DNA from: Asterias amurensis
Taxonomy: Eukaryota > Echinodermata > Asteroidea > Forcipulatida > Asteriidae
DNA length: 64,000 nt
Direction: 5' to 3'
NCBI RefSeq assembly: GCF_032118995.1
Contig: NC_092660.1
Coordinates: 17,222,501-17,286,500, forward strand
Under the pieces are notes generated by a model. That model was given only the letters and a program-made list of their open reading frames with translations, was not told where the DNA came from and searched no databases. The position numbers and the translations under genes were made by a program. Positions 1-64,000 of the stretch are shown here, one piece after another. Within the stretch, counting starts at the first letter, position 1, and each line of letters opens with the position of its first letter.

Positions 1-121
1 ATGTGTAAGTTTACGGGCCCCTGCAGTCCAGTGTATAGAATCTGAGCCCTGAAAAGGGTGATTATTTCATGTCCGGAATTTTGTTTTGTCTGAACAGCTG
101 TTTTTTTTCCCTTTTAAATAG

Positions 122-424
122 CTCCAACAGCAGCACCGGATAGGTTGGAAGTTGGTCAAATCTTTCGGAGAGAACTTTCATTCTCTTGCGGCTACCCACC
201 ATGCACTGCTGGAGGAAGGTCTAGTCGCATTCTCGGTTTTACCTACAACTTGACTGACCTTTTGAATCCTGGTAACCCATCTACTGTGATAGAGGGTGAG
301 AACTCTCGTCAAGTCTTCGACGGTCTGGTACCTAACACACGGTATTCTCTACAAGTGAAGCTACGAACCAACGCTGGTGATGGTCCATACAGCGAACCAA
401 TTGAAGCTACCACATTAGAAGATA
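122..424 (+). CDS. Gene A exon: membrane-distal fibronectin III module
   Basis: One exon, phase 1 to phase 1, encodes a complete fibronectin III module. The usual marks are visible: a proline-rich start (APTAAP), the YSLQV strand after LVPNTR, and the NAGDGPYSEP hairpin. It is preceded by a pyrimidine tract and TAG, and followed by GTAAGA. The phase 1-1 layout means the module can be lost or gained without changing frame. Gene B has no counterpart at the same place, between its third EGF exon and exon 13. Confidence 0.85.
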
Positions 425-3400
425 GTAAGAGAACTATTACTATTATTATTTTATTCAGCTAAAATATGCAACAATCATACAGACATACAAGTACTTTATA
501 AAGATTATAAGTAATTTGTACCTAAGAATTTTTTTAATTTTGTTCCTTTCCTTTTATATGAGAAATATTACTGTGAAAAAAAAAACCTGAAAAAGACATA
601 ACTGAAATTGTTTTGTTTTTATAGTTTATATTCTGAAATAAATTTCATGTTTCAAAGGCATTGGTAATTGTCAAAGACAAGTATTCTCACTTGGTGTGTC
701 TCAATATAGGCCTATGCATAAAATAACAAATCTTTGATAATTTGGACTCAATTAGTCATCGAAGTTGCAGAAGAATAATGAAAGAAAAGACATTCTTGTT
801 GCACAATTGTGTGTTCTTTCAGATGACAAAAGGCTTCAGGGCTGAAGTTTTTTAATATGTTGAGAAATTACCTCTTTCTCAAAAACTACGTTACTTCAGA
901 ACGAGCTGTTTCTCACAATGTTTTATATTATCAGCAGCTCTCCATTACTTGTTACAAAGTAAGTTTTTTATCATTGTTTTAGTAACTAGAATGTCCATTG
1001 CCTTTAACATAAATATACATCAGGGGTTTTGGATTTGAACACTTGTTCTTACCTTTTCTTTTTCAAAGGGCCAGGGCCACCATCAAATGTAACCATAAGT
1101 GAAATAGGAGAGACGACAATGACCGTCACGTGGGAAGTACCTATTGAACCCAATGGAATTATCACTGCCTACGAGGTTTGTATGAAAGTAAAACGTATAA
1201 TGTATAGGACCTAGTTTATACTCAAACTGGATTGAAAATACAAAATGAACAGAAACACTGAGAATCTAAACATCTATATTTTATTGTAGTTTTATTTTTG
1301 TTGAACCATTTGCAGAGAAGAAATGCTTAGGGTCGAAACATCACGAGTAATGAACTATTTTTTTATTTATACCATCTATAGGTTCTTTTGGATAAGCAGT
1401 TTGGCAACAGCTTGTGTCGCCGCAGGCCCGTAACCAGGGGACGGTGGGTCCGCCCCCTCAAAAAACCCACGCCCACCCCTCCCCTCCCCCCCCCCAAAAA
1501 AAAACAAAATCCACATTTGTTCGCCCCCCCCCCCCACCCCCAAAAAAAGAAAAAGTAATACAAAAATTATAATAATTCCTGGTTATGGGCCTGTGTCGCC
1601 GTGTTATATAATTCTTGACTCCTTTCTTCCAGGTTTATTATAGGGCTATAGAGAAACCTTACAACCCTTTCTTCACATCACCATCTTCTTGGGCGGGTTC
1701 CCCCTTGCTTGGACCCTCTGTACTCTCAAACATCTTTACCCAACTGGAACCCGGTACAAAGTATCAAGTCCTACTGACAGCTCGGACTGCGGTTGGAACA
1801 GGGGAGGACGCCTCAGTTGAAGCATTTACAAAACCCAAAACAGGTGAGAAATATAAAAAGTCATTTCAGTAATTCAGTAACATTGGTTTCAATGCTGTCA
1901 TTCAATACAAAAATGCAAATTTATTTTGAAACTACAAAAGCAATATAGTATGAGGTATGAAGTACGCAATGTTTCAATAATAAGCAGCAATTTAATGACA
2001 ACATTTAGGTGAAGGTTAAGCGAGATGCTTAACTTCCCTCACCTATGGACAGACAAACATTTAGTAGTACCACCATGGGAATAACCAAGGTACGATAACA
2101 TGGATGTTGGACAAATGAAGTAATGGGATATTAAGCTGAGATATTTTAATAGAGGAAACTTAGCTTCAGAGAGAAAGAAGATTAATTGGTCACTTGCACA
2201 GTATGATGCCAACTCGCCTAATTATTTATTGACTGATTTTGATTTTGACTTGATTTTGATTTGGTTTGATTTATGGTGTATGGTTTATGATTCATGATTT
2301 GATTTGATCTGACTTGATTTGATTTGACATGACATGATTTGATTTGATGGGATGTGATTTGACTTGATTAGATTTGGTTTGATTGATTTCATGATTTGAT
2401 TTTATTTGATCCGATTTTATTTGATTTGTGATTTGATTTAATTTTATTAGATTTGATTTGATTTGATTTGATTTTATTTGCTTGTAGATATTCCTAAACC
2501 AGCCCCACCTACTGTAGATGCATCAACCTCAACTGCAACCACTGTCGCTATCTCGTTGCCCAATGACGAGGATGACACCTATGTGACGTAAGTATAATAA
2601 TAATATTAATACTTATGATGATAATAATCAGTTTAGTTTTAATACACCAATGTGTGTTAGCACTGTATACTCAGCGGTATATAAAAATCGGCGGCATATT
2701 TAGGTACTTTATGTAATATTGTTTTGTTTTGTGATCTCTCTAATTTAACTGAGTCTTGATGCATGTTATTATTGTGTATTTTTGGGGCTACATGATGTAC
2801 CAATGTTTTTAACCTGCTTTCAATGTATTTTAATCTATCGTTGTTTTTGTAATAATTATGTAAAGTGCATTGAGATTATTTTATGATGTGATGCGCTATA
2901 TAAGAATTAAAGATGCTATGTCAGATTTTTGGCCAATTTGATCCCAAAATTTTGACGAGGGTCGAGAAAGTTACAAGCTTTCGTTTGAGCCATTGCTCGA
3001 AAAAGTCCGCCAATTATTAGTAGCAGTGAAATAAAGTGCTCAAAATTAGTTTGAGTCGGGATCCCAACAATATATCACGTGACCAATTCATATGTGTTTT
3101 ATAAGAAACGTCTTAAATTTTTGTCATGGTCTTGTCCATTAAAAGTAAAAGTTAAACTTTTTTTCATTAGAGCGGGTGATACTCTTTGAAATCTGTTTTT
3201 TAATGTTTGGGGCCAAAAATCTGACATAGCATCTTTAAATATTATTGTTTTTTATTACTGGTCTAGATCCTACCTCATAGCTGTGAAAAAGACATCCAAT
3301 AAAAGAGCAGCAGTAGACATAGATGGTGAGGTATTCGGTACCTATAATGAGAACCCAAATGCCTACATAGCTGCTGAGATTGTCAAAGGAGAAAAGACAA

Positions 3401-5705
3401 ATAGTTTTGTTGTCGGAGACGGTGTGATGTATGGAGGCTACCTCAACGCCCCACTTGTCACGGGGACGACGTACAGTATTAGAACTGGATCAGCAAGTAA
3501 AACAGATACGGTAAGTTTATCCATTCATCATGAAGCACTTCTCCACTGTATTGTACCTTTGATTGGCTATAATTAACCTTCCCTTAAAGGGTTTGGGTAT
3601 TTTTTGTAGTACACAAAGTCCACAGATTTACATTCAACTTACACGGTTTGAAGATAATGATGGTAGAAGGCTTCCCTTAAAATATTACTTGCTGAAGTCC
3701 TTTATTTTTTCAGAAATGAGTAAAACATTGCACACAAATTATTTTAGCATGTGTTTACAAAATCTGGTAAATGGTTTAACATGCCAAAAATTAGATGAAA
3801 ATTATTTTTGTGACATTGTTTTACCAATTTCTCAAAAACTACAGCACCTTAGCAACTAATGGTTTAAGGGAAGCTCTTTACCATCATAATTATTCTTCAA
3901 AATGTAAATCTGTGGACATTGTGTTTTGTGTTACAAAAAGTGCCCAAACCCTTAAATCCTTTGCTCATTTTTATTGTTTGGTAACTTGTTTATGCCTCTG
4001 TTAATTCTTGTTATTTATATTGCTAATTTGCATTAAAATCACTCGATGCAAATAAATTTAATGAAAGGTTTGTCAAATCCAAAAGTTCTCATCTTATGAA
4101 ATTTTATGTAAAACTGCCCTCCTTATGGTAACAGTCCGACTCCCTCTTTCAGCCGCAGATGGCTCTAATTTTTTAACCTGTTTACTTACAACAAATTTAA
4201 AATGTTTGTTTTCCTTTTTAATTTTTATGTAAACATATTTGTAATTCAGGCTGCAATGAGCAACGTTTATAATAAACCATAACAGTAATAATAAAATATA
4301 TATAATTTACTTGACAGCTTTTGATTAGGTTCTTCCACCAGTTCAGAGATCTTTTCTGTAGTTATTTTGTATAATTTTCATTGTGTGATTATTTTGTTTT
4401 GTTTTATAGGCCTCAATTGTAAGTTGGAGTGAACCACTAGTAGCCGAAGGTAGTAATACTCAACAAATTTTAATAATTTTTGTCTTCAAAACGTTGTAAA
4501 ACATTGTTATACTCCTTGCTGTCAAGGTGCTGTCATTTCCTATGACAATTGGCTCTTGTTATAAGAGTTCTGCGAGTAAAGAGTACATTCTGAAGTCCTG
4601 AATCTCATTTCTGCTTTGTTTTTCTTTGTTTTGCTGTCCTCTGATAACAATGTTCCTGTTTAACAACATTCCTGTTATAAAGGGGTTCTGCTTATAAAGA
4701 GTACATTCTAAAGTCCTGAGTCTCATTTCTGCATTGTATTTATTTGTTTTGCTGTCCTCTTATAATGATATTCCTGTTATAGAGAGGTAGTTTTGCCAGT
4801 CCCAGTGACCTTGTCATAATAACCAAAATTGTATGTTTTATGTCATATTCCCTGTAAGACTACAATTTTTTTCATTTTCTTACATCGACCGTTGCTTTGG
4901 AAAAATCTTCCTGTGCATATTCGCCAGGCTTTTTCTCTACAATGTTTTAAATCTTTGTAAAAACTCATTTGTAATCTGCTTATTTGTCACGTCACGCCAA
5001 CAAGGCCATTGACTATTTTTTGGAATTATAACACAGGTCCTTTTAGTCGGTGAGCAGTTTGCAACAGGTTATCCTATTTTCTCATTTAAATATTTTAGTG
5101 CGAAGGTATGGCCCCAAACCACCAGCTACTATTGGACCTGACATAACTGACCCACCTCCGATGGCAGGTGACAATAAAGTGGGCATCATCGCAGCTGTAG
5201 TCATTGTAGTTATTCTACTCGTTGCTGTTTCTGGATTTGCATTTCTGTTCTTTTTAAAAAAGAAAAGGTATGTAGCAGGTATGGAATCTGTTGCCCCTGG
5301 TCTTGGCCTTGGTGCCCCTTCAAAAGTTTTCCATAGATTTTCCGGGGCAATTGCCCTTTGTTAAATGAAAATGGACTTGCCCTCTCAGGAGAAAACGAGC
5401 AGAGTATATACTGTTGGAAATGTCAAGACCAAACCTTTTCAGAACCAATACTGTACTCCCTCAAAAGAGAATTATGGTTGTACCTGCAAGTTTACTATTA
5501 CTTAACGTTTATTCTTAATAATAATATTAATAATAATAATAATAATAATGTATAAGATGTTTCAAGATATCTTGAAACATTTCCCATAGCAAGACCACTC
5601 TCAGTCAGTCTTCTGATATTGTACCTTAAATATTTCAGAGATGCACAAGAGCCAGCCAGCACAGTTGATCAAACCCAAATGAAAGAACGAGAAGTGGAAA
5701 TTTAA
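122..5705 (+). CDS. Gene A: Tie-like receptor lacking a kinase (5' end outside window)
   Basis: Eight exons with consistent phases: 122-424, 1069-1175, 1633-1843, 2488-2587, 3267-3510, 4410-4449, 5099-5267, 5639-5705. All have AG/GT borders. Bases 1-4 followed by GTAAGT may be the end of an earlier exon. The product is a type I membrane protein with three fibronectin III modules, a hydrophobic helix and a tail of about 25 residues ending in KEREVEI and a TAA stop. Exons 1069-1175 (107 nt), 2488-2587 (100 nt) and 4410-4449 (40 nt) match the sizes and phases of gene B exons 13, 15 and 17, and the proteins align, so A is a paralogue of B. The window shows no kinase exon after the transmembrane exon, so A may be a decoy, co-receptor or ligand-binding subunit (inference). 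A polyadenylation signal AATAAA lies at 6833-6838. The N-terminal half is not visible. Confidence 0.85.
654..1008. mobile_element. T1 TIR element, diverged copy
   Basis: A roughly 400-bp non-autonomous inverted-repeat family (called T1 here) recurs through the window. Its ends resemble TTAAAGGCAGTGGACACTAT and the reverse complement. Internal landmarks are CTTGGTGTATCTCAACATAT, a central hairpin around GATTTCGAGACCTCA, and GGGAGCCGTTTCTCACAATG. This copy lies in a gene A intron, just before exon 1069-1175, and is decayed. Confidence 0.7.
1069..1843 (+). CDS. Gene A exons: second fibronectin III module, split by an intron
   Basis: The first exon (1069-1175) carries PGPPSNVTISEIGETTMTV and WEVP and ends in AYE. 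The second (1633-1843) continues with VYYRAIEKP and carries LEPGTKYQVLLTARTAVGTG. The intron falls at phase 0 inside strand C of the module, exactly as in gene B exons 13 and 14. The intron between them holds a C-rich simple tract at 1460-1550. Extracellular; fibronectin III modules in Tie receptors form the membrane-proximal stalk and mediate dimer contacts (family knowledge). Confidence 0.85.
2230..2480 (+). repeat. Degenerate GATTT simple repeat
   Basis: A run of TTGATTTGATT-like units with substitutions, in the gene A intron and ending at the acceptor of exon 2488-2587. Its T-richness may serve as the polypyrimidine tract. Confidence 0.85.
2488..4449 (+). CDS. Gene A exons: membrane-proximal fibronectin III with RPTP-like juxtamembrane motif
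   Basis: Exons 2488-2587, 3267-3510 and 4410-4449. The middle exon encodes AYIAAEI, SFVVGDG and MYGGYLNAPL, a pattern seen in the last extracellular module of R2B receptor tyrosine phosphatases (PTPRK/M/T/U: AAEL, FTVGD, Y-GF-N-PL). Gene B exon 16 carries the same pattern. Where B has a basic KRKR-EA stretch, A has only NKRAAV, so the putative proprotein cleavage site is weakened or lost. The introns contain a degenerate GATTT simple repeat (2230-2480), a LINE-type 3' tail (2700-2910) and a T3 TIR element (3583-3957). Confidence 0.8.
2700..2910 (+). mobile_element. LINE-type 3' tail fragment
   Basis: T-rich stretch ending in TGATGCGCTATATAAGAATTAA, a tail resembling that of the L2-like LINE remnant at 22290-22830. 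No coding part remains. Confidence 0.4.
3583..3957. mobile_element. T3 TIR element
   Basis: Ends CTTAAAGGGTTTGGGTA and the inverse CCCAAACCCTTAAA. Inner inverted segments include CACAGATTTACATT with AATGTAAATCTGTGG, and a GATAATGATGGTAGAAGGCT arm. A second copy is at 59627-60057 and a fragment at 16180-16292. Non-coding. Confidence 0.75.
5099..5705 (+). CDS. Gene A exons: transmembrane helix and short cytoplasmic tail
   Basis: Exon 5099-5267 encodes a proline-rich stalk, then a helix of about 24 residues (VGIIAAVVIVVILLVAVSGF...) followed by the stop-transfer KKKR. Exon 5639-5705 completes the arginine codon and ends the protein after KEREVEI at TAA 5703-5705. The tail contains no tyrosine, so it cannot carry a phosphotyrosine docking site. 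In gene B the transmembrane exon is followed by eight kinase exons. The acidic C-terminal VEI might be a PDZ ligand, but that is speculative. Confidence 0.8.
5520..5550 (+). repeat. AAT microsatellite
   Basis: TAATAATAATAATAATAATG run in the last intron of gene A. Confidence 0.9.
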
Positions 5706-5824
5706 ACTTCAAGTAAGAAAGAGAGACATGACTGAAGGGCGGAAGACCTGAGAAACAAACTTTGTATAGGTGAGTCAGTACTGGATCAAACATCTCTGTC
5801 AGCTGACCTCCCTAATACTTTGTA

Positions 5825-6370
5825 TATAACTCTTGACTTGGCGTGTCGTGAGTTCAGGTTGCCGAGTCATCAGGGTGTGGGTTCGAATCCCAATCATGAC
5901 ACTTGTGTCCTTGAGCAAGACACTTAACTGTAATTGCTTCTCTTCATAAAAATAATAATAATAATAATAATAATCGTATTTGTATGCGCCTTTTTCCAAA
6001 GTATACAAAGTGCCAAGTATTTCCTGCAACCTGAGGGGGACGAAGTTTTGAATTATGAGACCTAATCCTTAGCACCATGTACATGTACTGGTTGACAAGG
6101 TGCTGTGGCGCAATATGCTGCCAATCCAGCCAGGAACACTGGGGCAAACCCTTTCTCTCTTCCATGAGTGCACTGGGTTCATTTACGTGCGTTACACAAC
6201 AGACAGGACCAACGGTTTTACGTCCCATTTAAAGGACGAAGCAATGGCTAAGTGTCGTCCTTTTAAAGGACACAAGTGTCACGACTGGGACTCTAACCCA
6301 GGATTATCCTGGGTATTTGTGAGTACCTGTGAGGGCAGAGATGGTTCTTGTGGTTAGCTTGGTGCGCTTT
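5825..6370 (+). mobile_element. SINE-like dispersed repeat
   Basis: Contains a pol III B-box-like GGTTCGAATCC at 5880-5890, then TTGAGCAAGACACTTAACTG, an ATA microsatellite (5945-5975) and a CGCCTTTTTCCAAAG block. Related sequences are at 40955-41070 and, inverted, at 41400-42026. It lies just after gene A and may form part of its 3' UTR. Confidence 0.6.
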
Positions 6371-7030
6371 GGCAGCACAGGCTGTATACATGTACTCCAC
6401 AGAGAGCTGAGACCGTTTTCAGGAATGTCATGTATGGCCCAGTGACAGGGGTAAAAATGTGTCAAACACAATGATTATTGTGAAAACCAAATACAAACAA
6501 ATCGGAAGTACTTGATTTTCTTCAAAGCAAAGGGTGTACAAAAAAATTGAGGCAAAATTTGTGCCGTTTTTGTTGCCATTTTTGTGCAACTCAAGAATGC
6601 CTATAGAAAATGGTTTTAAATGTTATTTGAAAATTGTATGTACCAATGTACATAAATCTTGTTTTTATCAAATATCAATTTAATCGCAGTGAAGCTTGGA
6701 GAAAAAAGTATTTGTTATTTTTGAATGGGAAACAATCACCCTAATATATTTTACGTTTGGGACTAATGAATTATAGTACTTGTACATGTTAAAACATTGC
6801 TATCATGACCACGAATTATAATTGTATGCCACAATAAAGAAAAACAAACCTTTTCTAACAAGTTGTTCTAAGAAAAAAATTACAGTTTATTAATTTTAAT
6901 GCAAAATAATAAAAACAGTACTAAACATTATCTTATTGTAATTTTGGTAATTTGTGTACCACATTTATTGTTTATCTTGATATCTTAGTTATTAATTGAT
7001 TTTTGATGAACATTATGGTGGTTATTATGC
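6371..7030. other. Gene A 3' flank
   Basis: AT-rich, with no coding signal that I can see. AATAAA at 6833-6838 is the best candidate polyadenylation signal for gene A. Confidence 0.4.
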
Positions 7031-7049
7031 ATAGTGCCTGTGATGGATT

Positions 7050-7180
7050 TCACAAAGATAGTACTAACTTAGGACTAGTCCTAAGAGTTATGAAAAACTT
7101 AGGACTAGTCCTAAGAGTTATGAAAAACTTAGGGTTAGTCCTAAGTTGGACGAGTAACTTGTCCTAACTCAAGATAATCT
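7050..7180. repeat. Short tandem repeat of a MITE end
   Basis: Three copies of ACTTAGGACTAGTCCTAAGA-type units, each itself palindromic. They match the arms of the small element at 33253-33404, so this is a rearranged relative. Confidence 0.75.
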
Positions 7181-7788
7181 TAACTCTTTAACCTCTGGAG
7201 ACCTTTGTATATTTACTGCGTTCTTATCTCCAATGGTTAAAAAAAATCATTCACCTGGTTTAAATCACCATTCAACCACAGTAAATTGTAGAGTTTATAG
7301 AAGAATATTTAAATGTAACTTTTTTAATTTGTACATTTGCTTTAAATCAAGGTTTAAAAATAAAGTAATATTATATTTTACTATGCTGTCATGCGTGGCA
7401 TTTAAAAACTTTTTGACTCTTTTTTTTTTACATACCGCTGTTTTGAAAAATTACCAATAATTGCCTTACTGCAATTCAAAGACAGTATTGTGGCCAACAT
7501 TACCATTTTATGCTTGTTACTCAAAAGACTGTACATGTATATGGAAGCATATGTGCAGTAGCTGGTCACCCTCCTATATTGTGATCATCATAAAGCTTAA
7601 TTTAAAAGATCAACTAATAATACAAAAGTGTCTTGTGAAATCAGCTGTAGGAGTTGAGACTGTCAGTTTCCCTTGTGGTTTATTTACTTGATGTTTGAAA
7701 ACAAACGGTCGAATCCCATAGGGGATCCCTCTGCTGCCACTTCCTATACAACTTAGTTGTATTGTGAACTTGGGAATGATCCCTGGCT

Positions 7789-7999
7789 ATAGACCGTATA
7801 TTGAATATGACGTCACCCGTTAAAATATCTGCCCTTCAACATGGCGTCTATGAGCGTGGGTGTGTACGTGCATGTGCCGTAGAAATCAAACTGGGAATGT
7901 TGCGTGCTTCATTGATGCACGGTTTCGGAACTGCGTACGGTTTGCCCTACAAGATGGCGACTTTCATAGCAAAACAGGGGTTATTCAGTACGGTCTATA
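7789..7999. mobile_element. Small TIR element
   Basis: Ends TATAGACCGTATATTGAATA and the inverse TATTCAGTACGGTCTATA, about 210 bp apart. The short open frame inside is repeat-derived. Confidence 0.65.
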
Positions 8000-8069
8000 C
8001 ACGGCAGTTACAAGTTGAATAGCTTCTGACTGGCACCATTTAACAAAGATATTGACATTGTAGGGAGAC

Positions 8070-8160
8070 CCCGAACGTTAGGGATTACCTCGGTTGGAAG
8101 AGCGCATGACACTCTATTCAAGTGGTCATGGGTTCAATTCCGCTCTAACATTAATAAATT
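8070..8160 (+). repeat. tRNA-derived SINE head
   Basis: A-box-like CTCGGTTGGAAGAGCGC is followed 30-35 bp later by B-box-like GGTTCAATTCC. No full cloverleaf is supported, so this is not called a tRNA gene. Confidence 0.45.
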
Positions 8161-8919
8161 TGTCTTCGTTTAAACCACAGCTAATTTTAAAGACTATAAG
8201 AATATCAGTGTCGATTCTGCCTGTCTACTGTAGAGAAGGCTATATACAATAAAAGTACAACTACAAGTAGCTTCTCTGTATTATACAGTATGACTATTGG
8301 AGCTCAAATTCAGAAATGCAACGTAGACCATTTTAGTTGCATCATGGAGCATAAATAATATGGAGCACAGAGAAAAGTTTTTTATGCATGAATTTTTTTG
8401 TGCGTAGAGTTCATTTTTTATACAAGCTAGGTATAATGAGAAACTGATAGTGTTTATACAAAAGAATTCATAACCTTAAAGACTGAGATCAATTTTTAAT
8501 GTTCTCACACCAATATTAACAAACATATGTAATTTGCATAGATATGTGCATAATTTGGTTATAACAAGAAGTCTCACTGCAGTCAGAAGTGTGCTTGTAT
8601 GGGCGTCAAACGGTGGCTGGGATAGTTCGACATGGCTAGTTCGACATGGCTAGTGTCTCCGCTGCAAGTTTTTGTCCAAAATGAGTGCCAGTCGAAATTT
8701 CACTGGTCATATTACGGACCTCAACCATTAACAGGGAACTGCGTCCTCTGCCGGCAGATTGTTCATCATATTATGAATCGAACACGAGCTGGAGACTAGA
8801 ATAACCCGCGTTATTGAATTACGTCAAAACGAAACAGGGAATGGATTCTATGAACGAAGATTCAACATTTGCCTCTCGGAAGTTATTTCAATTATTTCAG
8901 AAAGAAGTCGTCTTTTTGT

Positions 8920-9528
8920 TTACTCATAGTAGGTACAGTGGATCAGTGCCACGGCGTAGAGGGAGCTGTTCTGATAGGTACAAGTGGCAAAGTTGTCGGT
9001 ATCAGTGTTCCAGACAGCACGGCTGACCATCTGCTGGCACTGGCCGCTCACCGATCCAATGAACACCTGAGTGGCTATCTTATAGCGTGGTATCTTCAAC
9101 TCCTTAACTCTCATCTTAATTTCCTCGGCGATTCTCTGGGTGAAGATGGAGCAAGTCCGCGGTTCATAGCGCGTCTTGTCCGTCAGGTTCGCTTCGAGGA
9201 CCTGCTGGGCAACTTTTTCGACTACTCCGGGGGAGAACTTGGTTCCGGTGTCCGGGTTCATTTTGAAAGTGTTTTCGAACCGGACCAGTGGTTTACTGGC
9301 TGCAGCTGGGGTATCCGAAGATCGGACCGTAGCCACACGGAAGTTTGGGTTACCGAGAGAGTTGGAGTAGGCTCGTGACAGACGCCGCCAACGGCCAGTG
9401 CCGCCACCGTCGCCTATCGTAGACAAGCTGATGGAGCTTTTACGTGACACAACGGACTGGCGACGGGACTTGACACTACCGTCCTGCTTATTAAATTGCT
9501 CCAAGTTCTTTTCGTTTAGGGTCGCCAT
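8920..9528 (-). CDS. Gene T: Tctex1-domain protein (dynein light chain Tctex-type, TCTEX1D/DYNLT5-like)
   Basis: A 202-residue protein in one uninterrupted frame, ATG at 9528-9526 in a good context (CACCATGG), stop TAA at 8922-8920. Residues 1-80 are Ser/Arg-rich and probably disordered (SRRQSVVSRKSS). Residues about 84-202 form a Tctex1 domain: VRFENTFKMNP, YEPRTCSIFTQRIAEEIK, LKIPRYKIATQVFIG and a C-terminal NSSLYAVALIHCTYYE. The pattern fits the TCTEX1D1/DYNLT5 group, which acts with cytoplasmic or ciliary dynein. Upstream, TTTTGTTTTCAG at about 9657-9646 looks like a 3' splice site, so the 5' UTR may be spliced while the coding part is intronless. Unrelated to the flanking receptors. The exact orthologue is uncertain. 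Confidence 0.93.
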   Translation of the reverse strand: MATLNEKNLEQFNKQDGSVKSRRQSVVSRKSSISLSTIGDGGGTGRWRRLSRAYSNSLGNPNFRVATVRSSDTPAAASKPLVRFENTFKMNPDTGTKFSPGVVEKVAQQVLEANLTDKTRYEPRTCSIFTQRIAEEIKMRVKELKIPRYKIATQVFIGSVSGQCQQMVSRAVWNTDTDNFATCTYQNSSLYAVALIHCTYYE

Positions 9529-9645
9529 GGTGTTTTGTATCCCACTCTAAGAAACGTTTGAGGTGTAGCTCTTCAGAAGCTGCTATAAACTCTTGTAAAC
9601 TCGTCAACCCATGAAGATATATCTATGATGGATAACGATCACTTT
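9529..9645 (-). other. Probable 5' UTR exon part of gene T
   Basis: On the minus strand GTTTTCAG at 9653-9646 is followed by 117 bases without an ATG that outcompetes the coding start, up to the CACCATGG context. Read as the 5' UTR portion of the coding exon. The upstream UTR exon is not identified. Confidence 0.45.
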
Positions 9646-9802
9646 CTGAAAACAAAAGAAAAAGAACACGAAATAAGTCAAATAAGTTCGATTTCGATTT
9701 TGCCAAAACATTGACAAATTTTACCCCTGATGCAAATTAAATTGTTCCGTTCACCGCTGTTAAAATAGATGGTTCGAAGTGCCGCTAGCTACATCGGGCG
9801 AT

Positions 9803-9885
9803 CTCGGTGGTCTAGTTGGTGAGACGTTTGCTCGTGATTGGCAAAGGTCGTGGGTTCAAATCACACCCGAGTAATATGCCTGTGA
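9803..9885 (+). repeat. tRNA-like sequence (SINE head)
   Basis: A-box-like TGGTCTAGTTGGTGAGACG and B-box-like GGGTTCAAATCAC are correctly spaced. CTCGG at the 5' side can pair with CCGAG at the 3' side, but the acceptor stem is incomplete. Best read as a tRNA-derived SINE head or a decayed tRNA. Confidence 0.45.
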
Positions 9886-9979
9886 GTTATGATAACAAAA
9901 CTCGGGAAAATACTGAATATTCGTACGCATCAGTGTAAGGGTAAAACCAAATTCTTTATTCCAGGTAAAAGGTATTCTA

Positions 9980-10154
9980 TTTTTTAACTGGGAAATTATC
10001 CCGTTTCTAAATCTACGTTAATACTTACTTCAGAGAGAGCAGTTTCTCACAATGTTTTATGCTATCACCATCTCTCTACTGCTCGTTACCAAGTAAGTTT
10101 GTGAGGACCTTTATTCCGAGTAGTTACCAATTAATAGTGTCCAGTGCCTTTAAA
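9980..10154. mobile_element. T1 TIR element, right half only
   Basis: Matches only the second half of the T1 family, ending in CCAGTGCCTTTAA. The adjoining full copy starts in the same TTTAAAG, so the newer copy appears to have inserted at this end. Confidence 0.65.
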
Positions 10155-10534
10155 GACAGTGGACACTATTGGTAATTGTCAAAGACCAGTCTTCTTATTT
10201 GGTGTATGTCAACATATGCATGAAATAACAACCTGTGAAAATTTGAGCTCAAATGGTCGTTGAAGTTGCGAGATAATAATGAAAGAAAAAACACCCTTGT
10301 CACACGAAGTTGTGTGCGTTTAGATGGTTGATTTCGAGACCTCAAGTTCTAAACTTGAGGTCTCGAAATCAAATTCGTGGAAAATTACTTCTTTCTCGAA
10401 AACTACTCCACTTCAGAGGGAGCCGTTTCTCACAATGTTTTATACTACCAACCTCCCCCCATTACTCGTTACCAAGAAAGGTTTGATGCCAATAATTATT
10501 TCGAGTAATTACCAATAGTGTCCACTGCCTTTAA
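10151..10534. mobile_element. T1 TIR element, full copy
   Basis: About 384 bp. The two ends are near-perfect inverted repeats (AGTGGACACTATTGGTAATT and its complement). The centre is a near-perfect hairpin around CTCAAGTTCTAAACTTGAGG at about 10340-10360. TTAA-like sequence at both ends could be the target duplication. Confidence 0.85.
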
Positions 10535-10752
10535 GTTAGAGGAACAAATAAAGTCCTCACATTGAAAGCAAGAAATTGATAGCAATACATGTCCAGTCAA
10601 TGCATGGCCTAGATGACAAAATGTAGGCTACCATTTTACAACTAGTGAACCATAACGTCAACGCCAAAGGGTTGTAAACATAAGGTTACTACATGTATAT
10701 CACAGTAAACTGTGACTATGGCTGTAAAGACATACCCAATATAAAATACAGC

Positions 10753-11128
10753 TTAAAGGGAAGGTACACGTTTGGTAATTACTCAAAACAAATATTAACT
10801 TAAAAACTGACTTGGTAATGACCATTGGAGAGCTGTTGGTAATATAAAACTTTGTGGTAAACGACTCCCTCTGAAGTAACGTAGTTTTTGAGTAAGAGGT
10901 AATTTCTCACTAAAATAACAAAAAGACTTCTATCTAGAAGTCTTTTATTCCTATCTGAAAGGCACACAAATTCGTCTAACAAGGGTATTTTTTCTTTCAT
11001 CATTTTCTCGCTACTTCGATGACCAATTGAGCCCAAATTTCCACAGGCTGGTTATTTTATGGTTATGATGGGATACACCAAGTGAGAAGACTAGTCTTTG
11101 ACAATAACCAAACGTACTTTCCCTTTAA
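10753..11128. mobile_element. T1-related TIR element (variant ends)
   Basis: Same body as T1 in inverted orientation, but with ends TTAAAGGGAAGGTACACGTT and AACGTACTTTCCCTTTAA. This end variant is shared with the copy at 19797-20044, which defines a subfamily. Confidence 0.8.
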
Positions 11129-13357
11129 CCGGCGATTGATAACCAAATTTAGTTTTCTAAACAGGTTTCCCCAAAAGGGTCGTGTATATTATCATGCCCG
11201 AATAAACCGGGCCTTGACAACCACGCTTAGGTTGTAAACAGTTATTGTTTATGGCATTACATTGAACCTAATGCGTTTAGCGCTGCTTGTCGTTGATATT
11301 GTACTTTACATAAAAGAAGAACGAAGGCTTATAACTTGATTTGTAAAAAAACCTTGTGTATTCAAATTGTGTTTCGTTTCCAAGAATTGATTGACTGGAA
11401 TCGATCTTGTTTGTGATGATAGGACAATGACTGCGTCTGTTAGCCATGCAGGGAACATTATACATGCCAGTGTGCATTGTACTCAATAGTACATGTTCCT
11501 GTTAGTCATTTGGACAACATGACAAATTCATAACATCCTTTGCGCTGCGAAGAACCATGGAGGAAGGAAATGGAAGAATGGCTGAATGTCTTGGTCAGAA
11601 GATGCATGACATGGCACTAATGTAATTAACCGCATTGATATGTTATTAAAAAATGCACTATTATTATCAATATCCATTCCTCCATGTCAAGTAACTAAGA
11701 TCTTGGCCTCGGATCGGAACATCAACGGGTGACCGAGCGCCGCTGCATGTTCACGACCTTTCGTAGAGTAATTAAAGGGGGGGTGGTGGTCTAACGCCCA
11801 GTGCAACTTCCTGCGAATGCGAAGCAAATTTTGATGTCGCGCTGCCCTTCGAGTGAATGTTTGCAGTGGATGAAACACCAGTTCAATTGTTGCAAAATAT
11901 CAGTTGAAAATTTTGTGAAGTCAAAATTTGTATCGCATAATGAACCGGGCTTTAATCAGAAGGACATTATGTATGTCTTCTGGTTAATCAAAACTTTCAC
12001 TCGTTTGCAATTACGCGTTCGGAGTATGGAGGTTTGTTTTTAACTGAAGAATTACTGGATGTTTTCCTTCGTCGATGGTTATTGTGTGTGTTCTATATAC
12101 ACACTAATTAGGCCTATAAGAGTGAATGTAGTTGGTAAACGTGTTTAATTGAGAGCCAATTGAATAGCAAAATGGATAATCCATTTAGACTCTTTAAGCC
12201 TTCGACTGTTCCGATTGTTACGTTATGGGGTAGGGGATAAAGTGTATAAATTCATTCAGTTCTCATGATGGTATTATTTGCGGCCGGAGGAGCTATAGTG
12301 GGATAAACACCAGCCTGTGAGATGACTAGAATCATCTATTCTTGAACCTTTCTTCCCACCTTTCTTCCCAACGTGCATATATGCATATAGCTAATTGGCG
12401 TTTGGGAAGCTCTGACAAATAATAGAGTATTGAGCACGGCAATGCAAGGAGTTTTAGTCCGAAACGTTTGTGAGGACATATGGTCATTCTCAATGCTGAG
12501 AACAATCTTGTTAAGTAGGATTTGAAACTTTGCATGGTGGAAATACGACATGGAAAGATTTTCAGTAACACCATGTAGTGACTATCTCTAATGAGTTCGG
12601 GCTTTCTCCAGAAGACGATCAACTGATCGAAACGTCGAGTTGAAACCAACGGATCCTTTCAGAACCACCCCAACTCATTAGAGTCAATACATGGTGTTAC
12701 CGCAATCTTTCCATAACAATCTTGTTAATGGGCTCTTCTTGGAGTCGGCACATCTTCAGTTTCTTTCTCCAATTGTAGCCTTTTCTGAGAAAGCAGACTG
12801 TGGCAGACATGTGTTTTCAAACAGATTACAGAGCATTGTCACTTTGGTGTAAAACTAATCGATGATATTTTTGTCACAACTCCACAGAGACACGAGATAA
12901 CAGTTTGGGGCCTATACAATTTGCAAACTGAATAGCTGCAGAGAATCCAACTGTGAAATATTACGTTACACGAGTAAAAACGGAGGGCATCCTTACCGTG
13001 CGTTCAATATATTATGGATACCAGGTTATGATTTCTCTCAGAAGACCGTATCAAATTTGATGTCCATGACAAACAACATGGGAAAGTCGCTTTCTGTAAC
13101 TAGTAGGTCGCTCATTATACCACTGGATTCGCTTCGAAAGGGTGCACACTACTAAATAGGAGAAACGGAGCGTCGAGCTCATTAATATTGTTCGCGAACC
13201 CTCAAGATATTCTATATGAGACAGATTTGAGAGCCCCCCCCCCCCCCAAATGGTGTAAAAAATATATATAAAAAAGTGCTTAATTGTGACCCGGGGTGTT
13301 GACTTCAAAGTGTATGTCTTTCTGATGACACTGAGCCATAAAACGAAGTTCTATATG
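11129..13357. other. Intergenic, no gene recognised
   Basis: No frame here has recognisable protein similarity or plausible splice structure. 12540-12720 contains two inverted stretches (AACACCATGTA with TACATGGTGTTAC; AATGAGTTCGGG with CAACTCATT) around GATCGAAACGTCGAG, a motif often seen at retroelement ends. A 17-base C tract is at about 13231-13247. Confidence 0.4.
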
Positions 13358-13720
13358 TTAAAGACAGTGGACACTATTGGTAATCGTCAAAGACCAGTCT
13401 TCTCACTTGGTATATCTCAACATATACATAAAATAACAAACCTGTCAAAATTTGAGCTCGATTGGTCGTCGGAGTTACGAGATAATAATGAAAGACAAAA
13501 CACCCTTGTCACACGAAGTTGTGTGCTTTTAGATGGTTGATTCCGAGACCTCAAATTCTAAACTTGAGGTCTCGAAATCAAATTCGGCGAAAAAAGCTTC
13601 TTTCTCGAAAACTACGTCACTTCAGAGGGTCCCCTTTCTCACAATGTTTTATACCATCAATCTCTCCCAATTACTCATTACTTATTTTGAGTAATTACCA
13701 ATAGTGTCCACTGCCTTTAA
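13358..13720. mobile_element. T1 TIR element, full copy
   Basis: Complete copy with both ends (GACAGTGGACACTATTGGTA and the inverse), the central hairpin CTCAAATTCTAAACTTGAGG, and a small internal deletion near the right end. Confidence 0.85.
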
Positions 13721-15425
13721 GGACATTCAAAATTGATGCTCGGAGGTTCGGAAAATAATTACATACAGGAATAACTTGACGGGCCCAGAGACTCCCCATA
13801 TTAAATTAAGCTGAGGATTAAGTTCAGGAGTCAAAGAATATTGACCCTTTTTGAGACTTATTTTTTCGTGTATTTTTAAATATTTAGCATTTTGCATAGC
13901 ATGCCATGGGAGTATACAAGTAGTAGGGTACACCCGATAAAGGATTCTAAAAATAAAATTGTGTTTGTTTTGTCAATAGCAACGGGTCATGACCTTTAAC
14001 TCGACATCCAACTCTAGGGCAGTGTGGTTGCTATGACAACAGGAACGACGTTCAATAAAATATGGCAAGCTTTGGAAAGGCAGGATTTGAGACGTTTTTA
14101 TGGGTGGCAATATTGTTGACGAGTCACTCTATATGGCTCGGTTTGTTTGAGAGGAAACTGTTGTTGACGTACTTCGTGGTGATAGGGAAACAGAAATCAG
14201 GCGGTTTATTACCGATGTAGTGTCCGTTTGTATGACCCCGCACTGTAAAAACTGTGTTCAACACAAATGTTGTACACTTTTTGAACTTGTTTAATGATAA
14301 ACATCGTTTTGAACCACATGCTCGAATGGTTTGTTGCATTCAAACACACACATGACATTAGGTTATACATGTACAATACAAAATTTATGCTTTGAGATGT
14401 GATGAAAATTGAAAGTGATTTCAGAGTGTAGTTAGTAGGCCCAGATACAGAGACAACCATCAATTTGTAACTGATGCTTGTGCAATGTGATCGGTTTTCT
14501 GACGACGATACTGGTCAAAACGTCGTGACCACACCGGCTCTCCTCGGTGCCAACACTAGTCTTCCAAAGAGAGTTTTTATACCCGCAAGTCTACTATCTA
14601 TAGTAACATTTCCGTAATTTTGAAACATCTTCGAAAATCATTTTAATGGGAATAAAATCAAGAAACAATTAGCCCGTTAAAGGGTGAGGATCAAAATTTA
14701 CAAGAGAACAAAGAAGTTAACTGAAGTTAACTCCAGTGTCAATGTAATGTACTACTTTAAACATGGAGAAGAAAATAAAACACGGAAAACGGTTTATACT
14801 CACGAGGAACTCAGTTGGAACATGTACAAAATCCGTCTTAAAACTTTCTTGAAAGAACTTGGCAGGGCAGGGAGGTTTATAAGGAGACTAGCTACACACA
14901 CAAAAATTCACGGGGTAGTTTACCTTCGCAAGTGCCAGAACGGTATATGCAATTCCCAGCACAACAAACAGGCTGACAACAAAGCAATTCAGGTTTTATT
15001 TAGCAACCACCTTTTCACTGAACAGGTTTGTTGTAATGGTCCACTCTGGTAGTTTGTGACACGTTTTGTGTTAGTTTCATTCTAGTCCTATAGTTGCTGA
15101 CAATAATCACTGTCCTGCACCATGGTCCCACGGAGAGCCTAAATTGCCCATTTGTCCCCGAAATGCATGCAACAAGGACACACAGTGACGCTCTACAATA
15201 AGTCACGAACCCCGTTGCACGGCGTTGGTCGTTACCATAGAAACACTGTTTTACACGCGATTTGTTTTCCAGTGAGAGTGTTCACTCATGAATCATGGGT
15301 TTATTTAGACAAAATGATTGCGGGACAAAAATACTGCCTTTACACCTCTTTTGTGTGTCATTCCTCAATGGTCATGAAGGCCTATACCCCTCCCTGCGTG
15401 GTGGGTAAAAAAGGCCCTGCGTGTT
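13721..15425. other. Intergenic, no gene recognised
   Basis: Open frames up to 128 codons occur but show no family signature, and none has supporting splice or neighbour evidence. GACGATACTGGTCAAAACGT at about 14501-14520 resembles a motif common near retroelement 3' ends. Confidence 0.35.
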
Positions 15426-15811
15426 CAAAGGCATTGGACAATATTGTTAATTACTCAAAACAGTTGTTAAATAGTAACATTCAATGGAGAGCTGTTGATA
15501 GTATAAATCATTGTGAGAAACGGCTCCCTCTGAAGTAACTTAGTTTTCGAGAAAGAAGTAATTTTTCCACAAAAATATTTGAATTTGATTTGGAGACCTC
15601 AGAATTAGAATTTGAGGTCCTCGAAATCAAGCATCTGAAAGCGCACAACTTCGTGTGACAATGGTGTTTTTCTTCCATTATCATCTCGCAACTTGGACGA
15701 CCAATTGGGTTCAAATTTTCACAAGTTTGTTATTTTGTGCATAAGTTAAGAAACACCAATTAGTGAAAAGACTAATCATTGACAATTACCAAATGTTTCC
15801 AGTGTCTTTCA
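15426..15811. mobile_element. T1 TIR element, inverted orientation
   Basis: Complete but diverged copy; GGCATTGGACAATATTGTTA at one end and CCAAATGTTTCCAGTGTCTT at the other. The central hairpin is at about 15590-15630. Confidence 0.8.
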
Positions 15812-16179
15812 AGTGTGTTGATAGCTTTTATTTAGTTGTATCACGTTGTATAATCCTTTAGTACTGGAACTGTGAGGTTCCCGCTATCGTCTCGTTCGTT
15901 GACACGATAGCGGAACGAACCTCATTTAGATCTAGGAGTACCTTTTGTAGATCAAGTTTTTGGCCATGACAGTAATTCCTACTCACTGTGAATTAAGATG
16001 CATGTTATTTCATTTACCTGTGGAAGTTTCAGCTTTATTAAGTTTTTGAGAAAAATGTAAAAATTACAGAGCAATGTTTTCAGGGGTGTCGCGTAAATCC
16101 ATTCACCAAAACTAATTCACCATAATTGCCGTGAAATTGTTTTACAAAATAAACAAGAAAAACAGCAATTATTTATTCG

Positions 16180-16292
16180 AAGGGAAGCTTTCTACCATCA
16201 TTATTTTTAAACTGTGTATTACTTATTAGTCATGACGTAAATCTTTGGAATTTTTGTTTTGTGTCACAAAAAGTACCCAACCCCTTAAATGG
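16180..16292. mobile_element. T3 TIR element fragment
   Basis: Only the right end of T3 remains: AAGGGAAGCTTTCTACCATC, then TTTTGTGTCACAAAAAGTAC and CCCTTAAA. Confidence 0.6.
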
Positions 16293-16721
16293 TTCATGAA
16301 CGAACACGGCAATATAATTCAGTTTTAATGCAATGTGCTAAATAAATCTGACTTACGTCTTTGGCTTTCAGCTGCAACCCCGTGAGTTTATTTGGTAAAA
16401 GACAGTTTTCGTACGGCGCTTCAACATGCATTTACAGCCAAACTAGGCAACTAGCTACGAAAGTTGCCTAAGCACACAACATAATACATTTTTACCCTCA
16501 ATATGAGTTTGATTGGTATGTCCCCTTTATGCAACCATCTGTATAACAAACCCCTGAATCGTATATGAACCAAAACTTCGATTATATATAATTATGGTGG
16601 TTGGCCTGGTTCTGGTGAATCATCAAATGGGACGTAAATAGCAGGCGCTAGTGGCTAAAGATGCACATACATTTTTTATACATACCCCCCCTCCCCGGCT
16701 ACGGGTTATATTGCTTTTTTA

Positions 16722-17263
16722 TAACACCCCTTGCAAGTATTCTGCCTGCTCATTGGTTTAGAGCGCGTCACATGACATTTCTTAGTTTTGCTAGACGACG
16801 GCCGTGTGATAGTGCGTCGGTTTGCCATGCGCTAGTCCGAAGACTAGCACACGGCGCCGTGCGCTAGTCCGACAGACTAGCACACGGCGTGCAGTACCCA
16901 GACGTCCGTTGCGTGTACGAGGATGATAAATTAATAGTCTGTAACCATTTCGGATTGCACCACACTACATGCAACACAGTAAGTAAAAGTGTTTGCAATC
17001 TGTATTCGCGTCGTCCGTGGATTGTAGCATTCAGGTCTGTAACTTAATAATAATAGTACAGTATTTAGAAATGTTTGGGGTGTTATAAAACAAATATTGA
17101 CTGCTTTTACTCGTGCAATGGTTAAAAACTATGACTCCCTCGGTGATCCCGGGAGCGTTCTATTTTCCCTCGGCTTCGCCTCGGGAAAATAGAACGCTCC
17201 GGGGATCACCTCGGGAGTCATAGTTTTAACCATAGCACTCGAAGCAGTCAATATTTGTATAAA
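16722..17263. mobile_element. Composite TIR/palindrome element, copy 1
   Basis: Left part 16722-17091 is bounded by TTATAACACCCC and GGGGTGTTATAA. It contains nested inverted motifs built on CTAGTCCGAAGACTAGCACA. The right part, about 17093-17263, is a near-perfect palindrome: ACAAATATTGACTGCTT, then a GGAAAATAGAACGCTCCGGG arm and its inverse. Inverted relatives are at 60569-61650. Small open frames inside are repeat-derived. Confidence 0.8.
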
Positions 17264-17309
17264 ATTGGTGGATCCTGTAAATTTGCTGGTAACCTATCCC
17301 ATTCTGATT

Positions 17310-17520
17310 TGGGCCCAATTTCATGAATCTGTTTAATTAAGCAGAACATGCTGATTGACACATTTCTTTGCTGAGCAAAAGTTATGTGGGCCACCTGTCA
17401 CAGCAATGTAAAAAACGCAATTTTGGCTGGTAACCTGTTTCCGGCAATACTTTCCTGTGTTAAGCAAACGTTTTTGCTTATACTAGCAGGTTTTAAGGTC
17501 GGCCCAGGTCTATGATACAT
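17310..17520. mobile_element. Decayed GGGCCCAATTTCAT-type element
   Basis: Starts with GGGCCCAATTTCATGAATCT, like the M1 elements at 37641 and 41700, and carries GCTTAACACAG/TTAAGCAAAC style arms. The right end is not clear. Confidence 0.4.
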
Positions 17521-17679
17521 AACAATAATCAAATTATTAGCTTGTCTGTGTACGGGTTGTGATTGCGCAGGTGTAATATGGTTCAGCATTCAGTTATAGA
17601 TTTGGATCTATAACAAAAAAAGTCTTTGAAATAAAAAATTGTTTTAGTCTAAACTTGGCTAAATTGAATGTCGGTCACT

Positions 17680-18066
17680 TCGTACCCAAGTCACTTCGTA
17701 CCCAAGTCACTTCGTACCCCAAGTTACTTCGTACTTATTCGTACCCGTTCGTACCCAATTTGATCTTCCTGTACAAAAGTTGATAAACCCCATTCGGAAT
17801 AGCAAACAAGAAATTGCAACAATCATTTTGTTTTAACTGTTTTATTCAGTGAGTGTCAGCTTGCAACAAGGATTATAGCCATGCCCCTAAACTTAATTGG
17901 TTTTCAGCGAGTCTAGACCGAAACAGGTCAACTCGTACCCAAGTCAACTCGTACCCAAGTCAACTCGTACCCAAAATATTGTACCCAAGTCAACTCGTAC
18001 CAAAGTCAACTCGTACCTAGGTCAACTCGTACCCAGGTCAACTCGTACCCAAGTCAACTCGTACCG
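17680..18066 (+). repeat. Minisatellite, 16-bp unit AAGTCAACTCGTACCC
   Basis: Two blocks. 17680-17760 has about four units of the variant AAGTCACTTCGTACCC. 17925-18066 has about nine units of AAGTCAACTCGTACCC with small changes. The reverse-complement form recurs at 18854-18955. Confidence 0.9.
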
Positions 18067-18853
18067 TACAACGTACGTTGTATGCCGAAACGGAGAATTT
18101 CCGTGCGGTATGACTTTGTAAGCGATAGGAAATAAAAATGATATTCTACCATCATATGGAGCTCACTTTTATTAATAATAATCTCACGAATTTCGTTTTT
18201 AATAATGTTTGTTCATCTCATTTCTGCCCTTTTTCCGCTAGGATATTCATTCAGATCCATTGTGGTTTCTTTTAAATTCCCGTGTTGAAGGGTCGCCGTG
18301 AAAGGCGTTGAGCAGATCAGATGCACACTAGTTCTTCGTATCAAGGAGGTATAAATATTTCGACCTCCATGTTCATATGAGACCAATTATTTTCAATGAA
18401 AAAATATACTATGTATAAAACGCAACCCTTCATGTTTACCTTGGTGTTTTTCCTGTTAAAGTGTTCCCAAAAGAAAATTTCATGGTAAGAATTCATTCAA
18501 TTCATTCATTTGCGTTATGTTCTGATTATCGTTTTCCGATTCAAACAAGTACATTTTAACAAGTATACTGTTTCACTTTTTTCAACCAAAACACTTTGCG
18601 TAAATTCTTATTATCTTTTTCCGAATAAAAAAAACCAAAAAATTCATTCTAACAAGCCTAATTAAAAAAAAAGTTCTCTGATTAATTTTCCCCACCGATA
18701 GGGCCTAAGTAAAAAAAAAACTGCAACATGAAAAAAAACAAGAAAACAAAATCATTGCAACAATGAATAGCTAAATGTATGATTAACAATATAAATAAAT
18801 AAATTAAACTACAATATTTATCAGGACGAGTAAAAAAAAATTGTAAACATTTA

Positions 18854-18955
18854 TTTGGGTGCGAGTTGACTTGGGTACGAGTTGACTCAGGTACGAGTTG
18901 ACTCGGGTACAAGTTGACTTAGGTACGAGTTGACTTGGGTACGAGTTGACTTGAC
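18854..18955 (-). repeat. Minisatellite, same 16-bp unit, inverted
   Basis: About six units of GGGTACGAGTTGACTT, the reverse complement of the block ending at 18066. The two blocks face each other across roughly 790 bp. Confidence 0.9.
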
Positions 18956-19088
18956 CATATACATCTTCTATACATTCTGTGGTTGTTTTTTGTACAAGTT
19001 GAGACAATAATAAAATGGGAATAATCACCCTAGAAAGTGCAACGTTTTTATAAAGATTCAAAGATATGACTAATAACAATGGATAACT

Positions 19089-19206
19089 TTCCGTATGGCG
19101 CCACCACTTTTTCACTCATTTTTACAAAAAGTGATATCTCATTGAGGTAAATTAGATACTAAATTATTTCATATCGAGTGAAAAAGTGCTGGCGCCATAC
19201 GGAAAC
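19089..19206. mobile_element. Short MITE with 29-bp TIRs
   Basis: TTCCGTATGGCGCCACCACT at the left and its inverse (GCTGGCGCCATACGGAAA) at the right, 118 bp in all. Only one mismatch is visible in the arms. Confidence 0.85.
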
Positions 19207-19796
19207 TTTTCCATAACAACAATTATTGTTAAGAAATGGAGAATTGTGGTGTTGCGAAACTCAATGAACAAACAATTAAAAATACCATGTACAATGTTCT
19301 ATGACTCGTAGAGATATCCAATAATCAAAACAAACCTACCTTCAAACTTCCGTTAATAGCACTGCATTCTGATTATTCAACACGTATTCGATACAGGGAA
19401 TGTTTCTTCACGGGTGTGCTCCTGTAATTCAGCAACCGTCACACAATAATGACTTGTGGCGATCGTCGTAAACATATCAAATATGAATATCTAAAGCATG
19501 GCTTAACAATACATACGACAATGGTCCATTAGGAATTACTCTATGAGGTCGTTAACATACCCTATTACGTCTACAGTTAAAGCTGTGCTCTGAATGGATA
19601 CAAAAAAGTGATATCAAGCCTGCGTGGCAGGTCGTTACCTAGACTTGACTCAAGTCCCAAACCCGTGCCATGCCATCGCCAGAAAACTATTGTTTTGTGC
19701 ATGCATTCCCCAACCTGTTCCGCAAGCGGCGGGACAAGCGCGCACTGTTGTAACGGCTTGTTTGCTATAGTAGTACTGTAGTTGGCGCGATATGCT

Positions 19797-20044
19797 TTAA
19801 AGGGAATGTACACATTTGGTAACTGTCAAAGACCGGTGTCCGCACTTGGCGTATCCCATCATAAGCATAAAATAACAAGTCTGTGAAAAGTTGAGCTCAA
19901 TTGGTCATCGGAGTTGTGAAAAAATGATGAAAGTCATTGCCCACAATGTTTTATACTACCAACAGCTCCCCTATGCTCGTTATTAAGTCAGTTTTTAAGT
20001 TCATATTTGTTTTGAGTAATTACCAAACGTGTACTTCCCTTTAA
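19797..20044. mobile_element. T1-related TIR element with internal deletion
   Basis: Ends TTAAAGGGAATGTACACATT and its inverse. The central hairpin and neighbouring 130 bp are missing, leaving 248 bp. Confidence 0.75.
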
Positions 20045-20489
20045 GGACCTCTTACACGAGAACGGGACTTGAATCGAGTCTAGTTGTTACCAAGCCACAA
20101 GTCAGTCATGTGTAACAGGACAACAGGAGCACAGGACCCCCCTTAGGCGTTCATTCACTCTTTGCTTAATCCTATAATCGATGGTTATCTTCTTGACAGC
20201 CAGCTTATCGATTATAAAAGTCTTTCTTGTTTGTTGTTACTGACTAGTGATTTTAGGATTTAATTCAAAAGGCCAAGCTGTTGCTTGTAGAAGGTTTTCA
20301 GCGTCGAGGAAGTGACTTTTATGTCATTTAACAATGGGACAAGGATAATGTGAGTTTCAAATTAAGTAAGTTATCTTCAGACATGATTAAATGACCCTCT
20401 GAACATTGAGTTATAATTTTTATAAACGAGGCTATACTTATAGAAAGTTCTTTATTTGTACGTGGTTTGCGAGAGTTCCTCTCTGTTGA

Positions 20490-20517
20490 CCCCCCACCCC
20501 CCCCCCCCCCCCCCTCC
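20490..20517 (+). repeat. C homopolymer-rich tract
   Basis: CCCCCCACCC followed by about 18 C. Likely length-variable. Confidence 0.9.
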
Positions 20518-20670
20518 GTGGATATTCTGTACCCCAAGCATAATACGGCAAACTCTAGGTCGATCCGTGTCCATAATCACCTTTCACCTACATTCATATG
20601 CAGACGAACGAAAATGCTAACATTCTTTTCTTGCAACTCAAATTCTCACTTATTTTGTGCTCTGTGTTGA

Positions 20671-20929
20671 CCAAAGATTATAGAGCGCCGCAAGGCGCAA
20701 GATGCGGAACTCGGGCTGAAATGTGAAATCCCACTGGATGCCATTTCGGCAAGTAACTCTTTTGATACAACAATAGATCAGTGCAGATCAGTGCAGACAA
20801 TGACCATTCCTATCAATGGGAAACAAAACATTCACTTGCTGAAATGGCGTCCATGCGTATTTCACGTTCCAACAATAGATTAAACTTCAGTTCCGCATCT
20901 TGCGCCTTGCGGCGCTCTATAATCTTTGG
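20671..20929. mobile_element. MITE with 40-bp TIRs and TSD TGTTGA
   Basis: CCAAAGATTATAGAGCGCCG begins the left arm and CGGCGCTCTATAATCTTTGG ends the right. The arms stay paired for about 40 bp. TGTTGA at 20665-20670 and 20930-20935 is a direct 6-bp duplication of the target. The host sequence on the right (ACATACACCAAGTGAGAA) is T1, so this element jumped into a T1 copy. Confidence 0.9.
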
Positions 20930-20935
20930 TGTTGA

Positions 20936-21475
20936 CATACACCAAGTGAGAATGTGACAATATCACCAAACATGTCTATGGGCGCACGTGGGTAATTATC
21001 TGCACACGTTCATCCTATAGAAAAAAAATCGCCACACACCGGGGTCGACCCAGGGAAGCTAAACGAACGCACCCAATATAGTATAGAGGGCGCAAACTAC
21101 CAATCTGAGCAGATGTGCCTGAACATCTGACGTCACACAGTTGCAAGAAAATAATGAATTAAGGAAAACAAACACTTGTTGCAAAAATGTGTGTGCTTTC
21201 AGATGCACGAGGAGAGAGGCTTCAGGCCCGAAGTCTTTCTCAGATTCGAATAATTTAGTAAAAAAGTACATGTACCTCCTCCAAAACTATGTTATTTCAG
21301 AAGGAGTCGTTTCTCATAATGTCTACAGCTCCCCGTTGCTCGTTCATTACGTCGTTATGCTAATAATATAGATTTTTACCGTATCCCGTATTACTCAAAA
21401 TAATTGTCAGCATAAAAACTTACTTGATAAAGAGCAATAAGACATTTGTGAGAAACGGCTCCCTCTGAAGTCACG
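20936..21475. mobile_element. Fragmented T1 sequences with an inserted element piece
   Basis: T1-type landmarks (ACACCAAGTGAGAA, GTTGCAAGAAAATAATGA, AAACGGCTCCCTCTGAAGTC) occur out of order. At 20985-21068 there is a piece with GGGTAATTATCTGCACACGT and CGCCACACACCGGGGTCGAC, which matches one arm of the inverted element at 63376-63524. Confidence 0.5.
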
Positions 21476-21636
21476 GAGAGCCAATTTGAAATGTTAGTAT
21501 AATTTAAACTTTTTAGTAATATCATCAGCTTAAACAAAGCAAATATTTATATCAATAATAGCAATTAGTATAAAGACATATCTGCATATTATTAATCATG
21601 CAAAATCAAATAGGCTATGCATGAAGTTGTATAATC

Positions 21637-21972
21637 TTAAAGGCAGTGGACACTATTGGTAATTACTCAAAATAATTATTAGCATAAAACCTTACTTGGT
21701 AACGAGTAATGGGGAGAGGTTGATAGTTTAAAACATTGTGAGAAACGGCTCCCTCTGAAGTAACGTAGTTTACGAGAAAGAAGTTATTTTACCACGAATG
21801 TTCGAGACCTCAGATTTAGAATCTGAAAGGACACAACTTTGTGTGACAAGGGTGTTTTTCTTTCATTATTGAGCTCAAATTTTCTCAGGTTTGTTATTTT
21901 ATGCAAATGTTAATATACACCAAGTGAGAAGACTGGTCTTAGCCAGTTACCAATAGTGTCCAATGTCTTTAA
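21637..21972. mobile_element. T1 TIR element, inverted orientation
   Basis: Ends GGCAGTGGACACTATTGGTA and CAATAGTGTCCAATGTCTTT. The central hairpin is partly deleted. Confidence 0.8.
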
Positions 21973-22289
21973 AACAAATTAACACAAAGATAGTATCATA
22001 AATTACTGCAACATAATTTTAAATTTGATTTTACTCTGTGGAATCCTTAAAATAATGTCATCTGCTCAAAAATGGTGTCACTGCAAACTATTACGGTGCT
22101 ACTGTGAAAAAATACGTTTAAAGAATGTCTGCATAAAAAAGGGTAATAATCAATTAGTAATCCCCTGTATTAAAATAACCACCAAGTATTTAGTTAATAA
22201 CGGTTTACATCAAAATAATCACAGTTGTAACCAACAAACATCTAGTTTACGTCGGTTTACATAAAATGACTGACTAAAACCACCAGGCA

Positions 22290-22830
22290 TCTAATGTCGG
22301 TTGTGCAGAGCTCTGCAGCTCGCCTTATTTCTCGCATTAGGAAATATGAATCGGCGTCTCTTATTCTAAGAGACATACACTGGATACCCATTCACATCCT
22401 CGCATTTCATTCAAAATATGGTTGTTGGCTTATGAATGTTTTTATAATTTTGCGCCTCCCTATTTGATAGAGCTGTTAACACTGTACACATCTTCTAGAA
22501 ATTTTCGTTCAACAAGAACAAATTGTTTGTTATTCCAGCAATGATGACCAAGTCACAGCTTCGCTCACACCGCCTGAACTTTATTGAACAATCCTCCGGA
22601 ACATTTAAAAAAAAAACAAAAAAAAACAACAACATTGACTCCATTGTTAAGTTAAAGATTGCTTTAAAGACGCACTTATTTAACATTTAATTCATCCATT
22701 TTTGTTTGTTTCCCAGTACATCTTGTATTTTGTATTCTGTTTTGTTTTGCTCGAGAGTGCGTATATAGGGACACGTTTAATTGCGTGTGTTATGCGCTAT
22801 ATAAGATTAGTTAATTATTATTATTATCAT
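22290..22830 (+). mobile_element. L2/CR1-like LINE 3' end, decayed
   Basis: Conceptual translation gives SSAARLISRIRKYESASLIL and LRDIHWIPI, then KIALKTHLFNI before a stop. This is the C-terminal region after the reverse transcriptase of L2-type LINEs (AARL, R-Y, LHWLPI, FK--LKTHLF). An A run interrupts it at about 22608-22625. The tail is GCGCTATATAAGATTAGTTA followed by a TTA microsatellite. Confidence 0.7.
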
Positions 22831-22901
22831 TATCGAATCATTTACTAGTAACCCGTTAGGCATCTCATATTTAATGTCGGTTTACATAACTTGTCACCAC
22901 C

Positions 22902-23615
22902 AGGCATCTATAGTTAATGTCGGTTTACAGCAAATATCTTAAAATGAGTGTATAGGCCCCTAACCACCCGCGTCTAATGTTGGTTTACATCAACTAACTA
23001 ACTAACTAGTAACAGGCATCTATAGTTAATGTCGGTTTACATCAAACTATCTTAAAATTCGTACGAGTGTAGGCCCCCAACCACCCACGTCTAATGTTGG
23101 TTTACATCAACTAACTAACTAACTAGTAACAGGCATCTATAGTTAATGTCGGTTTACATCAAACTATCTTAAAATTCGTACGAGTGTAGGCCCCCAACCA
23201 CTCACGTCTAATGTTGGTTTACATCAACTAACTAACTAACTAGTAACAGGCATCTATAGTTAATGTCGGTTTACATCAAACTATATTAAAATTCGTACGA
23301 GTGTAGGCCCCCAACCACCCACGTCTAATGTTGGTTTACATCAACTAACTAACTAACTAGTAACAGGCATCTATAGTTAATGTCAGTTTACATCAAACTA
23401 TCTTAAACGAGTGTAGGCCCCCAACCACCCACGTCTAATGTTGGTTTACATCAACTAACTAACTAGTAACAGGCATCTATGTTAATGTCGGTTTACATCA
23501 AACTATCTTAAAATTCGTACGAGTGTAGGCCCCAACCACCCACGTCTAATGTTGGTTTACATCAACTAACTAACTAACTAACTAGTAACAGGCATCTATG
23601 TTAGTGTGGGTTTAC
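22902..23615. repeat. Minisatellite with 117-bp period
   Basis: AGGCATCTATAGTTAATGTC recurs at 22902, 23014, 23131, 23248 and 23365, with variant starts at 23471 and 23590. Each unit is itself two half-units that share the core AATGT(C/T)GGTTTACATCAA, separated by CTAACTAACTAACTAGTAAC. It sits in the 3' flank of gene B. Confidence 0.92.
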
Positions 23616-23702
23616 ATAAAATCACTATATAGTAACCACGAGAGGCATAACGTTAATGCTTGTTTACATCGTATCTCTTGACTACCGGAAACCACCAGAC
23701 AT

Positions 23703-23768
23703 CTAATTGTCATCGAACTCTGGCTTGATGACGCTGAAATTCTCGTAGACTGCTGACAACGCGTGTGC
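23703..23768 (-). CDS. Gene B exon 27: C-terminal tail
   Basis: 22 codons including the stop: [25 protein letters not shown] (Tyr about 1256) fits the pY-x-N consensus for Grb2-type SH2 domains and aligns with the YEKF at the end of vertebrate Tie2. The TAG stop at 23705-23703 lies in sequence resembling a unit of the neighbouring minisatellite. Confidence 0.85.
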   Translation of the reverse strand, partial: AHALSAVYENFSVIKPEFDDN

Positions 23769-26700
23769 CTATAAAAACCAAATAACATTAAACACAACAT
23801 TATTATTATCTGTGACAGCAAGCAACAGATATATGAATGACGACTATCACTATAACTTTTAGCACTATGTGCTTCCCTACAAACAAAACAATAGACGATG
23901 TAAGAAACATATTAATTTATCATTCCACCTAAATATTGTCATAGTACATTTATGTTTTTCTCGCAGAACCATCAGAGTTCTTATCGAGAGCTTCTTTTTG
24001 TATGTTTTTGTGACATATTAACTTAATTTAAGGATTTACCTTAAAAACAATAAACACGATGACTTACTTTATCAACTGGAACATTTCCTATTTTGTTCAG
24101 CACTTCAGTGATCTCTCTGAAGCTTGGGCGCTTGTTTGAGTCTTTCCTCCAGCACTTTAACATCAACGCATAACTGAGGAATTCAAATACAAACAACAGT
24201 TATGAAATATTGTTTCTATGCTATAAACAATAAGCAAAAACGCCGAAACAATTTGTATAACTGTTTCAGATTGATCACAAACGAAATGCTTAGCATAATC
24301 GACACTGCACACAATGAAGCAGTTTGTTGACTTAAAGGATGTTGAACTGTAAGACTATCCTACAGCTTATACTCTCTCAGAAAATAAATATTAATTAATG
24401 GAATGCTAGGTGGCAGCAGACTTACCAGATGTCCATGGGTGCACCCCAGTATTAAATAAAAATCTTATTCAACCAACGCTAAATGTTACATATTCAAAAA
24501 CACACAAAAAATATTTTAAAGTCCCTCATTCATTCACAACAAAAACACAAACATGCAGTGACATCTGAACTTCAGTTTTCTTTTATATTTTTTATAATTA
24601 TGGGTAGTCCGGGGTCCCCCAAGCTACGGCCGTCGCAAAAAAGAAAAAAAACACGTCTCAAAGGTGATTACTTCGAAACCCAGAAGCAGCCATCTTGGGA
24701 AAGGGATCATACCGCTGGTGAACAAATTAGGACCATTTTAGTCGGGGCCTGGCTCACCCAAACCACCCAAAATTGTTAGTCAGTAACCCCAGGATACATT
24801 AATGGGCCATATTTTAACAATCCCTGAAAATATTGGCCCTCAAATCTGTCGTTTACAGAAAATTTTGAGGACCTACAAATTATTAATGAGGCTCGGTGCA
24901 TTGATTCAGTTTCTATTATACTGGGGTCACCTCCTTGTCTATACGTATAGTTCTGAGAATGCGCACATAACTGAGAACAAGTTTGCTGCCACCAAGCGTT
25001 TCAAAAGTAACCCATTATAGGAACAGGTTGTCTAGAAAGTCTCTAAAATTATAATTCTGAGGGTATGTTTAAAGACACTAGACATTATTGGTAATGGTCA
25101 AAGACTAGTCTTCTCACCTGCTGTATATCAAAATATTATGCATAAAATAACAAACCTGTGCAAATTTGAGCTCAATCGGTCATCGAAGTTGCGAGAAAAT
25201 AATGAAAGAAAAAACACCCTTGTCACACGAAGTTGTGTGCTTTCAAAATTCTAAAATCTCGAGACCTCAAGTTCTAAATCTGAGGTCTCGAAATCAAATT
25301 CGTGGAAAATACTTCTTTCTCGAAACTACGTTACTACAGAGGGGCCGTTTCTAACAATGTTTCATAACTAACAGCTCCCCATTTCTCGTGTCCACTGCCT
25401 TTAATTTGTTTCCAAATGTTTATTTCTAGTAGGATTTGATTTATTATTCTTACATGTCATCCGGGCAGTTTTCAGGTTGAGGCATCCGGTATCCATCCAG
25501 TAAATGATCAGCCAGGTTTTTGGTTTGGATACCAGGGTAGGGCGTTCCACCTAATAAGAGGTCAACACAAATGCTATTTTATAAGGTGGTTATTTTATAA
25601 ATCGTTTTTTTTTTCTCTCTGAAATTCCACTGCAGCAGACCAAACGCATTGCATGGTTTAAAGCCATTGGACACTTTCAGTAAACAGTATTATCCAAAGG
25701 CCCACAAAATAACAAACCTGTGAAAATTAAGGGTCAACCGGTCATCGGGGTAGGGAGAAAATAACGGGGAAAACCCAACCTTGTTTCCGCACGTTTCGCC
25801 GTGTCATGACACACGTGTTTAAAATAAATCCGTAATTCTCGACAACGAGAATTGATAATTGTTTTACCGTTTTCTCGAAAAGTAAAGCATTTTATGGAAT
25901 AATATTTCAAGAGAAGTCTTTCACCATTACCTTCTGTAAACCCTGTAAGTTATTTGTAAATCTGTGAACTTTTTTTTCTGTGCCGAAAGTGTATAATGGC
26001 TTTAAAGGCACTGGACACATTTGGTAATTGCAGATCAGTCTTCTAACTTGGTGTATATCAACATTTGCACAAAATAACAAACCTGTGAAAATTTGATTAA
26101 ATTGGTCGACGAAGATTTTTAAAACCCAAGTTAACAGTTTAGTTTATTCACATTCCACTCATCAAAACACATAATATCTTAGTGACAAAAGCTTTATTTT
26201 GAAAAAATACCACTTCCAGGTGACTTAAATGTTTTTTGGTTTTTTTTCAATCAACTTGCTTACTAGTGCCATGTTCAGCGTTATATATAAGTGTTGGTAT
26301 TATCTTTATGATCCGGTCAAGTATGAAGTTATGAATAGGTTTTTTTTTGTGAGGTATGTTGGGTAGATGGGTTCGGTCCTAATTTGGATTATTATCAAAC
26401 ATTATTTTAGTGAGTATAGTGCGCTACCAGTACATACCGAATGTCACAATCTCCCAGAGTAGGACTCCATAGGACCATCTATATTTAAAAAAAAAATAAA
26501 AAATAAGAAATACAAAAAAAATGTGTACATGCAATGAATATTTTAGCATGAACAAAAATTGCAGTAATCAAATTTAGTAAACTTTCATAAAGTTAATAAA
26601 ATAATGCTCATATTTCCATTATATATCACAGTAAAGCTTAGACATTAGACATTCTCATAGGTTTGTGCAGAGGAATATAAATGCTGCTTTTCGATATTTG

Positions 26701-29700
26701 ACATTTGACATTCATATAGGTTTGTACAGTGAAAAAAGCAGCATTGATGTTCGCTGTACAAACCAATGTGAATGTCCAGTGTCCAATAACAAAATAACAC
26801 TCTATAGCAACTATAATGTATTCATGTAGCTCAGCATTCCTTGTCTGCTTCAACGTAATGAATTATTCATGAGCGTTAACTTACACGTCACTTTTAGAGA
26901 CATAACGTCGATGCGTCAGGGATTCAATGGCCAACCAGCGAACAGGAATCCGGGTCTAAAATAGGCACACATAAGAACATTGCATCAAGGCATGTTGTGG
27001 TTTTAAGGGTAATGAAATAAATATTCACAATTATGAATGGTAATAATTTTTATATTTAGATTCCTTAGATTCCTGAACACAAACGTCCTGTCTTCTAGAA
27101 AGTCCGAAATCAGAAACCTTGGCGACCAACTCTCCCCCAAGAAGAATGTTTCTCGCAGCCAAATCACGGTGAATTATGATTGAAGAAAAGCAAACCCACA
27201 ACTATGAATTACGATCATATTTGAAATGGGCACAGATAAGAACATTGCATCATTGCATGTTATAGCTTTATGGTTAAAGAAATGCAAATTCACAACTATA
27301 AATATTTACAATAAATATTTAAGATATCATGCCTTCGTCCCTGCAGTGGACCAAGAAGAGCAAAAAAATACCATAAAATCAACACAAAATGAGACTAATA
27401 AAATGATCAGTTAGTTTTCCATCTTCAACTATTTACCTTAGATTCCTGAACATAGACGTCCTCTCCTCTTGAAAGTCCGAAATCAGAAACCTTGGCGACC
27501 AACTCTTCCCCAAGAAGTATGTTTCTCGCAGCCAAATCACGGTGAATAATCTGCAACGAACAATAATGCTTTTTCTTCATAGTCGAAAATGGTCTGCACA
27601 CTAGGCCTATACTTTACAATTTTAAAGACACTATTGATAGTCAAAGACCAGTGTATCTCAACATATTAATTAAATAACAAACCTGTGAAAACTTGAGCTC
27701 ATTTGGTCGTCGAAGTTGCGAGATAATAATGAAAGAAAAAACACCCTTGTCACACGAAGTTGTGTGCTTTCATACGCTTGATTTCGTGAGCTCAAATTCT
27801 AAATCCGAGTTCACGAAATCAAATTCGTAGAAAATTACTTCTTTCTCGAAAACTACGTTACTTCAGAGGGAGCCGTTTCTCACAAAGTTTTATATTATCA
27901 ACGTCTCCCATTTACTTGTTACCAAGTGAGGTTTTATGCTAATAATTATTTTGAGCAATTACCAATGGATTTGGAGGCAACTTCAAAAATCACTTACTCC
28001 TGCGACCGAGAGATGTTGCATTCCTTTAGCAACGTCTTCACCAAACTTCATCAATTGTGCCATAGTAACAGGAGAAGCTTTGTATTTAGACTGCTCCCGT
28101 TTTAGCTGAATTGGGCGATTTTTACGCAGATAGTTACGAAGGTTATCGCCTGGAACAAACTCCAATGCAACGTACAAAATTCCTTGGTGCAAATGACAGA
28201 CAAAATTTTTAATTTTTTTTACAAATAAAAAAATAAAAAAGCACATCTTTGAACAGGTTGGTGGTTAACACAATACTTTACTTATAAGATCTACTAGGCC
28301 TTTGGTTCAACACTCAAATTGTATAAATTGTGTATGATACACATTTAAAACTATTCAAAGTTTAGCTTAAACGAAAAAAAATAAAATGGCTTAAAACCTA
28401 CCATCATGACAGGACGCCCCCAAGAGGCCAACAACATTTGGATGAGTTGTGATTGAAGTCATTGTCTGAAACTCTTTCAAGAAATCATCAGCAGCGTTCT
28501 TTGGGGATCCACCTGAAGATCATAAAAACAAAATGTGTTCAAAATGTAAAGCCCATTAAAGCATTAGGATGTGACCATAAGTAACAATAATAGTACAAAT
28601 TGCGCCATATAGGCCTACAAAGCAAGAAAAGGAAACAAGAAAAACATCATTGACCAAATTTTGTAATAAAAAAAATTACAAAATTAATTGGTGTAGTTTG
28701 ACATGGATTGATTCTTTATTCGGTTTTTATAGTGACAAACTGAACTATTCCTGACCTTTGAGGATTTTGATGGCTGCTTTTATGACTTGTCTTTTCTTCT
28801 TAATTCCACCAAGACGTACTTCTCCAAAGTTTCCTTTCCCGAGTATGGTATCTTCAACAATCAAATGATCCCATTGAATTTCCCAGTCGCCTGCCCAGAG
28901 TGGAAGACCGACGTCCTCATAGATGTCCTTGTCGTCATTTAAATGTACAGCGGTTGATGATTGGTTTGTTGTGACAGTGCGATTCAAATCCTATACGAGT
29001 CATTAAAGAGAAACTGTCCGTTTGGGTAATCACTCTTAAAATTATGGCATTAAACTTTTGGTTAGAAGCCTACTGCAGCTTTCGGTAGTACAAATCATCT
29101 TCAGAAACATTTTACTTGGAAGTAATGTGGTTATGTAGGCCTAATAATGTATCAGTTTTTATTCCCAACATTTGAAGCTGAGACGCACTACTGCATAAAT
29201 GCTTCAGATTGTGTATTAGGGATTATTTTTCCTGCGTTGACATAATTCAGTCCGGTTTTTCGGCGATATCTTAAAAAATGCAAAATTTCACGTTTGTTTA
29301 ACACTCACATTTATGTAGGATTGAAACGATCAAACTTTCCATCAACCGAAGATATAGTTTTCCTTTGACGCCATTCAATTAACTGGTCTAAAACGCATAA
29401 CCTTAACCGTTTTTCTTGTTATTCGTTGTCGTGTAGTTTGTTTTTGGTAATGTGAGGGTTTTGTTCTGTTAGTTCCAAATGAAGTGCTGACGGTGGGGAA
29501 TTGAGCTGGTATACAACTACACCACAACAAGGCAGGGTAAGAATGAGCAACACAGCAAAAATTTTGCAGTTGACGATTTTCTTTGAACATACCAATGTGT
29601 AATACAAACTTTCTGTACATGAATTATTTAAAATTAAAATAATGTCTTATTTCGTCTTACCAGTCCTTCATTGGGTCCACTAGAGGCAGCCAGAAGATCG

Positions 29701-32700
29701 TTGCGGTCTTTTCTCCTCCATTTTAGGATTAAAATTGGAACAACAATTAAGACTATAAGACCTAAGATGATAACTGGAGCAATCAATGGGTTTGCAGTTG
29801 GCGCTGAAGAGAGAGCTGAAAAAAAAGTAAATTTAGTTAAGTGAATACTTATCTTGGTTGGCGACCCTGTTTTTGTATTATTCACCGGTAGAGGGCGCTC
29901 CATAAACTGTTTGAGAGACTCACTTGGAAGGACTGAGCAAGTCTACAAGTTTGCATCGTGTGATAATATCTCTTCTCAAGTAATTTGTAATATCGGCAAC
30001 TACGTCAACAAAACTTGAACGTCTCTTATCACAAGACTAAGTATATCGACAAACCAGAGTTAGTGCCGAAGTGGGGGTCTTCTGGACTTGATCAATCATC
30101 CCCTAACAAACATTTCAGAATAATCATAAAATAAATGAAGACCACGTATATCTTAAATACTCAAATAATAATAAAACTAGTACACATGTATCTTTACCTT
30201 GTACAGCGACTGGTTGTGAGTAGGTGACTGTAGCATACTGTATAAAAAAAATAAAAAATAAATAGTACAATTTGTAAACTTGTATGTAATGTTCCTGGGT
30301 AAAAAAAAAAAAACGGTCTGCATATTCGTGCATATTATGTAAATGTGAAGCGAGCTTGACGTCACAAATTGCCCGACGGAGCTCCCAAACATAGTTGTGA
30401 CGTCAATGATCAGGGCTTAACAAGTAAAGTCAGGATTGACAACGATTTGAAAACTTACTGCACGATCACATCGTGGGAATGTATTGATATGTTATGATAT
30501 GTAAATGTTTACCGTTCCATTGCTACGGCTAACCGCTCCAACACGAATGTCGTACGTTGCTCCTTTGTCTAGTGGTACATTGAGGTAGCCTCCATACATT
30601 TTATCATCTCCAACTACAAAAGAGTCTTGAACCATCTCTTTGGATAGTTCAGCTGCAATGTAGTCGTCGTGAGAGTCCTCAGAGTGGATGGGGTCTAGAG
30701 CTTCTCTCTTCCTCTTGGATTCAGTCTTCTTTACATGAATCACGTAGGATCTATAGCATGAAGAATAAAATGAAGAGAATGTATCCATTTGGTTCAATGA
30801 TGTTACACTGGTCAGAGTTGACCAGGAGGCCTGACCCGTTTTCATGTGAGCCCAACCCAGGAATTAGTTAAAATAAATCTGGGATTTTGCTTCGGGTTCT
30901 GCCTCCGTTTGATCCATTTCTTAGTCACTTTGACTCAATACGGGTCATACCGACCCAAAATGAGTCAGTCCCCCACTGAAACTGGAATTATTGTCAATAT
31001 TGTTAACAACAGTTTTTTTAGTGTAGAGTAGTATTAATAGCTCTCTTAAAAATGTGCTGTAAGCTCTGGAATGATAACAAAAACATTAGAAAGCGCAGAA
31101 TCCGCCGAAAGGGCGCCCAAGGCGCTTTACACAAACAATGGCTTCAAGGTAAGAAACAAAGTGCACAATGTAGGACTAAAGCCACAGTTGTGAATAAAAT
31201 TTACTAAAAAGTAAAGAGAATATGCTTAATAGGTTTTGCTAACTTTCGTCTTATTTTTGTTGTGTCATTTAAAAAAAATGTATTATGAATGTTAAAATTA
31301 TTGTTGAATAATACTTACGTGATATATACGTCATCAGGTACGCGGCTGAGATTGATAGTGACCGTAGTATCTGTGGCGTCGCTTGGATTTGAGCTTGGTA
31401 CCGGGGGTGAAGGAGGGTCTAGAATAATTCCATACAATGAAAAAATTAAAAAGTAAAACAGTCAGTTTGCCATGTGGTTTATTATTTGTATTTGAAATGA
31501 AAAGCTGCATCCCTTGGGTGATTCCCTGGCTGCCGCTTCCCAAGTTGTATCGTAAACTTGGGTGTGATCATTAGTTACATGGCAGCTGTATGTAAAGGTT
31601 GTATGGCTTCTGATTTGCACCCCATTCCGTTTTACATTGACCAATTAGGGAGACCACCAACATGGATAGTTCTGTTGGTAGAGCACCGGCTCGTTAATCC
31701 GGAGGTCGTTGGATCAAGTCCCGCTTTAGTTATTTTTCTTTGTTCAACACCCTGTGTTTTTTATACTACGCTTAGGCCTATAAATGGAATTTGAATCGTA
31801 CAAAGTAATAATAATTGAAAGTTTATTTTCGGACGATGGTTGAATTATTCGTTAGCGAGTCCCGTAAACTAAATGAGTATTTTTCTTACTTTCCAGTGGC
31901 TTAGTAAACACTTCAAGTACTGCTGCATCGCTGGTGAATATTTGGTTTTGTGCTGAAATCTTCAACTCGTATCTAGTTGTTGGTTCGAGATTGGTTATTG
32001 TAGCCTGTAACTCATTTCCTAGTTCCTTATTCATGTACGCAGTATCTGCAGTAAAGTCCGCCTGGTGACGTTTCTCCACAGCTCTGTACTCCACCTATAG
32101 TCAGTGTGTTTGGAATCGAGAGGAATTTTAAGTCGTGTCCGTCTCTTTTTCAAATACGATCCGTTAGAACCGAGTGTGACATTTCTTATTTTAAAATAAA
32201 CAGAACGATAATTAGAATTAAAAAACGTGTTTCGAAACAATGTTTACACAATTATGTTGAGCTTTATACACGATTTGCCCGGCAAGCGTGTATCACTTTG
32301 ACACGAATACTCCAGGATAGATTTGACAGAAGTTTCTAATGTGAAAAATAAAAATAAAAATGGATCGATTCGTATATGCCTCACAGTGAACGTTACACAG
32401 TAACCCTATGTGACATCATTTACATTCCCATAACTTGGTGCTCACAATGGGAGACTTTTTGAAAGCTCTGCCACTAGAGGGCAGCAGACCTACCAGGTAA
32501 GGGTGCACAACTCCTATAGCAAACAATGGTAAATGCTAAACATTCAAAAATACTCAAAAAATATTTAGAAGTCTCTCAGCCTCTTGAAAATTAAATCAGA
32601 TACATTGTCATACAACTAAACTTCAGATTTCTTCTCATTTTTGGGTAGGTCACCATTTTGGAATTTTTGCTAATTACCCCAGAAGAAACACTCCCAAAAC

Positions 32701-35700
32701 CTCATGCACACCGCTTGCTTTCATAGGGGAACTCGTGTCCAGTACGTCCTGTTCCAGAACAGTTTGGTTTATGCTGGCATTGTGTTATGAAAAACAAAAA
32801 TACAGTTTGGCTAAATCTAAAATACAAAATCAAAAACACGCAAAACACAAGGTATTTGCTGTCAGTGACCGTCACTCATGCTTCTCCTATTCCTAAGTTG
32901 TTGACATTACCTGGTGAAGAGCGCCCTCTCTTGGTGAATGGCAGATAGTGTAAAGTTTCCCATTAGTTCATTACGGAAATTTAAGCTACATTAAAGACAT
33001 TTCAAAAACTCAGAAAGTATATACATCATTTTTAGTGAGCGAGTGTTACATTACCTTTTGAATGACAACCTTTTGAATGAAACCTTTTGAATGACAGTTA
33101 ATTTGCTTAGGGGAATTTGGCAGTACGTGATCAAATAAGTCCACTGATGGGAAAAGGAATTACATAGAGATACCAGGTGTAAGTTGCCAGATGGAAAGGA
33201 TTTGCCTTTTTTGGCCCCTTTCTTTAATGGAGAGTTCCCGTAATGGTAGCCCTGGGGTGGATTTCACAAAGAGTTAGGACTAGTCTTATCTTGAGTTAGG
33301 ACCAGTTACTCGTCCTAACTTAGGACTGTCCATACAATTTGTATATCTCCTAGGACTAGTCCTAAGTTAAGACTAGTCCTAACTCTTTGTGAAATCGACC
33401 CCTGGTAGCATATTTTGTTAATATTTCAGAGTTAATGTGGTGAGCTTTATTGGCGAGTTTTTGTAAGACAATTTAGCCCAAGATGATTCTTTAATATGTG
33501 AAGTTTAAAATACTGTTAACACGATACATACGATGTAGTTCATGATTTGCCCATTTGGGTTCATCGGTGGATCCCATTCCAAGGTCACTGACATCTCAGT
33601 TTGATCCGTCGACCGAAGATTCTCGACTGGACCAGGAACTATGGTTTAATCAGAATTATCAATCAAGTCAAACGTGATAACCAAAGATTTAGACTAGTGT
33701 TTTTTATGTTTTTTAATGATTATAAAGACAGACATCGGTGTAAAATAAATATAGATTATAAAGACACTAAAAACTTTTGGTAGTTGTCAAAGACTAGTCT
33801 TCACGGTTGGTGTATCTCAACATATGCATAAAATAACAAACCTTTGATCGGTCGACAAAGTTGCGAGATATTAATGAAAGAAAAAAAAAACACTTGTCGC
33901 ACCATGGTCACACGAAGTTGTGTGCTTTCAGATGCTTGATTTCGAGACCTTAAATTCTAAGTCTGAGGTCTCAAAATCAAATTCGTTGAAAAATACTTCT
34001 TTCTCAAAAACCACGTCACTTCAGAGGGAGCTGTTTCTCACAATGTTCTATACTATCAACCTCTCCCCATTACTCGTAATCAAGAGAGGTTTTATGATAA
34101 TGTTTTTTTCGGGTAATTACCAATAGTGACCACTGGCTTTAAATATTGAAGTTTGTTTGATTATTTAATGAGTGAATACTATTGTCACTAAAGACGCCTA
34201 TCAGGAACGTAATCACTGTTGCTCACAAGCCCGAGGGAGCTTGTAGAGACAAGGGTGCTTGCTATGAGAACCATAAACACTGGGGTCAACACTACTCTTC
34301 CAGAATAAGTGTTCTTGGTTCTTTTACGTGAACTACCAATTCTAGTACACAATTAAAGGCCTACGACTTAAAGGAACACGTTGCCTTGGCTTGGTCGAGT
34401 TGGTCTTGTTATAACCGTTTATTATAAAATCGGTATGGTTAGAAAGATGTTGTAAAAGTAGAATACAATGGTCTACACAAATATGCCTCGAAATTGCGTG
34501 GTTTTCGTTTTACCTCGTCGACAAACACGGTCGGCCATTTATGGGAGTCAAAAAGTTTGTTACGCCGAGATGTTTTTACAAAATATAAGTTTGAGGGACA
34601 TCTTGATGATGTCATCAAGTGTCACTTGATGTCATCTTGTAGGTACACTTTCAAACATTTATATCGTTGTATGTAATACTCGAATGTATAATATGGTCTA
34701 ACGGTTACGATTAACTCACCCGAACCCTCCATGCATTCTCCAGTATCTTTAAGACACGTTCCTCCTTCTGCACAGTGGCATGTTTGTTTACAATCAGCAC
34801 CATACCTACCATCCGGGCATTCTGAAATAATATTAACAGTTTTATATTTTTCTCTAAGGATATGTCGGCTCTTCCTCATAAAAATGTAAGAAATACAAAA
34901 CATTGCTTATCACGCTTATACGCAATTGCTCAGGCCAGTCTATGCCTTTGTTATACCAAGAAGCATTCTCTCACCTAGTCTTGGTCCAAGACGTTACTGT
35001 ATCATACTCGTATCGCGGTGTCCTGACAGAGGGCGCGCTTGTAACCGAAGCTAGAAATCAAACCAATTATAGCCTTGCATTCTGTTGTTTGAATTGATCC
35101 CTTTCGGTGCGAATGTATTGGAATCAAGACTACGTCTTACCTTGCATACAGTCCAGTCCCATGTAGCCGGCAGCACAAGAGCATCCGTAAGGATCAGGAA
35201 GACAGAATAAATGAGCTTGGCAGGCGTTGTGGTGTGGATCATGACTATCAGAACAGCTGTATTGAGCGTCTTTACCAAACACATGACGACCATGAACTGA
35301 AATATGAAAGATGATCAAGTCATCATTGTTAGTATTTTAGGCTTCTAAATTAGGTATTAAAAACCTAAGTAACATGTTTTTACAGTTCGCAAAACATTTT
35401 TAATTGCGGCAAAGATGTCTTATCCTGCCACACAGTCTAATCTATTTCTACCTCCATGGTCTAATGACTTAGTGTTTAAACCTTTTTCACAGTTATCTCC
35501 ACTGAAGCCCGGAGCACAGATGCAGGTTCCTGTCCGATCACCACATATTCCTCCATTGTAGCATCGACGACATGCACCCAAGCACATCATTCCCCACATT
35601 CCTGATGGGCAAGCTGAAATAAATGTAAATGACAAAACGTATAGTATGATTTCAAACAAAATGAGCCACATCTATAGTATACATACAAAGTATTTAAGTT

Positions 35701-38700
35701 AGTAAAATGTTTTTGTTTAGATGGCAAACAAACCTCGCACTACGAGTCTCATTATGCCGTGACGTTGTTGATCTTCTTGGCCGTCCACGAAGCAGCTATA
35801 TATCCCTTCATCTGATTGGACAACACTTGGAATAGATACCGTGAGCTGATTGTTCCATCCATCTATTGCATCTCCATGATGCTTCCATCTGACGTTTTCA
35901 TTGGTCTGTCCGTTATATGTTACCATTGTTAGTGTGGCCGACTCGCCTACATTTACTGTCAGTGTTCGCTGCTCAGGAAGAATATCAACATTGCCGTCTG
36001 AAATCAGAAAAGAAGAACGACATCAAAGTTGCATCATGGGTCACTGTTAAATACACAATGTTCTCACTCACAGCTTAACTTTATTACTGTCTTAGGCCTT
36101 ATAATCTTACCGTTCTTAGGTAACAGTATAGTCTGTATCCTGGTGGTTCTCCTTCCACTTTTAGACACCTCCGAGTAGAAGACACCGACCCTGTCTATCC
36201 CACCAGCCTGGGGTAATGTCAGAGACCTTGCTGCTCGGCGCAGTTTAGGATCATCTACTTCACTGGATCCTGCAGGAAGTCCAGTATTAGTTCCTCCTGT
36301 TGTCAATTGTCTGCCAAATGAAATACTAGCCGTCAAGTCACTGCATCCTTTGTACGATGTAATGGCTGCTTCATTGTCTCCGGTCTGACCAATCAGAGGA
36401 ATGTTAGTCACAAGTGTAAAATCTATTCCCATACCTGTAGAAACAATTAAAGAAGGGTTCAAACACAAATTTTCAGAATACGATTCAATTAAACAATGTT
36501 TGTGAATCGTTGAAAGGACAACGATGTTATGTGACATTCTTTTAAGCGCTATGAATAGGCCTACCATATATTTGATTGTATTTTAAGTTGAGTTAAATTG
36601 TAAATATTAATGTGATACTCGAATAGAACATTGAAAATTCCTTGTGTGTCACTGCGATAGTATGATCCTTGCTCTATGACCATTTTGATCAAGTTGTTTA
36701 CAATGTATCTTTTCTTTTACGGCACAGCTCGTTCTGTTAGAGAGTCGAGTACTAAAATATAAAGTAACATGTATAAAGTTGCTGCAGGATTTGTCTGTAC
36801 AGTGCAACAACAGGTTTGAAGGTTTGTCTTTGACGAGCGGTCTAGTTTACAGAATTCAAATTCCGGCGTTGTCAAGACTAATTTTAACCACAATTATCTT
36901 TCGGATGGGACGTAATATAAAGCCTTAGGTCACGTGTGCTCTTTGGTGAATGTGCGTCACCCACTCAGTTGTGCTTAATTATTTTTTAATCAATAGTTTG
37001 TACTTACACGCGGATACTTCGGAGTGCCATACTTGTACCTCAGCCAATGTAAGGGATTCGGTACGGGGAATGTCGACACTGACATACCGCGAGAATCTAG
37101 GTGGATCACACATGAAATCAATCCAGGCATCTGATCTGGCTTGTGGTTCGGTTACTGGACTACCACACGCTGGGTTATCAATGACAACGTCACTCAGACC
37201 AGCTCTTACAACAGCTCCCACTAATCGCAACTCAACACGTTCTGTGAAAAAAAACACCCGAAACAATAACATTGATATGGGATTTGAGGCATTGCATGGT
37301 GAGGTATCAATTGGTTCACGGTAACACGTGTGTACAGTATTCTTGCTGTGTAAATTATGTTCTTTTGAGAACTTGTCTCGCAATATATAGAGTCTTACTA
37401 TGACTAACGGATTAAACCTATTTGGACGAATTCAATCTTTGCATTAACATTGTGCTTTATTCTCTCTTCTCCGGTTTTCCACTCCTGTCTGTGTAACCTT
37501 ACACGAGGTCAACTCAATTGCATACTACAAGTGTGATCATGTGAACACTACATACTATCAAGGTGACAATTTTTCAGAATTCAGGAGACTTCCCTACTCC
37601 TACTTATTAAATACAACCTAGCTGTGCGTATTAAACTTCAGGGCCCAATTTTATAGCGCTGGTTAACGGTAAGCAAATTTGCGTGCTTACTGTAGCAGAA
37701 AAAATTGGTTAAGCCTTAGCGTATTTTACAGGATAGCAATAAAATTGGGCGGCCATATTGCGTGTTTACCGTGGATTTGCATTGTGACGTCATTTATTTT
37801 CGTGCCGTAAGCACCGGAATGTTAGCATGCTTTTTGTGCTTACGGTTAGCAGCGCTATGAAATAGAAATTGCACAGTAAGCACAAAATCGGCCGCTAAGC
37901 AGCGCTATGAAATTTGGCCCTGTACTGTGCGTATTAAACTTCACTACAGCGGATTGTGTTGTTAGTTATCAACGTTACGACTACTTGCTGTACACACATT
38001 ACGATTCATGTGGACTAGGCCTGGGCGACTGGTGCGACTAGTGTCTACTACAAAATAGTCGCGAGTACTTCAAAAATAGTCGCAACTACCTGTTTTGCGA
38101 ACCAAGTGTGTCACTCACGACTATTCACGACAACACAATTTACTTACAAAACACAATCAGACATCAGGGACACAATCCTTCAATCTATTCAGCTTATTGA
38201 AGTTTACTAAATTGCGCTTGCGGCACACGTTGCCACAATGCATCTTAAGATTTAGTCGCAACTATTTGAGGTGCGACTGTTCGAGTAGTTAATTTCACAA
38301 GTCACCCAGGCCTAATGTAATCCTAAAGTTATCACGAAGCTGCAACACTTTCAAACTTAGTTCACAGATTTCGTTTAAAACATAACAATTTGCAACCATC
38401 AACAAATTTGAATTTTACATTATAGAGTCACCATGAATTTACATTATGCAATATGAAGACATTAAAGACGATGTGACCTCTGACGTCACTCGAAAACCAT
38501 AACATGATTCGCGCGCATACCGCCGGACAAAACCATATTGTGTTTTGGCAGCCAGCTAGAAAGTGTACGCAATCTTACCATGACTACGCGTCTTTTTGCC
38601 CAGCGAAACATGACGTATACAGTGTTTTGTCAACAGAGGGCGGTTTGAATGTAAACATAGGTCACATCGTCTATACAGGTGTCGAATATTACCACGTTCG

Positions 38701-41700
38701 TGTTTTCTGTTCATAACTCTGATTTTGCCGAGACAATATTCCGCCACAAGATCCACCTTCCACCAAGGGTTCAGTTCATAAACTAGAAGAAAAACAATCG
38801 GACAGTTGTAAGCAATTCACGTCAGATTACTCAACAACCGAGATACTGCTGTATCTAAACTGAACATATTCTGGTGAAATTCGATTGAAGCCAGGGAGCA
38901 AGAAGGGTTTTTCACAGAGGGGTTGGAAGTGTTTGGAAAGTTGCCCCAAATAACACTGAAACGAGGTCTATTTACATTATGCAGTGTGACTTGGTTACGA
39001 CTTGAGATTTGCAATTTGATGTGATTACTTGTAAAGTTTATATTTTTTCAGTAAACACATTTTACTTGTTAAGTCCTTTGATAATATTTCATTCAATAAA
39101 TACCTTTTAATAAAGTATCATTTTCTGGGGCAGCGTTTGTACACACTCGAATTATTACCAAACTTAATCAATTTACAGACCGTAAAAGGCACCTGGAAAG
39201 AGTGAACGAGGAATTTGTTTTTCTTGTATAATGGTCATTGGTCACAATGTTCCCATCATTGCTAGTTTTGTAACCTAGAGAAAAATTGCAATAGACCAAT
39301 GGCGCTACCAACGTCACGTGACCTGGGATGGGCGTTACACACCAACAAACATGGCGTACTGCATATCAACGTGCGTTAAAAATACATGATTATTGTTGCA
39401 TTTGTTTGTTCAATCGAGGTGTTTTTTTTCGAAATCACTGAAGAACATTCTGGAGTTTGTACCATGAGACCTTACCGGTGGCTGAATAATGCCAGTAATG
39501 GGTAAACACAATTCCACAAACTAGGAAATTCTACGAGAACGTTCACGAGGATGTCATGAGTTTGTGCACGGAAAGTGTGGTTTATTTATTTTGCTGCCAA
39601 TATTTTCAATAACAGTTTCCTATGGTCCATCGGTACGAGTCTTCCCATGTCTTTACTGTGTAGCTGTGTGTCTCTATACCCATCTCAGGTCACTGGTGAT
39701 CACGTGTCTATTCGACTTTCAAAAACTTCATATATAAGGCCAGGTAAAAAGAGAAACATGTTTAGCGTCCCCTTCTTTTTTCCATTTTTTATGATTTTTT
39801 TTTCATGGAAAAAAGGGATATATTTTAACGGTCTCATCAAGAAAATACTTTACTTAAAAAATGTGTCGGGCAGTCATTAAAAATAATGGTCCTCTTCCTT
39901 CCTTTTTTTTAAAGTATGTTTTGTTTTGTTCAATGTCTTGTCCAGCATGTTTAATTTTTTATTGTAAGTTTGAACAGTAAAAAAAACAATGTTTTTTTAA
40001 ATTTTAAAAAGAATGGTAGTCATTTTGAAAATAAAAAAATTAAAAAAACCTCCTCCTCCCTTTTTTTTTTTAGAAACCCGGACGCTAAACATGTTTCTTT
40101 TTTACACGGCCTAAACCAAACTGTCAAACAAATTCCAAAACATCCTGGTTCAGAATAGATCTGTGTTTGTGTCAGTCTTAATCCGGATTCTATGTCAAAA
40201 TGTCTCCGATCCGGAATGTTTCGACCGAAGATCACAGTCAGAAACCATGATTGGATTCCTGTTCAAAGACCGAGTAATGAGCGAACAACCTGATCTGAGA
40301 ACTTTAACCGTGCATTATACAGACACGTTGAATAGGAACTGTTTTATACCTGTACGGCTGAAGGTCAAACCTGACCAATCTCCATCCAGAGCTTCCGAGG
40401 CAGGTCTCATTTGATCAATATTTGAACTTTGACGACTTGGATTACCGAACAAAGGAAGAGCTGCAATCAAAAGAAAAAAAAATGCAAAAAGAAGCACACG
40501 GGTCATACTTTAGGAATGATAAACGATTCAATGTCATTATTTCGTCCAATCGAGAATAAGGGGGAAGGTTCTTCATGCTTTGGGGCAGCAAGGCAACATT
40601 GTAATGTGGAAGTATTGTCCTTGCTTGGTGGTACAAGCATAGATTGGCACGCAGTCAGAGTACAATAGCTGGCGGTAGGGGTGCGCCGTACTCCTTCTTT
40701 CGAAATGTGTCCTTCTAGGTCATCAGATACGTTTTGTAGGTCACCCGCGAATCCACCACTCTCTGATTTTGGTAGCTAGAAATGTAGGTAGAATGACAAC
40801 CAATTTTCAAAAGGCTGCAGTAAGTTGTTTATTGTACCTTTATTTTGTCATAGGACAAATCTGTGATGGCCCTATAGAGCAGAACATTTGTTTTCTTATG
40901 ACCACTGCCTGTTGTGTGCCAAATCCTTCGTCTCTACTAGAAGGCACATCCCATTACCTACATCTAGGTGTCGTCAGCAGCAGAGTGTGGGCTCGAATCC
41001 CGGTCCAGACACGTGTGCCTTTCTGAGCGAGGCATAATTGCTTTATAAAAAATTGGGAAGGTTCTGTTCGAGCAAGGCTCGAGTCCAGTGGATCGGGAGG
41101 AGGGAGGAGGGTTACGTAACCCTTCTCCGCCGTCGGGAGGAGCATTGCGATTACAGCAACTACTGTACTTGCCTACACAGGAGTCAAAGTTAACACTGGA
41201 CCGCAGGCCTGATGAGGAGGCCAGTGATTTTAGCGTCGGGCCAGTAAACTCCTGACCGGACAAGCCCGGTGGTTTTGTGCTTTTCAGTTCAATAATAATG
41301 GGCTACCTCTGTAATCTTTGTAAACAAAATCTGATAATATCTTTCAATTCTCTTGAGTATCAAAGTACGCTTTCAATAAGACAATTGAGATCTACATGTT
41401 AGTTTTTATATAGTGCTTTTTACGAACGAGGGGCGTCCCAAAGCGCTCCACATTATTGCCCCTGGTCACTGGGCTTTAATTCACTCCTTAAATAAACCAT
41501 CTGTGTCAGCTCCCTGGGGAGTATAAAGCCTATATGCAACAAATATGCGCTCGGCTAAATAAATCATAAGAACCATCTCTGCCCTCTAAGGTACCCATGT
41601 ACCCCTGGGTGGAGAGAAGCATGTAGTTAAGTGTCTTGCTCAGGGACACACGTGTCACGACCGGGATTCGAACCCACACTCTGCTGAACAGAATCACCAG

Positions 41701-43185
41701 GGCCCAATTTCATAGCGCTGCTTAACTATAAGCAAATTTGCTTGCTTACTGTAGCAGAACAGTTTGCTTAAGACTTAGCGTATTTTACAGGTTAGCAGAA
41801 AAATTGGGCGGCCATGTTGCGTGTTTACCGTGGATTTGCATTGTGACGTCATTTATTTCTGTGCGGTAAGCACCGGAAGGTTAACATGCCTTTTCGTGCG
41901 CTTACTGTTAGCAGCGCTATGAAATAGAAATTTGCACAGTAAGCACAAAATCGGCCGCTAAGCAGCGCTATGAAATTTGGCCCTGAGCTTGAGTTCATTG
42001 CTCTTAACCGCTCGGCCACGACACCCCATCAGTGTGTCATGGTCTTGTCCTAATTCAACGCCTTTTGATTTCGGTTTCGTAAAGTGAAATACTGGTCTAG
42101 TAAACATTTTGAGCTATACAACCCCTGCGGTCGTCTGTTGCTTACCCCCAAATTGGAGCCCTACTAGATACAGGCATCCTTTTTAAAGGGAACGTTGCCT
42201 TGGATCGGACGAGTTGGTCTTTGAAAAGCGTTTGTGACCGTTTGTTATAAAATACATAAGATTAGAAAGATGTTTTAAAAGTAGAATATAACGATCCACA
42301 CATGTCTCGAAATTGCGTGGTTTTCCTTTTACTTTGAGAACTAACACGGTCGGCCATTTTGTGGAGTCAAAATTGTGCTCAAGGCAACGTGTTCCTTTTA
42401 TAAGCAAGTTCGGGCGAGCGACTAGACTTGACGACACCGACTAGACTAACCAGAAACCATAAAGCATAGGGAGATTTACTATAATCTCGAACCATGCACG
42501 TGATCATGGTCGATATGGTCAACTCGATAGCTACTCCAGTTTCTTGCCAGTCTAACCCGAACTTGCTTCCTTAATCAAGGACTGTGTATTGGGGGTAACC
42601 CCCTTTCAGCTTCACTCCAGGCCATAACTAGGTGACCACTTTTCCAGATAACGTGAGAATCCCGCTAAAATAAATGACTTATTTTCTGAACGAATGTGAC
42701 ATTTGACTTTATGATTTATCTTATCAAGAAGATTTACAGAAAACCAAGAAGGTTCTCATTCACATTGTTGCATACTCACCAGCTAAAAAGGTATCTCCAC
42801 TTCCACTTTCAGTGATTTCTTCAACCATGACCTCGGCAATCGCTAAGTTTGATATTGCGCCCTCATCGGTTGGAATATCAAAACTCACGTAGCGAGCTAT
42901 GGCGATCGGGTCTACAGTGAATTCAACGACCACTCCCCGTGCATCTTCCGGCAAGGTTACTGGAGATCCAATCATTGCGTTCTGGAGATGTTCTGAACTC
43001 AAACCAGCTCGTAGTACAGCATCCTCATTATTTCTGATATCTGCTGTTTAAATAAAAAGCAACAAGTCAAGGAAAAATGCAATGCTGAGGAAATCACTCC
43101 ATTACGTCAGATTGACCCGGGTCCCTGGTTCCTGACCCATGTACGGTCAATTTTATGAACCGGAATCTCACCGCGATACTTTATT

Positions 43186-43216
<31 letters not shown>

Positions 43217-46200
43217 TTTCTTATTTACCCTGGGGAAACCTCTCAGTGAAACACTGTTTTTCAGAGGTGCTCAGCAACTACATAACACATTAAAATTTTT
43301 AAATTGTATTAATATAAAAAATATGTAAAAAAATAATAATAATGTTAAAATAGAAAAACAGCCAAATTTAAATAAAGACAATGGATAATTATACCACAAC
43401 ACTCAACAGCACAAAAACTTTACAACAAGCAAAATATACAATATGGACAATGATTAAAATTCGGGTCCAGCCAAGAAAAACACCACAAGCCCCATATATT
43501 AAAAAATCAAATTTTTGTATTGAACTTTAATACTTGCTACAGTTCATGGCAAGGTATTTTCAGTGTAAGGGGGAGTTTGAATGAGTTGACCCCATGAGCA
43601 GAACATTTTCGTTTACCTGAGCTGGTTTTAAGTAGTGGGGGAACTACATTACCTTGTTAGCCAGATCTGGTGCTGTATGAGTGGGCAGTGGCGGCATAAT
43701 TAAAAACATTACAAAGTTGAGGAGGCAGTGTAGAATAAAGACTTTTATATACTAAAATGTTTAAGTGAAAATTTCTCTTGGCACTTAAAGACTCCCAGCC
43801 AAGAGTAGATAAAATAGTAATATAACCCCTATACAAACAAAACCGCCAAGCTGCCAACAGCCAATCTTAGATCCCATACAAACATTGGTTTAACGTCTAT
43901 GATTATGAATTGCATAATTCAAGAATTTGTGATTCAGCTACTAGACGACTCTACTTATTCTACTCGTCCTTGTGAGATCAGTGGTTAATACGTTTGGTAG
44001 GAATCGAACCCACGATTTTATAACGCAAATCGAATGTCGATGTAGTCTAACCACTCGACCACGGTGACCAACGTGTGAATATAATTATATCATTGGTTAT
44101 GCTTGTGAGTTAGCCTTAGATCACTCACCATAATCATCATCCCTGTTTGTCAGAGTAACCGTCTTGAGGCAGTAGGTTTCTCCAAGATCCACTTTCCACC
44201 ACGGGTTTGCTGTCCAGTCTGCAAGAGAGTATAGACTTGATGGTTAATGGTCATATTGCAAGTTATTTTAGGCCCTACGGTAGTTTTGTTTGAATGGTCT
44301 GAATCTGAATCTATAGTAAGCAAATCATCATGGAAACATCACAATAACATTGTGGGGTGGGTGGGGGTTGGGTTACCCTGAATAGAAGAGGGAAAACACA
44401 CGCAGACAGGTAGGGACTGAACACTCAACAGGGGTCCAATGAGGTGACAGGCAGGAAAAATAACCATAAGCTAACCTGTGACTGGCCTAGTTATTCCATA
44501 CAATCAACTTACTAACGCCTGCATGGTCCAATGCCAACACACATACATATTGCTTACGATGTGCTTTGAATATTTTTGATTGACATAAAAGGAATTAATG
44601 CTGAAAACAACAAGACAATCACGACAGTCTTTATTCCTCTCTTATACAAACATGCTGTGCCATCATCAATTTTAATGTAATTTTTGTGTGTGAGAATAGT
44701 AGTAGTAGGCATCCGTCCGTCAATACTGACGATGGACTGCGCCCGGGGGGTTGTCCTCTCTCTTGCAGCTGCGGCTGTGGCCGAGAAGACCGATTCTTGC
44801 ATGGTAGTCTCTGCCACAGTTGTTGCAGACGGGGAGGGGGCTGACACAGGGGTGGGGGCTGCTACTCGCAATTTCCTCCTCTGCCTCTTCTCCTGCAGCA
44901 AGGAAGTGCGCCTCTCTTCAGCGTGGTGGACCCCTGTGGCAACTGTCTGCCTCCAGGCGCTGCGTTCTTGAGCAGCTTCCTCCCAGCTGTTGGGGTCTAT
45001 GCCTGCCTGCCTCATGTCGCGTCTACATACGTCCTTGAGTCGTAGGTACGGGCGACCAATTGGCCTGGAGCCTGATGAAAGTGCGCCATAAAGGATTGCT
45101 CTTGGCAGCCGACTGGCGTCCATCCTGTGGACGTGACCGAGCCATCTGAGGCGGCGCTGGCTCAACATGGCGAACATGCTGGTGGAGTGGGCACGTTCTA
45201 GGACTTCAGTGTTTGGAACTTTCTCCTGCCATGTAATGCATAAGATGCGGCGTAGGCAGCGCAGGTGGAAGCTGTTCAGCCGTTTTTCTTGACTGACGTA
45301 GGTGGTCCAGGCCTCACTGCCGTATAGCAGAGTGCTGGTGACGCATGCTTGGTAGACCTGGAGTTTTGTGCGCACGGCTAGGTTCTTATTTAGCCACACT
45401 CTATTTGCCAGCCTGGCCATCACTGCGGCGGCTCTGGCAAGACGGGTGCTCAAGTGTGACAGATTGCTGGAGACTGTTGACCCGAGGTACGTGAAGGAGT
45501 CCACACAGTCAAGAGTCGTGTTGCCAATACAGATGGAGGGTGGGTTTTCGACATCTTGGGCCATGGCATGGGTCTTCTTGATGCTGATGGTGAGGGCAAA
45601 CTCATTGCATGCGTAGGAAAGCCTGTCCACCAACTGCTGGAGCCCTGTCTCTGTGTGGGATGCTAGTGCAGCATCGTCTGCAAAAAGCATTTCCCTGAGA
45701 ATATCGATCAGCAAACACACACTTTAACTATAAACGTATAATAAGAAAACGTCGAGGTCTTGCATCGTTGAATTCTATACTTTTTCGAGCTCACTACTAA
45801 TTTCTTAATTGGGTGAGAATAATAAGTTCTCAAAATAATACCAGGAAAGTAACACCAATATAATGAAATTCTGGCTCATGACTTCAAACTACATGTATAC
45901 GCTTTCAAAGACAAAGAATAACTTCGGTGATTTATTTGTGAGTTTAGCTTTCGTAATTTTATTAAAGTGCTAGTGCCATGATCCTCTGAGGATAATTTTG
46001 TTCCCGCAGTTAACTGGGATAACCTCAGTTGATGAAACTTTCATGTCTGTGGTATAGATTGATGATAGACTTACTTTCCAGACGATACTGTAATATCCCT
46101 ATGCTGCTCACCATAGTTCCCAGCAGCCTAATTTAGAATACTGAACAAACTTACATGAGACGGCTAATGTGGCAGGATCCCCATCTACAGCTCTACCAGA

Positions 46201-46681
46201 CACATGAATACCCCTTGTAGTGCTTTGGCTGGTAAGACTGCCGTTCAGTTCAAGAGCAACACCTGGTGACATTCAAATGGATTTATGATATTTTAATTAT
46301 TACCAATAATTTTCTTTTTTACGTGGTATTACGAATAATTTTCTTTCTACGTGGTATTATTCGTTTACTTATTTCTAACGATTCTTTCCCAATATTATTA
46401 GTTGCACTGACGTCATCAGTGCTGTAATTGGAAAAAGCTGATTGTTCTGCAAACAAATACAACACGTACTCCATTACTACCATCCCTCAATATCCCTCCA
46501 TACATCAATACTTAGTTTTTAAATTACCCTCAAACTGTAGATTCATTCAAAATATAAAGTTTCCGCAATTGACGTTTTTGCAAAATGTTTATGGGATTTG
46601 ATAAGTATACTTACCAATATTTAGACTGGCGAGAACAACAACCAATGACGTCAATCCTAGTATCCTTTGATGAACCGACAT
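23703..46681 (-). CDS. Gene B: F-type-lectin/Tie-like receptor tyrosine kinase, 27 exons
   Basis: Exons, 5' to 3': 46681-46615, 46262-46155, 44218-44129, 43040-42780, 40460-40350, 38782-38693, 37241-37008, 36434-36111, 35997-35734, 35613-35482, 35296-35141, 34821-34720, 33638-33532, 32094-31890, 31418-31319, 30750-30513, 30237-30198, 29815-29661, 28990-28756, 28512-28402, 28182-27998, 27550-27437, 26955-26885, 26478-26438, 25550-25454, 24173-24068, 23768-23703. All borders are GT-AG and every phase joins, giving 1269 residues. Order: signal peptide, two F-type lectin domains (23-320), Tie Ig domain (321-428), Ig (429-516), three EGF modules (517-646), fibronectin III (647-876), transmembrane helix (about 886-908), kinase (about 970-1245), tail. 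The Ig-Ig/EGF3/FN3/TM/kinase body recalls vertebrate Tie1/Tie2; the N-terminal lectins do not occur there. Ligand unknown. Exon borders are read by eye. Confidence 0.92.
24068..28990 (-). CDS. Gene B exons 19-26: tyrosine kinase domain
   Basis: Glycine loop GKGNFGEV (about 979-986), ATP lysine in AAIKIL (about 1003), alpha-C glutamate in FLKEFQTM, catalytic loop IHRDLAARN (Asp about 1110), [16 protein letters not shown] (DFG about 1128; activation-loop Tyr about 1138), then [28 protein letters not shown], and [12 protein letters not shown]. All residues needed for catalysis are present, and HRDLAARN plus PVRW is tyrosine-kinase specific. The activation loop (GEDVYVQ) resembles Tie2 (GQEVYVK). 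Exon 22 (27550-27437) carries the catalytic loop, and a dead copy of it lies at 27064-27174. Likely an active kinase. Confidence 0.95.
24395..24780. repeat. Dispersed repeat copy, intron of gene B
   Basis: TGGCAGCAGACTTACCAGAT, a GGGTGCACCC block and TTCAAAAACACACAAAAAAT recur in similar order at 32460-32700 (AGGGCAGCAGACCTACCAGG; CATTCAAAAATACTCAAAAA). The family is unknown. Confidence 0.55.
25067..25404. mobile_element. T1 TIR element in gene B intron
   Basis: Diverged ends, with hairpin CTCAAGTTCTAAATCTGAGG in the centre. Lies between exons 26 and 25. Confidence 0.8.
25657..26005. mobile_element. T2 TIR element
   Basis: Ends TTAAAGCCATTGGACACTTT and the inverse-like GAAAGTGTATAATGGCTTTA. 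Internal GACAACGAGAATTGATAATT and ACACGTGTTTAAA. The other copy is at 59018-59391. A partial T1 end follows directly at 26001-26120. Confidence 0.7.
27064..27174 (-). pseudogene. Dead duplicate of gene B catalytic-loop exon
   Basis: 37 codons align with exon 22 (27550-27437) without frameshift, with four changes: E to G, G to R, E to Q, and the activation-loop Y to C. The 5' border reads TCATAATTCACC where exon 22 has TGCAGATTATTCACC, so the AG acceptor is gone. The 3' border reads TCTAAGGAATC where exon 22 has TCTAAGGTAAA, so the GT donor is gone. Flanking intron is duplicated too: ATAAGAACATTGCATCA occurs at about 26970 and 27237. A tandem duplication of about 270 bp whose inner exon decayed. 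Confidence 0.9.
27624..27967. mobile_element. T1 TIR element next to gene B exon 21
   Basis: A nearly full copy with central hairpin. Its right end is 30 bp from the last base of exon 21 (27998), close to the splice donor on the minus strand. Confidence 0.8.
29661..29815 (-). CDS. Gene B exon 18: transmembrane helix
   Basis: [14 protein letters not shown], then the helix [17 protein letters not shown] and stop-transfer KWRRKDR, then a juxtamembrane stretch [12 protein letters not shown] ending in phase 0. Type I orientation follows from the signal peptide and the basic cytosolic side. Confidence 0.9.
30198..31418 (-). CDS. Gene B exons 15-17: membrane-proximal module with basic cleavage-like site
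   Basis: Exons of 100, 238 and 40 nt. Exon 16 encodes SYVIHVKK, then KRKREA (KRKR about 796-799), [29 protein letters not shown] and YDIRVGA. The second half resembles the last fibronectin module of PTPRK/M/T/U phosphatases, where a dibasic proprotein convertase site occupies the same place. B may therefore be cut in the secretory pathway and stay as a non-covalent dimer (inference). Confidence 0.85.
31080..31140. repeat. Short dispersed repeat piece
   Basis: GCGCCCAAGGCGCTTTACACAAAC resembles the block at 41425-41455 (CGTCCCAAAGCGCTCCACA). It is a fragment of the SINE-like family. Confidence 0.4.
31656..31735 (+). repeat. tRNA-derived SINE head
   Basis: AGTTCTGTTGGTAGAGCACC (A-box region), a GTTAAT anticodon-loop-like stretch, then TTGGATCAAGTCCCGC (degenerate B box). 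The T-loop has mutated from GGTTCGAATCC, so this is not called a functional tRNA. Confidence 0.5.
31890..33638 (-). CDS. Gene B exons 13-14: fibronectin III module
   Basis: Exon 13 (107 nt) has [24 protein letters not shown] and NPNGQIMNY. Exon 14 (205 nt) has [24 protein letters not shown] and VFTKPL. The phase 0 intron inside the module is shared with gene A. Exon 12 (EGF) splices directly onto exon 13 in my model. The membrane-distal fibronectin module of gene A has no counterpart in the intervening 34719-33639. Confidence 0.88.
33253..33404. mobile_element. MITE, about 150 bp, GGATTTCACAAAGAGTTAGG ends
   Basis: The left arm GGGTGGATTTCACAAAGAGT and right arm CTCTTTGTGAAATCGACCCC are inverted. 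Inner arms contain TTAGGACTAGTC. Located between exons 14 and 13 of gene B. Confidence 0.85.
33758..34143. mobile_element. T1 TIR element in gene B intron
   Basis: Full length, with a poly-A expansion and GTCACACGAAGTTGTG core. It occupies the interval between exons 13 and 12, where gene A carries an additional fibronectin III exon. Confidence 0.8.
34370..34640. mobile_element. T4 TIR element fragment
   Basis: Left arm TTAAAGGAACACGTTGCCTT, ACCGTTTATTATAAAATCGG, then ACACGGTCGGCCATTTATGG. Related to 42184-42402 and to the intact small copy at 56529-56757. Confidence 0.7.
34720..35613 (-). CDS. Gene B exons 10-12: three EGF-like modules
   Basis: One module per exon (132, 156, 102 nt), all phase 1-1. 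Exon 10: [29 protein letters not shown]. Exon 11: a variant with [25 protein letters not shown]. Exon 12: [20 protein letters not shown]. Spacing resembles the three laminin/EGF-like repeats of Tie receptors and of SREC/MEGF proteins. They join the Ig head to the fibronectin stalk. Confidence 0.9.
35734..35997 (-). CDS. Gene B exon 9: second Ig-like domain
   Basis: 264-nt exon, phase 1-1. [10 protein letters not shown] gives the B strand with the usual cysteine replaced by methionine. VRWKHHGD gives the tryptophan. [12 protein letters not shown] gives the D-x-G-x-Y-x-C motif. With only one of the two canonical cysteines, the standard disulfide cannot form, which is odd for an extracellular Ig domain. 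Confidence 0.85.
36111..36434 (-). CDS. Gene B exon 8: Tie-type N-terminal Ig domain
   Basis: A single 324-nt exon, phase 1-1. It starts [19 protein letters not shown], carries [17 protein letters not shown], and later [15 protein letters not shown] and [10 protein letters not shown]. This resembles the special first Ig domain of Tie1/Tie2 (D-x-LI-S-PL, then ISIGR, later A-F-C-E). It is the best family-specific marker that B is Tie-like. In vertebrates this domain helps bind angiopoietin; whether that holds here is unknown. Confidence 0.78.
37008..40460 (-). CDS. Gene B exons 5-7: F-type lectin domain 2
   Basis: Exons of 111, 90 and 234 nt with the same phases as exons 2-4, so the two domains arose by internal duplication. 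Marks: [31 protein letters not shown], and SRYVSVDIP with LTLAEVQVW. It retains a cysteine pair (PACGS and DFMCD) of the sort seen in F-type lectins and absent from domain 1. The aspartate of the fucose motif is replaced (NRKHERGER). MITEs at 37641-37920 and 38016-38315 lie in the intron before exon 7. Confidence 0.85.
37641..37920. mobile_element. M1 MITE with 19-bp flanking direct repeat
   Basis: GGGCCCAATTTTATAGCGCT at the left and AGCGCTATGAAATTTGGCCC at the right. CTGTGCGTATTAAACTTCA occurs on both sides (37622-37640 and 37925-37943). The second copy at 41700-41983 is about 85-90% similar by eye. In the intron between exons 6 and 7 of gene B. Confidence 0.85.
38016..38315. mobile_element. 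TIR element, TAGGCCTGGGCGACT ends
   Basis: CTAGGCCTGGGCGACTGGTG at the left and CAAGTCACCCAGGCCTAA at the right are inverted. Inner AAAATAGTCGC/GCGACTATTT-like motifs repeat. About 300 bp, non-coding. Confidence 0.7.
39738..40113. mobile_element. Inverted-repeat element, AACATGTTTAGCGTCC arms
   Basis: GGTAAAAAGAGAAACATGTT...AGCGTCC at 39742-39769 pairs with GGACGCTAAACATGTTTCTT at 40080-40100. The interior is poly-T/A rich. In the intron between exons 5 and 6 of gene B. Confidence 0.7.
40955..41070 (+). repeat. SINE piece with B box
   Basis: GTGTCGTCAGCAGCAGAGTG, then GGCTCGAATCCCGGTC and a CTGAGCGAGGCATAATTGCT tail. Same family as 5825-6370. Confidence 0.5.
41400..42026 (-). mobile_element. 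tRNA-derived SINE, interrupted by an M1 MITE
   Basis: Read on the minus strand: GTGTCGTGGCCGAGCGGTTA (A box, 42023-42000 region), then the MITE 41983-41700, then TGTGGGTTCGAATCCCGGTC (B box), TTGAGCAAGACACTTAA-type body and a CGCTTTGGGACGCC tail. The A-box part looks like a Leu or Ser tRNA. Confidence 0.75.
41700..41983. mobile_element. M1 MITE nested in a SINE
   Basis: GGGCCCAATTTCATAGCGCT at the left, AGCGCTATGAAATTTGGCCC at the right. Inserted between the A box and B box of the SINE, so it is younger than that SINE copy. Confidence 0.88.
42184..42402. mobile_element. T4 TIR element
   Basis: AAAGGGAACGTTGCCTTGGA at the left and AAGGCAACGTGTTCCTTTTA at the right, with GTTATAAAATACATAAGATT and CGGTCGGCCATTTTG inside. 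The right arm is shorter than the left. Confidence 0.7.
42780..46262 (-). CDS. Gene B exons 2-4: F-type lectin domain 1
   Basis: Three exons of 108, 90 and 261 nt. Family marks are VAL near the start, [27 protein letters not shown], and a C-terminal ARYVSFDIP followed by NLAIAEVMV. The canonical fucose motif R-x-D-x4-R/K is imperfect: NRDDDYGDIR places the second arginine one residue too far. The usual adjacent cysteine pair is missing. Carbohydrate binding is therefore uncertain. The first intron of this group carries a LINE (44554-45720) and a tRNA-like SINE piece (43985-44075). Confidence 0.85.
43170..43222 (+). repeat. TTTA microsatellite
   Basis: About 12 uninterrupted TTTA units in the intron between exons 4 and 3 of gene B. 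Confidence 0.95.
43985..44075 (-). repeat. tRNA-like SINE head
   Basis: On the minus strand GTGGTCGAGTGGTTAGAC (A box) and GTGGGTTCGATTCCTACC (B box) are 35-40 bp apart. The two ends do not pair as an acceptor stem, so this is not a tRNA gene. Confidence 0.5.
44554..45720 (-). mobile_element. 5'-truncated LINE with open reverse-transcriptase C-terminus
   Basis: An open frame of 388 codons. It begins just before the reverse transcriptase active site (LFADDAAL, motif C) and continues through [19 protein letters not shown] and [10 protein letters not shown], then [28 protein letters not shown] and [15 protein letters not shown]. This is the region after the catalytic site in non-LTR retrotransposons. 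It is GC-richer than its surroundings. It sits in intron 2 of gene B on the same strand as the gene. AATAAA on the minus strand at about 44640 may be its polyadenylation signal. The truncation right at motif C fits incomplete reverse transcription. Absence of stops suggests recent insertion. I cannot assign the clade. Confidence 0.88.
46615..46681 (-). CDS. Gene B exon 1: signal peptide
   Basis: ATG at 46681-46679. The 22 residues are [13 protein letters not shown] followed by [10 protein letters not shown]: a charged start and a hydrophobic core typical of a secretory signal. Ends in phase 1 at GTAAGT. The same exon with three residue changes occurs on the other strand at 52724 (gene C). Confidence 0.88.
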
Positions 46682-46960
46682 GACGACTTAGCGTTAATAA
46701 ATCCCCAGCATCGTGTAACTATAGAGTTCTGGATAAAATGTTCAGATACCAACTAACATAAACAGTATTATTTGGTAATCGAAATGGAGAGCCACACTCC
46801 TCCAGTGAGCTGTACTTCAGTGTAACTGCAAAGCTTTCAGTTAGGGTTAGTCTGTATACATGGATCTATGCAGATAAATTGATATGTGGTGGTACAAAGC
46901 TGACCAAAAACCTTAACATGCCTCAATGCGTAAATTAAATGAGACTGCAAATGTAATTTT
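46682..46960 (-). promoter_or_regulatory. Gene B 5' flank / promoter-UTR, conserved with gene C
   Basis: The roughly 280 bp before the ATG match the gene C flank (52440-52723) in inverted orientation. Conserved blocks: ACGCATTGAGG, CTAACTGAAAGCTTTGCAGT, GGCTCTCCATTTCGATTAC, TTAGTTGGTATCTGAA, and AACTCTATAGTTACACGATG then GCTGGGGATTTA. The blocks are separated by small indels. No clear TATA box. The transcription start is not determined. Confidence 0.7.
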
Positions 46961-48079
46961 TATCCTTTTCTTACCGTTAATATTTCCCCTTATACTTCCT
47001 CCTGTTTTTCCAGTACTTAGCCAATACCTTTGAAATTATGAAAACAACGTCATACTTCCATGTTTATCTTTCAATATTATTACAAAAAGAGACTCAAAAA
47101 TCTAACAAAAATAAGAGGTGTTCGGGGTGTATCCCGAACACATAATAAAACACGAAAACAATAAACTTGGTTTGTTTCGGAAACGTGTTTGTTTCATAAT
47201 GACTGCAAAGTTGTTGTTGCTGCCGTCGTCGTTGTCGTCGTCGGCGCCGCCGCCGCCACCGCCGTCACCGTCGTCGTTGTTGTGTTAATAACAACAAGCA
47301 GCCTACACAAGGAAAAATCTTATTGTATAACTATGTTTTTATTTCCACCAACGTTTGCAATAATGGGGCTTTCATTATCAACCCTCATACTTTTTTGCGA
47401 TTTCTACTTTAATTTACACAGTTTGAATTATGACCACTTCTCATTGACATACGTTTCCATGTAGCCTCGTGGCGTAGGTCGAGTTGGAACTTTGGACGTA
47501 TTTGAACTTTACGAAACATCAGTATACCCTTTCTTCTTATAGGGTTGCTTCGGGCTATAGCGCTATAGGATGAAGTCCTATGCAGTTTAACAAGCGCTCG
47601 TAAACATCCAGCACAAACACTTGTGAATGCTACCAACTACATTCAATAACGAGATAAAGTGATTTTCTTTTGCAAGTTCGCCCCCAAACAAGACCAAAAG
47701 CCACTTTCGCCATAACCCAAAAAACACTTTAGGTATTGTAAAGGGGTTATACAAGAAGAAAGCAAAGATGAAAATAGCTCAGGGGAGCTGAAAGTAGGAG
47801 TTGATGGTCCACTTAAAACAGTCCAGGATGGAGGGAAACATACACCAGTCAAGGAGTTCCAAAGATATATAGTACGCCAGCTGTTGGAATATTATGTCTC
47901 TTTGTTCTAATCCCAGCAAAGCAGGAATATGGGTGAGAGGAAGCAAAAACACTCTTCATGGGGGAACTAGGTCGGATACTCCGATGACACATTTACCATT
48001 GCATTTATGTGGAAGAGACCAGGGCTGGCTACAGACCTACAATCATGACCATTGAATTCTACGGATCCGAAAAACCCCA
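46961..48079. other. Intergenic between divergent genes B and C
   Basis: Contains a perfect 9-bp-stem hairpin (GTGTTCGGG at 47118-47126, CCCGAACAC at 47133-47141) and a GTC/GTT/GCC triplet tract at 47210-47285. No gene recognised. Confidence 0.5.
47210..47285 (+). repeat. Triplet microsatellite (GTC/GTT/GCC)
   Basis: GTTGTTGTTGCTGCCGTCGT-type triplets, with a GCCGCCGCC core. Would read as Val/Ala in one frame but has no gene context. Confidence 0.85.
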
Positions 48080-48226
48080 ACAGGCCCCGGGTCGAAAACG
48101 AGAACGATAAAAGTGCAGGCCCCCGATTGGTTAAAGTGCTCCACGCAGAATACGCCCACGCTCATTCAACCAATCGAGGGCGTGCATTTTTATCGCTCTC
48201 GTTTTCGTTCCCGTTATCGGGGCCTG
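48080..48226. mobile_element. MITE, CAGGCCCCG ends
   Basis: CAGGCCCCGGGTCGAAAACG at the left and CCCGTTATCGGGGCCTG at the right. Inner arms GAACGATAAAAGTGC/GCATTTTTATCGCTC and CCCGATTGGTT/AACCAATCG pair as well. Confidence 0.8.
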
Positions 48227-49121
48227 TGTGATCGGGCCTAAACAGTCAACTTTTCATCACGAATAATTTATGTTGAAATACAATTTTCATCACAAACATG
48301 TTGAAATATAATTTTGGCGCACTTTCATTCCCGTCAGTGGCCCACTGTGCTACGGTGGGAAAGAGAATGTTGATTCCAACCCTTCACCGACAATATTTAA
48401 AAAATACTACGTGTAATATTCGGGAATAACGAGAGACCATTCTGAGAAGAAGGTTGCTTGCATGAGCATGGTTGCATAGAGGCATAATCCTACACTACGC
48501 TTCTGCACTCTATCTATGAAAAAGATAACTGAATTTTACTTGGTCATTATGTTGAGGAAATACCTCAATCCAAACCATTTCCTTCAAAACCATAATAAAG
48601 CCTCCGAGTTGAACATGTATGCTAAATGACAGTGTAATAACGAATGACCGTAAAATGAACCTTTGAGGTGGTATACAACGAGCACCAAATCTGTACAGGT
48701 GTACATATGCAGATTGGTATAGTGCAATAATATTGACTGCCCAAACTGAATGGATACATGTATAGCTCATTCATATCATGTATAATGCATGAGTCCATAC
48801 ACTAGACCTTGCAGTCTCAAATTGCACCATTGAATATAACGTCTGTATTATCACTTCCTTGTGCCACTTCGCCATATAAAATGTAGTACGCTGAGGCTAT
48901 AGTCGATAGCTCACATGTGAAAATCAATATTGCCTTTCTGTTTTTTCTATAATAGAAAAAAGTCCAGACTAAACCGTGCGGTTCGTTTCTGATACCATAC
49001 AAAATCAAGCATCTTTTCCAAGATTTCTTAATTTTACTGCTCTGTTTTCTTTCTGTGTAGGATAGCCACACTGCTAGGTAAATTCTTGAACAAACAGTGT
49101 TTTTCATTTCTATAATGTCTA
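48227..49121. other. Intergenic, no gene recognised
   Basis: AT-rich. Short open frames only, without recognisable motifs. Confidence 0.4.
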
Positions 49122-49458
49122 TTAAATACACTGGGCACTATTGTCAAAGACCAGTCTTCTCACTTGGTGTATCTCAACATATTAACAAACCTGTCAAAAT
49201 TTGAGCTCAATTGGTCGTCAAAATTGCGAGATAATAATGAAGAAGAAGAAAAAAAACTTGTCACACGAAGTTGGGTGTGTGCTTTCAGATGCTTGATTTC
49301 GAGACCTCAGAATCTAATTCTGGAAAATTACTTCTTTCTCGAAAACTACGTCACTTCAGAGGGAGCCGTTTCTCACAATGTGTTACACAATCAGCCTCTC
49401 CCCATTACTCGTTACCAAGTAAGGTTTTGCCTAAATGATTAGTTTGAGTATTTACCAA
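49122..49458. mobile_element. T1 TIR element
   Basis: Left end AATACACTGGGCACTATTGT and body landmarks present. The central hairpin is reduced and the right end is truncated at TTTACCAATTG. Confidence 0.75.
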
Positions 49459-50630
49459 TTGAATTAAGTTTGGTAGGATAGGCCCTATGCAACCAACATT
49501 GACCGTGACGTAATTGCTGTAGGGGAAAGTCCCTTCCTAGTAAACTTACTATTGTTACATAAAAGAACTGTTCAACCATGGAGGTATAGCTATAGGCCTA
49601 TACAGCTCCATGATTCAGCGGCCGTAGATGCAATATGAAGGTCGTATTCGTATATGCAGCTAACTACGGCTACAACTGTAAATCTATGTTACTGAAAAAA
49701 ACTCATTTAACATTACTTGACCTTGTTAGGGATAGCTGGATCAAAATGATTAGTCATTTAAGTGTAAGCATTGATTAAAAGAGCCTTTTTGTCAGAATAG
49801 CTCAAAATACTTAGAGTGCGAAAATCAAGCAACATTTTGAAGCGTTTCAGTTTGATGTGACCTAATATATCCCATAAATATCCCAATGTATTCAGAAACA
49901 AATGTTATGCAGTAATCCTTGTCCTTAAAGAGACATTTCTTTAAAGGAAAATACAGTTTAGTACACAACACATTGCAATTCAATTGAATAATGACTAAAA
50001 CGCAAACCATCATGCAGTTAGACTATCATTAATAGGAAAACTGATAATTAGCAAACATATAAAACAATGCCATACAATGTAAATGTGAATTTCTATTGGG
50101 GAGATACGGTTACATGACATTACAAAACATGCCTCAATGGAATCAACTCAAAGGATCAAAGACCTCCATTAAAGCTGATATTTCCCAAAAGTAAATAGTG
50201 TTTTTTCAAAAACAAATTCTGCTTTCATGTTATGATAGAAGTATACCGGAGAAGGTATCCTTGTGGTACTGAAACAACATACACAACGTGTGCCAAAAAA
50301 CACAACACATTTTATGCTCCTTCTAATTTCACTTTCGTCACAAGTAGTTCCAGTTTTAAAGGACACTTTAGGTTATGCAGTCTAATATTGTTGATTTGGT
50401 ATTCATGTTTCATTAAGAGTTGACAACTGAAACCCTATACTATAACAAGTACAAAGTCATCTTAATCAAAAATCCTATACTATCAGTATCACCAAAGAAG
50501 TTCACTGGGTATTAGACATTTTTACGATTAGGTTCATTTTAAACTCATGTTGTTTTTCCTAATAAAATATTGCTGAAAAAGCAAAGTAAGAGTCTGGTGT
50601 ACTTAGCCAAAATTATAACAGTCTTTTGAC
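49459..50630. other. Intergenic, no gene recognised
   Basis: AT-rich, with no supported feature. Lies between genes B and C. Confidence 0.4.
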
Positions 50631-50999
50631 TTAAAGGCAGAGGACACTATTGGTAATTGTCTTCTTACCTCGTGTATCTCAACATATGTATAAAATAACA
50701 AACCTGTGAAAATGTGTGCTTAATCGGTCGTCGAAGTTGCGAGATAATAACGAAAGAAAAAACACCCTTGTCACACAAAGATGTGTGCTTTCAGATGCTT
50801 GATTTCGAGACCTTAAAATTTTAAATCTGAGGTCTTGAAATCAAATTTGTGAAAAATTACTTCTTTCTCGAAAACTACATTACTGGAGCCGTTTCTCACA
50901 ATGTTTTATACCCTCAACCTCCCCCCATTACTCATAATCAAGAAAGGTTTTATGATAATAACTATTTTGAGTAATTACCAGTAGTGTCTACTGCCTTTA
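50631..50999. mobile_element. T1 TIR element
   Basis: TTAAAGGCAGAGGACACTAT at the left and AGTAGTGTCTACTGCCTTTA at the right. Central hairpin present. Small deletion after the left TIR. Confidence 0.85.
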
Positions 51000-52439
51000 G
51001 ACCGTTTTGTTTAGCAAAACATGTTGCCACAGTTAGTACTCCAAACTATGATTGCTAATGTCAAAGATATGCACACCTTTTATGAATGATTCATTGCTGG
51101 GAACCGTCCTAGCTGACAAAAAGTTTAATAGGAAAAAAATAAATAGGAGTCTATACTTGTGGATTAAGCGGTAATAATGATAAATATTTGTATTTGCTTT
51201 TTCCTTGTTTTTGACACCCAGCTGAAAAGAGAGGGTTGATTGTTTTATCAATGGAGAGGATACATATTAATATGTTGCCCTTTGTTTCCGAATCTAATTA
51301 TCGTCCTCTTGTGTGGAAGTTGTCCGTGTTTGTATAAACACGACTAACAATGCGTTATACTGCAAACAAACAAACAAACAAACAAACTGGAATTTATTTT
51401 TCTTAATTGTTAGCCTACAAAAGCTTGATTAGTTCTTAAACTGTGGAGCATACTTTTTAAAACGGGGGAGAATTGTAAACGGAAGAATTAGTTGCTTCAA
51501 AATCCTTTAAAATCACATTTTTTCCACTGGTAAGATAAGTCCCTGGGACTTTCTAAGAGAATCTGCTTGGGAAACATGATTTAAATTTGGAGTAGCAAGG
51601 TCGTATACCCGCTGGACTTTTGATAACATTGACCAGTCCGCTGTCTCAAGGGAAGTCACTCGTGTACAGGCCTTATATACCTGTATTACGGTGTGGTCAT
51701 CTTGATTTTACAACTCATTGTTAGCAAATTGAGGCTGGGCGAAATAATAGTCTGGTGCCATCAGCAATGAATGTTGCATTTGTTACTGTTGAAACAGGGA
51801 CAATGACCCAGATGGTGACAGCGTGATAGAAGGTCTATAGTCTGTCGTGTAGTAATACAATTATTTGATACACCTAATCCCCACCCATGCAAACATTAAT
51901 GGGTGCACCCCTGGAATGGTAAAATGCAATCTTTTGACTATCTGGAAGACTGTGGGGTTGCAATCAGTTAGTCTTACACTGGTATATTGACTAGTATAAT
52001 TGAGATGAGCATTGCAGGGTTGTATCATAACGTCAATGGAATTTTGCACACTATAGTGTGCAAAGTTCCTTATTTCCTTGTGTTGTGCACCGTTATAAAT
52101 ACAACACCATACTTTGCAGTCGTTCTGATGCAAACACATTTCCGAAACAAACAAGGTTTTCCCGTGTTTTATTTATAAAGTCTCTTTTTGTCATATCAAA
52201 AGACAAACTTGAACGTATATACAGTTGATTTAAAAAATGTCAAGGTTATTGGCCGAGAGTACTAGTAAACAGGAGGAAGTTTAGGTGGAAATGAAATTCA
52301 ACGGTTAGAAAAAGTACAATGAATGTAAAAAGCAGTAGAATAGTGGCTGATACTGAAAGTTAGTCCATTACTGCAAACGGTGGTGAAAATGGAAAATGAC
52401 ATGGTAAGATATTTCCTTGTGTATTTGTTGTTATTTTAG
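51000..52439. other. Intergenic upstream of gene C
   Basis: No gene seen. AAAC microsatellite at 51365-51386. A TTGCACACTATAGTGTGCAA palindrome at about 52043-52062. Confidence 0.45.
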
Positions 52440-52723
52440 TCTCATTCAAGTTACGCATTGAGGCCTAGGCTCAGGTTTTTGATCAACAACAAAGGAGTAA
52501 GCTTTGAACCAGCACTCGAAATTCATCGGCATAGATCCATGTACAGGCTGACCCTAACTGAAAGCTTTGCAGTCGTCAACAGTTAAACTGAAGTACAGCT
52601 CAATGTAGCAGTGAGGCTCTCCATTTCGATTACAGAATTAAACTGTTTCTATTAGTTGGTATCTGAACATTTTATGCAGAACTCTATAGTTACACGATGC
52701 TGGGGATTTAACGCTCAGTCATC
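52440..52723 (+). promoter_or_regulatory. Gene C 5' flank, inverted copy of gene B flank
   Basis: TTACGCATTGAGG, CCCTAACTGAAAGCTTTGCA, GGCTCTCCATTTCGATTACA, TTAGTTGGTATCTGAACATT and AACTCTATAGTTACACGATG occur in the same order and spacing as before gene B. Conservation reaches the ATG. Confidence 0.7.
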
Positions 52724-52790
52724 ATGTCGGCTCATCAAAGGGTACTAGGATTGACGTCATTGGTTGTTGTTCTAGCTTGTCTCAATATTG
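52724..52790 (+). CDS. Gene C exon 1: signal peptide of a third paralogue
   Basis: ATG at 52724-52726. 22 codons read MSAHQRVLGLTSL and VVVLACLNIG, then phase 1 and GTAAGT. Compared with gene B exon 1 there are three residue changes (V to A, I to V, S to C), the frame is intact, and the donor is perfect. No second exon is recognisable in the next 11 kb; in gene B the next exon is only about 350 bp away. C is either a gene with a very large first intron swollen by repeats, or a duplicated promoter-plus-exon without a body. Confidence 0.75.
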
Positions 52791-52904
52791 GTAAGTAGAC
52801 GATTTGTTGCTTGCAAAAAAAGCAAATTTGGAAACTTTTCATGTTGAATCAATCTATGTTCAACAAATACTAAGAGAAACTTAAAAGAGAAAACTTGATG
52901 AGTT

Positions 52905-54445
52905 TTTCACTAAATCTTTGTGTTGGTGTAAATAGTGTCTTTTTGCAGAACAGTTTTTCACTAAATGTTTGTGTTGGTGTATTAATAGTGTCTTTTTGCA
53001 GAACAGTTTTTTACTAAATCTTTGTGTTGGTGTGAATAGTGTCTTTTTGCGGAACAGTTTTTCACTAAATGTTTGTGTTGGTGTATTAACAGTGTCTTTT
53101 TGCAGAACAGTTTTTCACTAAATCTTTGTGTTGGTGTAAAAGTGTCTTTTTGCAGAACAGTTTATCACTAAATCTTTGTGTTGGTGTAAATAGTGTCTTT
53201 TTGCAGAACAGTTTTTCACTAAATGTTTGTGTTGGTGTATTAATAGTGTCTTTTTGCAGAACAGTTTTTTACTAAATCTTTGTGTTGGTGTGAATAGTGT
53301 CTTTTTGCGGAACAGTTTTTCACTAAATGTTTGTGTTGGTGTATTAACAGTGTCTTTTTGCAGAACAGTTTTTCACTAAATCTTTGTGTTGGTGTAAATA
53401 GTGTCTTTTGCAGAACAGTTTTTCACTAAATCTTTGTGTTGGTGTAAAAAGTGTCTTTAGGCAGAACAATTTTTCACTAAATCTTTGTGTTGGTGTAAAT
53501 AGTGTCTTTTTGCAGAACAGTTTTTCACTAAATCTTTGTGTTGGTGTAAAAAGTGTCTTTAGGCAGAACAATTTTCACTAAATCTTTGTGTTGGTGTAAA
53601 TAGTGTCTTTTTGCAGAACAGTTTTTCACTAAATCTTTGTGTTGGTGTAAATAGTGTCTTTTGCAGAACAGTTTTTCACTAAATCTTTGTGTTGGTGTAA
53701 ATAGTGTCTTTTGCAGAACAGTTTTTCACTAAATGTATGTGTTGGTGTATTAATAGTGTCTTTTTGCAGAACAGTTTTTCACTAAAATTTTCGTGTTGGT
53801 GTAAAAAGTGTCTTTAGGCAGAACAATTTTTCACTAAATCTTTGTGTTGGTGTAAATAGTGTCTTTTTGCAGAACAGTTTTTCACTAAATCTTTGTGTTG
53901 GTGTAAATAGTGTCTTTTTGCAGAACAGTTTTTCACTAAATCTTTGTGTTGGTGTAAATAGTGTCTTTTGCAGAACAGTTTTTCACTAAATGTATGTGTT
54001 GGTGTATTAATAGTGTCTTTTTGCAGAACAGTTTTTCACTAAAATCTTTGTGTTGGTGTAAATAGTGTCCTTTTGCAGAACAGTTTTCACTAAATCGTTG
54101 TGTTGGTGTAAACAGTGTCTTTTTGCAGAACAGTTTTTCACTAAATCTTTGTGTTGGTGTAAATAGTGTCTTTTTGCAGAACAGTTGTTCACTTAATCTT
54201 TGTGTTGGTGTAAATAGTGTCTTTTTGCAGAACAGTTTTTCACTAAATCTTTGTGTTAGTGTAAATAGTGTCTTTTTGCAGAACAGTTTTTCACTAAATC
54301 TTTGTGTTGGTGTAAATAGTGTCTTTTGCAGAACAGTTTTTCACTAAATGTATGTGTTGGTGTATTAATAGTGTCTTTTTGCAGAACAGTTGTTCACTAA
54401 ATCTTTTTGTTGGTGTAAAATTAATAGTGTCTTTTTGCAGAACAA
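52905..54445 (+). repeat. Satellite, 51-bp unit, about 29 copies
   Basis: Consensus landmarks: GTGTCTTTTTGCAGAACAG, TTTTTCACTAAATCTTTGTG and TTGGTGTAAATA. Some units have ATTAATA or ATTAACA instead of AAATA. A higher-order repeat is visible: the five-unit block at 52955-53130 recurs at about 53215-53390, about 260 bp later. Every unit carries TTTTTGCAG, a good 3' splice site. It lies in the presumed first intron of gene C. Frames running through it on both strands are repeat-derived. Confidence 0.93.
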
Positions 54446-54618
54446 TGCTTTCAGATGACAGCACTGGCAATGTTTAGGGTCTCTATAATGTAAGATCAAT
54501 GTTGCGAAGATATTTGACAACATATTCACTCACTCATATTTTCTTAGTGGACCAATTGGTTATGGCAACATTGAGAATTTTGCCATGTTATTCTACCCAA
54601 TTGTGTACACTTAAAATG

Positions 54619-57600
54619 TTTAAGAGTCAGTTCAGGTAAATAATTGACATAGTTGCTCACGGTCAAAAAATGAATTTTTTTTATACTTTGTGGGTGGAAG
54701 GGCCTTGGGGTGCAAGTAAACAAAATTGCATTTTCAATTCTATATATAGCCCGTTGCCATGGTTACGGCTCATTTTGTTTTTTTGCCATTTTAGGCCGAT
54801 TTTGGGGTCTGAAAAACTGGTTTTTAGCTCATATTTACAACTCCACCCCACCAAAATGCAACATTATTTCAAAAAACCTTTTATATCACTACAAAGTATC
54901 ATCCTAGGCCTTCCTTGAGAAAAAAAATTATTGCTTTAAATATCACCCTTGTGCTATTTTTGCATCATGCATTACAGTATGTTTTTAGAACTTGCAAAAT
55001 CGACATTTTTACCCTATTTTTGGACCCCAAAATGTCAACTTGCCAGGGGTCTCAGAAAATTTTCCTTTCGGCTGTGATTAGGGCCAACATGGGTCTTTCC
55101 ATATCTGGTGTCAAAAACTTGGGCAATTGTATCCTGTTGTGACAGTACTGCCTCAAAACTTGACTTTTTTCCCAAAAACGTGAAAAATGCCTTTTTAAGG
55201 GTCTTTTCACATAATATCGAAATACGTGTCCATGGTAAAAGGGAATATTTTTCTTATACTTTGTGGATGGTAGGGACTTGGGGTCCAAATAAACAACATT
55301 TACATTTCAAATCATAATATAACACGTTGCCATGGTAACAGTTCATTTGTGTTTAGGCCACTTCAGGCCGATCTTGGGGTATGACAAACTGTTTTTTTAG
55401 TTAATATTTACAACTCCACCCCACCAAAAAACAAAAATATTTCATAAAACCTTTTACATCACTACAAAGTATCATCCTTGGCTTTACTTGAGACAAAAAA
55501 ATACTGCTATAAATTTCACCCTTGTGCTATTTTTAGAACGTGCATTAGAGTATGTTTTTAGAACTTGCAAAATCAACATTTTTTACCATATTTTTTGCCC
55601 TCAAAATTTCATTTTTTTTCAGAGGTCTCAGAGTATTTTTCTTTCGGTTTTGATCAGGGCCAAAATTTGTCTTTTTTATTTCTGGTAAGAAAAACTTGGG
55701 CAAGTGTATCCTGATGTTAACAGTACTGTCTCAAAAATAGACTTTTTTCCCCAAACAGAAAAATGCATTTTGAATTGTTTTTTCTTCATATTGAATTTCT
55801 AACATTAAAAAGTAATAATTCTATCAATCTCGCAGCTTTTCCTAAGCACTAGTGGATTACCCAACATTGATCAGGAACTGTTGATGACCTTAATTTTACA
55901 ATTTGCCCGGCCCAGCCCCAATCATATATTTCTTGACATTGCATAAAACAATGTTTTGTGAATAGCGCCTCTTTTTTTGAAAGTGTTCCCTTTCGGTTGT
56001 TATTGGTGTTTTCATGTCTTCTGGGTAGAAACACTGTGTTTATTGTATCCTGTTGTGACTGATCATGCCTTAAGTAAAGTAATTTTTCCAAAAACAATGC
56101 ATGCTTGTTAAAAAATCTGGCACTGTTGAGTAATGAATACAAAGTTTTTATTTAAACATAATGGTATCCAACCAAACCATAACCAATGCTTTGCCACTGA
56201 GAGTTCTTGATTTGGCTACTTTACCTATCGTACATGGTATGATTCCCATTGCAAGTAGAGTGCGATGAGCATTCTTTACAAGTTGTCTTTAATACAGGGC
56301 CTACTCTCCTTGGTCCCTGCCTGCTACCAAATGTAAAACTTTTCATAGAGATAGAGATCATAAACAATGTAGTTTCTGTGCTTGAGGCAGATGGTTTGGA
56401 GCATCCAATCATGTCCAACACAAATGTGGGAAATTAAAAAGCCCGCTTAAAAGTGTTGGAAAAGTTTGCCAAGATCTTATTAAAAACAATGATACTAACG
56501 ATTTGCAAGATGAGCGTAAGAGATCATTTAAAAGGAACACGTTGCCTGAGATCGGTCAAGTTGGTCTTTGAAATGCGTTTGTAACCGTTTGTTATAAAAT
56601 GCATGGTTAGAAAGATGTTTTTGAGTGATACTTGTGTGGATCATTATATTCTACTTTTAAAATATCTTTCTAATCATATGCATTTTGTAATAAACGTTTA
56701 CAAACGCTTTTCAAAGACCAACTCGACCGATCCAAGGCAACGTGTTCCTTTAATGAAACAACATTGAAAGAAGTTGTAAATACTTGCACCTGCTCAACAT
56801 AAATAAATAAGATGCATTTGCAGTGACAAAAGTCTATTCAGGCTAGTTTGATTATTTTTTCCATTCACTATCTTACTAATTCATAATTATTATATATGTC
56901 TCTGAGAACGATCAACAAAAAACATTGTCAAACATTACCTGCTGAATTGTTTATCACGTTAAATAAACCAACTCTTTTGTTGTTTGCAACAGTACAATTG
57001 AAAGGAACCCCACCATAGATGGGGGAACTGCTTACAGAAGGCCAAACATGCCAAAGCAGGTGAATGGCCATTTAGATACTTTGGATACAGTACTTGCTCA
57101 CTTTTAGAGCCTCTTTGTTCTGATAGGGATGAAAATGTTTAGTTTGGTACCGGGCAGGGGACCAAGAAGACTGTTATAAGGCCATGTATAGACAAGAATA
57201 GTAAAGAATGCTCATCGCACTACTTCTCTTCTTGCAATGTGAATCATACCTGTACAACTAGGTAAAGTAGTCATGACAAAACAAGAACTCTCAGTGGCAA
57301 AGCATGGTTATACACTTTTTATTTGTTACTTAAAGAGCATGGAAACAGTGCCATACTTATTTAACAAGCATGCTCGTTTTTGTTTTTTATCAATTCAAAC
57401 TAAGGGATAACTTCAAAATGCATTTTTATTGTTTTTGGAAAAATTACCATGTTTGAGGCAGCAGTGTCACAGGATACAATAAACCAAAGTGTTTCTCCCC
57501 AGCAGACATGCAAACCATAATGATAGCCCAATCACAACAAAAAGGGAAATATTCTGAGAACCACCAAAACATTAAGACAGTACAAACTTTCTTGATGTGC

Positions 57601-59021
57601 AAGGGGAATTAAAAAATGTGACTTTCAAAAAAGAGGCGCTGTTCACAAAACTTTTTTTTATTTTATGCAATGTCAAGAAATATGATTGGGCCGGGGCCGG
57701 GGTGAGGCCGGGGCGGGGCAAATTATAAGATTTAGGTCATCAACAGGTCCTGATCAATGTTTGGTAATGCACTAAGCCTACAGAGTGCTTATGAAAAGCT
57801 GCCAGATTGATGGAATTATTACTAACTTCTTAATGTTATAAATTCAAAATGAAGCAAATATTTCAAAATGCATTTCTCTATGTTTTCGGGGAAAAGGGTC
57901 TACTTTTGAGACAGTTCTGTTACATCAGGATACAATTGCCCGAGTTTTTCTTACCAGAAATAAAAAGACAAATTTTTGCCCTGATCAAAACCGAAAGGAA
58001 AATATTCTGAGACCCCTGAAAAAATGAAATTTTGAGGGCAAAAAATATGGTAAAAATGTTGATTTTGCAAGTTCTAAAAACATACTCTAATGCACGTTCT
58101 TAAAATAGCTCAAGGGTGAAACTTTTAGCAATAATTTTTTTTTCTCAAGTAAAGCCAAGGATGATACTTTGTAGTGATGTAAAAGGTTTTATGAAATATT
58201 TTTGTTTTTTGGTGGGGTGGAGTTGTAAATATTAACTAAAAAAACAGTTTGTCATACCCCAATATCGGCCTGAAGTGGCCTAAACACAAATGAACTGTTA
58301 CCATGGCAACGTGTTATATTATGATTTGAAATGTAAATGTTGTTTATTTGGACCCCAAGTCCCTACTATCCACAAAGTATAAGAAAAATATTCCTTTTTT
58401 TTAACGTGGACACGTATGTCGATATTATGTGAAAAGACCCTTAAAAAGGCATTTTTCACGTTTTGGGGAAAAAAGTCTAGTTTTGAGGCAGTACTGCCAC
58501 AACAGGATACAATTGCCCAAGTTTTTGACACCAGATATGGAAAAACCAATGTTGGCCCTAATCACAGCCGAAAGGAAAATTTTCTGAGACCCCTGGCAAG
58601 TTGACATTTTGGGGTCCAAAAATAGGGTAAAAATGTCGATTTTGCAAGTTCTAAAAACATACTGTAATGCATGATGCAAAAATAGCACAAGGGTGATATT
58701 TAAAGCAATAATTTTTTTTCTCAAGGAAGGCCAAGGATGATACTTTGTAGTGATATAAATGGTTTTTTGAAATAATGTTGCATTTTGGTGGGGTGGAGTT
58801 GTAAATATGAGCTAAAAACCAGTTTTTCAGACCACAAAATTGGCCTAAAATGGCAAAAAAACAAAATGAGCCGTAACCATGGCAACGGGCTATATATAGA
58901 ATTGAAAATGCAATTTTGTTTACTTGCACCCCAAGGCCCTTCCACCCACAAAGTATAAAAAAAATTCATTTTTTGACCGTGAGCAACTATGTCAATTATT
59001 TACCTGAACTGACTCTTAAAG
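54619..59021. mobile_element. 4.4-kb inverted array (foldback-like element)
   Basis: Left arm 54619 to about 56450, right arm about 57100 to 59021, read inward as reverse complements. Outer end TTAAGAGTCAGTTCAGGTAA at the left and its inverse at the right. Each arm is itself a direct array with a period near 573 bp; ACTCCACCCCACCAAAA recurs in each unit. The outermost 600 bp of the arms look about 98-99% identical; inner parts are much more diverged. The spacer holds a T4 MITE (56529-56757). No transposase frame recognised. Confidence 0.85.
56529..56757. mobile_element. T4 TIR element, compact copy
   Basis: AAAGGAACACGTTGCCTGAG at the left and AAGGCAACGTGTTCCTTTAA at the right. The arms pair for about 90 bp each, so almost the entire element is a hairpin. 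Confidence 0.88.
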
Positions 59022-59391
59022 CCACTATAAACTTTCGAAACAGAAAAGAAGAAAAAAGTTCACAGATTTACAAATAACTTACAGGGTTTACAGAAGGTAA
59101 TGGTAAAAGACTTCTTTTGAAATATTTTTCCATGAAATGCTTTACTTTTTGAGAAAACATTAAAACAATTATCATTTCTCGACAACGAGAATTACAGATT
59201 ATATAGTAAACACATGTCATGACACGGCGAAACGTGCGGAAACAAGTGAGGGTTTTCCCGTTATTTTCTCCCGACTCCGATGACCGATTGAGCCTAAATT
59301 TGCACAGGTTTGTAATTTTATATATGAGTTGTGATACACGAAGTGTGGGCCTTGGACAATACTGTTTACCGAAAGTGTCCACTGGCTTTAA
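59018..59391. mobile_element. T2 TIR element
   Basis: TTAAAGCCACTATAAACTTT at the left and AAAGTGTCCACTGGCTTTAA at the right, with TCTCGACAACGAGAATTACA inside. It abuts the right arm of the inverted array and shares its TTAA. Confidence 0.7.
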
Positions 59392-59626
59392 ATAAAAGGT
59401 AAAAGGAAATTGCCAAAATTGTACGAACACGGTTCGTTTGTAACTCGGTCTACGATCGTCGGAAGGATAAAAGGTTAACGGTGCATTGTCACAACTACAA
59501 CACACCTAGACTGAACATCTGACGTCACACCTCGAGGCTCGTGAATAAATATAGAAACTATCGATGGGGGCGCTTTTCTTTAAGAAAAAATCTTCCAAAT
59601 GCACTCTGATTTGATGCAGGGCACCT

Positions 59627-60057
59627 TTAAAGGATTTGGGGTACTGTTTGTAACACAAAACACAATGCCCACAGATGTACATTAAACATACACCGTTTGA
59701 AGATAATGATTGTAGAAAAATACTTGGTCAGGTGCTGTAGTTTTTGTGAAATGAGTAAAAACAATGTCACCAAAATAATCCTCGTTTCAGTTTTAGCATG
59801 TAAAACGTACTTACCAGTTATGGTATAATTACAATAACTGGTTAATACGTTTTACATTGCTAAAAAAATGTTCATCTCACTGAGACGATAATTATTGTTG
59901 TGACTTGTTTTACTCATCTCAACAACTACAGCACCTCAGCAAGTAACATTTTAAGGGAAGCTTTCCAGTATCACTATCTTTAAACTGTGTAAGTTTATTG
60001 TAAATCTGTGGACATGGTGTTTTGTGTCATACAAAAGGTACACAGACCCTTAAAGGT
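59627..60057. mobile_element. T3 TIR element, second copy
   Basis: TTAAAGGATTTGGGGTACTG at the left and GTACACAGACCCTTAAAG at the right. Internally AACTGGTTAATACGTTTTAC pairs with GTAAAACGTACTTACCAGTT, so this copy has an extra inner hairpin. Confidence 0.75.
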
Positions 60058-60173
60058 AGCATATTGGTTGACTTTGTGAATAATTATTTGTTTACTAAGT
60101 TTACCAAGTTGCTGTTGATTTGTTACAGAAGGGTTTCAAGGTAGTAAAAAGAAAGTCGTGTTAATTATATGAC

Positions 60174-60551
60174 TTAAAGGCAGAGGACACTTTTGATACT
60201 TCTCACTTTTCACTTGGTGTATCTCAACATATGCACAAAATAACTAACCTGTGAAAATTTGAGCTCAATTGGTCGTCGAAGTTGTGAGATAATAATGGAA
60301 GAAAAAACACCCTTGTCACACGAGGTTGTATGCTTTCAGATGCTTGATTTCGTGACCTCAAATTCTAAGTCTGTGGTCTCGAAATCAAATTAGTGGAAAA
60401 TTACTTCTTTCTCGAAAACTACGTTACTTCAGAGGGAGCCGTTTCTCACAATGTTTTATACTATCAACAGCTCCCCATTACTCGTTACCAAGTTAGAAAT
60501 GTATGCTTATATAATTATTTTGAGTAATAACCAAGTGTCCACTGCCTTTAA
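60174..60551. mobile_element. T1 TIR element
   Basis: TTAAAGGCAGAGGACACTTT and CAAGTGTCCACTGCCTTTAA ends, with the central hairpin. Full length. Confidence 0.85.
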
Positions 60552-60568
60552 AACTAATGACAATGAAC

Positions 60569-61650
60569 AAATATTGACTGCTTCGAGTGCTATGGTTAAA
60601 ACTATGACTCCCGAGGTGATCCCCGGAGCATTTTATTTTCCCGAGGCGAAGCCGAGGGAAAATAGAACGCTCCGGGGATCACCGCTCCGGGGATCACATT
60701 TCTAAATACTGTACTATTATTATTAAGTTACAGACCTGAATGCTACAATCCACGGACGACGCGAATACAGATTGCATACACTTTTACTTACTGTGTTGCA
60801 TGTAGTGTCGTGCAATCCGAAATGGTTACAGACTATTAATTTATCATCCTCGTACACGCAACGGTTGTCTGGGAACTGCACGCCGTGTGCTAGTCTGTCG
60901 GACTAGCGCACGGCGCCGTGTGCTAGTCTTCGGACTAGCGCATGGCAAACCGACGCACTATCACACGGCCGTCGTCGAGCAAAACTAAGATATGTCATGT
61001 GACGCGCTCTAAACCAATGAGCAGGCAGAATACTTGCAAGGGGTGTTATAATACAAGCTAGCACTTCGAAGCGTTTTATGCCACCAAATTTGAATCTGAG
61101 AAGTGTTACTGCCAGTACCATTTTTCATGTCGTATTATACAAATATTGACTGCTTCGAGTGCTATGGTTAAAACTATGACTCCCGAGGTGATCCCCGGAG
61201 CGTTCTATTTTCCCGAGGCGAAGCCGAGGGAAAATAGAACACTCCGGGGATCACCGAGGGAGTCATAGTTTTTAACCATTGCACGAGTAAAAGCAGTCAA
61301 TATTTGTTTTATAACACCCCAAACATTTCTAAATACTGTACTGTTATTATTAAGTTACAGACCTGAATGCTACAATCCACGGACGACGCGAATACAGATT
61401 GCAAACACTTTTACTTACTGTGTTGCATGTAGTGTCGCGCAATCCGAAATGGTTACAGACTATTAATTTATCATCCCAGTATACGCAACGGACGTCTGGG
61501 TACTGCACGCCATGTGCTAGTCTGTTGGACTAGCGCATGGCAAACCGACGCTCTATCACACGGCCGTCGTCTGGCAAAACTAAGACATGTCATGTGACGC
61601 GCTCTAAACCAATGAGCAGGCAGAATACTTGCAAGGGGTGTTATAATTCC
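60569..61650. mobile_element. Two tandem copies of the composite palindrome element
   Basis: Copy 1 60569-61053 and copy 2 61137-61650, in the opposite orientation to 16722-17263. Each has an AAATATTGACTGCTTCGAGT palindrome head, then TTAAGTTACAGACCTGAATG, CTAGTCTGTCGGACTAGCGC stems, and an end GCAAGGGGTGTTATAAT. The palindrome of copy 1 is truncated after a repeated CGCTCCGGGGATCAC. Confidence 0.8.
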
Positions 61651-61741
61651 CTATAGAGATTAATTTTTGACGATATCTCAAAAACAGGACCACCTTTTGA
61701 CATAACCCACTTTGTGTATCCCAATATATTATGCATACATA

Positions 61742-62125
61742 TTAGACAGCGGACACTATTGTTAATTCCTCAAAATAAATATTAGCATAAAACCTTACTA
61801 GGTTACGAGTAATGGGGAGAGGTTGATGGTATAAAACATTGTGAGAAACGGCTCCCTCTGAAATGACGTAGTTTTCGAGAAAGAAGTAATTTTCCACTAA
61901 TTTGATTTCGAATCCTCAGATTTAGAATTTGAGGTCACGAAATCAAGCATCTAAAAGCACACAACTTTGTGTGACACGGGTGTTTTTTCTTGCATTATTA
62001 TCTCGCAACTTCGACGACCTATTGAGCTCAAGTTTTCACAGATTTGTTATTTTATGGATATGTTGAGATACACCAAGTGAGAAGACTACTCTTATACAAT
62101 TACCAATAGTGTCTACTGTCTTTAA
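61742..62125. mobile_element. T1 TIR element, inverted orientation
   Basis: GACAGCGGACACTATTGTTA and CAATAGTGTCTACTGTCTTT ends, central hairpin at about 61905-61945. Complete. Confidence 0.82.
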
Positions 62126-62849
62126 CATAACAAATAAACTGTGAAAATGTACCAAAAATTAATTTTCAAAAAATAATAATGACAGAAAAAATACCCTCGT
62201 AGCATAGTATAATAGCTTCAGATGCCCGAGAAATGCTTCATGCCTGAAGCCTTTTTCGGATTCCAATTTTTGGGTTAAAATATCTAAAAATACTTTACTT
62301 CACCCGGTGCTCTTTTCCAAATTAGTTTCTATAGTCATGAATGTTTTTAGTAACAACCAAATATATTCCCTTCCTTCAATTCTTGCTTAGCCTATGTGGT
62401 TTGTCGCTCTGATCGTAAAACCACAAGGAAACACATTGTCAAATTAATTGCTGTGAATGTTGTATAATTCCATATGTAGGGGATACTTGTTGTAAACTAT
62501 AATGTAAAAAATCAAGTAGATTTGTTCTCATAGAAACTTGAAAATATTAGTAAAACATATTTTCATTTGGGATTTGAGAGAAAGTGTTTAACCTTTGGCA
62601 TGATTTTTGCGGTAGCACCATGTGTAAATCTCTTTTGAGTAGTGTTGGGTCTGAAAAGAACTTGGTTTACAACTTTTGGTATACATTTTGCATGTGTATA
62701 AATCGGAACACGAAACTCTGTCTCAGGTTTTGAGTAAGATTTTATTCAGTCTTGCTAAGATTTGGTTGCTAGATTAGGTGCTGCTGGGTGTATAACCCTC
62801 ACTCAAGACGAACATCGATATAGTGTCGATTGAAATCGACTTTCTCAGC
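62126..62849. other. Intergenic or gene C intron, no gene recognised
   Basis: AT-rich. T1-like scraps (CTTCAGATGCCCGAG) up to about 62350. Nothing else supported. Confidence 0.4.
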
Positions 62850-63123
62850 GCCCAGGTCGAAATTCTAGTTGAACCTAGTTAAACTGGGTTTAACTGGAAC
62901 TAGTTGAAAACCAGTTGATAAACTAGTTAAACACAGTTAAAACCAGTTGGTTTAATATGGAAAATGGACAGACACCAACTGGTTTATAATTTCAACCTAG
63001 TTGAACACGGTTAAACCTAGTCCAAACCAGTTGGTTAATAGTGAAAATTGACGACTTTGGTCACTATCCAGTTGAACCAGTTGACCCCAGTTAACTAGGT
63101 TCAACTGGAATTTTGACCTGGGC
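62850..63123. mobile_element. TIR element built of AACTAGTT/AACCAGTTG motifs
   Basis: GCCCAGGTCGAAATTCTAGT at the left pairs with ACTGGAATTTTGACCTGGGC at the right. The interior repeats AACTAGTT, AACCAGTTG and TTAAAC/GTTTAA many times in both orientations. Confidence 0.82.
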
Positions 63124-63375
63124 GGTGATGACACCTTACGCGCATCACCACTAGTGACACCATAAAGCAAAGTTGCTCTATGGTGACATCCCGTTCAACT
63201 TGACTATGCCTGAGATATCAGCAATGAGCTTATGGTTTTCCTCGAACTCGCCTGACGGCAAGTTATCGGGAAAAGGCCTTCCAACATAGCACCAAGACCC
63301 TGCCCCGGAACTCACTTCCTGAAGACCTCAGATAAATGCACAACATCACTCTCTTCAATCTGCTTTCATAGGGTG

Positions 63376-63524
63376 CGTTCGTTTAGCTTCCCTGGGTCGA
63401 CCCCGGGGTGTGGCGGGTTTTTTTTCCAGGACGAACGTGGGTAATTATCTGCACACGTTCGTCCTGGAAAAAGAAAACGCCACACACCGGGGTCGACCCG
63501 GGGAAGCTAAATGTGCGAACACAC
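63376..63524. mobile_element. MITE, hairpin with GGGTCGACCC arms
   Basis: TTTAGCTTCCCTGGGTCGAC at the left pairs with CGACCCGGGGAAGCTAAATG at the right. The centre is GGACGAACGTGGGTAATTAT against ACACGTTCGTCC. One arm of the same family is at 20985-21068. Confidence 0.85.
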
Positions 63525-63582
63525 TTGTTCATGTTTGCTTTCTGACCCAATTCACCTGACGTCATCATCAGAATAATCTTGG

Positions 63583-63690
63583 ATGCGCCATTTTGGTGGT
63601 CAATGTCAACGTGTGTTATTCAGGAAAGTGCGCATTTTAGGCGACGCGGCGTTTACACGTAAACCTATTGACCACCAAAATGGTGAGCGT
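63583..63690. mobile_element. Short inverted repeat, CCATTTTGGTGGTCAAT arms
   Basis: GCGCCATTTTGGTGGTCAAT at 63583-63602 and ATTGACCACCAAAATGG at 63668-63684. Small palindromic element; the frame reading across it is not a gene. Confidence 0.65.
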
Positions 63691-64000
63691 GGAACAGTCG
63701 CCGCGTGTGACGCGCGTGCAAGGGGCCGGTCATTTACTAGATTAGTGCCTTTGTTTGTATGGTTTACAGGAAAGCGCGCCTTACAAATGCTATAATTATT
63801 ATTATTAGTCTGCAAGTTTTGCAATATTGCAAGGCCATAAAAATTGTAGTTTTTTTAACACTGTTGACACTCAGCTACATGTTGTGTTTACCAATCAGAG
63901 CGTGAATTACGTCATATGAACACGTTCTTAGCCGCCTTCACAATTCCATTCTACAACTTCATTGTATTTTAATCCGATCAGCATGCATAAGGGGGATCTC

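Follow-up and report, generated by a model that had tools for sequence, protein, structure and literature searches.

Gene B of Asterias amurensis would encode, on the reading that we favor at a probability of roughly 0.6, a single-pass Tie-type receptor tyrosine kinase with two N-terminal F-type lectin domains, belonging to a family whose members end in either a kinase or a phosphatase and act in paired signalling. The predicted products of gene B and its relatives C and D demonstrate by sequence the domains and their order, the common ectodomain, and catalytic domains of opposite kind whose motifs are intact. The most surprising aspect of the fusion is this family of matched kinase and phosphatase receptors around gene B. 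In the neighbours of gene B nearly the same outer part leads to a phosphatase, so that kinase and phosphatase sisters could give one signal opposite readings.

Gene model and Tie-like body of gene B

The window, meaning the whole stretch of DNA analysed, comprises 64,000 nt of assembly GCF_032118995.1 (NC_092660.1, 17,222,501-17,286,500, written here as C13:17222501-17286500), and the genome searched comprises 491.5 Mb in 23 contigs. One of these, C23 (16,427 bp, of which the first 6,000 were read), looks mitochondrial: translated with table 9, it has open frames recognisable as COX1, COX2, ND1 and ND2, the two ND frames lying on the other strand from COX1, a gene order characteristic of asteroids and in keeping with a sea star. 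Candidate exons of gene B were taken from stop-to-stop frames and simple splice scores. A start exon, defined by an ATG, a hydrophobic segment and a phase-1 donor, was sought in 46300-60000, where 46681-46615 was the sole candidate by these criteria. Gene B lies on the minus strand and extends from 46681 to at least 24068, with 26 phase-consistent coding exons and GT-AG splice sites:

46615..46681 (-): exon 1, ATG and signal peptide [22 protein letters not shown]; only candidate by the criteria, with an 86% identical exon and similar flanks in gene C
46155..46262 (-): exon 2, F-type lectin 1 part a; exon model, Pfam, corresponding splice sites in paralogs
44129..44218 (-): exon 3, F-type lectin 1 part b, NPWWKVDL; exon model
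42780..43043 (-): exon 4, F-type lectin 1 part c; exon model, Pfam
40350..40460 (-): exon 5, F-type lectin 2 part a; exon model, corresponding splice sites in paralogs
38693..38782 (-): exon 6, F-type lectin 2 part b, NPWWKVDL; exon model, PDB match
37008..37241 (-): exon 7, F-type lectin 2 part c; exon model, PDB match
36111..36434 (-): exon 8, Ig1, remote Ig_Tie2_1 match below cut-off; predicted V-type Ig-like fold
35734..35997 (-): exon 9, Ig2; exon model, Pfam, PDB match
35482..35613 (-): exon 10, EGF1; exon model, PDB match
35141..35296 (-): exon 11, EGF2 with [11 protein letters not shown] as in Tie2; exon model, PDB match
34720..34821 (-): exon 12, EGF3; exon model, PDB match
33532..33638 (-): exon 13, FN3-1 part a; exon model, Pfam
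31890..32094 (-): exon 14, FN3-1 part b; exon model, Pfam
31319..31418 (-): exon 15, FN3-2 part a; exon model
30513..30750 (-): exon 16, FN3-2 part b (Fn3_PTPRU match), at whose donor B/C homology ends; Pfam, DNA alignment
30198..30237 (-): exon 17, juxtamembrane; exon model
29661..29803 (-): exon 18, transmembrane (TM) helix; exon model, helix by eye
28756..28990 (-): exon 19, juxtamembrane plus kinase P-loop and AIK; exon model, Pfam, PDB match
28402..28512 (-): exon 20, kinase; exon model, PDB match
27998..28182 (-): exon 21, kinase; exon model, PDB match
27437..27550 (-): exon 22, kinase HRDLAARN and DFG; exon model, PDB match
26885..26955 (-): exon 23, kinase; exon model, PDB match
26438..26478 (-): exon 24, kinase; exon model, PDB match
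25454..25550 (-): exon 25, kinase; exon model, PDB match
24068..24173 (-): exon 26, end of the kinase C-lobe; exon model

The encoded order is signal peptide, two F-type lectin domains, Ig1, Ig2, three EGF domains, two FN3 domains, TM and tyrosine kinase. Each lectin domain is made of three exons with phase 1 at both ends, and the lectin exons and the Ig1 exon join in phase 1 to the Ig2-EGF3-FN3-TM-kinase body. Pfam searches of the product returned F5_F8_type_C_2 in two stretches (5e-16), fn3, ig/Ig_3 and PK_Tyr_Ser-Thr (4e-83). The first-pass annotation had placed the two F-type lectin domains in one model with a Tie-like receptor kinase, and the rebuilt gene bears this out; the range given there, 36111..46262, corresponds to exons 2-8 of the rebuilt gene. 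Of its 27-exon, 1269-residue model, the frame-consistent fusion stands; we rebuilt 26 exons, with a product of 1253 aa if translation is extended past exon 26 to a nearby stop. An additional terminal exon past exon 26, as in the 27-exon model, is likely.

Two further elements lie within the gene. A second copy of the HRD-DFG exon at 27064-27177 (-), with 89% identical protein, is a dead duplicate; it was rejected as a mutually exclusive exon because its acceptor AG and donor GT are both gone. Intron 2 holds a reverse-transcriptase fragment (44557-45723, minus strand; RVT_1, 22.6 bits, below the cut-off).

The best PDB match of the gene B body was Tie2 (2gy5, 1e-36), collinear from the end of Ig1 through Ig2 and EGF1-3. 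Gene B shares with Tie1/Tie2 (TEK) the order Ig-Ig-EGF3-FN3-TM-kinase and the FCLPDPYGC motif in EGF2, and Tie2 is also the best single-domain match of the kinase (273.9 bits, vs. 227.2 for RET and 222.6 for FGFR1); an EGFR construct heads the PDB list only because the scores of its two domains, 155 bits apiece, are added together. The catalytic motifs are intact, and [20 protein letters not shown] is present. Unlike Tie1/Tie2, gene B has two F-type lectin domains ahead of Ig1, and its Ig1 is very divergent, without the usual Cys pair when read against locus L010. Tie2 has three FN3 domains; gene B has two, and its paralogs C, D and E have an extra FN3 match upstream.

The Pfam search suggested at first pass recovered the F-type lectin domains, whereas for exon 8 the sole match was Ig_Tie2_1 (PF10430) at 15.5 bits (E 0.023), short of the cut-off of 25 bits. 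At two other loci, related exons exceed that cut-off (L010, 26.1 bits; L009, 37.7 bits), and gene B exon 8 was absent from the matches listed in a genome-wide search for this family at E 10. The predicted model of Ig1 (pLDDT 76) is an all-beta, V-type Ig-like sheet, and its best 50 Foldseek matches were generic V-type Ig chains (nanobodies, PD-1), with Tie2 absent among them.

Judging from the title of Stevens et al. (2010) and from a table in PMC12113024, a Tie receptor in echinoderms is already known. This is SpTie1/2 of Strongylocentrotus purpuratus, an echinoderm Tie receptor as gene B would be, tabulated in coelomocytes and axial organ.

Phosphatase relatives and the wider family

The closest relatives of gene B carry, by their predicted exons, a receptor tyrosine phosphatase inside the cell rather than a kinase. 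The first-pass annotation had missed them because they lie mostly outside the window:

52724..52790 (+): gene C exon 1, signal peptide, 86% identical to gene B exon 1; the rest lies beyond the window
C13:17289158-17319146 (+): gene C, lectin exons ahead of Ig1 by exon-by-exon comparison; remainder to 17333054
C13:17359552-17381791: gene D, lectin exons ahead of Ig1 by exon-by-exon comparison

The ATGs of B and C are 6,043 bases apart, head to head, and the ectodomain exons of C and D have 59-100% protein identity to those of B, exon by exon. The DNA of B and C aligns in gapped segments of about 76-95% identity that take in the introns, starting at the signal exon and reaching the end of FN3-2; repeats aside, the homology stops at the donor of the last FN3 exon (exon 16). 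Past this point gene C has its own TM-like exon, a wedge, and D1 phosphatase exons (TTWPD; VIHC|SAGVGRTG across an intron), followed by further exons that are D2-like by eye, one of them a 46% match to D1. When joined from its exons, the D1 phosphatase (PTP) domain of gene C covers the whole Y_phosphatase profile in Pfam (1-234/234, 255 bits). The same wedge and D1 exons are present in gene D, so that a complete PTP domain with WPD and HC(X)5R was found as a full profile in C and as D1 exons in D. A kinase in gene C was rejected: TM and kinase exon queries from gene B found no match below E 0.05 in the 40 kb past its last FN3 exon (C13:17319147-17359551), where Pfam gave the phosphatase.

In PDB comparisons of gene C D1, with a query short of one exon, summed scores were highest for RPTP alpha, sigma, epsilon and LAR; single-domain scores lie within about a bit of one another (kappa 215.3, gamma 214.9, alpha 214.1) and single out no one RPTP class. 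Like RPTP alpha, sigma, LAR, kappa and gamma, C and D have a cytoplasmic part with wedge and D1, WPD and HCSAGVGRTG. Unlike them, they carry a Tie-type ectodomain and lectin head that are nearly those of the neighbouring kinase.

Several minor features were seen in and beside the window. A minisatellite of 30 copies of a 51-base unit (52901-54444) begins 111 bases after gene C exon 1. Gene A (118-5361, plus strand) consists of FN3 exons and then a TM-like stretch; one FN3 exon is of Fn3_PTPRU type (21.6 bits, below the cut-off) and 47% identical to that of gene B, and a search for its catalytic domain in 5301-15200 (+) gave no Pfam match at E 0.1. The 5 kb directly upstream of the window (C13:17217501-17222500) reads N. 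An uninterrupted 208-aa frame at 8923-9546 (-) encodes a Tctex-1 dynein light chain domain (92 bits).

Receptor kinases are regarded as a family distinct from receptor phosphatases, the two being connected by way of substrates, as with vertebrate Tie2 and VE-PTP. Across B, C and D, nearly the same outer domain serves the two kinds of enzyme, and this arrangement apparently recurs several times in one chromosome region. Searches of the genome with its own sequences scored the best 123 of 423 Ig/EGF candidates, 124 of 205 for the lectin head, 125 of 492 for the kinase and 150 of 199 for PTP D1, and because only best candidates were scored the genome-wide counts are lower bounds. Hits on C13, C20, C10 and C11 that lay in or resembled Tie-type clusters were hand-picked and linked into chains by strand and distance; the chaining did not take in hits on other contigs, generic EGF arrays (C5), kinase hits on C20 and at C13:6.16 and 18.03 Mb, or secondary exons of the same loci. 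This yielded at least 67 chains (21 ectodomain-to-kinase, 23 ectodomain-to-phosphatase, 7 ectodomain only including gene F, 15 catalytic only and 1 lectin only), in which the kinase and phosphatase labels denote the next catalytic match on the strand, that is, proximity and not gene models, B, C, D and E alone having been checked exon by exon. A tandem array at C13:15.34-16.28 Mb comprises 16 chained Tie-type kinase loci with phosphatase loci interspersed; no lectin match fell there among the best 124 of 205 lectin-head candidates.

The EGF2 exons of 20 further loci, again labelled by proximity, were then compared. Gene B is 97% identical to C and D in this exon. Kinase and phosphatase loci were 100% identical in one pair (15.593 Mb, kinase, vs. 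15.639 Mb, phosphatase) and 99% identical in another (15.900 Mb, kinase, vs. 16.315 Mb, phosphatase), and a phosphatase locus at 15.138 Mb was 94-95% identical to three kinase loci. In a tree of 25 EGF2 exons (22 labelled, 3 unlabelled; 153 columns) the two labels interleave, with 6 type changes needed, at least 4 of them on starred branches. The labels showed no more clustering than in shuffled sets, 108 of 500 of which needed as few changes, and a single kinase clade was rejected (p-AU 6e-5, one identical kinase/phosphatase pair being left free). Three phosphatase loci (1.04, 1.77 and 18.01 Mb) form a phosphatase-only group. With labels assigned by proximity, these comparisons indicate further cases on this chromosome of kinase and phosphatase loci whose EGF2 exons are nearly identical.

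We give about even odds to a broader proposal, in which a large clustered family would couple a Tie-type ectodomain (lectin-headed in one subgroup) repeatedly to kinase or phosphatase, would be kept matched by duplication or conversion, and would serve innate recognition, with an external sugar or cell-surface signal written and erased by sister receptors. Matched ectodomains could also have come about passively, with no functional pairing, if an unstable cluster underwent gene conversion or recent tandem duplication. This we consider somewhat unlikely. The loci do lie in tandem arrays, and dS between B and D is very uneven along the gene (0.05 in Ig1 vs. 0.37 in EGF), which suggests gene conversion; however, B, C and D retain intact catalytic domains of two opposite kinds behind ectodomains that are alike, and their homology ends at the membrane-proximal exon. 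Passive conversion is compatible with other structural readings, and the odds of the alternatives overlap.

The lectin head and a proposed paired mode of signalling

The best PDB match of the gene B lectin head was FBP32 (3cqo, 7e-18), followed by eel fucolectin (1k12, 2e-9); together with the two F5_F8_type_C_2 stretches, these matches identify it by sequence as F-type lectin. A search of NCBIfam, a bacterial and archaeal library, gave no match for the head. Gene B resembles the F-type lectins 1k12 and 3cqo in its FBP32-type tandem domains, its NPWW(K/R)VDL core, and one or both fucose-contacting Arg residues. It differs from them in having neither the sugar-site His nor the vicinal Cys pair and in being fused to a receptor kinase, or to a phosphatase in C and D.

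The fucose-binding triad of F-type lectins, His-Arg-Arg with His52 and Arg79 among its positions, was located by ungapped placement, the His52 and Arg79 positions being taken from the PDB alignment. By this placement the equivalent of the fucose-contacting Arg79 is kept in 6/6 lectin domains of B, C and D, yet the equivalent of His52 is His in 0/6: it is V and R in the two domains of gene B, and V, I, L or R across the three genes. The second triad Arg is kept in lectin 2 of gene B (PDB alignment). The gene B domains do not carry the complete triad, and canonical fucose binding by the lectin domains of B, C and D appears doubtful because the His of the fucose site is missing in all six. The head thus has the F-type lectin fold with an altered site, for which a sugar ligand, such as the glycan suggested at first pass, is plausible.

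Codon counting between B, C and D gave dN/dS values of 0.5-1.4 for the lectin domains (1.2-1.6 for 'a' exons, 0.6-1.0 for 'c' exons and 0.2-0.25 for the core 'b' exons), compared with 0.2 for EGF, 0.2-0.4 for FN3 and, where defined, 0.25-0.6 for Ig1. In a contrast that excluded Ig1 and Ig2, constraint was weaker on the lectin exons than on EGF plus FN3 (Fisher p = 0.005 for B-C, 0.0013 for B-D and 0.003 for C-D). Raised dN/dS is not confined to the lectins, because the Ig2 ratios are also 1.05-2.7, on 1-3 silent changes. Lectin-exon values near 1 could reflect diversification or relaxed constraint.

Paired activating and inhibitory immune receptors are exemplified by SIRP, KIR and the like. 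Similar ectodomains, opposite signalling ends and a gene cluster are common to these receptors and to B, C and D; in contrast to them, the opposing ends of B, C and D are enzymes within the receptor, not ITAM/ITIM adaptor motifs. The near-identity of ectodomains with opposing signalling ends was found for B vs. C and D, and extends to the wider family by proximity labels. Nearly the same ectodomain is joined to a kinase (B and, more distantly, E) or to a receptor tyrosine phosphatase (C and D). In the mechanism that we propose, the lectin heads would recognise a glycan or glycoprotein displayed by microbes, by the animal's own cells or by foreign ones. A multivalent ligand might then cluster the kinase receptor and start phosphotyrosine signalling, and the phosphatase sister, drawn to that ligand or surface or in competition for it, would strip the phosphate and set a threshold. 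The paired set would thus be a catalytic version of activating/inhibitory paired receptors, used most likely in coelomocytes. The tabulated presence of sea urchin Tie1/2 in coelomocytes and axial organ (PMC12113024) would fit an immune setting, though it concerns another species and gene.

An alternative is that these are developmental or vascular lectin-Tie receptors, the heads serving as adhesion or spacing modules, an angiopoietin-like protein binding Ig2, and the phosphatases being incidental products of exon shuffling. The conserved Ig2-EGF body, closest to Tie2, is what such receptors would have, and the missing sugar-site His would be in keeping with a spacing role. We nevertheless judge this alternative unlikely, as near-identical EGF2 exons recur several times in kinase- and phosphatase-labelled loci, a match that incidental shuffling would not keep, and the lectin exons change faster than EGF plus FN3.

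B, C and D allow a direct test of opposing-enzyme signalling by one ligand, suggest how Tie-type receptors diversified outside vertebrates, and are concrete candidates for glycan sensing by echinoderm coelomocytes. Among the literature matches listed, at the level of titles and abstract beginnings, there was no description of an F-type lectin joined to Tie or of Tie-type phosphatases; an earlier description is possible.

Lectin-headed loci in the genome

Compared exon by exon, B, C, D and two further loci all have their lectin exons ahead of Ig1, in matching order and on a single strand:

C13:16803787-16821035: gene E, matches to a single lectin domain, kinase motif DLG
C11:6629817-6617013 (-): gene F, matches to lectin parts b and c

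An expanded lectin-receptor set, as first proposed from the window, is thereby upheld, with at least five lectin-headed Tie-type loci in the genome. Each lectin exon of B, C and D is flanked by an acceptor and a donor at the equivalent place, lengths differing slightly in D, and the lectin exons of gene F fall to about 36-45% identity. Between the lectin exons and Ig1 of gene B, no candidates for an alternative signal exon were found by the criteria used. Because the four paralogous loci keep the lectin-Ig1 order and strand and no alternative signal exon precedes Ig1, the lectin-Tie kinase fusion predicted for gene B is very likely one gene. That the model wrongly joins a gene for a secreted tandem F-type lectin to an adjacent, separate gene for a Tie-like kinase is highly improbable, and was rejected on the signal-exon search and the paralog comparison: any such domains would join in frame because all lectin/Ig junctions are phase 1, and F-type-lectin-like exons are abundant elsewhere in the genome, but order and strand recur at all five loci, even in F at its low lectin-exon identity, and the splice sites of B, C and D correspond.

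The two more distant members differ in their cytoplasmic parts. In gene E the kinase has DLG in place of DFG. In gene F, FN3 domains and a TM-like stretch were found, with no catalytic domain assigned; kinase exons farther down were rejected as its cytoplasmic part, as they look Ser/Thr-type and probably belong to another gene.

Outside Tie-type loci, clusters of F-type-lectin-like exons occur on C8, C14, C3 and C22 among the best 124 of 205 candidates, including a tight tandem array at C8:20.56-20.58 Mb. At C11:6.617-6.665 Mb (L041-L044), gene F (-) and a Tie-type phosphatase locus (+) are, by coordinates, arranged head to head like B and C.
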